Assembly: GCF_016545825.1 (NCBI RefSeq) | Contig: NC_052620.1 | Coordinates: 16,988,001 to 17,052,000 of the forward strand | Origin: Eucalyptus grandis | Lineage: Eukaryota; Streptophyta; Magnoliopsida; Myrtales; Myrtaceae | Reading direction: 5' to 3' | DNA length: 64,000 nucleotides | In this document: piece after piece, positions 1-64,000 of the stretch | How positions within the stretch are numbered: position 1 is the stretch's first letter | Layout: each line of letters begins with the position of its first letter | The notes under the pieces: generated by a model | The model's database searches: none | What the model was told of the DNA's origin: nothing | What the model saw: the letters and a program-made list of their open reading frames with translations, nothing else | Made by a program: the position numbers and the translations under genes

Positions 1-1220
1 CTCCTTGGTGGAAGCACGATAGTCTTGTCGAAAGTAAAAGTGTCGGCTAATCATGAAACCAAATGATTTAGAATCAGTGCACCATAGTCGGTAAGTTTTG
101 TCTTACGTGCATAATCTAAAGAAATTTACTTATTTGCTCCCGACTAAAGTGTACCACCATCTAGAATATCTCAATACTTGAAATCAAGAATAATGCACAA
201 GTTTCCCCCAATCAACTACTTCATGAGTCTCACACTCAATAGAAGTTTACGGAGATTGATTTGTCAGGTTCTTGGGCATGTTCACTGTCTCTGCCTTGAA
301 TTCCTTGCCCAAACTAGCACGTGAGAGCATACACCAAGCTCTCTAAAAAAGAGTTTTGTTACCATTGTGCCATGTCACTTTATCCCTCCATTTTGGCATA
401 ACTTTAGAAGCTTGTTATCATAGAAGTCCATATTATTATTGACAGGGATGGTCGGATCCAGGATGGGTTGTTCTAACCCTAGAACCTAAAATTGAACTAG
501 ATAGGGTCGATTCTCAATTTGTAAAACTAAGAATTGGCCCATGTGGTCCCGGATAAGACCAACTGGTCTGAGCCGATCTAGGAACCAGCTATGATGATTT
601 GTAAATTGCCCTTTTCCATCCACTTAATGGCATTTTAGTAATAAAACTTGTGAACTTTATGAATTAGGTGAGATGGGAGAGCCAAATCAAAGATTTCCTT
701 CAGTAGCAAAAGAAATGGGAGAGCAAGTCTATAGTTGGGCCCCGCGTTGCTTTTGGATTGTAGACTCATTCGCCCATCTCTTTCTCTTGTTTTGGGAACG
801 TGGTTTGTTTTACCCTTAATCCAAGATCAACTTGAACATATGTAGTGTCAATTAAGGGCACTAATTACGCATCTTTAGTCAAGGTGGTTCTTCTATAAGT
901 AAGCAAGTGAAGGGTGAGGTCACGGATTACAAAATGGAGAGCCCAAAAGATTGAATATTTACTCTTTAAGAGAATAAGAATTATTATTTAAAAAAAAAAA
1001 AAGCATATCGGTCCGATCCGCCAGTCTAGGTGGTTTAAGCCATATCGGCTATTATTGATTCTTAATTTTTGGAACCAAGAATTGCGTAGAACTGATCGGT
1101 ACCACTAATTGCTGGCTCTTAAAAAAGTTCATCTTCTTTCTTAAATGCTTCTAACCGATTCTTCTGACTTGTGCTTGAGGAAATGCACCTAGACCTTTCT
1201 CAATAAAACTCGATTGACCA
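1..1220. other. Non-genic, repeat-like flank
   Basis: No open frame here resembles a protein I recognise. The stretch around 450-1130, with its 'ggaacc' and 'gaccggtc'-like words, resembles the dispersed repeat seen again near 43040-43260 and 44850-44960. An A-tract lies at about 990-1001. The MATE unit array begins inside its repeated intron at about 1221. Confidence 0.5.
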
Positions 1221-1385
1221 TCCCCTCCCGCGGTCGATGGGCTGTGGGTGGCAATCCTACGGTGGTGGTCGGCGGTCAGGTGGCGGTCGTGCGGCGGTCG
1301 TGCGACGATCATGCCACGATATTAAAGAGATATGATAATTGGATGGTTACTATATGTAACTTATAGCAACTTTGTCATGAGCAAG

Positions 1386-2493
1386 TCTAGTGGAGTTTGC
1401 AGCTACAGGATATTCTATATTTTTATTTAATCAAGCCGTGAACATTTTTACATTTCCTTTGGCCACTGTAATAGCTTCACTTGTCGCCAAAGACAAAACT
1501 CTTGGAAAAACATGTGCCAACCTAGCAAGAGATGAAAGTATCAAGACATGCTCAACTAAAGGGATATAAATAGAAGAGTCGACGTATTATGATGAAAGTG
1601 ATTTATCTTTGGAGATAGATGGCCAATCCTATCTTGTTAGCGACGATGAAATCATAGAAATAAAAGAGCCATCTCATCTTGTTAGTGACGATGAAATCAT
1701 AGAAATAGAAGAGCCAAGGCTTGATGATGAAATCGTTCCAGCAGAAGGTACGTTTCAATCTCATCTTATTAGTTTCACCATTTAATCAAAAGGCTTCGCA
1801 AGATGTCGGTTTTTTAATGACCGTATTTTTGGATGACTAGATTTTACGGTACTTACATGTAGTAAGGAAAAAGAATATATCTCTTCCCCATCTACTTCAC
1901 TAGTAGTTGCCGGGATCCTTGGCGTTTTGCTACCATTATCTCTAGCATTTGGTGCCACAAGCTTCTTTTCTTTTATGGGCGTAAAATCTGTAAGTGTCTT
2001 TCTTCTAGATATAATTGTTGGATTGCCTTGACATTACATTAACTAATTGTAGCTATTGCTTGTTTGGATAAGCTCCCATACAAACCTCAACTAGGAGCTA
2101 CTTGCAATTGAGATCTATTGGAGCTCCTACTATTCTCCTTTATAATGCTATGCAAGGCGTGTTTCGAGACTTCAAGGATACTAGAACTCCTCTTTATGCC
2201 ACTGGTATGAGAGATAATATTCTTATTCTTCCTCATAAGTTATTTTTCCAATTGTTATGACAAAATGGTAAGTTTGCATTTGGTAAATTTTTCCAACCGC
2301 CGCATGACCGCCCCCTCCCGCAACCGGTGGGTTGTGGGTGGAAATCCTACGGTGGTGGTTGGCGGTGTGGTGGTCATGCGGCGATCGTGCGACAGTCGTG
2401 CGGCCGTCATGCGTTGATCGTGCAATGATATTCAAGAGATATGATAATTGGATGGTTACTATATGTAACTTATAACAACTTTATCATGGGCAG
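1386..2493 (+). pseudogene. MATE cassette unit 1 (damaged)
   Basis: Exon a runs 1386-1747, b 1841-1989, c about 2073-2204. The exon a acceptor reads 'gcaag' instead of 'gcag', moving the AG by one base. A TAA stop follows 'CSTKGI' at about 1567. The exon c acceptor has also slipped ('ataag'). Exon a holds two copies of the acidic 'SDDEIIEIEEP' motif. The exon b splice sites look intact. Confidence 0.8.
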
Positions 2494-3571
2494 GTCTAGT
2501 GGAGTTTGCATTTATAGGATATTCCATCTTTTTATTTAATCAAGCCGTAACCATTTTTACATTCCCTTTGGCCACTGTAACAGCTTCACTTGTCACCAAA
2601 GACAAAACTCTTGGAAAAACATGTGCCAACCTAGCAAGAGATGAAAGCATCAAGACATGCTCAACTGAGGAGATAGAAATGGAAGAGTCGACCCATGATG
2701 ATGAAGGTGATTTATCTCTAAACATAGATGGCCAATCTCATCTTGTTAGAGACGATAAAATCATAGAAATAGAAGAGCCATCTCATTTTATTAGCGATGA
2801 TGAAATCATAGAAATAGAAAAGTCAAGGCTTGATGATGAAATCGTTCTAGTAGAAGGTACGTTTCAATCTCATCTTATTAATTTCACCATTTAATCAAAA
2901 GACTTGGCAAGATGTTAGTTCTTTAATGATCGTTGTTTTTGGATGACTAGATTTTACGGCAACTACATGATCTAAGGAAATGGAATATATCTCTTCCCCC
3001 ATTTACTTCACTAGTAGTTGTCCGGATTCTTGGCGTTTTGCTACCATTATCTCTAGCATTTGGTGCTAAACGCTTCTTTGCTTTTATGGGTGTAAGATTT
3101 GTAAGTGTCTTTCTTCTAGATATAATTGTTGGATTGCTTTGACACTACATTGACTAATTGGAGCTGTTGCTTATTTGGATAGGCTCCCATAGAAACCTCA
3201 GCTAGGAGCTACTTGCGATTGAGATCCATTGGGGCTCCTACTATTCTCCTTTCTAATGCTATGCAAGGCGTGTTTCGAGGATTCAAGGATGCTAGAACTC
3301 TTCTTTATGCCACTAGTCTTATTCTTACTCATAAGTTATTTTTTCAGCCATTGTGATAAAATAGTAAATTTGCATTTGGTAAATTTTTCCAACAGCCGCA
3401 TGACCGCCCCCTCCCGCGGTCGGTGGGCTATGGGTGGCAATCCTACGGCGGCGGTCAGCAGTCGTGCGACGGTCGTGCGGCGGTTGTTCGACGATCATGT
3501 GGCAATATTCAAGAGATATGATAATTGGATGGTTACTATATTTAACTTATAACAACTTTGTCATGGGCAAG
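2494..3571 (+). pseudogene. MATE cassette unit 2 (damaged)
   Basis: Exon a (2494-2856) is open, with a good 'gggcag' acceptor and GTACGT donor. Exon b (2951-3100) is one base too long and has an in-frame TGA soon after its start ('ACATGATCT'). Exon c begins at 3183. Its usual donor (GGTATGAG) has been deleted near 3315, so the end of the cassette cannot splice normally. Confidence 0.8.
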
Positions 3572-4632
3572 TCCAGTGGAGTTTGCAGCTGCAGGATATT
3601 ATATCTTTTTATTTAATCAAGCCGTAAATATTTTTACATTCCCTTTGGCCATTGTAACGGCTTCACTTGTCGCCAAAGACAAAACTCTTGGAAAAACATG
3701 TGCCAACCTAGCAAGAGATGAAAGTATCAAGACATGCTCCATTGAAGAGATAGAAATGGAAGAGTCGACGCATGATGATGAAAGTGATTTATCTCTAGAG
3801 ATAGATGGCCAATCTCATCTTATTAGCAACGATGAAATCATAGAAATAGAAGAGCCAAAACTTGATATTCCAGCAAAAGGTACGTTCCAATCTTATCTTA
3901 TTAGTTTCACCATTTCATCAAAAGACTTGGCAATATGTCAGTTCTTTAATGACCGTACTTTTAGATGACCAGATTTTACGGCAACTACATGTAGTAAGGA
4001 AATGGAATATATCTCTTCCCCATCTACTTCACTAGTAGTTGTCGGGATCCTTGGCGTTTTGCTACCATTATCTCTAGCATTTGGTGCTAAAACCTTCTTT
4101 GCTTTTATGGGCGTTAGATCTGTAAGTGTCTCCCTTCTAGATATAATTGTTGGATTGCCTTGACACTACATTGACTAATTGCAGCTGTTGCTTGTTTGGA
4201 TAGGCTCCAATACAAATCTTAGCTAGAAGCTACTTTCGATTGAGATCCATTGGGGCTCCTGCTATTCTCCTTTCTAATGATATGCAAGGTGTGTTTCGAG
4301 GATTCAAGGATACTAGAACTCCTTTTTATGCTATTGGTATGAGAAATAATATTCTTACTCTTCCTCATAAGTTATTTTTCCAGCTATTGTGACAAAATGA
4401 TAAATTTGCATTTGGTATATTTTTTCAACCGCCGCATGACCGCCCCCTCCCGTGGTCGGTGGGTTATGGGCGGCAATTCTACGGTGGCAATCGTGCGGCG
4501 ATCGTGCGGCATTCGTGCGACGATCGTGCGGCATTTGTGCGGCGGTCGTGTGACGATTGTGCGACGATATTTAAGAGATATGATAATTGGATGGTTACTA
4601 TATATAACTTATAGCAACTTTGTCGTGGTCAG
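3572..4632 (+). pseudogene. MATE cassette unit 3 (best preserved b and c)
   Basis: Exons b (3973-4121) and c (4204-4336) are open, have canonical splice signals ('ccag', GTAAGT; 'atag', GTATGAG) and fit the family phases. Exon a (about 3572-3879) is open, but its acceptor is 'gcaag', one base displaced, which would shift the frame. The acidic loop is shorter here (one motif). With unit 4 this forms the first clear 2.13 kb dimer. Confidence 0.8.
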
Positions 4633-5696
4633 ATCTAGTGGAGTTTGTAGCTATAGGATATTACATCTTTTTATTTAATCATGTGAACATTTTTACATTC
4701 TCTTTGGTCATTGTAACAGCTTCACTTGTCGCCAAAGATGAAAGTCTTGGAAAAACATGTGCTAAGCTAGCAAGAGATGAAAGCATCAAGACATGCTCAA
4801 CTGAGGAGATAGAAATAGAAGAGTTGATGCATGATGATGAAAGTGATTTATCTTTAGAGATAGATGGCCAATCCCATCTTGTTAGTGACGATGATATTAT
4901 AAAAATAGAAGAGCCATCTTATCTTGTTAGCGACAATGAAATCATAGAAATAGAAGAGCCAATGGTTGATGATGAAATCGTTCTAGCAGAAGGTACGTTC
5001 CAATCTCATCTTATTAGTTTCACCATTTAATCAAAAGACTTGGCAAGATGTCAGTTGTTTAATTATCGTATTTTTGGATGACTAGATTTTATGATAACTA
5101 CATGCAACAAGGAAAGGGAATATATCTCTTCCCCATCAACTTCACTAGTAGTTGTTGGGATTCTTAGCATTTTATTACCATTATCTCTAGCATTTGGTGC
5201 TAAACGCTTATTTGCTTTTGTGGATGTAAGATCTGTAAGTGTCTTCTTTCTAGATAAAATTGTTGGATTGCTTTGACACTACATTAACTAATTACAGCTG
5301 TTGCTTGTTTGGATATGCTTCCAGACAAACCTCATCTAAAAGTTACTTGCGATTGAGATCCATTGGGGCTCTGCTATTCTCATTTCTAATGCTATGCAAG
5401 GCGGGTTTCGAGGATTCAAGGATACTAGAACTCCTCTTTATGCCAGTGGTTTGAGAGATAATATTTTTACTCTTCCTCATAAGTTATTTTTCAGCTAATG
5501 GTAAATTTGCATTTGGTAAATTTTTTCAACTGCCGCATGACCACCCCCTCCCACAACCGATGGGCGTTGGGCAGCAATCCTATGGCGGCGGTCAACGGTT
5601 GTGCGGTGGTCGTGCACCAATCGTGCGACAATATTCAAGAGATATGATAATTTGATGATTACTATATGTAACTTATAGCAACTTTGTCATGAGCAG
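4633..5696 (+). pseudogene. MATE cassette unit 4 (type B)
   Basis: Exon a (4633-4992) is open. Relative to type A it lacks one codon ('FNHVNIF' for 'FNQAVNIF') and has two acidic motifs ending 'SDNEIIEIEEP'. Exon b (5086-5234) is open with a good acceptor. The exon c acceptor AG has become AT ('ggatatgc'), and one C is missing in the 'GGGGCTC' stretch, so exon c (to 5448) is frameshifted. Confidence 0.8.
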
Positions 5697-6717
5697 GTCT
5701 AGTGGAATTTGCAGCTGCAGGATATTTTATCTTTTTATTTAATCAAGCCATGAACATTTTTATGTTCCCTTTCACCACTGTAACAGCTTCACTTGTCGCC
5801 AAGACAAAACTCATGGAAAAACATGTGCCAACCTAACAAGAGATGAAAGTATCAAGACATGCTCCATTGAAGAGATAGAAATGGAAGAGTTAACGCATGA
5901 TGATGAAAGTGATTTATCTCTAGAAATAGATGGCCAATCTCATCTTGTTAGCGACAATGAAATTATAGAAATAGAAGAGCCAAGGCTTGATGATGAAATC
6001 GTTCTAGCAGAAGGTACGTTCCAATCTCATCTTATTAGTTTCACAATTTAATCAAAAGACTTGGCAAGATGTCAGTTGTTTAATGATCGTATTTTTGGAT
6101 GACGAGATTTTATGATAACTATATGTAACAAGGAAAGGGAATATATCTCTTCCCCATCAACTTCACTAGTAGTTGTTGGGATTCTTAGCATTTTATTACC
6201 ATTATCTCTAGCATTTGGTGCTAAACGATTATTTGCTTTTGTGGATGTAAGATCTGTAAGTGTCTTCTTTCTAGATAAAATTGTTGGATTGCTTTGACAC
6301 TACATTAACTAATTGCAACTGTTGCTTGTTTGGATATGCTTCCGAGACAAACCTCGGCTAAAAGTTACTTGCGATTGAGATCCATTGGGGCTCTGCTATT
6401 CTCATTTCTAATGCTATGCAAGGCGTGTTTCGAGGATTCAAGGATACTAGAACTCCTCTTTATACCACTGGTTTGAGAGATAATATTTTTACTCTTCCTC
6501 ATAAGTTATTTTTCAGCTAATGGTAAATTTGCATTTGGTAAATTTTTCAACTGCCGCATGACCACCCCCTCCCACGACCGATGGGCATTGGGCGGCAATC
6601 CTATGGCGGCGGCCGACAGTCGTGCAGTGTTCGTGCACCGATCGTGCGACAATATTCAAGAGATATGATAATTTGATGATTACTATATGTAACTTATAGT
6701 AACTTTGTCATGAGCAG
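5697..6717 (+). pseudogene. MATE cassette unit 5 (A/B mosaic)
   Basis: Exon a (5697-6013) is of type A but has lost one A near 5801 ('GCCAAGAC' for 'GCCAAAGAC'), a frameshift; its length of 317 nt is one short of the family 318. Exons b (6107-6255) and c (to 6470) are of type B, and exon c lacks its acceptor AG. The A-then-B composition within one unit suggests recombination or gene conversion between unit types. Confidence 0.8.
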
Positions 6718-7788
6718 GTCCAATGGAATTTGCAGTTGCAGGATATTCTATCTTTTTATTTAATCAAGCCGTGAACATTTTTATGTTCCCTTTCGCCACT
6801 GTAACAGCTTCACTTGTCGCCAAAGACAAAACTCTTGGAAAAACATGTGCCAACCTAGCAAGAGATGAAAGTATCAAGACATGCTCCATTGAAGAGATAG
6901 AAATGGAAGAGTTAACGCATGATGATGAAAGTGATTTATCTCTAGAGATAGATGGCCAATCTCATCTTGTTAGCGACGATGAAATTATAGAAATAGAAGA
7001 GCCAAGGCTTGATGATGAAATCGTTCCAGCAGAAGGTACGTTCCAATCTCATCTTATTAGTTTCACAATTTAATCAAAAGACTTGGCAAGATATCAGTTC
7101 TTTAATGATCGTATTTTTGGATGACCAAATTTTACGGCAACTACATGTAGTAAGGAAATGGAATATATCTCTTCCCCATCTACTTCACTAGTAGTTACCG
7201 GGATCCTTGGCGTTTTGCTACTATTATCTCTAGCATTTGGTGCTAAAACCTTCTTTGCTTTTATGGGCGTTAGATCTGTAAGTGTCTCCCTTCTAGATAT
7301 AATTGTTGGATTGCCTTGACACTACATTGACTAATTGCAACTGTTGCTTGTTTAGATAGGCTCCAGTACAAACCTTAGCTAGAAGCTACTTGCGATTGAG
7401 ATCCATTGGGGCTCCTGCTATTCTCCTTTCTAATGCTATGCAAGGTGTGTTTCGAGGATTCAAGGATACTAGAACTCCTCTTTATGCTATTGGTATGAGA
7501 GATAATATTCTTACTCTTCCTCATAAGTTATTTTTCTAGCTATTGTGACAAAATGATAAATTTGCATTTGGTATATTTTTTCAACCGCCGCATGACCGCC
7601 CCCTCCCTTGGTTGGTGGGTTGTGGGCGGCAATTCTATGGCGGTGGTCGTGCGGCGATCGTGCGGCATTCGTGTGACGATCGTGCGGCATTCGTGCGGCG
7701 GTCGTGTGACGATTGTGCGACGATATTCAAGAGATATGATAATTAGATGGTTACTATATGTAACTTATAGCAACTTTGTCATGGTCAG
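6718..7788 (+). pseudogene. MATE cassette unit 6 (type A)
   Basis: Exon a (6718-7035, 318 nt) is fully open with a good acceptor and donor. The exon b (7129-7277) reading frame is open, but its acceptor is AA instead of AG ('gaccaaat'). Exon c (7360-7492, 133 nt) is open with 'atag' acceptor and GTATGAG donor. Units 6+7 and 8+9 are near-identical 2.13 kb dimers. Confidence 0.82.
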
Positions 7789-8856
7789 GTCTAGTGGAGT
7801 TTGTAGTTGCAGGATATTATATCTTTTTATTTAATCATGTGAACATTTTTACATTCCCTTTGGTCATTGTAACAGCTTCACTTGTCGCCAAAGACAAAAG
7901 TCTTGGAAAAACATGTGCTAAGCTAGCAAGAGATGAAAGCATCAAGACATGCTCAACTGAGGAGATAGAAATAGAAGAGTTGATGCATGATGATGAAAGT
8001 GATTTATCTTTAGAGATAGATGGCCAATCTCATCTTGTTAGTGACGATGATATTATAAAAATAGAAGAGCCATCTTATCTTGTTAGCGACAATGAAATCA
8101 TAGAAATAGAAGAGCCAATGGTTGATGATAAAATCGTTCCAGCATAAGGTACGTTCCAATCTCATCTTATTAGTTTCACAATTTAATCAAAAGACTTGGC
8201 AAGATGTCAGTTGTTTAATGATCGTATTTTTGGATGACTAAATTTTATGATAACTACATGTAACAAGGAAAGGGAATATATCTCTTCCCCATCAACTTCA
8301 CTAGTAGTTGTTAGGATTCTTAGCATTTTATTACCATTATCTCTAGCATTTGGTGCTAAACGATTATTTGCTTTTGTGGATGTAAGATCTGTAAGTGTCT
8401 TCTTTCTAGATAAAATTGTTGGATTGCTTTGACACTACATTAACTAATTGCAATTGTTGCTTGTTTGGATATGCTTCCAGACAAACCTCAGCTAAAAGTT
8501 ACTTGCGATTGAGATCCATTGGGGCTCCTGCTATTCTCATTTCTAATGCTATGCAAGGCGTGTTTCGAGGATTCAAGGATACTAGAACTCCTCTTTATAC
8601 CACTGGTTTGAGAGATAATATTTTTACTCTTTCTCATAAGTTATTTTTTCAGCTAATGGTAAATTTGCATTTGGTAAATTTTTTCAACTGCCGCATGACC
8701 ACCCCCCCTCCCACGACCGATGGGCGTTGGGCGGCAATCCTATGGCGGCGGTCGACAGTCGTGCGGTGGTCGTGCACCGATCGTGCGACAATATTCAAGA
8801 GATATGATAATTTGATGATTACTATATGTAACTTATAGCAACTTTGTCATGAGCAG
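7789..8856 (+). pseudogene. MATE cassette unit 7 (type B)
   Basis: Exon a (7789-8148) ends with an in-frame TAA two codon positions before the donor ('GCATAAG' for 'GCAGAAG', 8145-8147). The exon b (8242-8390) frame is open, but its acceptor is AA. Exon c (to 8605) has the type-B acceptor loss (AT). Confidence 0.82.
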
Positions 8857-9916
8857 GTCCAGTGGAATTTGCAGCTGCAGGATATTCTATCTTTTTATTT
8901 AATCAAGCCATGAACATTTTTATGTTCCCTTTCGCCACTGTAACAGCTTCACTTGTCGCCAAAGACAAAACTCTTGGAAAAACATGTGCCAACCTAACAA
9001 GAGATGAAAGTATCAAGACATGCTCCATTGAAGAGATAGAAATGAAAGAGTTAACGTATGATGATGAAAGTGATTTATCTCTAGAGATAGATGGCCAATC
9101 TCATCTTGTTAGCGACGATGAAATTATAGAAATAGAAGAGCCAAGGCTTGATGATGAAATCGTTCCAGCAGAAGGTACGTTCCAATCTCATCTTATTAGT
9201 TTCACAATTTAATCAAAAGACTTGGCAATATGTCAGTTCTTTAATGATCGTATTTTTGGATGACCAAATTTTACGGCAACTACATGTAGTAAGGAAATGG
9301 AATATATCTCTTCCCCATCTACTTCACTAGTAGTTACCGGGATCCTTGGCGTTTTGCTACCATTATCTCTAGCATTTGGTGCTAAAACCTTCTTTGCTTT
9401 TATGGGCGTTAGATGCGTAAGTGTCTCCCTTCTAGATATAATTGTTGGATTGCCTTGACACTACATTGACTAATTGCAACTGTTGCTTGTTTAGATAGGC
9501 TCCAATACAAACCTTAGCTAGAAGCTACTTGCGATTGAGATCCATTGGGGCTCCTTCTATTCTCCTTTCTAATGCTATGCAAGGTGTGTTTCGAGGATTC
9601 AAGGATACTAGAACTCCTCTTTATGCTATTGGTATGAGAGATAATATTCTTACTCTTCCTCATAAGTTATTTTTCCAGCTATTGTGACAAAATGATAAAT
9701 TTGCATTTGGTATATTTTTTCAACCGCCGCATGACCGCCCCCTCCCTTGGTCAGTGGGTTGTGGGTGGCAATTCTACGGTGGCGGTCGTGCGGCATTCGT
9801 GCAACGATCGTGTGGCATTCGTGCGGTGGTCGTGTGACGATTGTGCGACAATATTCAAGAGATATGATAATTAGATGGTTACTATATGTAACTTATAGCA
9901 ACTTTGTCATGGTTAG
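8857..9916 (+). pseudogene. MATE cassette unit 8 (type A)
   Basis: Exon a (8857-9174) is open and spliceable. Exon b (9268-9416) has the AA acceptor shared with unit 6 and ends 'RC' rather than 'RS' before GTAAGT. Exon c (9499-9631) is open with good splice sites. It is clearly a recent duplicate of unit 6. Confidence 0.82.
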
Positions 9917-10984
9917 GTTTAGTGGAGTTTGTAGCTGCAGGATATCATATCTTTTTATTTAATCATGTGAACATTTTTACATTCCCTTTGGTCATTGTAA
10001 CAGCTTCACTTGTCGCCAAAGACAAAAGTCTTGGAAAAACATGTGCTAAGCTAGCAAGAGATGAAAGCATCAAGACATGCTCAAGCGAGGAGATAGAAAT
10101 AGAAGAGTTGATGCATGATGATGAAAGTGATTTATCTTTAGAGATAGATGGCCAATCTCATCTTGTTAGTGACGATGATATTATAAAAATAGAAGAGCCA
10201 TCTTATCTTGTTAGCGACAATGAAATCATAGAAATAGAAGAGCCAATGGTTGATGATGAAATCGTTCTAGCAGAAGGTACGTTCCAATCTCATCTTATTA
10301 GTTTCACAATTTAATCAAAAGACTTGGCAAGATGTCAGTTGTTTAATTATCGTATTTTTGGATGACCAGATTTTATGATAACTACATGTAACAAGGAAAG
10401 GGAATATATCTCTTCCCCATCAACTTCACTAGTAATTGTTGGGATTCTTAGCATTTTATTACCATGATCTCTAGCATTTGGTGCTAAAAGCTTATTTGCT
10501 TTTGTGGATGTAAGATCTGTAAGTGTCTTCTTTTTAGATAAAATTGTTGGATTGCTTTGACACTACATTAACTAAGTGCAACTGTTACTTGTTTGGATAT
10601 GCTTCCATACAAACCTCAGCTAAAAATTACTTGCGATTGAGATCCATTGGGGCTCATGCTATTCTCATTTCTAATGCTATGCAAGGCGTGTTTCGAGGAT
10701 TCAAGGATACTAGAACTCCTCTTTATGCCACTGGTTTGAGAGATAATATTTTTACTCTTCCTCATAAGTTATTTTTCCAGCTAATGGTAAATTTGCATTT
10801 GGTAAATTTTTTCAACTGCCGCATGACCACCCCCCTCCCACGACCGATGGGCGTTGGGCGGCAATCCTATGGCGGCGGTCGACAGTCGTGCGGTGGTCGT
10901 GCGCCGATCGTGCGACAATATGCAAGAGATATGATAATTTGATGATTACTATATGTAACTTATAGCAACTTTGTCATGGGCAAG
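9917..10984 (+). pseudogene. MATE cassette unit 9 (type B)
   Basis: Exon a (9917-10276) is open, with 'gttag' acceptor and GTACGT donor. Exon b (10370-10518) has an AG acceptor but a TGA stop where sister copies read TTA ('CCATGATCT', near 10465). Exon c (to 10733) has the type-B acceptor loss. It is a close duplicate of unit 7, without unit 7's TAA. Confidence 0.82.
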
Positions 10985-11963
10985 TCCAGTGGAGTTTGCA
11001 ACTGCATGATATTCTATCTTTTTATTTAATCAAGCTGTGAACATTTTTATGTTCCCTTTCGCCACTGTAACAGCTTCACTTGTCGCCAAAGACAAAACTC
11101 TTGGAAAAACATGTGCCAACCTAGCAAGAGATGAAAGTATCAAGACATGCTCCATTGAAGAGATAGAAATGGAAGAGTTAACGCATGATGATGAAAGTGA
11201 TTTATCTCTAGAAATAAATGGCCAATCTCATCTTATTAGTTTCACAATTTAATCAAAAGACTTGGCAAGATGTCAGTTCTTTAATGATCGTATTTTTGGA
11301 TGACCAAATTTTATGGCAACTACATATAGTAAGGAAAGTGAATATATCTCTTCCCCATCTATTTCACTAGTAGTTGTCGGGATCCTTAGCGTTTTGCTAC
11401 CATTATCTCTAGCATTTGGTGCTAAATGCTTCTTTGCTTTTATGGGCGTAAGATCTGTAAGTATCTTCCTTCTATATATAATTGTTGGATTGCCTTGACA
11501 CTACATTGACTAATTGTAGCTGTTGCTTGTTTAGATAGGCTCCCATACAAACCTCAGCTAAGACCTATTTGCGATTGAGATCCATTGGGGCTTCTGCTAT
11601 TCTCATTTCTAATGCTATGCAAGGTGTGTTTCAAGGATTCAAGAGTACTAGAACTCCTCTTTATGCCACTGGTATGAGAGATAATATTCTTATTCTTCCT
11701 CATACACTATTTTTCCAACTGTTGTGACAAAATGGTAAATTTGCATTTGGTAAATTTTTCCAACCGTCGCATGATCACCCCCTCCTACAGCTGGTGGGCT
11801 ATGGGCGGCAATCCTACGGCGACGGTTGGCGGTCATGCAGCAGTCGTGCGGCGGTCGTGCGACAATCGTGCGGCGGTCATGCGATGATCGTGTGATGATA
11901 TTCAAGAGATATGATAATTGGATGGTTACTATATGTAACTTATAGCGACTTTGTCATAGGCAG
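10985..11963 (+). pseudogene. MATE cassette unit 10 (internal deletion)
   Basis: The exon a acceptor is displaced ('gcaag'), and a GGA-to-TGA change gives a stop near 11008. The acidic loop and the exon a donor have been deleted between two copies of CCAATCTCATCTT (junction near 11230), joining 'GQSH' directly to 'LISFTI'. The exon b equivalent (11308-11456) has an AA acceptor. Exon c (11539-11671) looks spliceable. Confidence 0.82.
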
Positions 11964-12320
11964 GTCCAGTGGAGTTTGCAGCAGTTACAGGATATTCTAT
12001 CTTTTTATTTAATCAAGCCGTGAACATTTTTACATTCCCTTTGGCCACTTTAACAGGTTCACTTGTCACCAAAGACAAAACTCTTGGAAAAACATGTGCC
12101 AACCTAGTAAGAGACAAAAGTATCAAGACATGCTCAATTGAGTTGATAGAAATGGAAGAGTCGACGCATGATGATGAAAGTGATTTATCTCTGAAGATAG
12201 ATGGCCAATCTTATCTTGTTAGCGACGATAAGATCATAGAAATAGAAGAGCCAAGGCTTGATGATGAAATCGTTCCAATAGAAGATACGTTCAAATCTCA
12301 CCTTATTAGTCTCATCACTC
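11964..12320 (+). pseudogene. MATE cassette unit 11 (truncated last unit)
   Basis: Only exon a is present. It is open and has one extra codon ('FAAVTGYS'), but the donor GGTACG has become GATACG, so it cannot be spliced at the usual place. Homology to the array stops at about 12315, and exons b and c are absent. The frame continues into unrelated sequence and stops at 12424. Confidence 0.8.
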
Positions 12321-13430
12321 CATCGTCGGCCCTTCTCGGCTACGGCGGGGAGGCGGCGGCAGCTGAGGGCTCAGCCCTGAGCCGCCTCCTTTTCCTTAAT
12401 ATTTTTAAAATTTTAAAATTTTAAAATTTTTAATTTTTTAATATTTGTATTTGTATTTTTAAATGTTTTAAATAAATTTAAATTTAATTTAATTAATTTT
12501 TATATTAATTTTTTACCACATCCGCACCAAAACGACGCCGTTTTGCACTTGCTTCGTCGGAAAATTGACACGTCAGCGTTTTGGCCGGATTAACACTTAA
12601 GAGATCCATTTTGCTCCGATTTTGATAGTTAAGTAATACTTTGTACCAACTTTTGGCACTCTAGGTGTCCGAGTGACTTGAAGGAACCGGAGAAAAACCC
12701 CATGTTGACCCTAATTTAAAATTTGATATAGATTATTTGGAATTTTGATATTTTATTTGACTAGTTTTTGGGATTTCGGAGGCGCAAAAAAGACCATCCC
12801 GCTTGAAAAACAGGTCAGACCCCGGGCTATGCAAATTACTCGGCAAGTTCACCTCCGAATACCTGGCTCCTAGAGTTTTGAATTTTGGATTTATTTGCCT
12901 AATCCAGTGGGTGTCCATGCTTATATTGAGTGGACATATTTGGTCGGACATCTGAAAGCCTCAACGGACTTCTAGCCACTTGAAATGTTTGTAATGACTT
13001 CTGAGCTTGTTTTTTTTTTATGACTTGGGTTGCCCATTGCCGTAGGCATTAGAGAGGTACACTACATACACTTGCTAAGAACTCTTGCACACACTTTGCA
13101 ATAAAAACTCTTGCGAGATTGAATTTGTGAGAGAGATTTTTTATAAAAGAGTTCACCCCATTTGTAAATGAGAGCTAGCTCCATCATAAGCCAACCGTAG
13201 AAAGATGTTCGAGTATATTAGATTGAGCGTAACTCTCGAACAATCTCAGGGAGGGGAGGAGGCAACGACTTAGAGCCTAACCATTATAAGTCAAGTTGAG
13301 CATTTCTTTATCCCTACTGTTTCAATTTATGTGCATGTCACGTGTTTGAATTTGCCTGACTCGGATTTTTGCATAAATACTTGATATTGTGTTGAATTTT
13401 CCATATATGTTCACAACAGTTTGTATGAGA
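12321..13430. other. AT-rich intergenic DNA with LTR-like remnants
   Basis: No gene seen. A short GC-rich patch (12325-12390) precedes a very AT-rich stretch. 'AAAACGACGCCGTTTT', a palindromic word, lies near 12530. From about 12960 to 13440 the sequence reads like a decayed copia 5' LTR and leader. 'TATGAGAGCGGG' near 13425 resembles the initiator-Met tRNA primer-binding site usual for copia (TGGTATCAGAGC), but it is degenerate. Confidence 0.45.
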
Positions 13431-13529
13431 GCGGGTGCTCGATTGATTCTTGCTTGACATTGTTTGTTCTTATCAAATTTTTTGAGCTATAGATCATGGC
13501 ATGACACGTTGGAAAGTCATTTAGGCCAT

Positions 13530-14530
13530 CTCTATTTTTTGAAATGGATTACAACTATCGGAAGGCTCGTATAAAAATTTCTATCCAATTTCAAGAATAT
13601 GACGTCCTCATATGCCTAGTAGGATTGAACTTGAAACAATCGTTCGTAAGAATGAAAAAGAATAGAGCGCTATTTGAACGATAAGGCAACGAATCTATTG
13701 TCGTGCTCTAGATGCTAATGAATGTAATTGCATCTCGACATTTTCTGGTGCTAAAGAAATATGGGAAAAACTTAAATTGCCGCTTGAAGGGACAAGTCAA
13801 GTTAGAAAGTCTAGAATTAGTATGCTCACCCATTGAGAAAAGAACAATGCAAATGCCATGACTTTCGTACGGCACTTGAGTGTCAAATTTTTTTTTCACT
13901 CACTTAAGTATCATATCAGAGTAAAATTGATCCTTTAAGTACTATTTCTAGCAAATCATCCAACGTGAACTTTTTTTATTAATTTCTCATATGAGGTGGA
14001 TTTTTTTTTTTTTTGCCCTTTTCGAGGGTTGGCAACGGTTACTAGCTACCCTCGCTTGCTATGAAACCGGGTGATTCTTGCTAGACTTGAAAAAGGGGAA
14101 AAGAAAAAGAAAAAGAAAATCAAAAAAATAAAAGAATAATTAAAAAATCATCCACGACAGTACCAATGAAGTCATGAATGATGACTGGCATCCATATCGG
14201 ATTTTACGACAAGACAAATCATCAATGGCATTCAAGTGATCATTTTTTCAAATTTGTGGCACTCAAGCAAGCGGAAAAAAGTTATTGCCCTCAAATGAGC
14301 GCCATACAAATGAGGGTGAGTGGATTGCTAATATATGTGTACTCGGCTGACCGTCATTATTCGTAGATTGAGATCACTAGGCAAGGTTGATCCTCAAGAA
14401 AAGCTATTATGAACATTGCCAACATATGGGAGCCTTAAGTGTCGGCAATTGATGAGCTTCCTGGGAAGGTTTAAGATTTAAAGCAGGACTTAATGGCTTC
14501 TGGATTGGTGCCTAAGGAGAGGATATTCAG
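13530..14530 (+). mobile_element. Ty1/copia gag fragment, interrupted by a MITE
   Basis: Translation of 13540-13830 gives copia Gag (UBN2-type) features: 'NYRKARIKIFIQFQEYDVL', then 'VVLALDANE', 'ISTFSGAKEIWEKLKLPLEG' and 'SRISMLTH', with frame breaks and stops. After a ~450 bp inverted-repeat insertion, the same Gag resumes at about 14310-14480 in another frame, with 'RRLRSLGKVDPQEKLL' and 'TLPTYGSLK'. This is a dead internal fragment; the call rests on remembered copia Gag motifs. Confidence 0.7.
13850..14305. mobile_element. MITE-like inverted-repeat element inside copia gag
   Basis: The left end ('ggcacttgagtgtcaaattt') and right end ('aaatttgtggcactcaagca') are imperfect inverted complements over about 50 bp. 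The middle is AT-rich with no coding potential. It splits the copia gag at a point where the Gag translation resumes on the other side. I could not fix the exact target duplication. Confidence 0.55.
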
Positions 14531-14559
14531 TGGTTCAATACCACAAAAGCAGCCAATGT

Positions 14560-15922
14560 GGAAAATAATTTTCTGCTCACATCCACTCACAAATGGACAA
14601 GTGTCCACAAATGCACAGTAGCAATTGATGTGGAATCAAATAAGACAAAAAATCTGCCCAGTTTTTTGTTTCTTTCTTCCTTCTCCATCCACAACATCGT
14701 TGGCGTTGCTCGTTCATGGCTCCCGCCTTCAGGCCCCCGCTTCCCTGACCTTTATTTCTCTATTTGCCAGTACTTTTCTTTTGTTGTTTGAGCTCGCAGT
14801 CCATGGCCGTTGGGATCTCAAGCTCACTGTCAAGACATGGGGCCATGGATGAGCCATGGTCACCAGTTTTGTGGACAAGCCGCCTTTCGAGTCATGAACG
14901 GGCAAGGCTTGTGGACATGGGTGACACCGGATTTGGAGGCATGACACTAGAACCAGATTTGGACGAGGAACAACTGCGAGCTGTCGTGACGATGAAGGGG
15001 TGGCTTGGCCATTTATGGGGCCGACCGCAAGCCAACCGCGGGTGACGATGGAGAAGGGGTGTCGCTCATAGTTGGACCGAGCCACTGCAAGTGACGATGG
15101 AGGCGGTGGCTCGGTTTGACTACGAGCAACACCAGAAGGACTAGCTCCCCTCGGATGCGCAAGACATGGTGCTGCGACTCCACCGATCCCCACGGTGAGG
15201 AGAGGTGCTGAGGTCAATGAAGAAAAGAAGCTTCCATGGATGTATATGATTTTATTCTATTTAATTCGGCAGCAATAGATACATGTCAATTATGAGTGGA
15301 CGTGAGTAAAAATTATGCGCCATATCAACGGTTGATGGGGTAGAATGAGATCAATGGATATTTTGTCTTGCCTAAGTGTACTTTGACAATTAAGAGTTTC
15401 TACACATTCGAAGGTATTTGGTAATTGCACCAAATTTCTATTACAGGAATAGAAAAAGAACATAAATGCTATGATCCTCAAATCTTTTTATGCTATTCAA
15501 TTTTTTAATAATTTTATGAAATATTTATCTTTTTATCTTTTTCGTCTTCTTTCACCTCTAGCTAGTCACTGGTCTCAAGGGAGCTTTACCGGCCCTTGGC
15601 AAGGCTCGACCTTGCCCAACTACCATGCCTAGCCATGGTGAGGTCAAGCCTCGCCCAGACACTGAAGACAAGCCTCGTCGAGAGCTAGCAAGGCTCGCTG
15701 GACCTTGTCTAGCCAGTCACTAACCATCCCTGAGGCTGGCGACCGACTAGAGGAGGAAGAAGAAAAAAAGAAAAGACAAAAAAAGAAATTGATTTAATTC
15801 TAGAATTGTTCTCAAAATTAAAAAGAAACTTTTTTGTACTTCTTGATTTCGTTCCAAATTTATTCCCTGGAACAAATTTATTCTTAGGAGTAGAAAAATT
15901 AGCTGACATCAGCAAATAGATT

Positions 15923-15964
<42 letters not shown>

Positions 15965-16095
15965 TTCAGAGAATAAAGAAACGGAAGCTAAGAATTTGCT
16001 GGTTACCAAGCATGCCCTAACTATCAAGTGCCCGTGCAACCTGAGTACCAAGATTGAATGCTTAAATGTGCTCTTTGTAGGTATGTCCTGAGACC
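14560..16095. other. No gene seen; filler between copia fragments
   Basis: Several open frames exist, but none resembles a known protein and composition shifts abruptly (GC-rich 14690-15200, AT-rich after). The 15540-15900 part has a GC-rich core flanked by 'ccctggaacaaatttattc' and resembles a piece of the MITE family at 46916 and 56540. A (CATA)n microsatellite occupies 15926-15966. Confidence 0.5.
15926..15966. repeat. (ACAT)n microsatellite
   Basis: About nine ACAT/CATA units end in a short (TA)n run. The repeat accounts for the periodic Met-Tyr-Val-Cys frames on the reverse strand, which are not genes. Confidence 0.9.
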
Positions 16096-16099
16096 AATT

Positions 16100-16345
16100 C
16101 AAAATGCACAAGTGGTACCGTAGTGATTTCTCAAGACATATGCTGGAAACGCAAGTTCATTCGATTATTTGAAGAAAATGGTTGGAGGACGAGACTTGTG
16201 GTGGCAAACTCAAAAGGAAAAGTTGTTGCTGTCGTTACCATTGGTAAAGATGAAACTCTTATTGAAAATGTTTAACTTGACGAAAGTTTGACGTGCGACT
16301 TAACTTAGCGATACTCAATTAGTGATAAGGTTTTCGAGTGATTTT
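16100..16345 (+). mobile_element. Ty1/copia protease fragment
   Basis: The translation opens with 'KWYRSDFSRHM', a decayed form of the copia aspartic-protease start (WYLDSGCSRHM). It continues one frame over with 'FEENGWRTRLVVANSKGKVV' and 'VTIGKDETLIENV', then 'SISDKVF', as in the region just after the copia protease. Stops and frameshifts are frequent. It could be the continuation of the gag at 13530, separated by later insertions. Confidence 0.6.
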
Positions 16346-16619
16346 TGAATCGTTTGCTTGCTCTCTTATGGAAACTTCTTAGGTGCATTAGGAATTATGT
16401 AGTAATTTAGGAAAGCATAAACTTTGTTTTAGCGCATGTTTAGGATTTAATATTTATTATAACCTAATTGGTAAAAATCATCATGTAAATTTAGATAGTT
16501 TCCCTTTTTAATTCAAAAAGAATATCTCAAAAAATTGCATCCATATCTCATATAAAATTCATTAGTTTTCATATTATACATGTCATATATTACAGTCATT
16601 TAGTGAGTCACATAACTTT

Positions 16620-17400
16620 ATGTTAATATTGTTGGAGGTTAACAATACAACCTAGAGGAGGTGAATAGTTTGTTTTAGAAAATTTGATAATTTTTGTCGA
16701 AAATAGTTTATGCTAAGTAAAGATATGGTCAATGTGATGTTTCAAAACTTATGATTATAATGTGTGCTTGTGGAAGTAATACACTAGTGGTTCGGTTTTA
16801 TCCTCAAACTTGCACATATTCTTTAGACTAATAGTCACAAGTTGGGTGGATTGTATTAATAATCTGCTTAGAAGGTTACAATTGGCAAGCATTGATCTTA
16901 TTACACAATAGATCACACTTTCAGGACTCATTTGCTCTTACTCTTACACACTTAATCTTTAGCATAATTACTAAGACAACACAAACACAATACTTCGAGA
17001 AATAGTCTATGGAAAGCGTTTCGCTTAGAATAGGACGTATAGCAAGTTTTCAAACTTTAACATGTGTTGCTCGCTAACATTTGGCTTCTGAGATCTTCTC
17101 TTTTATAACCATTTTCAATCCATTTGTTAGAGGTGGATTTGATAAGCAAAGTGTAGTTAGAGTTACCATTGATGCTACTACACAAAGATAGAATTGTCCA
17201 TATAGTTCTTTTCCTGAATATTGGTAGGTTACCAAAAAATAGCATCGGTTGCTATCCTTTCGTCATAGATTCTAATAGACCTATTAGACTACCTAGCTTC
17301 TTGATTACTACCATCACTTTGATTCTGCTGCTATGCGAACTTACTGCCACAATGGCTAAGAATATACATGATCAGAATTACCTGGAGATCTTTTTCCAAC
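16620..17400. mobile_element. LTR-like fragment (family also at 19028 and 34398)
   Basis: It starts near 'gttggaggttaacaatacaa' and contains 'gaggtgaatag', 'aaatgctaagtaaag'-like and 'gtggttcggttttatc' words. These recur in order at 19028-19500 and 34398-34740, so three dispersed members of one repeat are present. The words are typical of plant LTR ends, but no paired LTR or coding domain is seen. Confidence 0.55.
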
Positions 17401-17947
17401 AAATACTTTAATAAAGATCACATCGCGTATACAGATTTCATCTCATGCATTGGACACATCGCATATATTTTAATTTTGTATGAAATGAAGTACCCAAAAA
17501 GAATTAATCGACATTGCATTTAGATTCTTTTTTAGGTCATGCATGCATTATTTGGTTCGAAGTTAACATCTTGTAAAACATTTGATGTGTTGGACATAAT
17601 GAAGCTTTACTATTACTCAACACATCGAGTTTCTTTTTTCTTTTTTTGTCATAAGTAATTTATTCATTGCTTTGATTATTGAGAAGTTAAATTATTGTCT
17701 ACGTACTCGCATGGTCATCCATTATATGCTAGTGGTTTAGAATTAAAATTGACCAAGTTTTCTTACAAAACATTTTTGAAATAAAGAGCAAAGGAATTGA
17801 AAGAATGTTGAATTTATCTTAACGTAATTAAATCCCTATATTTAAGAAATCTTTAGTAAGTAGGATGCTCCCACATTTAATTTCGGTTTCTAAGAGGCCT
17901 ATAATAGATTATGATGACTCCAATATAAATTGATTTGCATGTTTATT

Positions 17948-18848
17948 GTGAGAATTACACAAAAAAAAAACTTATTATAATTGTGTCAATTTAGTTATAA
18001 AACGTTTGCATTTGTACCAATTCACTTATAAACCTTTTGTATTTATACCAATTTAGTATATCCATCCAATTTTAATCAAAATCGCTGACATGAACGCTAA
18101 TCATCCTACGTGCACTCATAACGCTAACATAGCCAAATTTTAATAATATTTTAACATTTTTCCAATTATTTATTTTTTTTTGGTCTTTTTTCCCCTTCTC
18201 TTCTTCCTTTATTCTGTTGCCGGACCTCAGCAACTAGCCAGTGGTGTTGATCGATGAGATCGACTTTACCAGCCACTAGCAATGCCAAGCCTCACCTGTC
18301 ACCAAGCAAGGTCGGCCTTGTCATGGCTTGGCAACGCTAGAACTCACTAGACTAGTGAGGTCAAGCCACACTTAACCATTGGCGAGGCCAACCTTTCCTA
18401 GTGATAGTGTGGTCAAGACTTGAGGGCGAGCCTTGATCTTGCCTAATGGTGACAAGATCAGTCTTGCCATGGCTTGGCGAGGCTCCCCATTGCCAATAGC
18501 TAGTGAGGTTGACCTTGCCAGCCCTTGCCTTTGGTCGGTTGCCAAGCTGCTGACTAACTAGAGGAAGAAGGGAAGGGGAAAAAACAAAGAAAGAAAAAGG
18601 AAAAGAAAAGATTAAAAAATAAAAAAATAATCCAAAAATATTATAATATTGTTAAAAATTTGTCCATGTCAGCATCATCTATGTCACATAAAATAGTTGG
18701 CATCCATATAAGTGATTTTCAGTCAAAATTGACTTAATAGAATGAATTGACACAAATACAAAAGATTTAGGACTTAATTGGTAAAAGAAAGTTTATGATT
18801 CAATTGATACAATTGCAATAAATTTAAAAAGTTTTTGGTGATTTTCCC
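17948..18848. mobile_element. MULE-type MITE, ~0.9 kb
   Basis: The ends are long imperfect inverted repeats: 'gtgtcaatttagttataaa' on the left faces 'tttatgattcaattgatac' on the right. Near-identical 9-bp flanks CATGTTTAT (17938) and CATGTTTAA (18849) look like the 9-bp target duplication of Mutator-like elements. The core is GC-rich and non-coding. It is a relative of the element at 32981-33643, which shares its terminal words. Confidence 0.65.
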
Positions 18849-19027
18849 CATGTTTAATTGATTAAACTAACGCCCAAAAGTTGTGATTGGTATTGGCTTG
18901 AGAGTGTGTAATAAATGTTCACTTACTAATCCATCGGTTCCTTGGTTGTTCACCTTCAAGACGGTCATGACACCTATAGCTCGGCTAATGTGGCGACATG
19001 TGGTGAGTAGAAGCTGTGAATTGATCA

Positions 19028-19500
19028 AGTGAAAGTGATGAGACTAACAATACAACCTAGAGAAGCGTTACCAAAAAAAAAAAAAAAAAAACAATACAAC
19101 CTAGAGAATGGGTGAATAGGTTGTCTAAGAACCATAAAAATCATTTGCGGAATATAACAAGTTCAATTTCAAACATTAATAGAAATAGATTGTAGAAATT
19201 AGATATGCATGCTACTATTTAACAAATGTTGACTATTACAAATAGGTAATGCTAATATTGAAGATAGAATATATTGTTAGCAACTATGTAGTGGTCCGAC
19301 TTTATCTTCAAGCCTCTATCTATTTTTAACACTAACGGCCATAACAAAGCTAGAATCCACTAGTAATCTTTAAGCTAAGTTAGAATCAACAAATATCACT
19401 TTTCAATAGATCACATTATTAGGAATCATGTACTATTATTACTCTTGTACACTTGCTTGCATAACTTATTACAAATATTAGCATGACCCAGATTTTAACA
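19028..19500. mobile_element. LTR-like fragment, second member
   Basis: It shares the 'aacaatacaacctagaga', 'gggtgaatagg' and 'gtggtccgactttatc' words with 16620-17400 and 34398-34740. A tiny SINE-tail insertion (19065-19089) interrupts its first 40 bp. No coding potential. Confidence 0.5.
19046..19108 (+). mobile_element. Micro-retroinsertion: SINE 3' stub with 19-bp TSD
   Basis: A perfect 19-bp direct repeat, AACAATACAACCTAGAGAA, occurs at 19046-19064 and 19090-19108. Between the copies is only GCGTTACC plus 17 A (25 bp). This is the signature of target-primed reverse transcription that stopped almost at once. Confidence 0.8.
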
Positions 19501-22080
19501 TTAGGATACGCAACAATTATAAACAAAAAGAGAGCAAAGAAGAAGAGTTGAAGCAAATGACTCGTTTTATTCATTTCCACCAAACCTAATTACTTCTCTT
19601 GAACTTAATATATAGCCATCCATTCTAGGATGACCATTTCCCATCGAAGTCTTCAAGTAGCCATTGGTTCTACCATTGTTGGTAGTAGGATGTCTCTAGA
19701 AATCATCATAGCGACTCTTTGACATCGACAAAGTCTTTTTGATTGTGGCAATTTCCCAAAACCATATCAGTATACTTTTGTCAAACTTGCTCATTATTGT
19801 CAAAACTGCTCCTAAAGAACTCTGGTGATCTTTCTTCAGATTTCAAACCTTTGTGATGGCTATTTCCATCATGATTAATGTTCTTATCATGTGATCAAGT
19901 GATCGGCATCTTTCAGGACTAAATATCAACATGATCCCTTACCCATAATTAGGATGTGAGAATTTTCACTAATTAGTTGATGTTGTCCACTGAAAAACCA
20001 TATGGACGACTTGCAATCAATCACCAAATGATCCTCTTGAGTATTTTTAGCTTCCAAAGATGTTACCTTGATGAAAGATTGACCATGATACCTCCAAGTC
20101 AATATGAACACCTCGTCATCTTTTTCCCCTCCTTGTCAAGATTCTCATCCTTATACCTAGTCTTCACTAAACTCACATAAGTCATTGATATCATCATAGT
20201 CTCCCACCTCATCTGCATAAAGCAACTACTCTTTGCCAACAATTTGCTGCCTCAATAATAATTTGTTGCCCCCGATAATGATGTTGATCTTTCTAATCCT
20301 TCCAAGCTTATTGACAATTTCAAGTCACCAAGCTATTCATCTTCATGGTATTTTCAAGTTTTACCAAACATCCTCATTCTAGGCTTGTTCACTACCACTA
20401 AGTCCATCCAACTCTTCATCCGATCTTTGTACCTCAAAATCATTATGAACAATTTCGTTGTTCCTAACTCGTTCACTCTCGATAAGGTCCTTTCAGACGT
20501 TTTTACCGTATCTAAAGATCCTTTCTGCTTGTGAACATCTTCAACGCCCAATATCTTACTCACGTTAGATATCGGCAATAATCCCTCAATATCAGCAAAG
20601 CACTCTTGACAGTGGCAAATCACTTCTCATAGTAGAATTTCTTGGTGTTGTTTATGACAACATATCCATTTCAAATTGTACATATATTACCTAGCTTAAC
20701 TCAATCAATTAACACATTAGTAATCATTAATTATCTTTTGTCACCTTCAAAATAACATGGGAATTTTCTCAACAATCGTCACATTGGTGATTTTCCCTAC
20801 AGAAGGCAGCGGCCTCTTACGCGGCAGAGCAGGACAGCCATGCATAAAGGTCGAGGCTCAACACGAGCAGTGACGGGTCAAAAGACGATTGGGTCTTCGT
20901 AGATTTTGGATGTTGGCATTGAGGAAAAGGAGATGATGAACATGAGCGGATAATTGATGATGAAATTGCTAAATTTATGAACATGGAAGTTGCTCGTGAA
21001 TCTCCACGAAGGAGAAGCTGCCTCTGGCGTGGTCCGTTAGCAATAAAAAAAATTAAATAAAAAATAAAAAAATTGAGAGGAAGACCTCCTGTGAAGTTTC
21101 ATTTGGTGTGTTTTCTTTGCGATAGAATTAATACAAACCTAATATAAAAATGAATGTTAAACGACTCAGTGCCAGAAATCCTAATCTTTAATTAAATGTT
21201 AAAAGGTTTTAGCAGGGCCAAAACTATCGTTTCAGCGGTTGCTTTGATACTGAACTTTTCAAACGATCAACCAGTACGAAAAACGATTATTTAAATGACT
21301 CTGTAACTTAATTTACCGGAGAATCTGACATGCCAGTATTTTAAACAAAAAACTCACTCGAGTAATTTAAATAGAGAGTTTCTAAAGTTTTGGCATAAAC
21401 TAATTGTTTGTAAAGTTTTGGTACTAAACTTTATGCAATATTTTTGGTCTAAAAACTTGATGCGATTAGAAATGTGAGAAAATGATGTCCTGGGTTTGAA
21501 GAAAAAATCGCAAGATAAAAATTCTACGTTAGCCACCAATTTTCTATGCATTTTTAGACTCATAAGCAAACGCCGACGCACAAACACGCACACACCCTCT
21601 CTTTTACAAATAATTTCATTTAAAATCACAATCTATTTACTTTCCTCTAATAAGAAAAAGGAGGAGCTGAACAAAATTTTATTCATCTCTCCTCTTTAGC
21701 CTTACATTTGCTTCTTCTCTGACTTTGCTCTCTCTTGAGATTGAAAGACGAAAGCTTGAGACCTTGTGAGTATGGACAGCAATGATAGAGCATGTTCGGG
21801 ACCAATTCAATCGCAATTCTTCAGTTTATGAAAAAGAAATGTATTCAAAGATGTTGTGTGACATGATTGGTGCACTGCACAACTCAAATCATGTGTTGTG
21901 CCAAAACTTTGCTATCATCAATTTAGTACCAAAACTTGACGGAGGATCACTATAGTGCCATTTTTTTTCCTTAAAATCTGACTATATAATTGTCTCAGGC
22001 AAGCTTTTCTTTTATAAAAAAAAAAGCCAAGTTGGATTCTCTAAAAGCACGAGTAGCTAGAGTCGCTTATGTAATTGCTT
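19500..22080. other. No gene seen (AT-rich, repeat-like)
   Basis: I find no recognisable coding block. 19560-20700 resembles retroelement interior but shows no protease, reverse transcriptase or integrase motif I can name. 20810-21010 is less AT-rich, with a short unrecognised open stretch. 21180-21960 contains 'aaagttttggcataaac' and 'tgtgccaaaactttgc', probably the arms of another MITE. Confidence 0.4.
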
Positions 22081-22084
22081 TTGA

Positions 22085-22303
22085 AAAGTTGCGGCATTTA
22101 ACCACCTGGGATTCGCCGGTGGCCACCCTTCAACATGGAAGGGGGTGAGGGGTTCAAATCCCCACCCTCGGGGAGGGATGGAGTGGGGACGTGTAAGTTT
22201 CGAGTGGGTTTCGACTCATGCCGCAAAAAGGCGGGACAAAAGTCGAGAGTGAGTGTAGAGTAGGAATATAGTAAGACCGACAAAAAAAAAAAGTTGCGGC
22301 ATT
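22085..22303 (+). mobile_element. SINE with target duplication
   Basis: The body (about 22099-22289) begins 'ACCACCTGGGATTCGCC', contains a Pol III B-box GGTTCAAATCC (22151-22161) about 45 bp after an A-box-like 'TGGGATTCGCCGG', and ends 'AAGACCGAC' plus an A-tail. The flanks AAAGTTGCGGCATT (22085-22098 and 22290-22303) are identical. The size and structure fit a tRNA-derived plant SINE. It does not fold like a tRNA gene. Confidence 0.85.
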
Positions 22304-23181
22304 AATAACCAAAAAATAAATAAATGAATTTTTGAAATATTTTGGCACCCTAAAAGTAACATGCAATAGTTAGGCACTAATATAGTCGTATCCCGAAAAG
22401 ATCTTTAGGCAGAAATTTAGATGTTAATAAATAAGATATTTACACAAGAAAAGATAATTCATATGAGAGACGGGATTAGACTTTGTAAGAAAGATCCTAA
22501 CGAGCATCATCTAATTATGCTCTTTGATTAAGCTCCTGAAATCCTAATCACGTTGGAAAATTCTTAAATGAAAAACTAGATGTCTACATAGCAATAGCAT
22601 GGTAGTTTCCACTTACGAAATTTTCAAAATAGAACAGAAAAAAGCAGTGAAAATGAACCAAAGGTCCAAAGTAACATGAAATCGACTATTTTATGTTATA
22701 GTCCAAAAAATATCATATTTATTTATTTATTCCCACGTATAAATGAATAGCCTTCTCTGAGCAATTATTACACGACCTTGGTATATGTGAATTCGATGTG
22801 TATGTGTCGTTACATTATATGGGTCCCACGTCATGGGACATATACTTTTGAGCAATATTTTTAGTCACAAAAATTTGTATCTCGCAACGCGTGAATATCT
22901 GGGTAGTTCGTTTCAAAATATGAGGAGAAGGACGAAGATTGCCGTTTCAAAACGCCCATCTCCAAAAACTCTCTCCTTTCCAACCTGGACGACAACACAA
23001 CAGCGAACCTTCGCGGTCGGCGCACGTAAGCTTACTTTGCCGTTTGAATTGGACGAAGCCTTAAGGCAAGATACCGCGTTCGTCAACCGCCATGGCTAGT
23101 CGGTTTTTTCGTCTCTCTAGAAGAAGAAAATTCTTGGGTGCTCCCTCAACCGCGCATCTCACGTCCCGGTATTTCTCTCTA

Positions 23182-23188
23182 TATAAAT
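23182..23188 (+). promoter_or_regulatory. TATA box of CYSTM copy 1
   Basis: TATAAAT lies 99 bp before the ATG, inside pyrimidine-rich DNA. The expected transcription start is about 30 bp downstream. A GAGAA-repeat leader (23252-23286) precedes the start codon. Confidence 0.6.
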
Positions 23189-23286
23189 CCACCTCTCCTC
23201 CCTCGTCTCTCTCGCCTTCGTCTTCGCCCGCTCCGAAACGCTTGCAAGAGAAGAGAAGAGAAGAGAAGAGAAGAGAAGAGAGAGAG

Positions 23287-23872
23287 ATGAGCACTTACTA
23301 CAACCAGAATCATCCGCCGGTCGGCGCCCCTCCCCCGCAAGGTAACCTTGTTCTCTTGGATTCGCCATGCTTTTCTGCTATTTCTCAAATTCATCATCTG
23401 TAGTCTCCTGGGAACGTGTAGTATGTTCGTTTCTGATTTTTGCGGGTCTTTCTTGGTATCGTAAAACAAAAAATTTTACTTGCAGGGTACCCGAAAGTCG
23501 AAGGCTATCCTCCTCCAGGGTATCCGGTGCAGGGTTACGCGCCACAGGGGTATCCTCCGCAGCAAGGATATGGCCAGCCGGCCCAGCCCTACTACGAGGA
23601 GCAGCGCCGCCGGAAGGACACCGGCTTTCTTGAAGGATGGTAAAGCACGCGACTAAATTTGCTTGTCAAAAAGTATAATATAATCAAATCAAGTGTGAAT
23701 CTTTTAGTTTCTTGTTCAAATCTACTTTGTCGGTTTCCAGCAGCTTGTTGTTATGGGCGTGCGTATTTTCCTTGCTTCCGCTCCTGAACTCATGAACGCG
23801 CGTGTTCCATCTCGGTTTTTTTGCAGCTTAGCGGCACTTTGCTGTTGCTGTCTGCTGGATGCGGTTTTCTGA
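23287..23872 (+). CDS. CYSTM-family (cysteine-rich transmembrane tail) protein, copy 1
   Basis: Three exons, 23287-23341, 23486-23639 and 23827-23872, with GT-AG introns, give an 84-residue protein. The N-terminal part is Gly/Tyr/Pro/Gln-rich, with 'GYPPPGYPVQGYAPQGYPPQ' repeats. The C-terminus is 'DTGFLEGC' followed by 'LAALCCCCLLDAVF', the diagnostic CYSTM tail: a short cysteine-studded helix thought to anchor in membranes. The Cys of 'EGC' is created across the exon 2/3 junction (TG then C). Without splicing the frame would read 'EGW' and stop, so exon 3 is essential. Family members are linked to stress tolerance; the exact role is unknown. The start is the first ATG after a purine-rich leader. 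A near-identical paralogue lies at 27177. Confidence 0.9.
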
Positions 23873-25020
23873 GGTGGGATCGAGGCAACGGCGCGGATTT
23901 AGGGAAAAAGATCGTTCTGGTTTCCATCTCTGCTGGTTGGACGGCGGAGGAGTTAGTGTCGGGAACTATCAGGTGATTTGGCTGTGATGTCTTTATTTAT
24001 TGAACGATCTCTGTTGAATCGTTGATGTATATATCTGGAGACTATTGTTACTTTTCTCATTCACGGATTATGAGACATGTGTCTTTTCTGAGCTCGTTTG
24101 ATTTATCTATGCCCCTTTCTAATGGCTAATTTTCTCACAATAAGGTTAACTTACACTTTAAACCAATGCTCGCTAGCGCAGTATATATGCCGATTAAGTC
24201 TTTTCACCCTCGCAACAAGACTTTCTACCCCCCCAACTCCCCCTTAAAAAAAAAAAAAAAAAAAAAAAAAATAAAACCTTCTTTTCTTGTTTCGCTTTGT
24301 CAGCTTTGCGTCTACGTGATGAGAAATCGATTATTTTGGCAAAACCATGACACAGCAATCCTAGGATTTTTTTACCGATTTTGTCCTCACGTTTTTTGCG
24401 CTCTACCACGGTTGCTTCGCTTTCCCCTCGTTCCCTCGAATCGCAGGGTCAAGAACGAGAATTAGGGCTGGGTTGGTTGAGTGTTCTAGCCAATTTGATG
24501 GGGCTGGTTTCTGGTGCGAGGATATAATGAACAAACTGAGGGCTAGAGTAGACATAGTCTGGTTTCTGGGCTTTCATGGGGTCTTTGTAATGCAAGTTGG
24601 ACTTAACAGATGGACTTAATAAAAGTGCATGGGCCAGGGGCTTGGCTTGGAGGAATTGGATCGAGCCCGGTGCATATAATTAACATCCTTTCCAATCATT
24701 TGATGAATTTAAGCCCTTTATTTTAATTTTTTTTTTTGTATTTTGCATTTTGGTTTTATTTATTAGTACCACCAAAAATCCCAAATTACATTCACCGCAA
24801 CACGTGCTCAAATTTTTTTTTTTTGTGACACAAAAAAAGAATCTCAATCTCGTACTTGTGTGACACATTTACCTCCGTTAAGGTCTATCAATGAGCACCA
24901 TAAAAAATAAAAAATAAAAACACTCACATAGACTCTGGAAAGCTTATAAATTGATATGACACCCACATGACTAAAGTGAATAAAAATGACGTCATTGATA
25001 CCCACATGACTAAAGTGAAA
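23873..25020. other. 3' flank of CYSTM copy 1
   Basis: No second gene seen. A poly-A run occupies about 24246-24271 and is absent from the copy-2 homologue. The CGATC at 24005-24009 is the empty target site of the solo LTR in copy 2. T-tracts lie at 24725-24740 and 24808-24825. Confidence 0.6.
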
Positions 25021-25029
25021 TAAAAACGA

Positions 25030-26885
25030 CGTTGTTTCGCCATGCAAGAGACAAAACAAGACCGATCATCTTGTGAGGAAGAGAATCGAGAAAGTAAGGA
25101 GAAAGATGTCTGGGTAGGCAGGCACAGGACCCACTACTTCCTAATCGATTGCTCCATTGGATTACCGAATCGAGGTTAGGATTGTAGCGCTTATGAACGA
25201 TCCCGATCAAGTGTAGGAGTCTGGTACTTTGAATTGACAGACGATTATGCATCGAAAGGAATAAGAACTTAACATTGGGTTCCAAAATTGATGAAATGAA
25301 TCAAATTAATGATACCACGAATCTCTCCGAAAGAACAAGAGCCGGTGTTTGATTTGCCAAACAGAAATAATCAACTGCAATGACCAAATATAAATCGCTT
25401 GGAAAAGAGTGGAAATAATTTGCAAGGAAATTAAATTGTTTTTCGGATGTTTGATCGTGTCTAGTGCTCTTCAGATGTGCTCCTTCTATCGTACATGGGT
25501 GATTGACCTCTCTCAACCATCGTTCCCACTTTTCAAATCCACATTTCAACCCCATATTTGATGGTATAATAGTTCCTTCCTTAGGAGGTCGATTACATTA
25601 ATAGTGCTCTATAGATGTGATCCTTTTATCATACCCGGGCGATGACCACTTGACTTCAATTATAGATCAACACTTTTGATAATTGTTGCCACCTGAGTTT
25701 TAGTATAATAACTCTTTCTAGTAAGTGTATCTGATTTGATTTTAGCCAAACTGTGTGAGTTGACATCAGTGCTTCTCAATTCGACTGAGATTGAATTGAC
25801 TGACCTCGACTTTCTATTATTATGATGGAAGAAAACTACTACTGGCATGTTAACTTAGTTCTATTGGTTTTTCACGGTCAATGCTAGTGTTGATCGTCTA
25901 ATATGTCAAGTGTTGGCCAATATATTGTTTACTCTTGTTGACACCAACGTGTTTGATTAATTAGTCGATCCTCATAGCCTACGTGACTTCGTATAGTCGA
26001 TGATTTTGCTTTATTACTATGGCCCAATATAAGGAATTTATTTTTCCCTCAAGGGTTTAGCACTTTCTCATCAATAATTGCCCGAAGTTATATCATACTC
26101 AAAACCATCGTTTGTGTTCATTTGATGGCATCAATTCGCATTAACCGTAACTCTTTGACATCATAATTTGCTTTTTAAGGGTGCCAACAAATTTCTTTTT
26201 ATTTGTGGACAGACTTTTGATTGTTGATCCCCATAAGTTGAGGCGACTTTCAAGAAGTTATTGCATGATCCGTGAACTATTTAGACTAATATCATCTTAA
26301 CCATTAACCTTATGAATTCCACCATGAGAACCACACCATCAATATGATGGCTTTTATTTATATAAATTATAAATCATATTGTATTTTTTCGGGACATTAA
26401 GAAAAGTGAAATGTTAAAATAATTATGAAATTATATAAAATCACTATCCACTAGTCTAAAAGTTTAAAATTTTAATATGGAGGCTTAATTTAATATTTAA
26501 TTATTTTAACATGTTCCCTTAGACGTTTATACAATCTTATTAAATGTGCTTTGAAATTTTTAAAATTTATTAGATGAAAAGTGTTTACTGTCATGTTTAG
26601 TTTACTTAATTAAGTTCCAAATAATTCCTCCAAGAGGGCGCGTCTTTCCCTAAAGAGAAGGCCCAGACTCCCGACTCCATCCGTCTAAACTGCAGACATA
26701 AGAGTCTCCCACGTGTTAATCCACGCAGCTTTCCTCCTGTCCTGTCGTCGTCATCTGGTCTGTCTCCCTCTATGTCATCAAGTCTGGCCATCTCCCTCTC
26801 TTACAGTCTTACTCTCCTTCGTGTGGCCCCGTTACAAAAAGCTTCTCTCGCCTTTTTGGGCAGGCCCGCTTCATTTTCTCTCCTT
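25030..26885. repeat. Duplicated segment X, copy 1
   Basis: It matches 38935-41243 almost throughout, from 'gccatgcaagagacaaaac' to 'cccgcttcattttctctc'. It contains 'tacaaaaagcttctctcgcc' close to its right end, which abuts the CYSTM copy-2 block; copy 2 of X abuts a NAGS first exon. The junctions share 'CTCTC' microhomology. Open frames inside are short and unrecognised. It may be a displaced promoter region (inference). Confidence 0.85.
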
Positions 26886-27000
26886 TCCAACGTGAACGAC
26901 GAAACAACAGTCAACCTTCGTGGTCGGAGGACGTAAGCTTACTTTGCCATTTGAATTGGACGGAGCTACCGCGTTCGTCAACCGCGCATCTCACGTCCCG

Positions 27001-27142
27001 GTCTTTCTCTCTATATAAATCCACCTCTCCTCCCTCGTCTCTCTCACCTTCGCCTTCGCCCGCTCCGAATCGTCTTTCTCTCTATATAAATCCACCTCTC
27101 CTCCCTCGTCTCTCTTACCTTCGTCTTCGCCCGCTCCGAATC
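27001..27142 (+). promoter_or_regulatory. Tandemly duplicated core promoter/leader, two TATA boxes
   Basis: A 71-bp unit occurs twice (27001-27071, 27072-27142) with only a few differences. Each copy starts 'GTCTTTCTCTCTATATAAAT' and runs through a CT-rich leader to 'CGCTCCGAATC'. CYSTM copy 1 has a single such unit (from about 23170). The result is two TATA boxes, at 27014-27020 and 27085-27090, before one ATG at 27177. Confidence 0.85.
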
Positions 27143-27176
27143 GCTTGCAAGAGAAGAGAAGAGAAGAGAGAGAGAG

Positions 27177-27790
27177 ATGAGTACTTACTACAACCAGAAT
27201 CATCCCCCGGTCGGCGCCCCTCCCCCGCAAGGTAACCTTGTTCTCTTGGATTCGCCATGCTTTTCTGCTATTTCTCAAATTCATCACCTGTAGTCTCCTG
27301 GGAATGTGTAGTATGTTCGTTTCTGATTTCTGCGGGTCTTTCTTGGTATCGTAAAACAAAAAATTCTACTTGCAGGGTACCCGAAAGTCGAAGGCTATCC
27401 TCCTCCAGGGTATCCGGTGCAGGGTTACGCGCCACAGGGGTATCCTCCACAGGGATATCCTCCACAGCAAGGATATGGCCAGCCGGCCCAGCCCCACTAC
27501 GAGGAGCAGCGCCGCTGGCAGGACACCGGCTTTCTTGAAGGATGGTAATGCACGCGACTAAATTTGCTTGTCAAAAAGTATAATATAATCAAATCAAGTG
27601 TGAATCTTTTAGTTTCTTGTTCAAATCTACTTTGTATTTGAGCCAGTCGGTTTCCAGCAGCTTGTTGTTATGAGCGTGCGTATTTTCCTTGCTCGGCTCC
27701 TGAACTCATGAAAATGCGTGTGTTCCATCTCGGCTTTTTTGCAGCTTCGCGGCAATTCGCTGTTGCTGTCTGCTGGATGAGGATTCCTGA
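27177..27790 (+). CDS. CYSTM-family protein, copy 2 (altered tail)
   Basis: Exons 27177-27231, 27376-27544 and 27745-27790 have the same phases as copy 1 and encode 89 residues. Exon 2 has gained one 'GYPPQ' unit (15 nt). The tail now reads 'GFLEGC' then 'FAAIRCCCLLDEDS'. The first of the four tandem cysteines is Arg, and the hydrophobic end 'AVF' has become charged 'EDS'. The stop position is unchanged. Reading frame and splice sites are intact, so it is a potential gene, but the tail changes should weaken membrane insertion. It may be neofunctionalising or decaying. Confidence 0.75.
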
Positions 27791-27922
27791 GGTGGGCTCG
27801 AGGCAATGGCGCGGATTTAGGAAAAAGATCGTTCTGGTTTCCATCTCTGCCGGTTGGACGGCGGAGGAGTTAGTGTCGGGAACTATCAGGATGATTTGGC
27901 TGTGATGTCTTTATTTATTGAA

Positions 27923-29262
27923 CGATCTGTTGTTAAAATATGTGTTCGAAATGGGTTGATCAATGAAATCGGATTGAGTAAAAACAACTCGGACTTTGAG
28001 GCGTGATATCACTTTCTTTAAGAATTTATTTGTCTCACAACGTTGCTAATGGTCACCGGCAAAAATCCTCCAGGGATACAACAAAGTTTCTCGGATGAGA
28101 ATCTAAATAAAGAATTTAGTATTTATAGCCTCTCTAAACAATCGAAAAATTGACTGCTATTTTTTTGGAAAGAGGACTTGAAAATGACAACACTATTTCT
28201 TTCCGAAAATAATGAAGTATGTTTCGCAACTCTTCGTGAAAATTGCGAACAAACATGTCTTTAGAAAATTGTTCGGATAAACCAATGCGACTCTTCGGAA
28301 GAAGTCGAAAAACGAACAATTGCAATCCTTCGGATAAATTAAAACCAAATAAGTAATTTTCCAAAAGTTGTCTTGAAAAGACACAAATAAAATTTGGAAT
28401 AATTTTTTTTTTTTTTTTAAATAGAATTTCGAATTTTCATTTATATTTCATTTCCGAAATTCTCAAATTAAAAGGCAACCTTTGAACTACAATATAAAAT
28501 AAAATAAAAAATAAATAAATAAAAAAGCAAGAGATTAATGCTAATTAAACCGCGGGCGCGCAGGCGTGCAAAGTGCTAAGTGCGCCAAATAATCGCGCAC
28601 CCGCACGCGGGTATGGTGGGGTCTAGCCCCACCTAATCACTCCTTTAACTACAAAAGGGAAATTCCTCATTAATAAATTAATCCTCCTGCTCCCACATTT
28701 TCTATGTGGGACAAAATAAAAGGCACTCATTTTGTTTTAACAAACAAAATTCCAACAATCCCCCACTTTGTTTGTAAAACAAAAGCCAAAGTTTCAGTAA
28801 GATTAATATACATACATAAAGATCTCTTTCGAGTTAAACCTTTACTTAGTGCAAGTATATCAAAGCTCTATCAAAGTGACAAGTAGCTCGGCTTTAAACT
28901 TGTACTTTTATGTAATAGAACCGGACATACCACACATACACTAACCTCTTGTTTCAGCGAGAATTTCTATATTACTTCGCACTATTATGGCATTGTGCTT
29001 GATCCTGTTTCATGAGCTCTCTAGAAAGCAACCCTCACTTTCGTAAGGAGCGGCACCACTTCTAAGCTCATATAGGTGAAGTATCTACCATGTGTTTCTG
29101 TTACTATCAACACACTACAAACTTGTATCATACTTCATTAAGAATTCAATTCAGCCTACAAAACGTAACAGACAATACTGACTTCTCATATCAGGGCTAT
29201 GTGAGTATCAAACAATCACATTCAATAACTTGTTCTTACCCATTAAACCTTGTAACACGATC
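27923..29262. mobile_element. Solo LTR (1.33 kb) with 5-bp TSD
   Basis: The element 27928-29257 starts TGTTGTTA and ends TTGTAACA (TG...CA), flanked by CGATC at 27923-27927 and 29258-29262. The paralogous site at 24005 has one CGATC and no insert. There is no coding sequence. The inner words 'acaatcccccactttg' and 'gaggcgtgatatcactttc' mark a plant LTR family, and a second, rearranged member lies at 34956-36480. Confidence 0.9.
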
Positions 29263-29917
29263 TATGTTGAATCGTTGATGTATATAACTGGAGACTGTTG
29301 TTACTTTTCTTATTCACGGATTACGAGACATGTGCCTTTTCTGAGCTCGTTTGATTTATCTATGCCCCTTTCTAATGGCTAATTTTCTCACAATAAGGTT
29401 AACTTACACTTTAAACCAATGCTCGCTAGCGCAGTATATATGCCGATTAAGTCCTTTTCTTGTTTTCTTGTTTCGCTTTGTCAGCTTTGCGTCTACGTGA
29501 TGAGAAATCGATTATTTTGCAAAAACCATGACACAGCAATCCTAGGATTTTTTTACCAATTTGTTCCTCACGTTTTTTGCGCTCTACCACGGTTGCTTCG
29601 CTTTCCCCTCGTTCCCTCGAGTCGCAGGGTCAAGAACGAGAATTAGGGCTGGGTTGGTTGAGTATTCTAGCCAATTTGATGGGGGCTGATTTCTGGTACG
29701 AGGATATAATGAACAAACTGAGGGCTATAGAGTAGACATAGTCTGGTTTCTGGGCTTTCATGGGGTCTTTGCAATGCAAGTTGGACTTAACAGATAGAAT
29801 TAATAAAAGTGCATGGGCCAGGGGCTCGGCTTGGACGAATTGGATCGAGCCCAGTGCATATAATTAACATCCTTTCCAATCATTTGATGAATTTAAGCCC
29901 TTGATGAATTTAAGCCC

Positions 29918-29918
<1 letters not shown>

Positions 29919-29974
<56 letters not shown>

Positions 29975-30452
29975 TTAAAAAACCCCAAACTGGTACACTT
30001 GTGACAAATTTACCCCAAACTATTTTTTTGACCATGAAAAACTCCAAACTGGTACACCTATGACAAATTTACCCCGACTAACTATAAAAAAAACCTAAAC
30101 TGGTACATTTATGACAAATTTACCCCAAACTAATTTATTCGACCACAAAAAACCCCAAATTGGTAAATTTGTGACTAATATACCCTCCGAAAAATTAGAT
30201 TAATACCACAAAAAAATCACAAAAATTATAAACTGTGACAAACGAGTGTAAAATCTCAAATTGATATATCGATCAATTGTCACGTGTTATTTAACTTAAC
30301 TAAAACTAATAGTGGGTAAATTTGTCACAAGTGTACCAGTTTAAGGTAAACTTGTCAAAGGTATATCAGTTTAGGGTTTTTGGTAGTAAAAAAAATAGTT
30401 TGGGGTAAATTTGTCACAAGTGTACCAGTTTGGGGTTTTTCAAGGTATTAAC

Positions 30453-30534
<82 letters not shown>
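29919..30534. repeat. (TTA)n microsatellite split by a MITE
   Basis: TTA runs at 29919-29970 and about 30453-30534 flank the element at 29971-30447. They give meaningless poly-Tyr and poly-Asn frames. The corresponding site in copy 1 (about 24718-24740) is only a short T-rich stretch. Confidence 0.9.
29971..30447. mobile_element. MITE with ~50-bp near-perfect inverted repeats
   Basis: The left end TACCTTAAAAAACCCCAAAC, followed by TGGTACACTTGTGACAAATT, is mirrored at the right end by AATTTGTCACAAGTGTACCA, then GTTTGGGG and AAGGTA. Further copies of the 'ccccaaactggtaca' motif lie inside the element. No coding capacity. Absent from the duplicate block, so it inserted after the duplication. 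Confidence 0.85.
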
Positions 30535-30779
30535 TTGCATTTTGGTTTTATTTATTAGTACCACCAAAAATCCCAAATTACATCCACCGTAACACGTGCT
30601 AAAAAAATTTATGACAAAAAAAAAAAAGAATCTCAAACTCGTACTTGTGTGATATATTTACCTACATTAGGGTTTATCAATGAGCACAAAAAAAAAAAAA
30701 AAAAAACTAACATAGACTCTAGAAAGCATACGAAGTTGATATGACAACCACATGACATCGTTTTGACTAAATAATTATC

Positions 30780-31700
30780 TAATGGAACCTTAACGAAAAG
30801 TAAATATGTCATATAGATACCAAATTAGAGTTTAGTTAAACGTATCACAATGAGCATGGCATGTGATTTTTGATGTCATAGAAAATTATGGGGTAAATAT
30901 ATTACAACTTGCATAGTTTAGGGTTTTTACGGCTTTTTCACTATTTTTAATAAAAACTACCTAAATTGCTAATTTTGATTAAATTTTTGGCTAAAAATTA
31001 AAAGTCAACATCTCTATGTTCTTTAGAGTAAGAAAATTATGTTTGGTTGTCTTAATTTCTAGACAGGATAATACTAAATAGGATATGATCATATCCACCG
31101 TTTGGTAAATCACGGTAATAAAACCATATATATTTACATCCTATGATATCCATTACTTGGTATAAACAATATATTAATATAAATAAATCTAAAAATTGCA
31201 TAAATAAAGACGGTAAAAATCTCTCATGACACTCTTGCTAACTTCATTTTTATTTGCTTATTTTTAATTATTTTCAGTCTCTTTTTTATTTTATTTTTCC
31301 TTCCATCATTTTCTCATAAATTTTTGTTAAATAGTAAACTCTACTAATATACCTAAAATATTAAAATATGTAATAAATATATATATAATTATAAGATAGA
31401 AAGAATGAAATGCAAATAAAAATATGGATAAAAAATTGTTTTTAATTTATTTTTTTTTAATATTAGAATTCAATTTTACTTATATTCATATAGTATTTTA
31501 ATTTTATTAATTTAAGAAGTTTTTATTCGAGAAAACTAATTTTTATAAAATATTATTACATTTATCCCACCTCTTTTATAGGATAATTTTATCTACACTA
31601 TATCTTTTTTATATTCAATTTTATCCAATCCTAAGTAAACATCAAATACGGGATATGATAAATTTTATCATATTATGAATTTTATCTCAACTACCAAACA
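30780..31700. other. AT-rich intergenic DNA, no gene seen
   Basis: Very AT-rich. The stretch 31020-31690 has ends with 'ggataatactaaataggata' and 'atacgggatatgataaattt' that look like inverted arms of another small element. No coding signal. Confidence 0.4.
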
Positions 31701-31703
31701 TCA

Positions 31704-31957
31704 ACAAATCCCGTTATCTCACCACCCACCTGGGTAGCGCTGCTGAAGGCGAGCTTCTCCCCCTAATGCAAGGGGAGGAGTTCGATTCCCAAGCGTCGCA
31801 AGGTGACTTACCCGGTAACACGTGTGTGGTGACTGGCACGTGTTGCCCCCAGGGTTTACCCCTCGTTACCCCGGGCTTTTCGGGCTGTCCATATTGGTAC
31901 GGTGCGCGGGTTCCCTGGGTCATCAAAAAAAAAAAAAAAAACAAATCCCGTTATCTC
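31704..31957 (+). mobile_element. SINE with 17-bp target duplication
   Basis: The body 31721-31940 has an A-box-like 'TGGGTAGCGCTG', a B-box AGTTCGATTCC (31779-31789), a GC-rich middle, and an end 'GGGTCATC' plus an A-tail. The flanks ACAAATCCCGTTATCTC (31704-31720 and 31941-31957) are identical. Complete and apparently young. Confidence 0.92.
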
Positions 31958-32507
31958 CTTCCAAGTGAGTGAAGATACAGCCTTAACAGTGGTCTTGTTC
32001 TTTGCCTAAAGTAAATCTTCTCTTATAACAAGAAAGAGCGACCAAGGAAATTTTCTCTTGCTGCAATCTCTCTTCGTTTTCTTTTGACGAGATTCTTCAC
32101 GCTTCAATTTTTTACGTATTATTTCCCAAGATTTCTCCGATAGACCACCAATCACGCTACCTTAATAAATTTCATAGTCATCTCTAATTTCTAAAAGCGC
32201 AGGAATTAATTAAAGAATAAGAATGCTTAATATTGTTTATTTAAATGTCAAATTTTATGTTATCAATGAACTTGATCCTAATTTTCATGGGATGGACGAC
32301 AAGACTGAGGGTCAACATTAAGGTGTCAACATGTTGTAACATTACTCAAAATTCACATAAGCTCGCATAAACAGTCCTTGGAGGAGCGATCATCAGGTTG
32401 CTCAATAACCTTGACCATCATCTTGGATCGAGTCATGCATGCATGTCTTTATCCATAAGAAGCGACCTTTGCCTTAATTTATTATCTATCATTTATGTCT
32501 TCACCTT

Positions 32508-32555
32508 TGGACACATCTTTTTCTTTTTTTTGGTAAAGATGGACACATCTTTTTC
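32508..32555 (-). mobile_element. Micro-retroinsertion (reverse orientation)
   Basis: A 16-bp direct repeat, TGGACACATCTTTTTC, lies at 32508-32523 and 32540-32555. The 16 bp between read, on the reverse strand, TCTTTACC plus 8 A: a SINE 3' stub with tail. Confidence 0.75.
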
Positions 32556-32970
32556 CATCTCGAAATACTGAAAAGAAAAAAGAAAAAAGAAAAAAGCCAC
32601 ATAACCTATAACTACCCACGCCACATTGAAAGAAAAAAAGTGTATCATATAAGGCCTTTGCCCTCAACTTAACTCGATGATGAGAGCTATATGATTCACG
32701 TGGTGCTAGTGCCTGTAAAAATGGTTACATGACTGGCAACACGTGGAACAGGTCATGGTATATAAGTGCCAAGGTTATCCGCAGTCTTGCTTTTGCCGGG
32801 AAACTTTTTAAAGGTTTTCCACTACCAAAAGTTTAATGAGCTATTGAGGTGTGTATCTTACTAGTAGATTAAACTACAAATCTTTTTAAGGTCGGTCTTA
32901 ACTATATGTATTTGAGCTGCATGAAACCCTCAACAAGATTGAGAGGTGAGTTAGAATCGAAAGTAGAGCG

Positions 32971-33653
32971 CTTTAATGAGGGGAAAAGTGTTACAAAGGT
33001 CTTAAACCTTTTGTATTTATGCCAATTTAGTCATAAACATTTTTTTTGTACCAATTTAATCTTAAACATTTTTACTTAGTGCCAATTCAATCCTTTATGA
33101 CTAATTTTGGTCAGATTTACTGAATGGGCATTGGCTGGCTGATGTAGCACGATCGGCAATAATGTTGATAACTTTTAACGATATTTAAATATTTTTGAAT
33201 TTTTTTATTTTCTTTTTCTTTTCCTTTTTTTCTTTTTCCTTCTTCTCCTTCTTCCTCCAGCTGGTCGCTGACCTTCCTCCAATTGGTCGTCAAACTTTGA
33301 CACCAACTAGAGGCGATGGCCGGTGAGGGTAGCCTCATACTAGGCGGCAAGGCTCGCCAACCATTAGTGAGGCTCGACCTCTCTACTGTCTCCTTTGGCC
33401 GGTCACTGAGGTCCAACAACCAGCTGGAGGAAGGAGAAGGAAAAAAGAAAAAGAAAAAGAAAAGAAAATAATTAAAATATTTATTAAAATTTATTCACGT
33501 CAATCGTGTTACATCAACCAATCGGCGCCCAATCAACAAAACTAGCCAAAATTAGTTGGAAATGACTAAATTGACACCAAAAAAGGTTTATGATTAAATT
33601 GACACAAATGCAAAAGATTTAGGATTTTTTTAACACTTTTCCTCTTTAATGAG
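32971..33653. mobile_element. MULE-type MITE with 9-10 bp TSD
   Basis: The element 32981-33643 has ~60-bp inverted ends (GGGAAAAGTGTTA against TAACACTTTTCC) and perfect CTTTAATGAG flanks (32971-32980, 33644-33653). A TSD of 9-10 bp fits Mutator-like transposition. The core is pyrimidine/GC-rich and non-coding. Confidence 0.85.
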
Positions 33654-33821
33654 AACATCTTCTCCACGAACAAGCTTAAATTGGACTAGTTTTCACACAA
33701 ATATAGCAATCTTTAATGAGTATGTGCATTTCAAGGAGGCTTCCACTATGGTCCTTGGGCTAATTAAGCGAAGACACTTACATGCCTAATCAAATAGAAG
33801 AGAATATTGAATATTAATAGA

Positions 33822-34195
33822 TAGGATAAAGGCATCACAAATGTCACAACTTTTGTGTAACACTCACTAAAATGTTATAATTTTTTTCGACCTTTCAAGT
33901 ATCATAACTTTAAAAAAAATAAAAAAATTCACTTGAGTATCGTAACTTTTCAATTGATTACATGAATACCATAACTTTTTAAAAACATGCACTTAAGTGC
34001 CAAAAATTTGATATACATAGCACTTGTTGTGAACATTATAAAAAGTTACGACACTTAAATAATCAATTGAAAAGTGAAACACTCAAGTAATTGGGAAAAA
34101 CGGTTATGGCAATCAAGTAACAAAAACGAAAGGTTACAACTTTGAAATGAGCACTATATAAAAATTATGATGTTTATAGTGTTTTTTTCCCTCGA
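33822..34195. mobile_element. Short inverted-repeat element (MITE)
   Basis: The left arm 'gtcacaacttttgtgtaaca' faces the right arm 'gaaaggttacaactttgaaa', with repeated 'agtatcataactt' words between. About 370 bp, non-coding. The TSD is not clear. Confidence 0.55.
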
Positions 34196-34397
34196 TAGTT
34201 TGTAGATTATAGTACAAGCAAGCTTTGTTTAGTCACATCCAATTAAGGACCTTTGGCTCTTGCTACCTAAAAAATGAAAATGCATACAATGAGATTAGAT
34301 TAGATTTTTCGAATTGGAAGTTTAACCTTAAAGATATTTCTTTGGTAATGGGAAGAAGCTTCTTGTGCACTTTTATGTTCTAATTTGCATTTGTTAT

Positions 34398-34955
34398 GTT
34401 AGGGCTAACAACACGAATTAGAGAGAGGTGAATAAGTTGTTTTAAAAATTTTGACAATCTTTTGCTGAAATTAGCAAATGCTAAGTAAAGATTAGATCAA
34501 TTTCATATTTCAAAGGTTGTAAGCAAATTGTGTGCTTATGCAGGTAAATGAAGGAGAAACAATAACACACAATAATATATAGAGGTTCGACTTTATCTCC
34601 AAGTCTATGTGCACTTCCACCACTAATAGCATAAATCAGGCTAAAGAGCACTAGTAATTTGCTAATCCAATTACACTCAGCACACGCATTTTCTTTTAGA
34701 TGATATAGCACACTATCTAGAATTAGGTGTTGCTATCAATTGGCACACTTGCTTTTTTACATGATTATAGGGAAAACTTCTAGGACACTTTTAGCTGAAC
34801 ATAATGAGATACGACTCTCAATACTTGATCCTCATGGCCTTGGAGTTATCGAAGCTTCTCTTCAAGCTTAGAGATTTGTTTGTCCCCATCAGTTCTTCGT
34901 GTGGCCAAGGAGAAACTTGCGCCCCATCGCTTGCCCCGTCACTTGTCATAACTCG
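34398..34955. mobile_element. LTR-like fragment, third member
   Basis: It carries in order 'aggtgaataagttgtttta', 'aaatgctaagtaaagatta' and 'gaggttcgactttatctcc', as in 16620-17400 and 19028-19500. No coding domain. Confidence 0.5.
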
Positions 34956-36480
34956 TGTTCCATCATTAACTATAGCATTTGCTGTTTGGGAAAATATGGA
35001 TTCAAATTAGGTAGAACAATGAAGATGGATCTTTAGAGTAATCAAGTCGGATTTTGAAGCATGATATCACTTTCTTTAAGGATTTATTTGCCTCACAAAG
35101 TTGCTAACGTTATGTTCCATCATTAACTATAGCATTTGCTATTTGGGAAAAAATGGCTTCGAATTAGGTAAAATAATGAAGATGGATCTTTAGAAAAATC
35201 AAGGCGGATTTTGAGGCGTGATATCATTTTCTTTAAGAATTTATTTGCCCCACAAAGTTGCTAATAATCACCGAAAAATATCCTCCAGAATACAACAAAG
35301 TCTCAAAAATGAGAATACTAGATAACAATTATAGTATTTCTCCAGGCTCTCTCTAGGAAACAATTAAAAAGATGACTGTTGTTTTTCAAAAAGAATGCTC
35401 GAAAAGATAAAATGATCACACACTATGTTCTTCTAAAAAATGATATGTATATATATAAAATAGTCTTAAAATATAGGCAATTCTTCGTGAAAAATTGCAA
35501 AAAGGAACAAACATGTCCTTTGAAAAATTGCACAGATGAACAAAGGCGTCCATTCGGAAGAAGTTGAAAAAACGAACAAAGGCAACCATTTGAGAAAAGT
35601 TACAAACTGAACGAGTATCTTTTCCAAATGTTGTCTTGAAAAGACACAAACGAAAATTCATAATAATTAAAAATTTATTAAAAAATTTTATTATTATTAT
35701 TATTATTTAATAAATAAAATTATTTTTTTAAATAATTATTCAAAAACAAAACAATTATTATTAAAATTATTATAAAATTTCAAAAGTGCTAATTTTTTAA
35801 ATAATTACTGATTCTCAAAAACAAAACAACCTTTGAATTGATTAAAATTAATAAGATTTTAACCATAAAGAAAAATAATAAAATGAAGAAACAAACGGAT
35901 TTTTAGTGTTCTCTTCTCTCTCTTCTTCTTCTCTTCTTCTTTTCTTCTTCTTTTTTTCTTCTTTTTATTTCGCCGGTCGCCGGCCTCGCCATGGCGCGAC
36001 CGGCCGTCGAGGGCCGGCGACGCCGTCAAGGGCGCGACCTTAGTGCCTCACCGGTCAAAATCGGCCTCGCCGGCCGGGCGAGCTCGGGCTCGCCCTCGCC
36101 GAGCCGGCAATGTGGTCGGGCGAGGCCGCGCCCCCCAATCATTTCTTTTTGGAGCCGAGGTGACCGGCCGAAATAAGAAAAATAAAAATAAAGGAAAAAA
36201 ATGAAAAATAAAATAAAAATGTTTAAAAAATTAAAAGAAACAAAATAAAAATAAAAATTTACCAAACGTGTTTCTATTAATTTTTATTCCCTAACAAACG
36301 TTACCAAACGCGTTCTTTTGTTCAAAATTGTTAGAACGTAAACACTTTTTTTTTTTCTGTTCTAACAAACAAAAAAACATAAACGCGTACCAAACGCACC
36401 AATTGGAAACTTCCTCTCACTTTTCCTGTGTAGGACAAGGAAACATGCACTTAGTTTGTTTTACAAACAAACTTCCAACA
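34956..36480. mobile_element. Rearranged LTR related to the solo LTR, with internal duplication
   Basis: It shares 'gtgatatcactttctttaa' and the terminal 'gttttacaaacaaacttcca' with the solo LTR at 27928-29257. The first ~157 bp occur twice in tandem (34956-35112 and 35113-35268). A GC-rich MITE-like block with 'ggccggcgacgccg' and 'taccaaacgcg' ends has invaded 35880-36330. Confidence 0.6.
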
Positions 36481-37500
36481 TTTGTCACATCACTAGCAAT
36501 GAATGAACCATCGATAAATACACCCTTGCCTTTATATTCCGGATCAACATCAGACTATTGGTGTGCAACTGCGGGAGGTGGAGTGAGACGAGCTTGGAGC
36601 ATATCAAAACGCTTGGTAAGTTGTTTCCGTACATTAAGGGCTGGCTTCACTTCATTCTCAAGACTAGTGATGCAGTTCTATTCATCAAGATTTGGTCATG
36701 GCAACTCTTGAGTGAGTGTGGATTGGATTCTTCAAGAAGCCATGATGTGACAATTTTACCTTGCAAGATGAAAGCGCAAATACTAGTTTAAGAACAAGAT
36801 GTGGTAAAAGGTTTTGACATGAGAGTAAGCACTTTAATGTCATTTTCCTGAAAATTGCATTAGAACGGCAAAGCAAGATTTGGCTCGGACTGTGACCTCT
36901 CTACCTTCCATTTCGTCGAGGAGTCAACATCGTCTCCCAATGAAGATCCCAATGTTGAAAGGCACCTCCCAATTATGCCCTGGTGATCAAATTATGAACT
37001 CAAAGAATATTACCTACCAACCCCACCACTTTGGCCTGTTCTAGGATCACGACAAGATATATGAATGCCATTTTAATTCGTCATATCAGTCAAGTTGGTG
37101 TCTAGGATAATTGTCACCAGAAAAAAAGAAAAAAAAAAAAAAAAGAGGTTGGTGTCTAGGATGTCCACGAGCAACCTATGCATCAAAATTGATGTTCTGC
37201 ACAATAAGAGACAAGTGTGCAATCTAGAAAAGCTACGCAAAATCTAATCTAGCGATGGTGGACCATCTCCTCATATTTGAAATATATTTCTGCGAAAATA
37301 ACGATTTGAATTGGGACCCTTTGAATTAGGATTGTGTCAAACATATTTAAAGCAAAAGTGAAATAAACAAGCAAATTTTAAAAGATTAATCGTGCATGAT
37401 ACAATAAAAGAGTATTAGACTCTGCACAATTTCCTATAATATTTGTATTTCAATATAGCCTCTCAGCCGTCACCGCCAGTAATCCTTACCAGCCTTCGTT
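36481..37500. other. No gene seen
   Basis: The open frames of 77-127 codons at 36328-36791 do not resemble any protein I know. The base composition and 'tctaacaaac' words suggest transposon junction DNA. A micro-retroinsertion lies at 37094-37162. Confidence 0.4.
37094..37162 (+). mobile_element. Micro-retroinsertion: SINE 3' stub with 15-bp TSD
   Basis: GTTGGTGTCTAGGAT occurs at 37094-37108 and 37148-37162. The 39-bp insert is AATTGTCACCAG followed by an A-rich tail with scattered G. The TCACC end matches the 3' end of the SINE-like element at 46576. Confidence 0.8.
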
Positions 37501-37796
37501 CAAGTTGCCGATGCCCTTAGCCATACCGCCTAAACCCCATAGCTTCACCTTCTCGCCTCAAATTTGGGCTTGCAATGCGACATTCGAGACCATGAGATCA
37601 AATCTGATATCGCCAACCTTAGGCTTAGGTGAGGCCAAGTGTCCTGCTGGTGGTGACTTTTTTGGTCATTGGGTCGCGATTACCATGACTCAAATCTTCA
37701 TTGAGAGAGAGGGAGGGAGGGAGAGAGGGGCAGAGATTAAAACTTGGGTACGAGTGATTTTTGTAGTTTCCAAAAAGAGCGGGACGATTCAGTCAT

Positions 37797-38641
37797 TTAG
37801 GCTCCATTCGTTTAGCGAAATGTGGTGTTTCTGGAAAATACAATTATTTTCCGATGTTCGAATGAAATCTGAAAATGAAGTGAAAAATATTTTTCGTTAT
37901 TCAATAAGGAAAATCTTTTCCTCCGTATACTCTTTTTCATTTATTTTATTTTTTTAAATGGAATTTTCATATTTTTTTAAAAATTGATTTTTAATTATTT
38001 TTAACTTTTAAAATATTTTATTAATTTTTTCATTTTTCTTTTTCTTTTCTTTTTTCTTTGTTTTCCATCTCTTTCTTTCTTGGCCGGTCACCAGCCACAA
38101 CGATGGCCCGCGCCCGGCCATTGGCGAGCCTCGAGCTCGTCGACGAGCACGAGGCTTGCCGCTCCCGCATTGGCGAGCGCAAGCATCAAGCTCGAGGCTC
38201 GCCAAATCAACGAGCGCGAGCTTGAGATTGACGAGCTCGAGGTTCGCTTAGTGACGGCCGACGACTAGCCAAGAAAGAAGAAAATGGGAAATAAAGGAAA
38301 AAAAAAAAGAGAAAAGAAAAGAAATAGAAAAGAAAAAGGAAATTAAAGATAATTCGAATTAAAAAGAAAAAAAATTAAAAAATAATTTGAATAAAAAAAG
38401 AAAAGAAGAAGAAGAAACGGGAGAAGGAAGTGGGATTTGTAGAGGTGTGAGATAAGAGAGATCAAGTGAGAAAAATATTTTCCACTTTTCAAAAGTGGAA
38501 AACATTTTCCCCTAATTTAGAAGACTTTTTCATTTTATAAAAATTATTTTTCCTAAGAAATTCATTTTTGTGAAACAAACGCCGGAAAATTCGAAAAACG
38601 TTTTTTCAGAAGTTATTTTCCGTGAAATAAACGCAGCCTTA
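37797..38641. mobile_element. PIF/Harbinger-type MITE, TSD TTA
   Basis: The element 37800-38638 starts GGCTCCATTCGTTTAGCG and ends with the complement of GGCTGCGTTTATTTCACGG, with TTA on both sides. The inner 'ggaaaatattttccac' arms extend the inverted repeat. The GC-rich core (38080-38270) gives long spurious frames. Confidence 0.75.
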
Positions 38642-38934
38642 TAAAACATTTTTTTCTCGAAGGTGGCAAAATCATTTCGTATCAACATACGCATAGGTTG
38701 TCCCCTGTTGATGTTGGATAGGATCGCATGTTGTTCGGTTGATAGCTGTAGAATTACTCGATCACACGTCTAACTGAGCCAAATGGATGGCTCCGTGAGG
38801 AATCAAAGATGAACTTTGCCATTTTTTGGGGACAAATCCATCATGTGCGGAAGCAATTGCGACAAGTTGCCATCAGAAATCGCATAGGCATGAATCTTCC
38901 TGGAATATGCGGGAGAATTCACGAGGGCAAGTTG

Positions 38935-41243
38935 CTCTGCCATGCAAGAGACAAAACAAGACCGATCATTTCGTGAGGAAGAGAATCGAAAAAGTAAGGA
39001 GAAAGATGTCTAGGCAGGCAAGCACAGGACCCACTACTACCTAATCGATTGCTCCATTGAATTACCGATTCGAGGTTAGGATTGTAACGCTTATGAACGA
39101 TCCTGATCAAATGTAGGAGCCCTGGTACTTTGAATTGGCAGACGATTATGCATCGAAAGGAGTAAGAACTTAACAGTGGGTTCCAAAATTGATGAAATGA
39201 ATCAAATTAATGATACCACGAATCTATCCGAAAGAACAAGAGCCGGTGTTTAATTTGCCAAACAGAAATAATCAACTGCAATGACCAGATATAAATCGCT
39301 TGGAGATGAGTGGAAATAATTTGCAAGGGAATTAAATTATTTTTCGAATGTTTGAGCGTGTCTAGTGCTCTTCAGATGCGCTCCTTCTATTGTACATGGG
39401 TGATTGACCTGTCTCAATCATCATTCCCACTTATCAAATCTACATTTCAAACCCATATTTGATGGTGTAATAGTTCCTTCCTTAGGAGGTCGATTACATT
39501 AATAGTGCTCTATAGATGTGCTCCTTTTATCATACTCGGGCGATGACCACTTGACTTCAATTATAAATCGATACCTTTGATAATTGTTGCCACCTAAGAG
39601 TGTTAGTGTATCCTTGCAGCTGATTTGATTTTAGCCAAACTGTGTGAGTTGACATCAGTGCTTCTTAATTCGACTGAGATTGAATTGATTGACATTGACT
39701 TGCTATTATTATGATGGAAGAAAACTATTACTGGCATGTTAACTTAGTTCTATTGGTTTTTCACGGTCAATGCTAGTGTTGATCGTCTAATATATTCACA
39801 GTCAATACCATATCTTAAGTGTTGGCCAATATATTGTTTACTCTTGTTGACACCAACATGTTTTATTAATTAGTCGATCCTCATAGCCAACGTGACTTCG
39901 TATAGTCGATGATTCTGCTTTATTACTACGGCCCAATATAAGGAATTTCTTATTCCCTCAAGGGTTTAGCACTTTCTCATCAATAATTGCCCAAAGTTAT
40001 ATCATACTCAAAACCATTGTTTGTGTTCATTTGATGGCATCAATTCGCATTAACCATAACTCTTTGACATCATAATTTGCTTTTTAAGGGTGCCAACAAA
40101 TTTCTTTTTATTTGTGGGCAGACTTTTGATTGTTGATCCCCATAAGTTGAAGTGACTTTCAAGAAGTTATTGCATGATCTGTTAACAATTTAGACTAATA
40201 TCATCTTAACCATTAACCTAATGGATTCCACCATGAGAATCACACCATCAGTATGATGAATTTTATTTATATAATTAATAAATCATATTATATTTTCAGG
40301 ACATTAAGAAAAGAGAAATGTTAAAATATATTATGAAATTATATAAAATCATTGTCGACTATTTTAAAAAACTTAAACTTTAACATAAAGGCTTAATTTA
40401 ATATTTAATTATTTAACATGTTCCCTTAGATGCTTATTAAATCTTATTAAATGTGCTTTGAAATTTTTAAAATTTATTAGATGAAATAAACTTTTATAAT
40501 ATCTTGAAAAGTGTTTACTGTCATGTTTAGTTTACTTAATTAAGTTCCAAATAATTCCTCCAAGAGGGTGCGTCTTTCCCCAAAGAAGGCCCAAACTCCC
40601 GACTCCAATCCATGCTTTCTGCCAAGTTGTTTGATAAAACTATGGACTGTCAAAAGCCATTTTGTAAAATTTACATTTATAAATGCTATTTTCTTTTTTA
40701 ATGATAGACCGTTGGAGAGACATTTCCCCCGATGTCATCACTTTCGGCAACTCATTATCAATGTTTCCATTGTTTTTATCTATTCTGACAAGATATGGTG
40801 AGATGTTCTATCCATGGATGCTAGTCACATTCATAGGTAGGATAATTCAATATTGCTCCGAAAATGCAACTTTCCAATGAACCTCTACCCCTCCATTCCT
40901 CCAAAGGCTTTTCAACCCTCTTGCAAATGCAATTGCATCTCCCCAAAGTGCTAAAAAAATTGAACAAAACACCTTCGCTTTTGCCTAATCCCCTTTAGAG
41001 CCCCAAAGCCCCTTCTACATGCTGAACCAAACAGGCCTCAATCCGTCTAAAATGCAGACATAAGAGTCTCCCACGAGTTAATCCATCCATCTTTCCTCCT
41101 GTCGTCGTCATCTGGTCTATCTCCCTCTATGTCATCAAAGCCTGGCCATCTCCCTCTCTTATAGTCTTACTCTCCTTCGTGTGGCCGCGTTACAAAAAGC
41201 TTCTCTCGCCATTTTGGGCATGCCCGCTTCATTTTCTCTCTCT
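38935..41243. repeat. Duplicated segment X, copy 2
   Basis: Same sequence as 25030-26885, enlarged by the 40612-41038 insertion. Its right end runs into the isolated NAGS first exon at 41304 through a (CT)n tract, so X may be that exon's original upstream region (inference). No convincing gene inside. Confidence 0.85.
40612..41044. mobile_element. ~0.43 kb insertion in segment X copy 2
   Basis: Absent from copy 1, where 'gactccatccgtc' is continuous. The insert is bounded by CAATCC repeats (about 40606-40611 and 41039-41044). Its right end 'GAACCAAACAGGCC' resembles the terminal repeat of the MITE at 44099. An open stretch with 'ISPDVITF' (from 40683) is not recognised with confidence. Confidence 0.65.
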
Positions 41244-41257
41244 AGAATCATTTGACG

Positions 41258-41260
<3 letters not shown>

Positions 41261-41289
<29 letters not shown>
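41261..41289. repeat. (CT)n microsatellite in leader
   Basis: Fourteen CT units end 15 bp before the ATG at 41304. CT-rich leaders are common in plant 5'UTRs. Confidence 0.9.
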
Positions 41290-41293
<4 letters not shown>

Positions 41294-41303
41294 TAGAGAG
41301 ACC

Positions 41304-41702
41304 ATGGCCACTTCCAATTCGAGACCGTGGATTTGCACGCGCAGCCACCACGAAGAGCACTGTCCGGCCAATCGGAGGCGGAGCTGCCAACAGACTCACC
41401 ACCGCTCGGGCGGCGAATTATCTGGAGGGAAAGCGAGGCTGTTGAAGATCCCCGGTGGGGTTGGGCTGAGAGTTGGGGGGAGGAAGAAGGGGGCGGCGGC
41501 GGCGGCGGCACAGTGTGGGTGCCGGCGGGACGACAGCGGGGGCAATTGGTACAGATATAGAAGAACTACGGAGGAACAGAGGGGGTTCGTGGACGACATC
41601 CGGGAGGCGCAGCCTTACATTCACGCCCACAGAGGGAGGACCTTCATCGTCGTCCTCTCCGGCGAGATCGTCGCCGGGCCTTGCTTGGACTCCATCCTCA
41701 AG
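41304..41702 (+). CDS. Isolated first exon of N-acetylglutamate synthase
   Basis: A good-context ATG ('accATGg') opens 133 codons. The first ~85 residues are basic/Ser/Gly-rich and transit-peptide-like. The end 'FVDDIREAQPYIHAHRGRTF' then 'IVVLSGEIVAGPCLDSILK' is the start of the NAGS amino-acid-kinase domain. It aligns to '[20 protein letters not shown]' in the gene at 47918. The exon ends at a consensus-like donor, AAG/GTCAGT, in phase 0. I find no exon 2 homologue between here and 47900. It is either a stranded duplicate exon or an alternative first exon of the NAGS gene, whose exon 2 (48668) also starts in phase 0. Confidence 0.8.
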
Positions 41703-41914
41703 GTCAGTTCTCATCTGCCGCCTCTCTCAAAAGCAACATCTTCGAAGACCATTTCCAACGGATGAGTAAAATGATTGTTCTAAATGATGATCAAAGTTAC
41801 ACAGAAAGAAATATTTAGAAATTAAAACAAAATGATTTTAATCCTCCATTATTAAATTTTCTTTTTCTTTATATAATTTTATCGCAAGAGATTGGAATTC
41901 CTTGTTGCTCTCAA

Positions 41915-41958
41915 GTATATGCCTTTGTTACGACCAAAAAAAAGGTATATGCCTTTGT
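41915..41958 (+). mobile_element. Micro-retroinsertion: 16-bp SINE stub
   Basis: GTATATGCCTTTGT occurs at 41915-41928 and 41945-41958. The insert is TACGACC, eight A and a G. It is 210 bp after the donor of the isolated NAGS exon. Confidence 0.75.
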
Positions 41959-41959
41959 G

Positions 41960-44098
41960 ATCAATATGAGGACAACTGCTGTTTGGCATTTAGTAAATTT
42001 TCAGAGCTTTAAAAAAATATTATCATAAATAAACAAAGCCTAGAATAACTTAATATATCAGTGAAGAATTATTGACAGCAAGTAAGTTATAAGTTTTATG
42101 TAGTTTATAATTTACAAGTGATCACTCTTTTGCAGACATGTCCTATTACACTTTGTATAATAATTTTAGATTTTCCAATGAGAAAAATGCATTTGACCAC
42201 AAGTAAATTAGTTTTCTAAGTTTATCATGTCCACAGGGTGATATTTTGGTGACCTTAGGGAAATAAGTGCCGATTTCATAGATTTTTCTAACGCGTGCAT
42301 TTGTATATTATAGATACAGTAGGTGCACTTTAATTAATTTACCAAATCTATATATTAAATGATGAACATTTACATAGTACACATGTTGCACGTGCCCCCC
42401 CTCCATGTTCAGAAACACATATTTTTTTTTATTGACTAAAAAATTTAATAAAAAGACCAAACTACCCCTACTAATCTCCCCATTACCCCGCAAACCCCAA
42501 AATCCTCCCAACCATAAACCCTAGCCGCCAACCCCCCCGGGGCGAAAAGAACCAAAACCCACCACGACCATCGGCAGTCGCCGACCGTCGCCCCTCCACC
42601 TTCAACCAACGTATCTCCCACCACTGTCAATGCTGTCCTGCCTCTACATCCGATCGTCGACATCCCTCTCTCGTGCTCTCTCTCTCTCTTTCTACACTTG
42701 CAAAGGATATGTGCAGGACGGCCATGGACAACCTCGTGCGACGCAAGAGCCCAGTTGAAGGTGGAGGTCGTGAGCCGCATGGGCTGGCCATAACGGACCA
42801 CCTCAATCAAGGTCGTCCATGGTCAATTCTAGGTTGGCCCCGCCATGGGGCACAACCTGGACTGAGGTGGTCTATGATGGGGGAGATGGACAGAGGAAAA
42901 AAGCACGGTAGAAAGCGAGGCGAGGCGAGGCGAGGGAGGGCGGGCCCCGGTGGGCAAGCGGTGGAGAGTAGTGACAAGTAGAGGTTACAAAAAAAAATTT
43001 CATGAGTCTAATAAACCAAAGATCATTTAATGATGGATATTAGTAGGGCTGAGCATGATCTGGACTAGTTCGGATTGGGCCGGTCCAGCACCTAATTCGG
43101 GAACCAACCACACAGTAATAGTCTCCAATTTTTTTGATCGAAAATCAATCCCATTGAGTTTGAGACCGAGAACTAAACCAACCCTATGAATTCAGTTCAA
43201 TTGCAAGGTCAACTTGAGACTAACAAACTATTTTTTTGTTTCATTTCAATATTCTCTGAAAGGACAAAAATACCATTTCAAATTACATATCTATTAACAA
43301 CGTGACGTTGAGTAACCAAATTATGAATACTAGTAAAAGCGAACTCGTGAAATATAATAAAACCATAAGAAATTCAAAATATTTAATATAAATCATGAAT
43401 TAAACAACTTCGCATCTTGTTTATTCTTAAATGACCGCTTCAACTTATGCAAATATTAGATACCCAGCACAAATCGAGAAGTCACGTGAGCTTGAAGCTC
43501 TCAGATCAAGTGCAAATCGTGAAGTTGAAAAATAAAAATCTGACACAAATCGAGAACTTACCCAAGCTTGAAGCTCTAAAATCAAGTACAAACTAAGAAC
43601 TCACCAGCTGAGTTATGTTCGTGGGCAAGGGCAAAGAAGTGACAAGCTGCGTTTGTAAGGTGGGCCAAGAGATGTAAGCAATTTCACTAACTCAGTTGTG
43701 CTTGTAAAGCAAGCAAGGAGATGCTAAAGGTGAGTGAATAGAGATAAGTGGAAAGACGAGCAAGGCAAGCGAAGAGAGGCAAGCAACGAGCGAGACGCGA
43801 GAGGCGAGTGAGGCGAGCAAAGAGGGTTTCTATATATATTTGTTTAAATTAGTGTTGGGTTTCTTTCTAATTCTACATTCAACTTTTTAATTTACAAGGC
43901 CAACTGAACTACCTGAGAAAGAAAAAAAGAGAACGGAGAAGGATGCGTTATGTTTTAGAACATACAAAAGTATAAAATATAATATATAAGATACATAATA
44001 AATAATATATCTAATATATATTTATATAATATATAATATATAATATAGATAGAGTTGGTCTGAGTAAACTCCCAAGATTGAGGACCAGCCTACATCAT
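41960..44098. other. No gene seen
   Basis: 42470-42970 is GC-rich with CT tracts and spurious frames on both strands. 43040-43260 carries the 'ggttcgg...gaacc' repeat type also seen at 450-1130 and 57880-58040. 43720-43830 has GAGG/AGGCGAGC-type purine repeats. None resembles a coding exon. Confidence 0.4.
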
Positions 44099-44849
44099 GG
44101 TCCCGTTTGGTTCAACTTTCCCAAAGGGCTTTGGGTCTCTTGGGAAAAAATTTAGGTGTTTGGTTTAATATTTGCAACTCCCTTGACCAAATGCTCCCCT
44201 TTGAAATGCTAAAAAAAGCGGGTGGGGACTTGCTTTGGACTTTCAACATTTTGAGATGCAACTCCACCTCTACTATTCATTTGTTGACTTTTTTTTTTTT
44301 TTACCGAGCATCTTCTCCATACCCCAATTGCTAGGTGCCGGATCCGGATCGGCGGCGAGCGATGCCCGAGGTCTAGGGAACCTAGATTTGGCCGCCAGCG
44401 AGGCTACTTGAGGTCGTGCGACCTCAAGCGATGTCGTCTGGGCCTTGCCGGCGGCTAGATTTGGGTCCGCACAACCTAGGCAGGCGTCGCCTGGGTTGCA
44501 CGACCTCAGGTGACCTAGGCGACACCTGCCAGGTCGCAAGCCCATATCTAGTTGTCGGTGAGGCCTAGGCGGTGTCGCTTGAGGTCATGCGACCTCAGGC
44601 AGCCAGATCTGGTCGCCAGTGGTTGGCCGTCGTTGATCAGCGATGGAGTTTCATCAGATTTTATTTTTATTTTTTAATAAAATAATAAAATCCCTTTGCA
44701 AATGTTGGGTTTATCAAACGGTATTTACACCAAAGCCACTTTCAAATGCCTAATTTGTCAAACATTCAAGCATTCCCGAAAACCCCTTTGGAGTAAAGAT
44801 ATTTGCATTTGCCAAAAAACATTTGCTCAAAGCCAAACCAAACGGGCCC
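44099..44849. mobile_element. MITE with GGNCCCGTTTGGTT ends
   Basis: The left end GGTCCCGTTTGGTTCAAC faces the right end AAACCAAACGGGCCC. A longer imperfect match continues inward ('cccaaagggctttggg' against 'caaatgcctaatttg'-like words). The GC-rich core (44330-44640) is non-coding. The element interrupts a repeat whose halves lie at about 44040-44098 and 44850-44960. Confidence 0.7.
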
Positions 44850-45357
44850 TATATAGGTTTAGAGGTCTCAAGACCAAGAATCGACCTAGTTAGGAAATGA
44901 ATCAAGATCGACTAAGTTGGACCGATCTAGAGTCAAACCTTCACCGATGCCAACCTCTAGATTTTAGTAGGTTTAGAAGAAACCCAATTTCAACACATTT
45001 TATTCAAGATTAATGTTAAGAGCATTTTGCTCCAACACTCTCTAAAATGATTAAATAGAAAACCAGCTTTATTAATTTCTCCGATAACACGGAGGATTGA
45101 GACATACATACAAATGGGGGATATCAAATATAAATCACACTGCTTTTTTAAAACTATAGAAATTAAAAAAAAAAATAAAGGCAGAGGAGGAATGCTGTAA
45201 AAAAAAGTTCCCTGTATATAAAGCTACAGTAATTGTGGTCTTGATTTTTAACTCGTTATTCGTAAATTTTTGGGCCTATCCGGCTCTACTTGTACACCAT
45301 GACAACTTTTGGTTTTCTTTCTATGTGTTAAAGTCACCTTGCGACTATTCTTTCTTT

Positions 45358-45995
45358 TACCTTAAAATTTATTACGAAAGTACAAATAATTTCTAAAAAA
45401 AAAAACACAATAAAATTTTTAAAACTTGTCGCGAAAGTATAATTGAGTCTTACAATTTTCAAAATGTGCGATCAAGTCCTAAAACTTGTGAAATTGATTC
45501 AATCAAGTTTTTAATTAATTTTGTCTAACTTGACAAACAAGAAAATACTTATAAACTTTAAAACTTGATTGCACTAACTTGAGTCAAGAGCATATAGGCA
45601 CTCACTAGTGGTCACAAAGAGTCACCTGCCAATGCCCACCATCACCAACCCTTTCCAATGATGGTGGGCGGCGTGGCAGCAACAGTGACAAGGATCCCTG
45701 CTTTGCCTTATTCACTTTTTCTTTTTTTAATATATTTTTAATTTAATTTAAATAATATTTAGATTTAAAAAATTATGTTTGGACCAAATGACATTGTCTT
45801 AGCCATGTTGGCACTATGCATGAGAGAGAAAATAATTAAAAAAAGAAAGAAAGTAACATCGATATTTTTTGTTAGCCAAATTAGACAGAGTTAACGTAAG
45901 AATTTGATTGCACCAATTTGACAAATTTTAATATTTGATTACACTATTTTGTAAAATTTAGAATTCAATTACACTTTCATAATAAGTTTTAGGAT
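45358..45995. mobile_element. Inverted-repeat element (MITE)
   Basis: The left arm 'aaaatttattacgaaagtac' faces the right arm 'actttcataataagtttta'. Inner 'aaaacttgt' and 'caagttt' words repeat. AT-rich with a short GC core near 45600-45700; non-coding. Confidence 0.6.
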
Positions 45996-46569
45996 TTGCA
46001 ATGCATTTTTCCAAAAGAAAAGGAGTCATTGTGTATTGCTAATCAAACCCATTTCATGAAAAAAGTTATTTCATATATCATTTTTTCTACAATAGGTAAA
46101 TAAAGGGAAATTACTTCTAGTAAATTAAATTACGCTCACTGTAGTACCAATATATGAAACATTTTTTTGTGTAATTAAAACTCTCAAATTTATGAATACC
46201 CAAACATATCTTCTGTCATATTTCCCTCCAAGATGGCCATTAAAAATCTCATGCGACAGCTTGCATGGACAATGGTAGGTAAGTGAAATTGACTTGAATT
46301 TGATCGAGCTTAGGACATAGCACCAAAAAGTCTAAACTTTGCTTAATCTAACACTAATGTCCAAACAATTTTTCATGTCTCAAGTACACAGACTTGTATC
46401 CAGTGATCAATAATTACATTTCATCATAGTTCTGTTCAAGGTGACCACTAAAAAATCAAAATGGGCGACTTGCGTGGATAATAGCATTCAAATGACCACA
46501 TGTGGAGATATTTTTGGATCATTAGTATCATTTTAGAATTACGAAGACATAATAATAATAATAAAAAAG

Positions 46570-46790
46570 ACTCATCCGTGGGCAGTGTAGTTGGTTGAGA
46601 TCTTTCCTCCAGCGAAGGAGGTCAGCGACTAAAGCGGGGCTCTAGCAGTGGGTTGCTGGGTCAATTTCCCTCAAGGAATAATCGCTATTGGGCCTCCACC
46701 TCGAAGGCCCGTGAGACCCCAAATCGGCATAAGCCGACAAGGATAGGCTCCGGCGGATCCTCGGTCACCAAAAAGAAAAAAAGAAAAAAG
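46570..46790 (+). mobile_element. SINE-like element
   Basis: It has an A-box-like 'TGTAGTTGGTTGAG' near 46588, a degenerate B-box 'GGGTCAATTTCCC' near 46659, a GC-rich body and an end 'CTCGGTCACC' followed by an A/G-rich tail. The TSD is not resolved. Its 3' end matches the stubs in the micro-retroinsertions. Confidence 0.6.
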
Positions 46791-46912
46791 AAAAGGGTTT
46801 TGGAAATATTAAGATTGCACTAGACTTAATTTTTGAGTTTTGGGTGGGATTTTCCCGTTAACAAAATGCAGCCGCCCTTCTTCTCATATTTTGGTTGGGT
46901 CAATTAATGTGG

Positions 46913-47766
46913 CTAGGGCCGCGTTTGATAACGATTCTGTTTTCGGGAATAGATTCTGATAAAAATGATTCTTTTTTATTCTATTCCTAAGAACATATTC
47001 TAAACATTTTAAGTCGCTTGGTAATTGTCCAAAATTTCTGATTCTGGAATAGAATTGCGTTTGATACCATGTTCATTGATTACGTTTCAAATCAATTTTT
47101 TTTTTTTAATTTTTAAAATAAAATTTTTACATTTTTTTTTCATTTTCTCCTATTCTTCTTCTTCTTCTTCTTCTTCTTCTTCTTCTTCTTGTGGTAGTTC
47201 TTTGGACCGGCGACCGGTTAGACGAGGGCCGACGACCTCACCGGAGCGTCACGGCCCTCGTCGGTCGAGCCTCGCCGATGGCTACGCGAGCCTCGTCGGG
47301 GCTCCTCGCCGGTGGTGGACGATAGTTGCGGGGTGGCGAAAGGGAAGAAGAAGAAAAGTTGGTTTTGATTTTTAAATTTGTTCCTGGAACAATAATCAAT
47401 TTTTTTTTTTTTTTTGGTGACCTGAAAATCACCGTACAGCCAGCAGTCAACGATGTAAACTCAAAACGGTGTTAGCGCAGAATCTACCATCATGACACCA
47501 CACTTAAGACCACTAGCAACCACGCTGGGATTCGAACTTCTCCCATTTTGTGAGAAAGAGAAAGCTTGAGCCAATGTGGCCACCACATGGGATGGTAGAA
47601 TGAACTCTTTTTTTATTCTTAATTCTACTCTAAATTTGTTCTTGAGAATAAATTTTTCTTCGAAAATAAAATTTTACCAAACGCGATTTTATTCCGATCT
47701 CGAAAATAAAAAATTAGAATCCGGCACTTTTTGCCATCTGTTTGGCACGTTGCCAAACAGCCCCTA
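46913..47766. mobile_element. PIF/Harbinger-like MITE, host of a SINE
   Basis: The element 46916-47763 starts GGGCCGCGTTTGATAACG and ends with the complement of GGGGCTGTTTGGCAACG, flanked by CTA on both sides. It has a (CTT)n tract at 47154-47190 and a GC-rich core. A reverse SINE (about 47403-47590) is nested inside. It is a sister of 56540-57490, which has the more regular TAA duplication. Confidence 0.75.
47403..47590 (-). mobile_element. SINE on the reverse strand, nested in a MITE
   Basis: On the reverse strand it contains the B-box AGTTCGAATCCC (47527-47538) and ends 'CAGGTCACC' plus a long A-tail, seen as the T-run at 47401-47415. The upstream A-box is near 47575. The TSD could not be identified. 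The B-box is what makes it resemble a tRNA. Confidence 0.7.
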
Positions 47767-47917
47767 GTTTTCCTCTTCAGCCCATTCGCGCCGCCACGTA
47801 CTCCGAAGGAGTACTACTCAATTCTCTCTCTCCCTCCCTCCCTCTTACGCCTCCTTCTCCAACGTGCCTGAAGAATCTTCAGTGAAGATCCCTTGGCAGC
47901 TTCAAGTGCTCCTGATT

Positions 47918-50900
47918 ATGGCCTGTTCCTCTTCTTTCCGCGTAATCCCTCCGCACAACAGGCTCCTCTGTTCGCGTTCCAATCGCGGCAACCTCCCCTC
48001 CTCCTCCTCCTCCTCCTCCTCGCGCGGCCGCGTCGATCCCACGGCGAAGGCACGGCTCTCGAGCCCCCCCTCGCCTCTGGCGGCGGCGGAGGACGGGGCG
48101 CTCGGGGTTAAGGCCGCGAGGGGCCTCGGGTTCAGGCGCCACGCCTTCGGCGATCCGGAGGAGAGCGGGGGCGACGAGGGGCGGCGGCGGCGGCGGCGGC
48201 TCGGAGAAGAACGAGCAGTTCGTGCGCTGGTTTCACGAGGCGTGGCCATATTTCAGAGCTCATAGGGGCGGCACTTTCGTCGTCGTCGTCTCCGGCGGAA
48301 TTGTCGCTAGTCGGCACTTGGATCCGGTTCTCAAGGCACGCGTCGGTTTTTCCTCGCTTCTTCTGTTTCGTTTCTGATTTTTGGTTTGGCTGCATGTTAA
48401 TGCTGTAAGGAAGAATTTTACCCAAAAAAAGAAAAAATGCTGTAAGGAAGAACAAAAGCGCGGACCCGTTCTGTTGTGGAATGCTCCAAGTGATTAAATT
48501 CGCGTTCTCAGGCTTCGATGGATTAATTTTCTTGGAATCACAATAAAACTGCGGTTGCACGATTTTACCTGCTGAATTTGGATGCATATTGCATAATATC
48601 TCTATGGGGTTTGGGTGCTTGATTGTTGGCTTTTGGTAATTACAACTACATACAATTCTTTGTGCAGGATATTGCGCTCCTTCATGGCTTGGGGATTAGG
48701 TTTGTTCTTGTTCCAGGGACACACGTGCAGATTGATAAACTCCTGAAGGAAAGAGGTTAGTGAAATGTGTGTGCTGTGAGTCTTCAAAATTCTCCTTCAA
48801 AATTCATCCTTTTATGCGCTTGGTATGCTGCAGTGTGATTTCCTTTCTGTTGACTATATTAGAAGCATGGTACATGCTATTGTGTCTAGCAATATCAACT
48901 GTATCAGACATAGCTGATACATAATCAGAATGGCGTTACGTGTCCACAACTATGGCTTGCACACTGAAAACTTCCCTGTCAACCAAAACTTATACTGACA
49001 GTATCTGGGGTGGTATCTGTAATCTTTTCCCCCTTGATTGTGCATCACATGCTTGTGAAGTGATTAGTGCCTGCCTGAGATTATGATGCTCTCTTTAAGG
49101 TGGTTCATTCAGCCACCCTATATTGAAATGCATGTGCAGGAATATCAACTTTAAACATATCCTCATCTGTATTGTTTGTTCCGAAAATCAGCCAAAGTTT
49201 TACACTTTGAGTATAGTGGAAACATATGCATGTGGATGTAAATTTGTTGGTTGATAGTACAAATGCTTTATTATGAAATTGAGCCCTTTTTTTGTAAAGG
49301 GGTTTGAACACCCTTCATGCCTTGTAGCTGACTTACTTTTATTTATCCAAAAAAAGGGCAAAGAAAGAATATGTTCTACTAATGTTTGCATGAGATGCAA
49401 CTGAGCATTTGTTTTTATTCCTGTTGCACAGGTTGGATCTCAATTTTAGAAGTGGCTAGGTCTTGTTTGTGTGGCCTGCTTTTGTTTCTATAAAATCAAT
49501 TTTCAACAATGGACCTTTAATTGCTGATACTGAGCATGTCTTCGTAGGACATGAGCCTAAATATGTTGGAAGATACAGAATAACAGACACTAAAGCTCTG
49601 GAAGCAGCTATGGAAGCAGCTGGAGGTACTCGTTTAATGATAGAGGCTAAACTATCTCCTGGACCCCCAATTTCTGGTATGCACCGTCATGGGGATAGTA
49701 GCCGTTTGCATGAAGTTGGTGTAAGTGTCGCAAGTGGTAATTTTCTTGCAGCCAAGGTAATGGTTTACATGCATACTCTCTTGGTCGATATCTCAAATTA
49801 GTTGAACAAACAGTTCACATTTCTCCTGTCATTATTCTGCTTTGGCAGCTATAGTAATGTTGATTATTTTATTTGTAGCGAAGAGGAGTTATTGAAGGTG
49901 TTGATTTTGGGGCAACGGGTGAAGTAAAGAAAGTGGATGTTTCTCGCATTCGTGAGAGGCTTGATGGTGGATGTATAGTTGTATTAAGCAACCTGGGCTA
50001 TTCCAGCTCTGGAGAAGTTCTGAATTGCAAGTATGGATTATTGATTTTGATGCCTATCCCATCTTAAAAGCTTGTTTTGCTTATGCGATCATCTTGCCGT
50101 ACCCTTTCAGTTGTCTTCAAAATGAAGGTGATGTTTAAGATGTACTGTTGTGGACGTAACTTTCTATTCGAATTTGTTCTGTTTAGATTTTATTTATGGC
50201 CTACTACAGATGAGACTTCACAGCTTTGGGTGTCTCCAACACCCATGTGTTTCTTCCTCTGTAAAGTTGATAAACTGATTAAACAGTTATTGCAGGGATG
50301 ATTTGGAGAATGGAAATGTTAATTTGATAGATTCAAGCATTTAGTCAACTTGTTGAAAGAAAACATGTAGAACTAATTTTTAAACTGATTAGCAACTTAT
50401 GGGGAAAGTTGGGTCATGTCCTTATCTTCTTCCTGTTTCTCGGTGTAGCAAAGCTAAGGGAGCTTTCTACAGATTGTGTGTGCGTGCTGAATGTTTTATG
50501 CATATACTGACTGAACATTCATTGTAATATCTCAAGAATGATGCTTTAGACATAGGATCTCCCTGACTCTCACAAACAAGGAGACTAATGTATAAGGTGC
50601 TTAATATGTGGTCCATATCTCTAATAGCTTTATTTTTTAATGTCATTTGATGAACTCCTGTTAAATCTATGCAGCACTTATGAAGTCGCTACAGCTTGTG
50701 CTCTAGCTATTGGTGCAGAAAAACTTATCTGTATCATAGATGGTCAAATCCTCGATGAAAATGGACGCCTTATCAGATTTTTAACCCTTGATGAAGCAGA
50801 CACGTTGATCAGAAAACGAGCTAAGCAAAGTGAAACAGCAGCTAACTATGTGGAAGCTGTCAGTCAAGGTGATGCATTTGGCACCTGTCTTGGAGGCAAG

Positions 50901-53900
50901 AACTGCAATGGAGCAGCTCCTCCGTATAATGGAAGTAGTTTCACTCCTTCACATAATGGAAAGGGTTTCCTTGAGAAAGGGAATGCTACCTTTCAAAATG
51001 GTGTTGGTTTTGACAACGGAAATGGACTTTGGGAAGGTGAACAAGGTTTTGCTATTGGAGGTTTGGAACGTCAAAGTCGGTTCGATTACCTGGCAGAGTT
51101 GGTTGTTGCTGCTTTGGTTTGCAGGGTAACTTCTTACTTTTTCTATCTAGTAATTAACTGTTGTAACTAGAAAATCATGTTTGGACATGTCCCATCATAT
51201 ATTTGTGGCACAGTTCTATCACGTTGGTGCCATGCATGACATTATCATGTTTGGGACATGTCCCACCACAGCTTCTGTTGGCAGGTTTTGATCACTTTTT
51301 ATGTGAGCTCAGTTAAGTTGTCAACTGGGGCTTGCAACCTTGGAGTGGGACTCACTTTGACCCAATGTATATTGGGTGAAGGAGCTGTAGACTAGTTCTG
51401 CAGAAAAAAGAGTAGTAATGCAGGAATCTTTGAACTTGTGAATCATGAAGACCAATAAATTTTGTCATCGTAAGTTTGTGTCTAGGCATTTTGCAGTTCA
51501 TTTGGTTTCCATTCAGTTTTTCCTGGAGAATCGTGTGAAGACTAACAGAACAAATTAGTGGTTGCTGAATGGCTGCTCAAGTATCCACCATATTCTGCCG
51601 AACACTGTATGTTATACCATGCGATTTTCTTTTCTGTTTGTTTTGTTACTTAAATTGCAAACACTGAATCCATTATAATCTCTTGGTAAATGCCTATGAA
51701 CTCAGGAGAAATTGAATCTTTGATCTATTATAGAATGCATTATACTATCATCAGAAATTATAGTTCAGATGGAGGAACAAGACAAAGGTCATCTTGTCGG
51801 GTAGTGTGCAACTTAACCATCATTTGCTGCTGCCACATATATTGTCCATTTCTGTTAACATAATGCAGTAGAACTTATTTGATATTATCAGACCAGTGCA
51901 CTTTCAGCACTTGTCTCAGTGATTAATCTTCAAACCGCCAGGTCCTGGAACTGCTTCTTCCTGCATGCTTATGCTAATGTTTGAAAAAATATAAGCACTG
52001 TATCAATAATTTCCTCATTGTTGCTATTGATTCTATTTCCCACTTTTCAATCAGCGTGGAGTTCAGAGGGTTCATTTGGTGGATGGCACCTTAGATGGAG
52101 CTTTGCTGCTGGAACTCTTTCAGAGAGATGGAATTGGTACTATGGTGGCTAGGTATGGATTCTCTCCTTCAATAGTTCTTTGTTTCAGTGAGCTCCAGAA
52201 TTTTGCCACTTATCAGTTTAATAGTAGCTTTGTGAGGAGAGAATTTACTACAAAATATATCGGCTCTGTGAAATCTTGACATGTCATAGTTTTCTAAAAT
52301 TCTGATCAAGAGATGGGTGAGGCTGCTTTATAGAATGGTTAACCATTGAACTTTTCAAATGGCGTGTGATTTAGGTTATGCAATGACTTGAAAGATGTAA
52401 GTGCAACAGTGAATGAGGAAAACTTCCATTGTTGTTTAAAAAAGAGCCGAGAGGTGAAAATAATACAATTCTACACTGAAGTAATTCTGCCAATCTTCTT
52501 TCTCCTTGTTTTCTTCCTTGCCTTGGGAAAGAAACTATGGGATCTTTTGGATCCCCAGACTTCAAGTACCAGTGAGGAAACTGGATATCATTACTGGTGT
52601 TCTCAAAAACATCAAAACAAATCTCTACAACAGTTCTCTGTGATTGGTGTTTTTGTAATCTCAAAGTTGAACATGTCTGTAGTGGGATTTAGCTTTTCTC
52701 TTTGTTATGTAAAAGGTGCTCTCACTGATGGCAAGGAAGGTAAAAGTGTCTCTTCCCCATTGTCGCTCCCCCCCATCCATGCTAGCTTTTGTTGAACTCT
52801 TTTTCTTTGCTAACGTTAAGTTTTTGGAGTATACAAAGTGCCATGTCTAAAAACACAACAGCAGAAGGTAGGTGTGAAATTACTGTCCCAATAGTTGATG
52901 TATATATGCTGTTCAATAGGTTGAAGCAGTGTTTTACTTCTGCTTGTCATGGCGCTACGATGGAACTATGCTCATACTCTTCATACCTGCATATTTAATT
53001 TTCTGGGGTCATGCTTTTTATTCCACCAGCAGTAGGTGAAGGTTAAAATCCCCTTGTCCTCAGCCTTACTAGGGCAAGGGCTTAGGTTGTACCATCAATA
53101 AGTTAGTGATGCATAATGGTTGGCCTCTGAGCACATGATCATCCATGCTACTGAGTTATTGACTTGAGTTATTGACTTGACTTTTTGCCCTGGGCATCCC
53201 TTGTTTGTAGATCCTGATTGTGACAGTAGTGAAATTACTCAATTGGCATCTGTTTGATCATCAAAAGTTATTTTGTGAATGTTTAGGTGTTCTACTGTCA
53301 CACATTCTTCATTCCTCCTTTACTATCTTGTTACATGAGAGTGTATCCCTTTATAGCCTTTTAACGGATACCATTGGGATGATAGATCGATGTGGCTGTA
53401 ATCAATGTAATTGAATGCTTCCCTAATTCTGCTGAAATAGAAAATCACACATTTTCTTGTACCATTGCAAGGAACATGATTTATACTTGACGCCATCTCA
53501 TTTGTTGCTAATTTTTGTTAATCTATTTTCCAGTGATCTGTATGAGGGTACCAGAATGGCAAGGGAAACAGATCTTTCTGGAATAAGACAGATAATAAAA
53601 CCTCTGGAAGACTCTGGCACATTGGTTAGGAGGACTGATCAAGAGGTTATGCCTCCTCCCTTTTTGGGCTTCTGGTCGCTGAATCTTGCAATTTTCCTCC
53701 ATGCTCTCTGTTGAGATTTTTCACTACATGCTTTTTTTGAAGAGAATAAATCTTTTAAGTTATTTACTTTACTATCTGAAGTTGACAGTATATCCTTCTG
53801 GCCTTTACATTTTGGATAGCTACTTGAAGCATTGGATTCATTCATTGTGGTAGAGAGAGAGGGTCAGATCATAGCTTGCGCTGCTCTTTTCCCTTTCTTT

Positions 53901-55212
53901 GAAGAGAAGTGTGGGGAGGTTGCCGCAATTGCAGTTTCTCCTGACTGCCGTGGACAAGGACAGGGAGATAAATTACTTGGTAAGAAGTTGCTTCTGACCA
54001 TATGGCTCCAGCATTATTTGTTGTTCCATATCTTTGATTGTGATCTGCAAGTTGATTTTAGTTACATGCCCTGGGTGTTAATAACTTAAGAATCTCGATC
54101 TAAGAATGCAATCTATTGGGTTGAACTTGCAATGAGATGCCTTCCGAATAAGAGTGTCCTTTTGGGATCTGCTCCTTTTAAGTTCAGTATTTAGTTATTA
54201 ATTTATCTACAGAAAGAATAATTTTGAGTTAGCAATAATAAAATGGAGCAATCTGGAATATTAATTTTTGCAATCGGCAAAGCAAGTGCAGAACATGAGA
54301 ATAAATCCATTTTGAAGCCAAAGTTCCAAACATCAGGATGGACTAATGTGAATACCAAGATTAGATACTACACATGTTTCCATATACCAAGATTACATAA
54401 CTGGGGTTGCTGTATTTCAATCCTTACCCTCATTCTCAAGGATGAAAGGTACAAACAACCATTACTAGTATAAAATTGATACGTGGGAAGAAATTTGTCA
54501 TTTACAGGTTTTTTTCTCTTAAAAATGCATGTAACCTTCTGAATATCCCCACTTATGCTGAAGTTTGAGACTTTGAAATCCTTTCTATTTTCTATTTTAT
54601 GAAGTCTGGCATATATGGCTTACAATGATATATTTTTGCATCTTGCTATTACATCTGATGTCCAGCAAAAATAGACTTAAGACAGCGTTATTGCCCTTTC
54701 TTTTGCCTGTAGAAAAAGCTGATTGTGTTCAACTTCATTATTGAAATTCAATTGCATAAAAATAAAGTGCTACTAGTTTTTTGGTGATTCTTTGTTGCTC
54801 CATTTAATTTATTGCTGCATCAACTGATTATGGTTCGTCATTTGCAGATTATATTGAAAAGAAAGCATCCTCTCTTGGGTTGGAGAGGCTTTTCTTGCTC
54901 ACAACCCGTACTGCAGATTGGTATATGTCCTAATCCTGGTTCTCATAAACATGAATATGTTTACCTCTTGCAGCGGAAACACTTGTGCACATTGGTCAAC
55001 CACAGTTGCCAGCCAATGTGCGCTTTGACTATTCATTTAATTGCAACTGCTTGTCCTTGTCAATGCGTAGGTTTGTGAGGCGTGGCTTCTCGCAATGCTC
55101 CATTGATCAGATACCGGAAAAGAGAAGGAAAAGGATCAATCTGTCTCGCAACTCTAAGTACTACATGAAGAAGCTGTCGCCCAACACGAGCGGAATTACA
55201 GTTCTTAAATGA
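47918..55212 (+). CDS. NAGS: N-acetylglutamate synthase, plastid (arginine biosynthesis)
   Basis: Transfers acetyl from acetyl-CoA to glutamate, the first step of ornithine/arginine synthesis in plastids. Ten exons: 47918-48335 (or 48341), 48668-48755, 49548-49756, 49879-50030, 50675-51125, 52055-52152, 53534-53645, 53820-53979, 54848-54920, 55071-55212, all phase-consistent. About 633 residues if one extra base is discounted, close to the ~610 I recall for Arabidopsis. Order: Ser-rich transit peptide, amino-acid-kinase domain ('[11 protein letters not shown]', '[20 protein letters not shown]', '[20 protein letters not shown]'), a Gly/Asn-rich linker in exon 5, then a GNAT domain with acetyl-CoA loop '[11 protein letters not shown]' and end '[11 protein letters not shown]'. 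Oddities: exon 1 is out of frame because of a GGGG run (48178-48181), '[11 protein letters not shown]' departs from the usual 'SGEIVSGPHLD', and the exon 1 donor is not standard. The upstream in-frame GTG was ignored in favour of ATG 47918. Confidence 0.95.
48399..48452 (+). mobile_element. Micro-retroinsertion in NAGS intron 1
   Basis: AATGCTGTAAGGAAGAA occurs at 48399-48415 and 48436-48452. The 20-bp insert is TTTTACCC plus an A-rich tail. It lies 64 bp after the exon 1 end and does not touch splice signals. Confidence 0.8.
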
Positions 55213-56539
55213 ATATTGTCTTGCTGGAGGTCTACTGTAGTAATAGGATGAAGATGCTCAGCCGGTATGTAGCCTTTCAAATCGCTGTGTTTCCCCCATT
55301 AGCAAAATGTTTTAGCTGAGGCAAAACCGGAGTCCTTATATCCTCCCGTAGCTATTTTTCTCCACTTGTAATGGAGCTTATTAGGCAGTAAATGTAATTA
55401 GCAATTGCACAACTTAATCGTTAATTAATTAAATTTTATTCATTATAATTTCACTTTGAATTCGGGTCTGCTGATCACTACTAGTGGTTAACTTGTGCAT
55501 TCAGCACTATGATGAAAGCAATTTATCCACCACGTTTTCTCTTGACGAAGTTCATTTGCATTGGAATAGTAATTTGAATTACTGGAAAGGTAAAAACAGA
55601 AAAGATATTGAAGAATTCGTAAGTGATTATTGCCTTTTAAATATATTCCAGTACTTAGCAAACTCATCGAACTGATCCGATTCAACCGCATACAATTATA
55701 TGTTAAAACATAGAACGATACAGGAAGCTGGTCCATTTCAGCTTAAACAGGAAAGCTGAATGCAAATCTATTATCAATTAGATCTACTTCAAGCAAGCTT
55801 TCGTAATTTTTAGTGGGATTATGCTTAAGATTGTTCAACCTTGTTAATATTGGGGCTACATTGACTATGTGACCATGTCACCGTTGTGCATTGTGGCTCA
55901 TTGGTGGATAAGTTAAAATGCACTTCATGAGATTGCAAAATTTGAGCTATGGCTGTCAAAACGAGTCTGATCCATTCTTTAAGCCATATTTGATGGGTTG
56001 AACAGTTATATATGTTAGTTATATTTAGTAAACGAGTCATAAATGAATTTAAATTATTATTTTTGTTGATAAATGAACTTAGAATGATAAAACCCAAGAT
56101 AATATGGGTGTTAAATGGTTTCATGACTTATTTAGACCCAATTCACCTATATAATTCTTTTTTACTCTCTTACTATTACTCGATCTTGCACTCGCTCATT
56201 CTGCACTCTCACCTCATTCTAGTTGAGTTTTCTCATATTGAGTAAAATATGAAATTTTTTAGCAATATAAATCAGATATGAGTCAAATCGGGTATATGTC
56301 ATTGGATTTGCATTAAATAAAAATTGGTCAAAATGAATTAAATTGGTCAATTTGGTTAAATCTTTTTCAACCCGATCCACCTATTTAATAGGTCCAGATA
56401 TTAATGAACCTTGGGTCAATTTATGTCTTGGACATCCGCTACCCTTATATGAGCAAGCTTCCTAACTTTTGATGGTACGAGCTCGTATGCCTACTAGTGA
56501 AACAAGTGGTTAGGGCTCCTTTTTTTTTTTGGTCACTAA
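55213..56539. other. NAGS 3' flank and intergenic DNA
   Basis: The NAGS 3'UTR probably extends to about 55400. The rest is AT-rich with no coding signal. A T-run plus 'ggtcac' at 56519-56536, just before the MITE, may be another reverse SINE stub, but its duplication is unclear. Confidence 0.5.
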
Positions 56540-57493
56540 GGGCGTTTGGCAATGATTACGTTCACGGGCCGATTTTGACTAGAAATGATTATTTTGATTC
56601 TCCCTGTTAACCGATTCCGAGTAAAAAAGCGCGTTTGTAACTGTTTAAAATTTTTGATTACGGAATAGAATTGCGTTTGGTACCGTATTAATTGATTCTG
56701 TTCCAAATTAATTTCTTTTGATTTTTAAATAAATTTTAAATAATTTCTTTACTTTTTTACTTTTTCTTTTCTTTTTCCTCTTTTTCTTTTTTTTCTTTTT
56801 TTTTTTCTTTTTTTTCCCTTTTTTTCTATTCTTCTTCTTCTTCTTCTTCTTCTTCTTCTTCTTCATTTCATTTGGCCGTCAGGACGGACGACCGCCGACG
56901 AGGGCCGGCGACGCTCATCGGAGCGTCGCCGACCCTCGGCGAGGTCGGCCTTCGTCGGCCGAGCCTCGCCGGCAGCTGAGCGAGGCTCGCCCAGCCCCGC
57001 CGAGCCTCGCCTAAGGAGGCTCGCTTGGCCACGGCGAGGCTCGCCCGGCCCCGCGCCGGTGGCCAAGCCGGCCTCGCGAGGCCGGGCGAGGCGGCCCGGC
57101 CACCGGCGAGGCTCGGCCTCCCCAGTCTGGCGAGGCCCGGCCTCGCCGTGGCCCCGGGCTTGCCTCCCGGCGAGCTCGCCGGACCTCGCCCGGCCTCGGC
57201 GAGCCTCCGGCGACCTCGCGGACCGGCGACCAGCGGCGAACCGGCGACCGGCGGGTGGCGGCAGCGGTGGCGGACGGCGCCGGGCGATGGCGGATGGTAA
57301 CCAAGGGTTTTATGTTTTGATTCTTTTTCTGATTCTCGGATGTAGAATCAAATTTTTTTATTCTCAAATCTTGTCCAAAATCGTTCCCGGGAACAAAAAA
57401 AAAATTTACCAAACGCGATTCTCGTCCCAAAGCGATTCTGGGAACAAAAAATCGAGAATCCGCACTGTTTGGCACGTTGCCAAACAGCCCTAA
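56537..57493. mobile_element. PIF/Harbinger-type MITE, TSD TAA
   Basis: The element 56540-57490 starts GGGCGTTTGGCAATG and ends with the complement of GGGCTGTTTGGCAACG, with TAA on both sides. It contains a (CTT)n tract (about 56830-56863) and a very GC-rich core of GCCGGCGAGG-type words (56880-57290). Long Arg/Ala/Pro-rich frames in the core are artefacts. Confidence 0.85.
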
Positions 57494-59684
57494 GTAATCA
57501 TGGCTTAAATCGAATATTTTGTTGTAAGGATGAGCGATATAGGTTCTATGTGAAACTTGAAATCTACCGGCTAAAACTAATCCCCTATTTGTTGTTGAGT
57601 CAATTAGAAGTTCTATCCAAGTTTCACTTGTATTATCAATTGAACATCATCAATGAATCATCACATTTAACGACCATCATTTACTGTTACAATCTACCGA
57701 CCTTAACTTATATTTAGACACGCAAAGAATATGAGATATTAACAAAGTAGAAGTCTCACTCATAAAATGAAGACTCAAACTAGTGATTTCAAATTATACA
57801 CTTATCATTGAATAACATAAAATACGTAGGATAACATGAAAACATAAATAAATAAAAATACAAAAACTTGTTTTAGATTTTAGGTTCTAGCAAACTAGAA
57901 TTCGGAATCTATCCGTCAAAATAGATTCACCAACTTTTGGAACATGAACCCTACCTCACATATTTTTGAAACTTGGAACTGGACGTTCCGATTCTTCATT
58001 TCCAAGTTCTATCCTAAAACCATGCTCATCTATATTTTGTAACAATTGTGGGATCCTTATGGTAAGGTCTAAATGAGGTACTAGTGTATTCTATCGTGTG
58101 CTTACATTTTTAATTTTTCAAAGAAATTAAAGTAATAATATTAACAGAAAAAAATAAAGCTGCATTAAAAATGAGAAAAATAGGCAAATAGAATTGAAGT
58201 AGAGAGAGAGAGAGAGAAATATGATGGATACCCTCTTTTTATATGGTCGACACAAGGTCAACCTATCAGTTTTAAAGTCGCTTTTGGATATTGTGGCTCG
58301 CGATAAATGGGTACTGGGTGACGAGGCTTCAGACGGTAGGATTCAGTTGAATTCACAGGCAAATTCTGACAATTACTTGGATTTGATAACTAACAAGTTG
58401 ACGCTGACATGATGGAAGATTCCATAAGATGTCCACTTCATTCAGTGACAGAGGCAGAGATTTACTAGGGTGAGATCTCGAACAATGTTGACTTATGTAA
58501 GTCATTGAAAAAGTAAAACGATGGACAAATTCACCAAAGTAAAATATTCAATCAAAATATATTAAAACATGCCAATGGGAATATTGTACATGACATTATA
58601 AAAAACGTAATCCTCGAAACAACTAAATTTTCTCTAGTATGAAGTTTGAATACTTCGCTTAAATTTAGATATCCTGAGTTTTGGTCTATCTTCTTTTACA
58701 GGGTAGAAATCATCTATTATCTAGTAAGTATGAGCAATCTCTTCCCCAAATCTCGTCCCAAACTACGGCAATGACGAAGCCACCAACCGTCTGCCTTGAC
58801 CACCCGAAACCTATCACTCTATCTCTCTTTCTCCTTTCTACAGACTGTTGCCAAAATTGGGGAGGCCGTTAACCACTGTAGGCAGATCGGAGTTTAGCAA
58901 TGATTGGAACCTGCCATATGATCCAAATTGAAGACAAGCAACCCCAGTCTGGACATTTGTGTCACGGACCTCAATCAAGAGATAGAAACGGGAGAGGAGC
59001 AAGGAGGCGATGGCGATTTTGCGACTACTCCGGCAACGTTGGTGGCACTAGGAACGGATTCTCGCAGTAGCAGGTGCTGGCAGGGAGAGGTTAGGGTTTA
59101 GAATCAAGCTCTGTGAGTGATCTGAGCTTAAAGTTTCACGGGTACCTTTTCTAAATGAAGTTTCAATTAGTCCTGCTCATGCAAATTTGTTCTAAGAGGC
59201 AAAGCGAGTCTAAGAATATAGGAGGCAGAGTTAAACAGGTGAAAATGCAAGAGATCTATACGCAATTTTAATTAACTGGTGTCACAAATCTAAGCTACTC
59301 AGGCTATTCAAATAAATTAACCGCGGTTCCATTAACAAGGTCCCAAAAGACATAAAATGTGCCCTCTTTTCCCATTTGTTAATACTGTGATCTCGTGAAA
59401 AGTCCACTCCAAATTCACAGCAAAGCCAGAAAATTAAATTTGTGAACAAAAACATAATCTCATCATTGAGATAGTAGGAAGGCAAAAAAGAACCATTCTC
59501 TAGCCAATTATTATAACCACTGAGCTATCATCATGGAGCAACAGTACATCCGGTACACGACAAAGAACAATGGAGTTTGAAGTCTGGACAATGTCCCAGA
59601 CACAACAAAGAAGATGACAGCTTGTGATGGAACCTCTCTTCAATATGAACCAAAGTAGGGGCAAACTGAAAGATCAATGTTTCC
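57494..59684. other. Intergenic, no gene seen
   Basis: 57880-58040 contains the 'ggttctagcaaactagaatt' repeat type related to 450-1130. A (GA)n tract lies at 58202-58217. 58690-59110 has short unrecognised open stretches and a less AT-rich composition. NDUFS4 3'UTR on the reverse strand probably covers about 59540-59684. Confidence 0.45.
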
Positions 59685-62600
59685 TCAGTTTGGCGCCGGG
59701 CCCTTCCACTTGAAGTTGTCAGCATAAGCCTTTGGCTGCAGTTACCAAGAAAAGAAATTATTGAAAACCAGCAGCAGAAATTTCCTAGGCCAGGGAAAAA
59801 TAGGTCACTGTGTTTTTATTTTCTTCTTTTATTGCTCTATCAAATGCATACAGATTTATTCTCGTTATCCATCATGAATGGAAAACACACAATCCAATCT
59901 CTTCTTCAGTGCAATCTGCCATCAGAGGCCTAACATGGTTGCCATCCACACCTTTGCAAAACACTAAGGAAGCTAAATGAGGATTACGAAAATTGATCTA
60001 AACAATTTTCACGGAACCAAGTCCATGTCTCATGCGCTTAGCCAGATGACACCCTAGAAAATGAGCTATGTACCATAAGGGAAGAGGAAATACTGCACTA
60101 CAGGAAGCCGATCACATAGCTATCAGTTCTGCAATCTGCCGTAAGCCTACTTGCCGCCACTTCTCTTTATAGTGCTGGACAGCTATATCTTTTAATTGGC
60201 AACTAAGGACATCTTAGAAAGTGATTGCACAAATGTTTTGATTTTCACAGAGATAAATATTTATATTTACAACAGTAAAAAGAAAATATTTTCAGAATTC
60301 TCTATTAATACGACATTGTGTTTTTTCCAGTCATTTCTTTCAAGATCAGTCAGATGTGATTGACAGCTATGATCATCATCATCATTGTTAATGGCCTCCA
60401 TCGTACAGGGGGTAGGATTGCCCCCTTTAAAGCAAATTAATTAAAAAATCCCCAAAATCAAAAGATAAATTAAAAGGTAGAAGAATGACAATGAGGAAAG
60501 GCCGAAAAAAAAAGTCATAAAGACTGCCCAAGGTCCTGATGATGCACGTTGAAGAGAACAAATGAGAAGGAAAGAAAAAGGTAACTAAAACCTACTGTTC
60601 AAAGTTCTGGACTCCAGAGAGTACATGAGCTTTTCTAAAAGAATGTCTGTAAAAGTCTCGCCCTAATGCAATGGAGTATTAGATCCCTGAAAGCTATCAA
60701 GACCACTAGTACAATCAATAGCCTGAAAAATACTACCAAGCAACATGACATGGTACCATCAGTCTTTGTTAATAAGAAAAAGACCAGAACAATATGTACA
60801 GCCAGAACCACATCTTTTCCCACCAGATTAACATTGTGTTATGCAGGCTCTCACACATGCAACTCCCGTAGAATGACATGATGTGACATGGCCAAGCAAA
60901 CAGCAGACAGCACACATGAAGGAAGAACTCATACCTTCAATAAAGGGGTGTGAGGCTTCTTAACCTGCAGAAATAATATATGCATGGTCAATTGTGGCTT
61001 TTTGGAGATAACAACTGAGATCATGGATGATACATAAACTTTAAGACAAGAGAGTTGATATAGCAAGTCGTCTTAATAATTTGCAAAGGTAGCACATCAA
61101 CAAGTTGAAGCACACTTAGGTGAATATGGTGTCCATATCCATTTAAATAATCAGCAGGAACAAGGAAATGGACAGATTAATTTTCTCCCATTCTATCTTG
61201 TATGATGTTTGCCAATACAAATTGGGATGTGGAGCATCCAAGTGATTTCCACCTGGGTTGGTATTGTACTCCTAATCCTATCAATAGAAAGAACCCTCCC
61301 CTTTGACCCAACCAACTCATCCAGCCCTGAAGATACCTAACGTTTATAAAAGAAAGCCTTTTCAACTTATCTGTCTGTATACTTTAAATAAATAAACAAA
61401 CAAAGCTTTCATCAGTGACCAATTGGCTATTCATCCAACTTGCCATTTTCACGTTTCATTTTGGAACACAAGCTCAAGTTCATTTGGACCTGTGTACACA
61501 TATATACTAATATGTTTAAAACATTCATGACTAAATCTCTTGCAATCTGAAATTAAGAACTAAAAGACCGCACGAGAAGTAAGTACGTAGAAACAAGCTA
61601 TTGCAACTAAAATTGGAACAAGATCTTCCTTGTCTTGTATGGGACAGAAGTATTTCTCAAAATTTCAATTTGGAAAAGTGTTGATAAGGCCAAGTTGGCA
61701 AAAGTTACAAGATTTCTCCTAATCTTTCAAAGCCTGGAAAATGCCCAAGCACCAAAAAATAAATATAAAGGCCCTTATAGTTCCAGATAATATTCAAATG
61801 ATATGCAGCTAAAAAATGACTGTCAGTCACAGTTGTCTTACAACTGTAACATGAAATTTCAAGATCATTTAACTCCATTAGTCTACAAGCATAAGTCCCT
61901 ATAAATACCCCAAATTTAATACCTAGAAAATCTCGGGCAAAGCAATGATTCTCACAAGCATGAATCATAGATGCTTTAGCCAAGTCAACGTTAAACTGGA
62001 GAAGTCCACTCGACGCAAAATGCAAGTACTTGGCCCCTGATGATCATGAACTTGATATGGTAAATGAAAACCAGCATGCACAAAACTAACAACGTATATA
62101 CAAGGTTGTACTCAGATAAGGGAGAAGGAAACAGAGTCTCATTCTACTTTCCCCCTCGTTCAGGCTTCCAACAATAGGAGGCAAAAAAAAAAGACATCCA
62201 GAATGCAGAAGGGTCATGCCATTTCAAGGTTGGAGAAGAATCTAATATACAGCCGGCCAATGACTTTCAGGTAACAATGGAGTGACCATACAGCTGCACA
62301 AAGGTTCGTACTAAGCCAGCAATGATGTGCATGACCCAAAATCCTAATTGAGGAGAAATGCATAAAAAGTAAGCCGTTATCCTCATTACATGCTTAGACA
62401 TCTGTAGGAAAACTTATTTTAGCCATAAAAGGGATGCACAAGAACATGCACAAACCCAAACCAATCCAGTCTATATGTATACTTGAGCATAAGGATGAAT
62501 GCACACTCAACTCTCTTGAGGGGATTACCAGTAAACCAAGCAAACATGTGACCGAAAGCATCTGCAGAACAGGGATACAAGAGAGTAAAGACAAATTCAG

Positions 62601-64000
62601 TGTTCTACACATACCACGTACTCCCAACCATGTCTCTCAGCAAATGACCTTGCAGCTTCTTCACTATCGAAACCAAATCCAGCATCACCAACATTGGCAT
62701 ATGGGTCCCCAGTGGATGTCCAACCCATCAATGGATTTTCCCACCTGCAGACGTATCCCAATTAAAAACTAAGATAGCATACTCAAGAGATGAGTATTTA
62801 GTAGTTGGCTTGGATAATGGTCACAACACAAGAAGGGTGAATTGGGTTCCAAAAGATAATTAACAAGAAATCAAGTATAAGGAAGAGTTGGGATAGAAAA
62901 TCGCCTAGGAGATTCAAAGTGGTTCGGCCTCAATCTCCAAATTTAAGCCTATAAACATTAGAACATCATCACAAATTAGTTGGTGAGAGTTCTAGTTATC
63001 ATCATTATTAATTGCAATTTGTAATTTCATAAGGAGAAATCAAAAGTTTTCATGATTACATAAAAAAATATTTATATATATGTGAAAATGTGAGTAGATT
63101 GTAAAGCAGCAACCAATCAAAAATCTAACCAAAAACTTTTATGAAAATGCAAATTGATTGGACGTGATGAACTTCTAGGTACCTAATTTGAAGAGAGATA
63201 CATGCATTCATATTTTGTGTCTCGAGGACATTATACAGGGAGAGAGGAATATACACTCATAATACCAAAAACAAATAATAGAAATTTTAAAGTTCAACGG
63301 TTACTGAAGCATCACATGTTTACTCATGATTGATTAAATTAACAGGACACCTTCATGTGTAGATGTGAGTAATAAGCTGAAGCACAGGATGTTCGACAGA
63401 GGAAAGATGAGCTATGTTTGCAGTGATCCAAAGATTGGGAAGTAGCCGCATACCCACCGTATGGAAGCACTAAAGTTAAACCCAATTCAGATGCACAACA
63501 TAAAATAGCCCAAGATTTTCCAAACTGAAGAGACCAACCAGATTGCACTACATACTTTTGTGTTGACAAAAAGTTAATTTTCCACCTCCCCACTTTCCCT
63601 GATCCTTGCTGAGTCGCGGTTCTTGCAGGTGAATATATCACAACCTGCAACAGAAGTCGGGGAATATCAAGGAAAGGGAAACTGGAAAGAGAAGAGACGG
63701 CTATAACTCCAATGTGATGGCTTTCAATGCCACAAATCCCCATCTTCGCAATACCTATACAACCCACTACTGGTAAAAAATCATGAAAACCGAAGCACAA
63801 CAAGAAACCCCGAAAACCCCAAACCGAACTGCGACTCTGGTTCCCCAAAATCCGACGTGGAGACGCTCCACAAAGCAGCAACTTGCAGGTACATAAAATC
63901 GATAATATCCCGAAGAACCAGATTCGATCGTATTGCAACCGATAATAACCCTAATACTTGCAGCGAGAGCGAAAAGCACTAAACGCAAAGATCTAATTTT
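59685..64000 (-). CDS. NDUFS4: NADH dehydrogenase (complex I) iron-sulfur protein 4, partial
   Basis: 18-kDa accessory subunit of mitochondrial complex I; the Arabidopsis homologue is FROSTBITE1. Four 3' exons on the reverse strand: 63556-63644 ('[19 protein letters not shown]', '[11 protein letters not shown]'), 62615-62744 ('[20 protein letters not shown]', '[20 protein letters not shown]'), 60935-60964 ('[10 protein letters not shown]') and 59685-59735 ('[16 protein letters not shown]', stop). Phases agree at each junction (0; 2/1; 0; 0), and introns are GT-AG. Exon 60935-60964 is only 30 nt. The upstream exons (mitochondrial presequence to 'EEHLxRK') are not in 63645-64000 and must lie beyond the window, so 63645-64000 is intron. 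The C-terminus '...KGPAPN' is a little shorter than the usual acidic tail. The 62800-63300 intron contains an LTR-like repeat. Confidence 0.93.
62805..63300. mobile_element. LTR-like insertion in an NDUFS4 intron
   Basis: 'gtggttcggcctcaatctcc' (62921) parallels 'gtggttcggttttatcctca' (16790) and 'gaggttcgactttatctcca' (34583). 'aagggtgaattgggttcc' upstream matches the LTR start words. The boundaries are not resolved. Confidence 0.45.

What the first reader, a model, noticed from the sequence alone, without database searches (positions are those of the whole stretch)
1221..12320. Eleven-fold tandem array of a symmetric MATE exon cassette
Only three internal exons of an FRD3-type MATE gene are multiplied, with their introns. 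Cassette phases are 1 at both ends: exon c ends 'GCCACTG' and exon a begins 'GTCCAGTGG', giving A-T-G-P-V-E in frame. Reiteration is therefore frame-neutral in principle. Most units show splice-site or stop damage, so the simplest view is a decaying array, but a transcript chaining intact exons is possible.
Basis: partly seen in the sequence, partly recalled or inferred. Interest (0 to 1): 0.78.

Follow-up and report, generated by a model that had tools for sequence, protein, structure and literature searches.

The report
Decayed tandem array of transporter exons
In a eucalypt genome, a piece of a citrate-transporter-like gene holding three exons was copied about ten times in a row by uneven recombination, and its pattern of damage shows no sign that the copies are kept as working protein-coding sequence.

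Summary
Window 1215-12317 carries ten units (948-1103 bp) plus an eleventh that ends just after exon a. Each unit is a DETOXIFICATION-43/FRD3-like MATE exon trio (a, b, c) with introns; outer phases are 1 and 1, so repetition is frame-neutral. The host is almost certainly Eucalyptus grandis: its NAGS1 protein matches the window exon by exon, with mismatches at exon ends. No other convincing MATE exon was found in the 64 kb.

Interpretation: a non-processed partial-gene pseudogene array grown by unequal crossing-over. None of ten units has all six splice dinucleotides and three open exons; 15 of 62 dinucleotides are broken. Exons diverge like introns; stops, dN/dS and splice losses fit a neutral simulation. 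Unit 5 is a B-to-A recombinant. Splice-site losses shared within subfamilies show that copying continued after decay. A cassette spans three membrane helices, an odd number. Cryptic in-frame acceptors could reopen units 3, 6 and 8, so transcription is not excluded; no RNA data or genome-wide search was available. Ordinary, though well preserved.

The parts
1215..2280 (+). Unit 1: exons a 1385-1747, b 1841-1989, c 2072-2204
   Evidence: acceptors a and c broken, stop in a
2281..3376 (+). Unit 2: exons a 2494-2856, b 2951-3100, c 3183-3315
   Evidence: exon b stop and frameshift, exon c donor lost
3377..4412 (+). Unit 3: exons a 3571-3879, b 3973-4121, c 4204-4336; all three frames open
   Evidence: acceptor a broken, cryptic in-frame AG 6 nt downstream
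4413..5513 (+). Unit 4 (A type): exons a 4633-4992, b 5086-5234, c 5317-5448
   Evidence: acceptor c broken, frameshift in c
5514..6535 (+). Unit 5: B-type 5' part joined to A-type 3' part; switch at about 5986-6078 (from alignment columns 560-652)
   Evidence: diagnostic columns; frameshifts in a and c, acceptor c broken
6536..7568 (+). Unit 6 (B type): all three frames open, acceptor b broken
7569..8671 (+). Unit 7 (A type): stop at last codon of a, acceptors b and c broken
8672..9707 (+). Unit 8 (B type): all three frames open, acceptor b broken
9708..10799 (+). Unit 9 (A type): stop in b, acceptor c broken
10800..11747 (+). Unit 10 (B type in its 5' part, mixed in its 3' part): deletion removes end of exon a and its donor; acceptors a and b broken; stop in a
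11748..12317 (+). Unit 11, partial: spacer and exon a only (11964-12284), donor AT instead of GT; similarity ends 33 nt into the following intron
4486..4568 (+). Example of the GC-rich minisatellite (11-bp unit, GGCGATCGTGC-like) in the inter-unit spacer; reported as arrays in units 4, 7, 9 and 11, shorter in the others

Best explanation
A fragment of a divergent DTX43/FRD3-like MATE gene (three internal exons, their introns and parts of the flanking introns) was duplicated in tandem, then expanded and homogenised by unequal crossing-over to ten and a half units. It carries no detectable coding function now and was still being duplicated after splice sites had been lost. Shown: unit structure, phases, damage, neutral-like divergence, a recombinant unit, two alternating subfamilies, no other convincing MATE exon in the window. 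Inferred: the first duplication event, the parent gene, and absence of expression.
For: Introns are retained and the exon limits agree with family proteins, so it is a DNA-level copy, not a retrocopy. 0 of 10 complete units are intact; 15 of 62 splice dinucleotides are broken, neutral expectation 7.9 +/- 4.1. Mean pairwise p-distance is 0.090, 0.112 and 0.089 in exons a, b, c and 0.097 and 0.088 in the two introns. Pooled dN/dS is 0.58, 0.68, 0.81 against simulated neutral means 0.66, 0.81, 0.87; stops 3, 2, 0 against 4.3, 1.3, 4.0. Unit 5 switches once from B to A type; in U4-U10 mean identity is 93.8% at lag 2 against 89.8% at lag 1. The c-acceptor loss shared by units 4, 5, 7, 9 and the b-acceptor loss (CAA) shared by 6, 8, 10 put copying after decay.
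Against: Exon c has no stop in ten copies (expected 4.0; 10% of simulations at or below). In units 3, 6 and 8 all three exons stay open and a single cryptic in-frame acceptor could restore each. The dimer period is not clean: lag 5 gives 93.9% (two pairs), lag 3 91.7%. NG86 on consensus-rooted simulations is a rough test with low power for short exons. Neither the parent gene nor copies elsewhere could be examined: all 11 calls to the genome search did not complete.
Confidence: 0.88

Rival explanations
1. The array is part of a live gene: first and last MATE exons lie outside the window and a transcript chains intact or cryptically spliced cassettes into a long membrane protein, as repeated cassettes do in apolipoprotein(a) (recalled comparison).
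For: Symmetric 1-1 phases; 23 of 31 exon copies have open frames, 13 of 31 also have intact ends, and a 7-exon frame-compatible chain exists if skipping is allowed; cryptic in-frame acceptors in units 3, 6, 8.
Against: Exons diverge like introns; neutral-like stops and dN/dS; no convincing MATE exon in the 1.2 kb upstream or about 51 kb downstream held in the window; each cassette adds three helices, so an odd number of extra cassettes would invert the downstream topology (model, inference); none of the 120 listed hits (of 686, only the 7999 candidates sharing most words scored) looks like a chain of these units, and a single cassette found no protein at E <= 0.001. Proteins longer than about 1040 residues were never candidates.
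Confidence: 0.04
2. The array is non-coding but transcribed, giving antisense or small RNAs that act on DTX43-family genes.
For: Tandem repeats of gene fragments can yield small RNAs (general knowledge); all units lie in the same orientation.
Against: No RNA data; the listed Myrtaceae DTX42/43 proteins are 39-50% identical over about a third of the query, P0025 70% over 13%, so near-identical targets among those listed are unlikely; no conservation signal.
Confidence: 0.06
3. A mobile element captured the MATE fragment and the tandem growth followed capture.
For: No other exon of the gene was found adjacent; the spacer holds GC-rich minisatellite sequence unlike the rest of the unit.
Against: No inverted repeat brackets the array among the 25 longest of 139 pairs shown for 1-14500; the flanks 1-1214 and 12318-14500 find no second copy in the window. 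Helitron ends were not tested.
Confidence: 0.12
4. Assembly artefact: a single copy stuttered by the assembler.
For: Tandem repeats are prone to misassembly (general knowledge).
Against: Every pair of units differs, by 1.9 to 16.1%, with private indels and a recombinant unit.
Confidence: 0.02

Closest known systems
Duplicated (non-processed) partial-gene pseudogenes in tandem, grown by unequal crossing-over
   Same: Introns kept, disabling mutations, neutral-like divergence, a recombinant unit, alternating subfamilies
   Different: Unusual only in that the amplified block is a phase-symmetric set of internal exons present in about 10.5 copies
DETOXIFICATION 43 / FRD3 clade of MATE transporters (PF01554)
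   Same: Exon trio aligns to residues about 103-305 of E. grandis DTX43 (P0014), including the E-D-F-x-A-T-T-C-like join of exons a and b (by eye)
   Different: No first or downstream exons in the window; cassette only 46-50% identical to the leading Myrtaceae proteins, 70% over about 80 residues to the partial E. globulus P0025
Tandem symmetric-exon cassette genes such as apolipoprotein(a) kringle IV (recalled, not fetched)
   Same: Phase-symmetric exon set repeated head to tail with introns
   Different: Those repeats are spliced and translated; here splice sites are lost and no constraint is seen

Membership tests
DTX43/FRD3-type MATE transporter gene | Sequence homology to the clade | tested here: met
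   686 proteins at E <= 0.001; the 120 listed carry PF01554; PDB chain 9l7l_A (HvAACT1) at 3.1e-23; Pfam MatE 26.4 bits for unit 8 (cut-off 24.9) but 21.5 for unit 3, the two units tested
DTX43/FRD3-type MATE transporter gene | Complete gene encoding the whole transporter | tested here: not met
   Ten Myrtaceae proteins by tblastn: nothing outside the array better than E = 0.88; only 1.2 kb upstream is held
Tandem partial-gene pseudogene array | Multiple head-to-tail copies with introns | tested here: met
Tandem partial-gene pseudogene array | Disabling mutations in the copies | tested here: met
   0 of 10 complete units intact at the homologous splice sites; cryptic sites could reopen 3
Tandem partial-gene pseudogene array | No purifying selection | tested here: met
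   rough test of low power, exon c without stops in 10% of simulations or fewer
Tandem partial-gene pseudogene array | Not expressed as protein | not testable with these tools
   no RNA or proteome data
Functional tandem exon duplication | Phase-symmetric repeated exons | tested here: met
Functional tandem exon duplication | Repeated exons keep splice sites and frames | tested here: not met
   15 of 62 dinucleotides broken; 8 of 31 exon copies out of frame or stopped; 13 of 31 usable
Transposon-captured gene fragment with terminal inverted repeats | Inverted repeats bracketing the array | tested here: inconclusive
   none among the 25 of 139 inverted repeats shown; the other 114 not seen

The most novel reading that the evidence does not exclude
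A still-transcribed array in which cryptic acceptors and exon skipping yield multi-cassette MATE-derived membrane peptides, or regulatory RNAs, whose copy number differs between trees.
Probability: 0.05. Interest if true: 0.7.

Novelty: new member of a known kind. Interest (0 to 1): 0.22.

Why it matters
It is a clean worked example of how a block of internal exons can become a repeat: the order of damage and copying can be read from shared splice-site losses, and one unit still shows the crossover. It warns annotators that phase symmetry and mostly open exons (23 of 31 copies) do not by themselves mean a coding repeat. It does not change any known mechanism.

Tried and rejected
Hairpin-driven amplification: the spacers of 8 of 11 units, folded as single-stranded DNA, gave z-scores from -3.06 to +0.61, one below -2 and one at -1.99, so not consistent. 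Terminal inverted repeats around the array: none among the 25 of 139 shown. Array-derived annotated proteins: a 594-residue chain of cassettes found ordinary DTX-type MATE proteins in the 120 rows listed of 686, and a 200-residue single cassette found none at E <= 0.001 among 543 candidates. Two soybean entries of over 940 residues head; the one read (P0001) looks by eye like two MATE genes fused in one model, not repeated cassettes. Literature: eight searches listed no paper that names such an array in its title or abstract start; I read passages of PMC4419795 and saw the rest only as search listings. The parent gene and genome-wide copy number were sought with the genome search, which did not complete.

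Full report
What is there. A unit-against-window blastn finds head-to-tail copies from 1215 to 12317 and nowhere else in the 64 kb. Cut at the repeat boundary they are ten units of 948-1103 bp (unit 1 starts inside the spacer) and a partial eleventh; pairwise identities run from 83.9 to 98.1%. Each complete unit carries spacer, exon a, intron, exon b, intron, exon c and the start of the following intron. The 11-bp GC-rich minisatellite reported by the repeat finder in units 4, 7, 9 and 11 lies in the spacer; three versions of the motif, up to one mismatch allowed, gave only two isolated matches outside the array.

Frames. Exon a ends after one base of a codon, b starts by completing it and ends in phase 0, c ends after one base; spliced units 3 and 8 give 197 and 200 residues without a stop and chain on in frame. 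The placement of the exon b start is supported by family proteins that share an E-D-F-x-A-T-T-C-like stretch across the a-b join (by eye). P0017 of E. globulus seems to contain a translated intron between exons b and c that resembles the array's intron there (by eye).

Identity. A chained cassette query finds MATE proteins of the DTX42/43 type; the leading Myrtaceae hits are 46-50% identical over a third of the query, that is over one cassette, and the partial E. globulus protein P0025 is 70% identical over 13% of the query. Of the two units tested, Pfam MatE passes its cut-off for unit 8 and not for unit 3; HvAACT1 (by its name the barley transporter, recalled), a solved relative, matches at 3.1e-23. 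Ten Myrtaceae proteins searched against the window by tblastn give nothing outside the array better than E = 0.88. The species follows from the NAGS1 gene at 41-55 kb: the E. grandis protein P0121 matches in nine exon pieces with identical runs of 133, 70, 50, 150, 53, 46, 38, 32 and 30 residues; mismatches lie at the ends of the alignments where exons stop. P0121's longest contig is 44.1 Mb and those of the E. grandis DTX43 proteins P0014 and P0033 are 60.5 and 38.8 Mb, so the array is probably not next to either; this is an inference from contig lengths.

Damage. Taking GT/AG at the homologous places, 15 of 62 dinucleotides are broken: acceptor a in units 1, 3, 10; donor a in 10, 11; acceptor b in 6, 7, 8, 10; acceptor c in 1, 4, 5, 7, 9; donor c in 2. 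Stops or frameshifts hit 8 of 31 exon copies (1a, 2b, 4c, 5a, 5c, 7a, 9b, 10a). No complete unit escapes, and 13 of 31 exon copies are usable. Against this, cryptic in-frame acceptors exist: 6 nt downstream in exon a of unit 3, and 63 or 66 nt downstream in exon b of units 6, 7, 8 and 10, which leave the frame open; with one such site each, units 3, 6 and 8 could be read through.

Selection. Mean pairwise p-distance is 0.090, 0.112 and 0.089 for exons a, b, c, against 0.097 and 0.088 for the two introns, 0.090 for the stretch after exon c and 0.141 for the spacer. I simulated neutral HKY evolution on trees of the 5' and 3' parts, starting from the consensus, 400 times per exon: dN/dS 0.58, 0.68, 0.81 observed against 0.66, 0.81, 0.87, with 35, 39 and 51% of simulations at or below the observed value; stops 3, 2, 0 against 4.3, 1.3, 4.0, with 46, 81 and 10% at or below. 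Broken splice dinucleotides, 15, lie at the high side of the neutral 7.9 +/- 4.1 (the simulation counts substitutions only, while two of the 15 are deletions). The test is rough, ignores indels and has little power for exons of 130-150 bp, but no constraint is visible.

History. Units 4, 7, 9 (A) and 6, 8, 10 (B; unit 10 is mixed in its 3' part) alternate; within units 4-10 mean identity is 93.8% at lag 2 against 89.8% at lag 1, though lag 5 (two pairs) gives 93.9% and lag 3 91.7%. Unit 5 is B-like up to alignment column 560 (two exceptional columns, 225 and 530, and one that fits neither, 255) and A-like from column 652 on, the mark of a single exchange near the end of exon a. The c-acceptor loss is common to the A-type 3' parts (4, 5, 7, 9), and the b-acceptor loss CAA to units 6, 8, 10. 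By parsimony these losses precede the copying that made those units: the array kept growing as dead sequence.

Would a cassette protein work? In an AlphaFold2 model of E. grandis DTX43 (P0014, mean pLDDT 72.3) the stretch that the cassette covers, about 104-305, holds helices 104-153, 225-247 (with a short 249-255) and 265-276/279-294, which I read as three membrane helices. An odd number of extra cassettes would then invert the rest of the protein. This is an argument, not a test.

Context. For eight gene families (MATE not among those named in the passages read) E. grandis is described as rich in recent tandem duplications, with partial sequences and pseudogenes among the copies (PMC4419795, passages). 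A barley-tribe partial gene duplicate was reported to confer pathogen resistance (PMC6092874, search listing only), so partial copies need not be inert; nothing here suggests that for this array.

Noticed in passing
41304-41702 and 47915-48335: Two candidate first exons for NAGS1: the E. grandis protein model P0121 uses the 41.3 kb copy (133/133 identical), while Syzygium and Rhodamnia NAGS N-termini match the 48 kb copy better (P0122 residues 82-126: 88.9% there, 57.8% at 41.6 kb). The E. grandis model may have the wrong first exon, or the exon is truly duplicated.
   Followed up: partly
22970-30756 and 38931-41240: Nested segmental duplications, e.g. 25031-26679 with 38931-40607 at 90%, 22970-24010 with 26877-27928 at 87%, 24278-24721 with 29459-29905 at 95.5%.
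   Followed up: no
1631-1716, 4876-4961, 8027-8117, 10155-10245: A 45-bp in-frame internal repeat inside exon a, present in units 1, 2, 4, 7, 9 of the unit alignment and not in the others, lengthens the acidic loop by 15 residues.
   Followed up: partly
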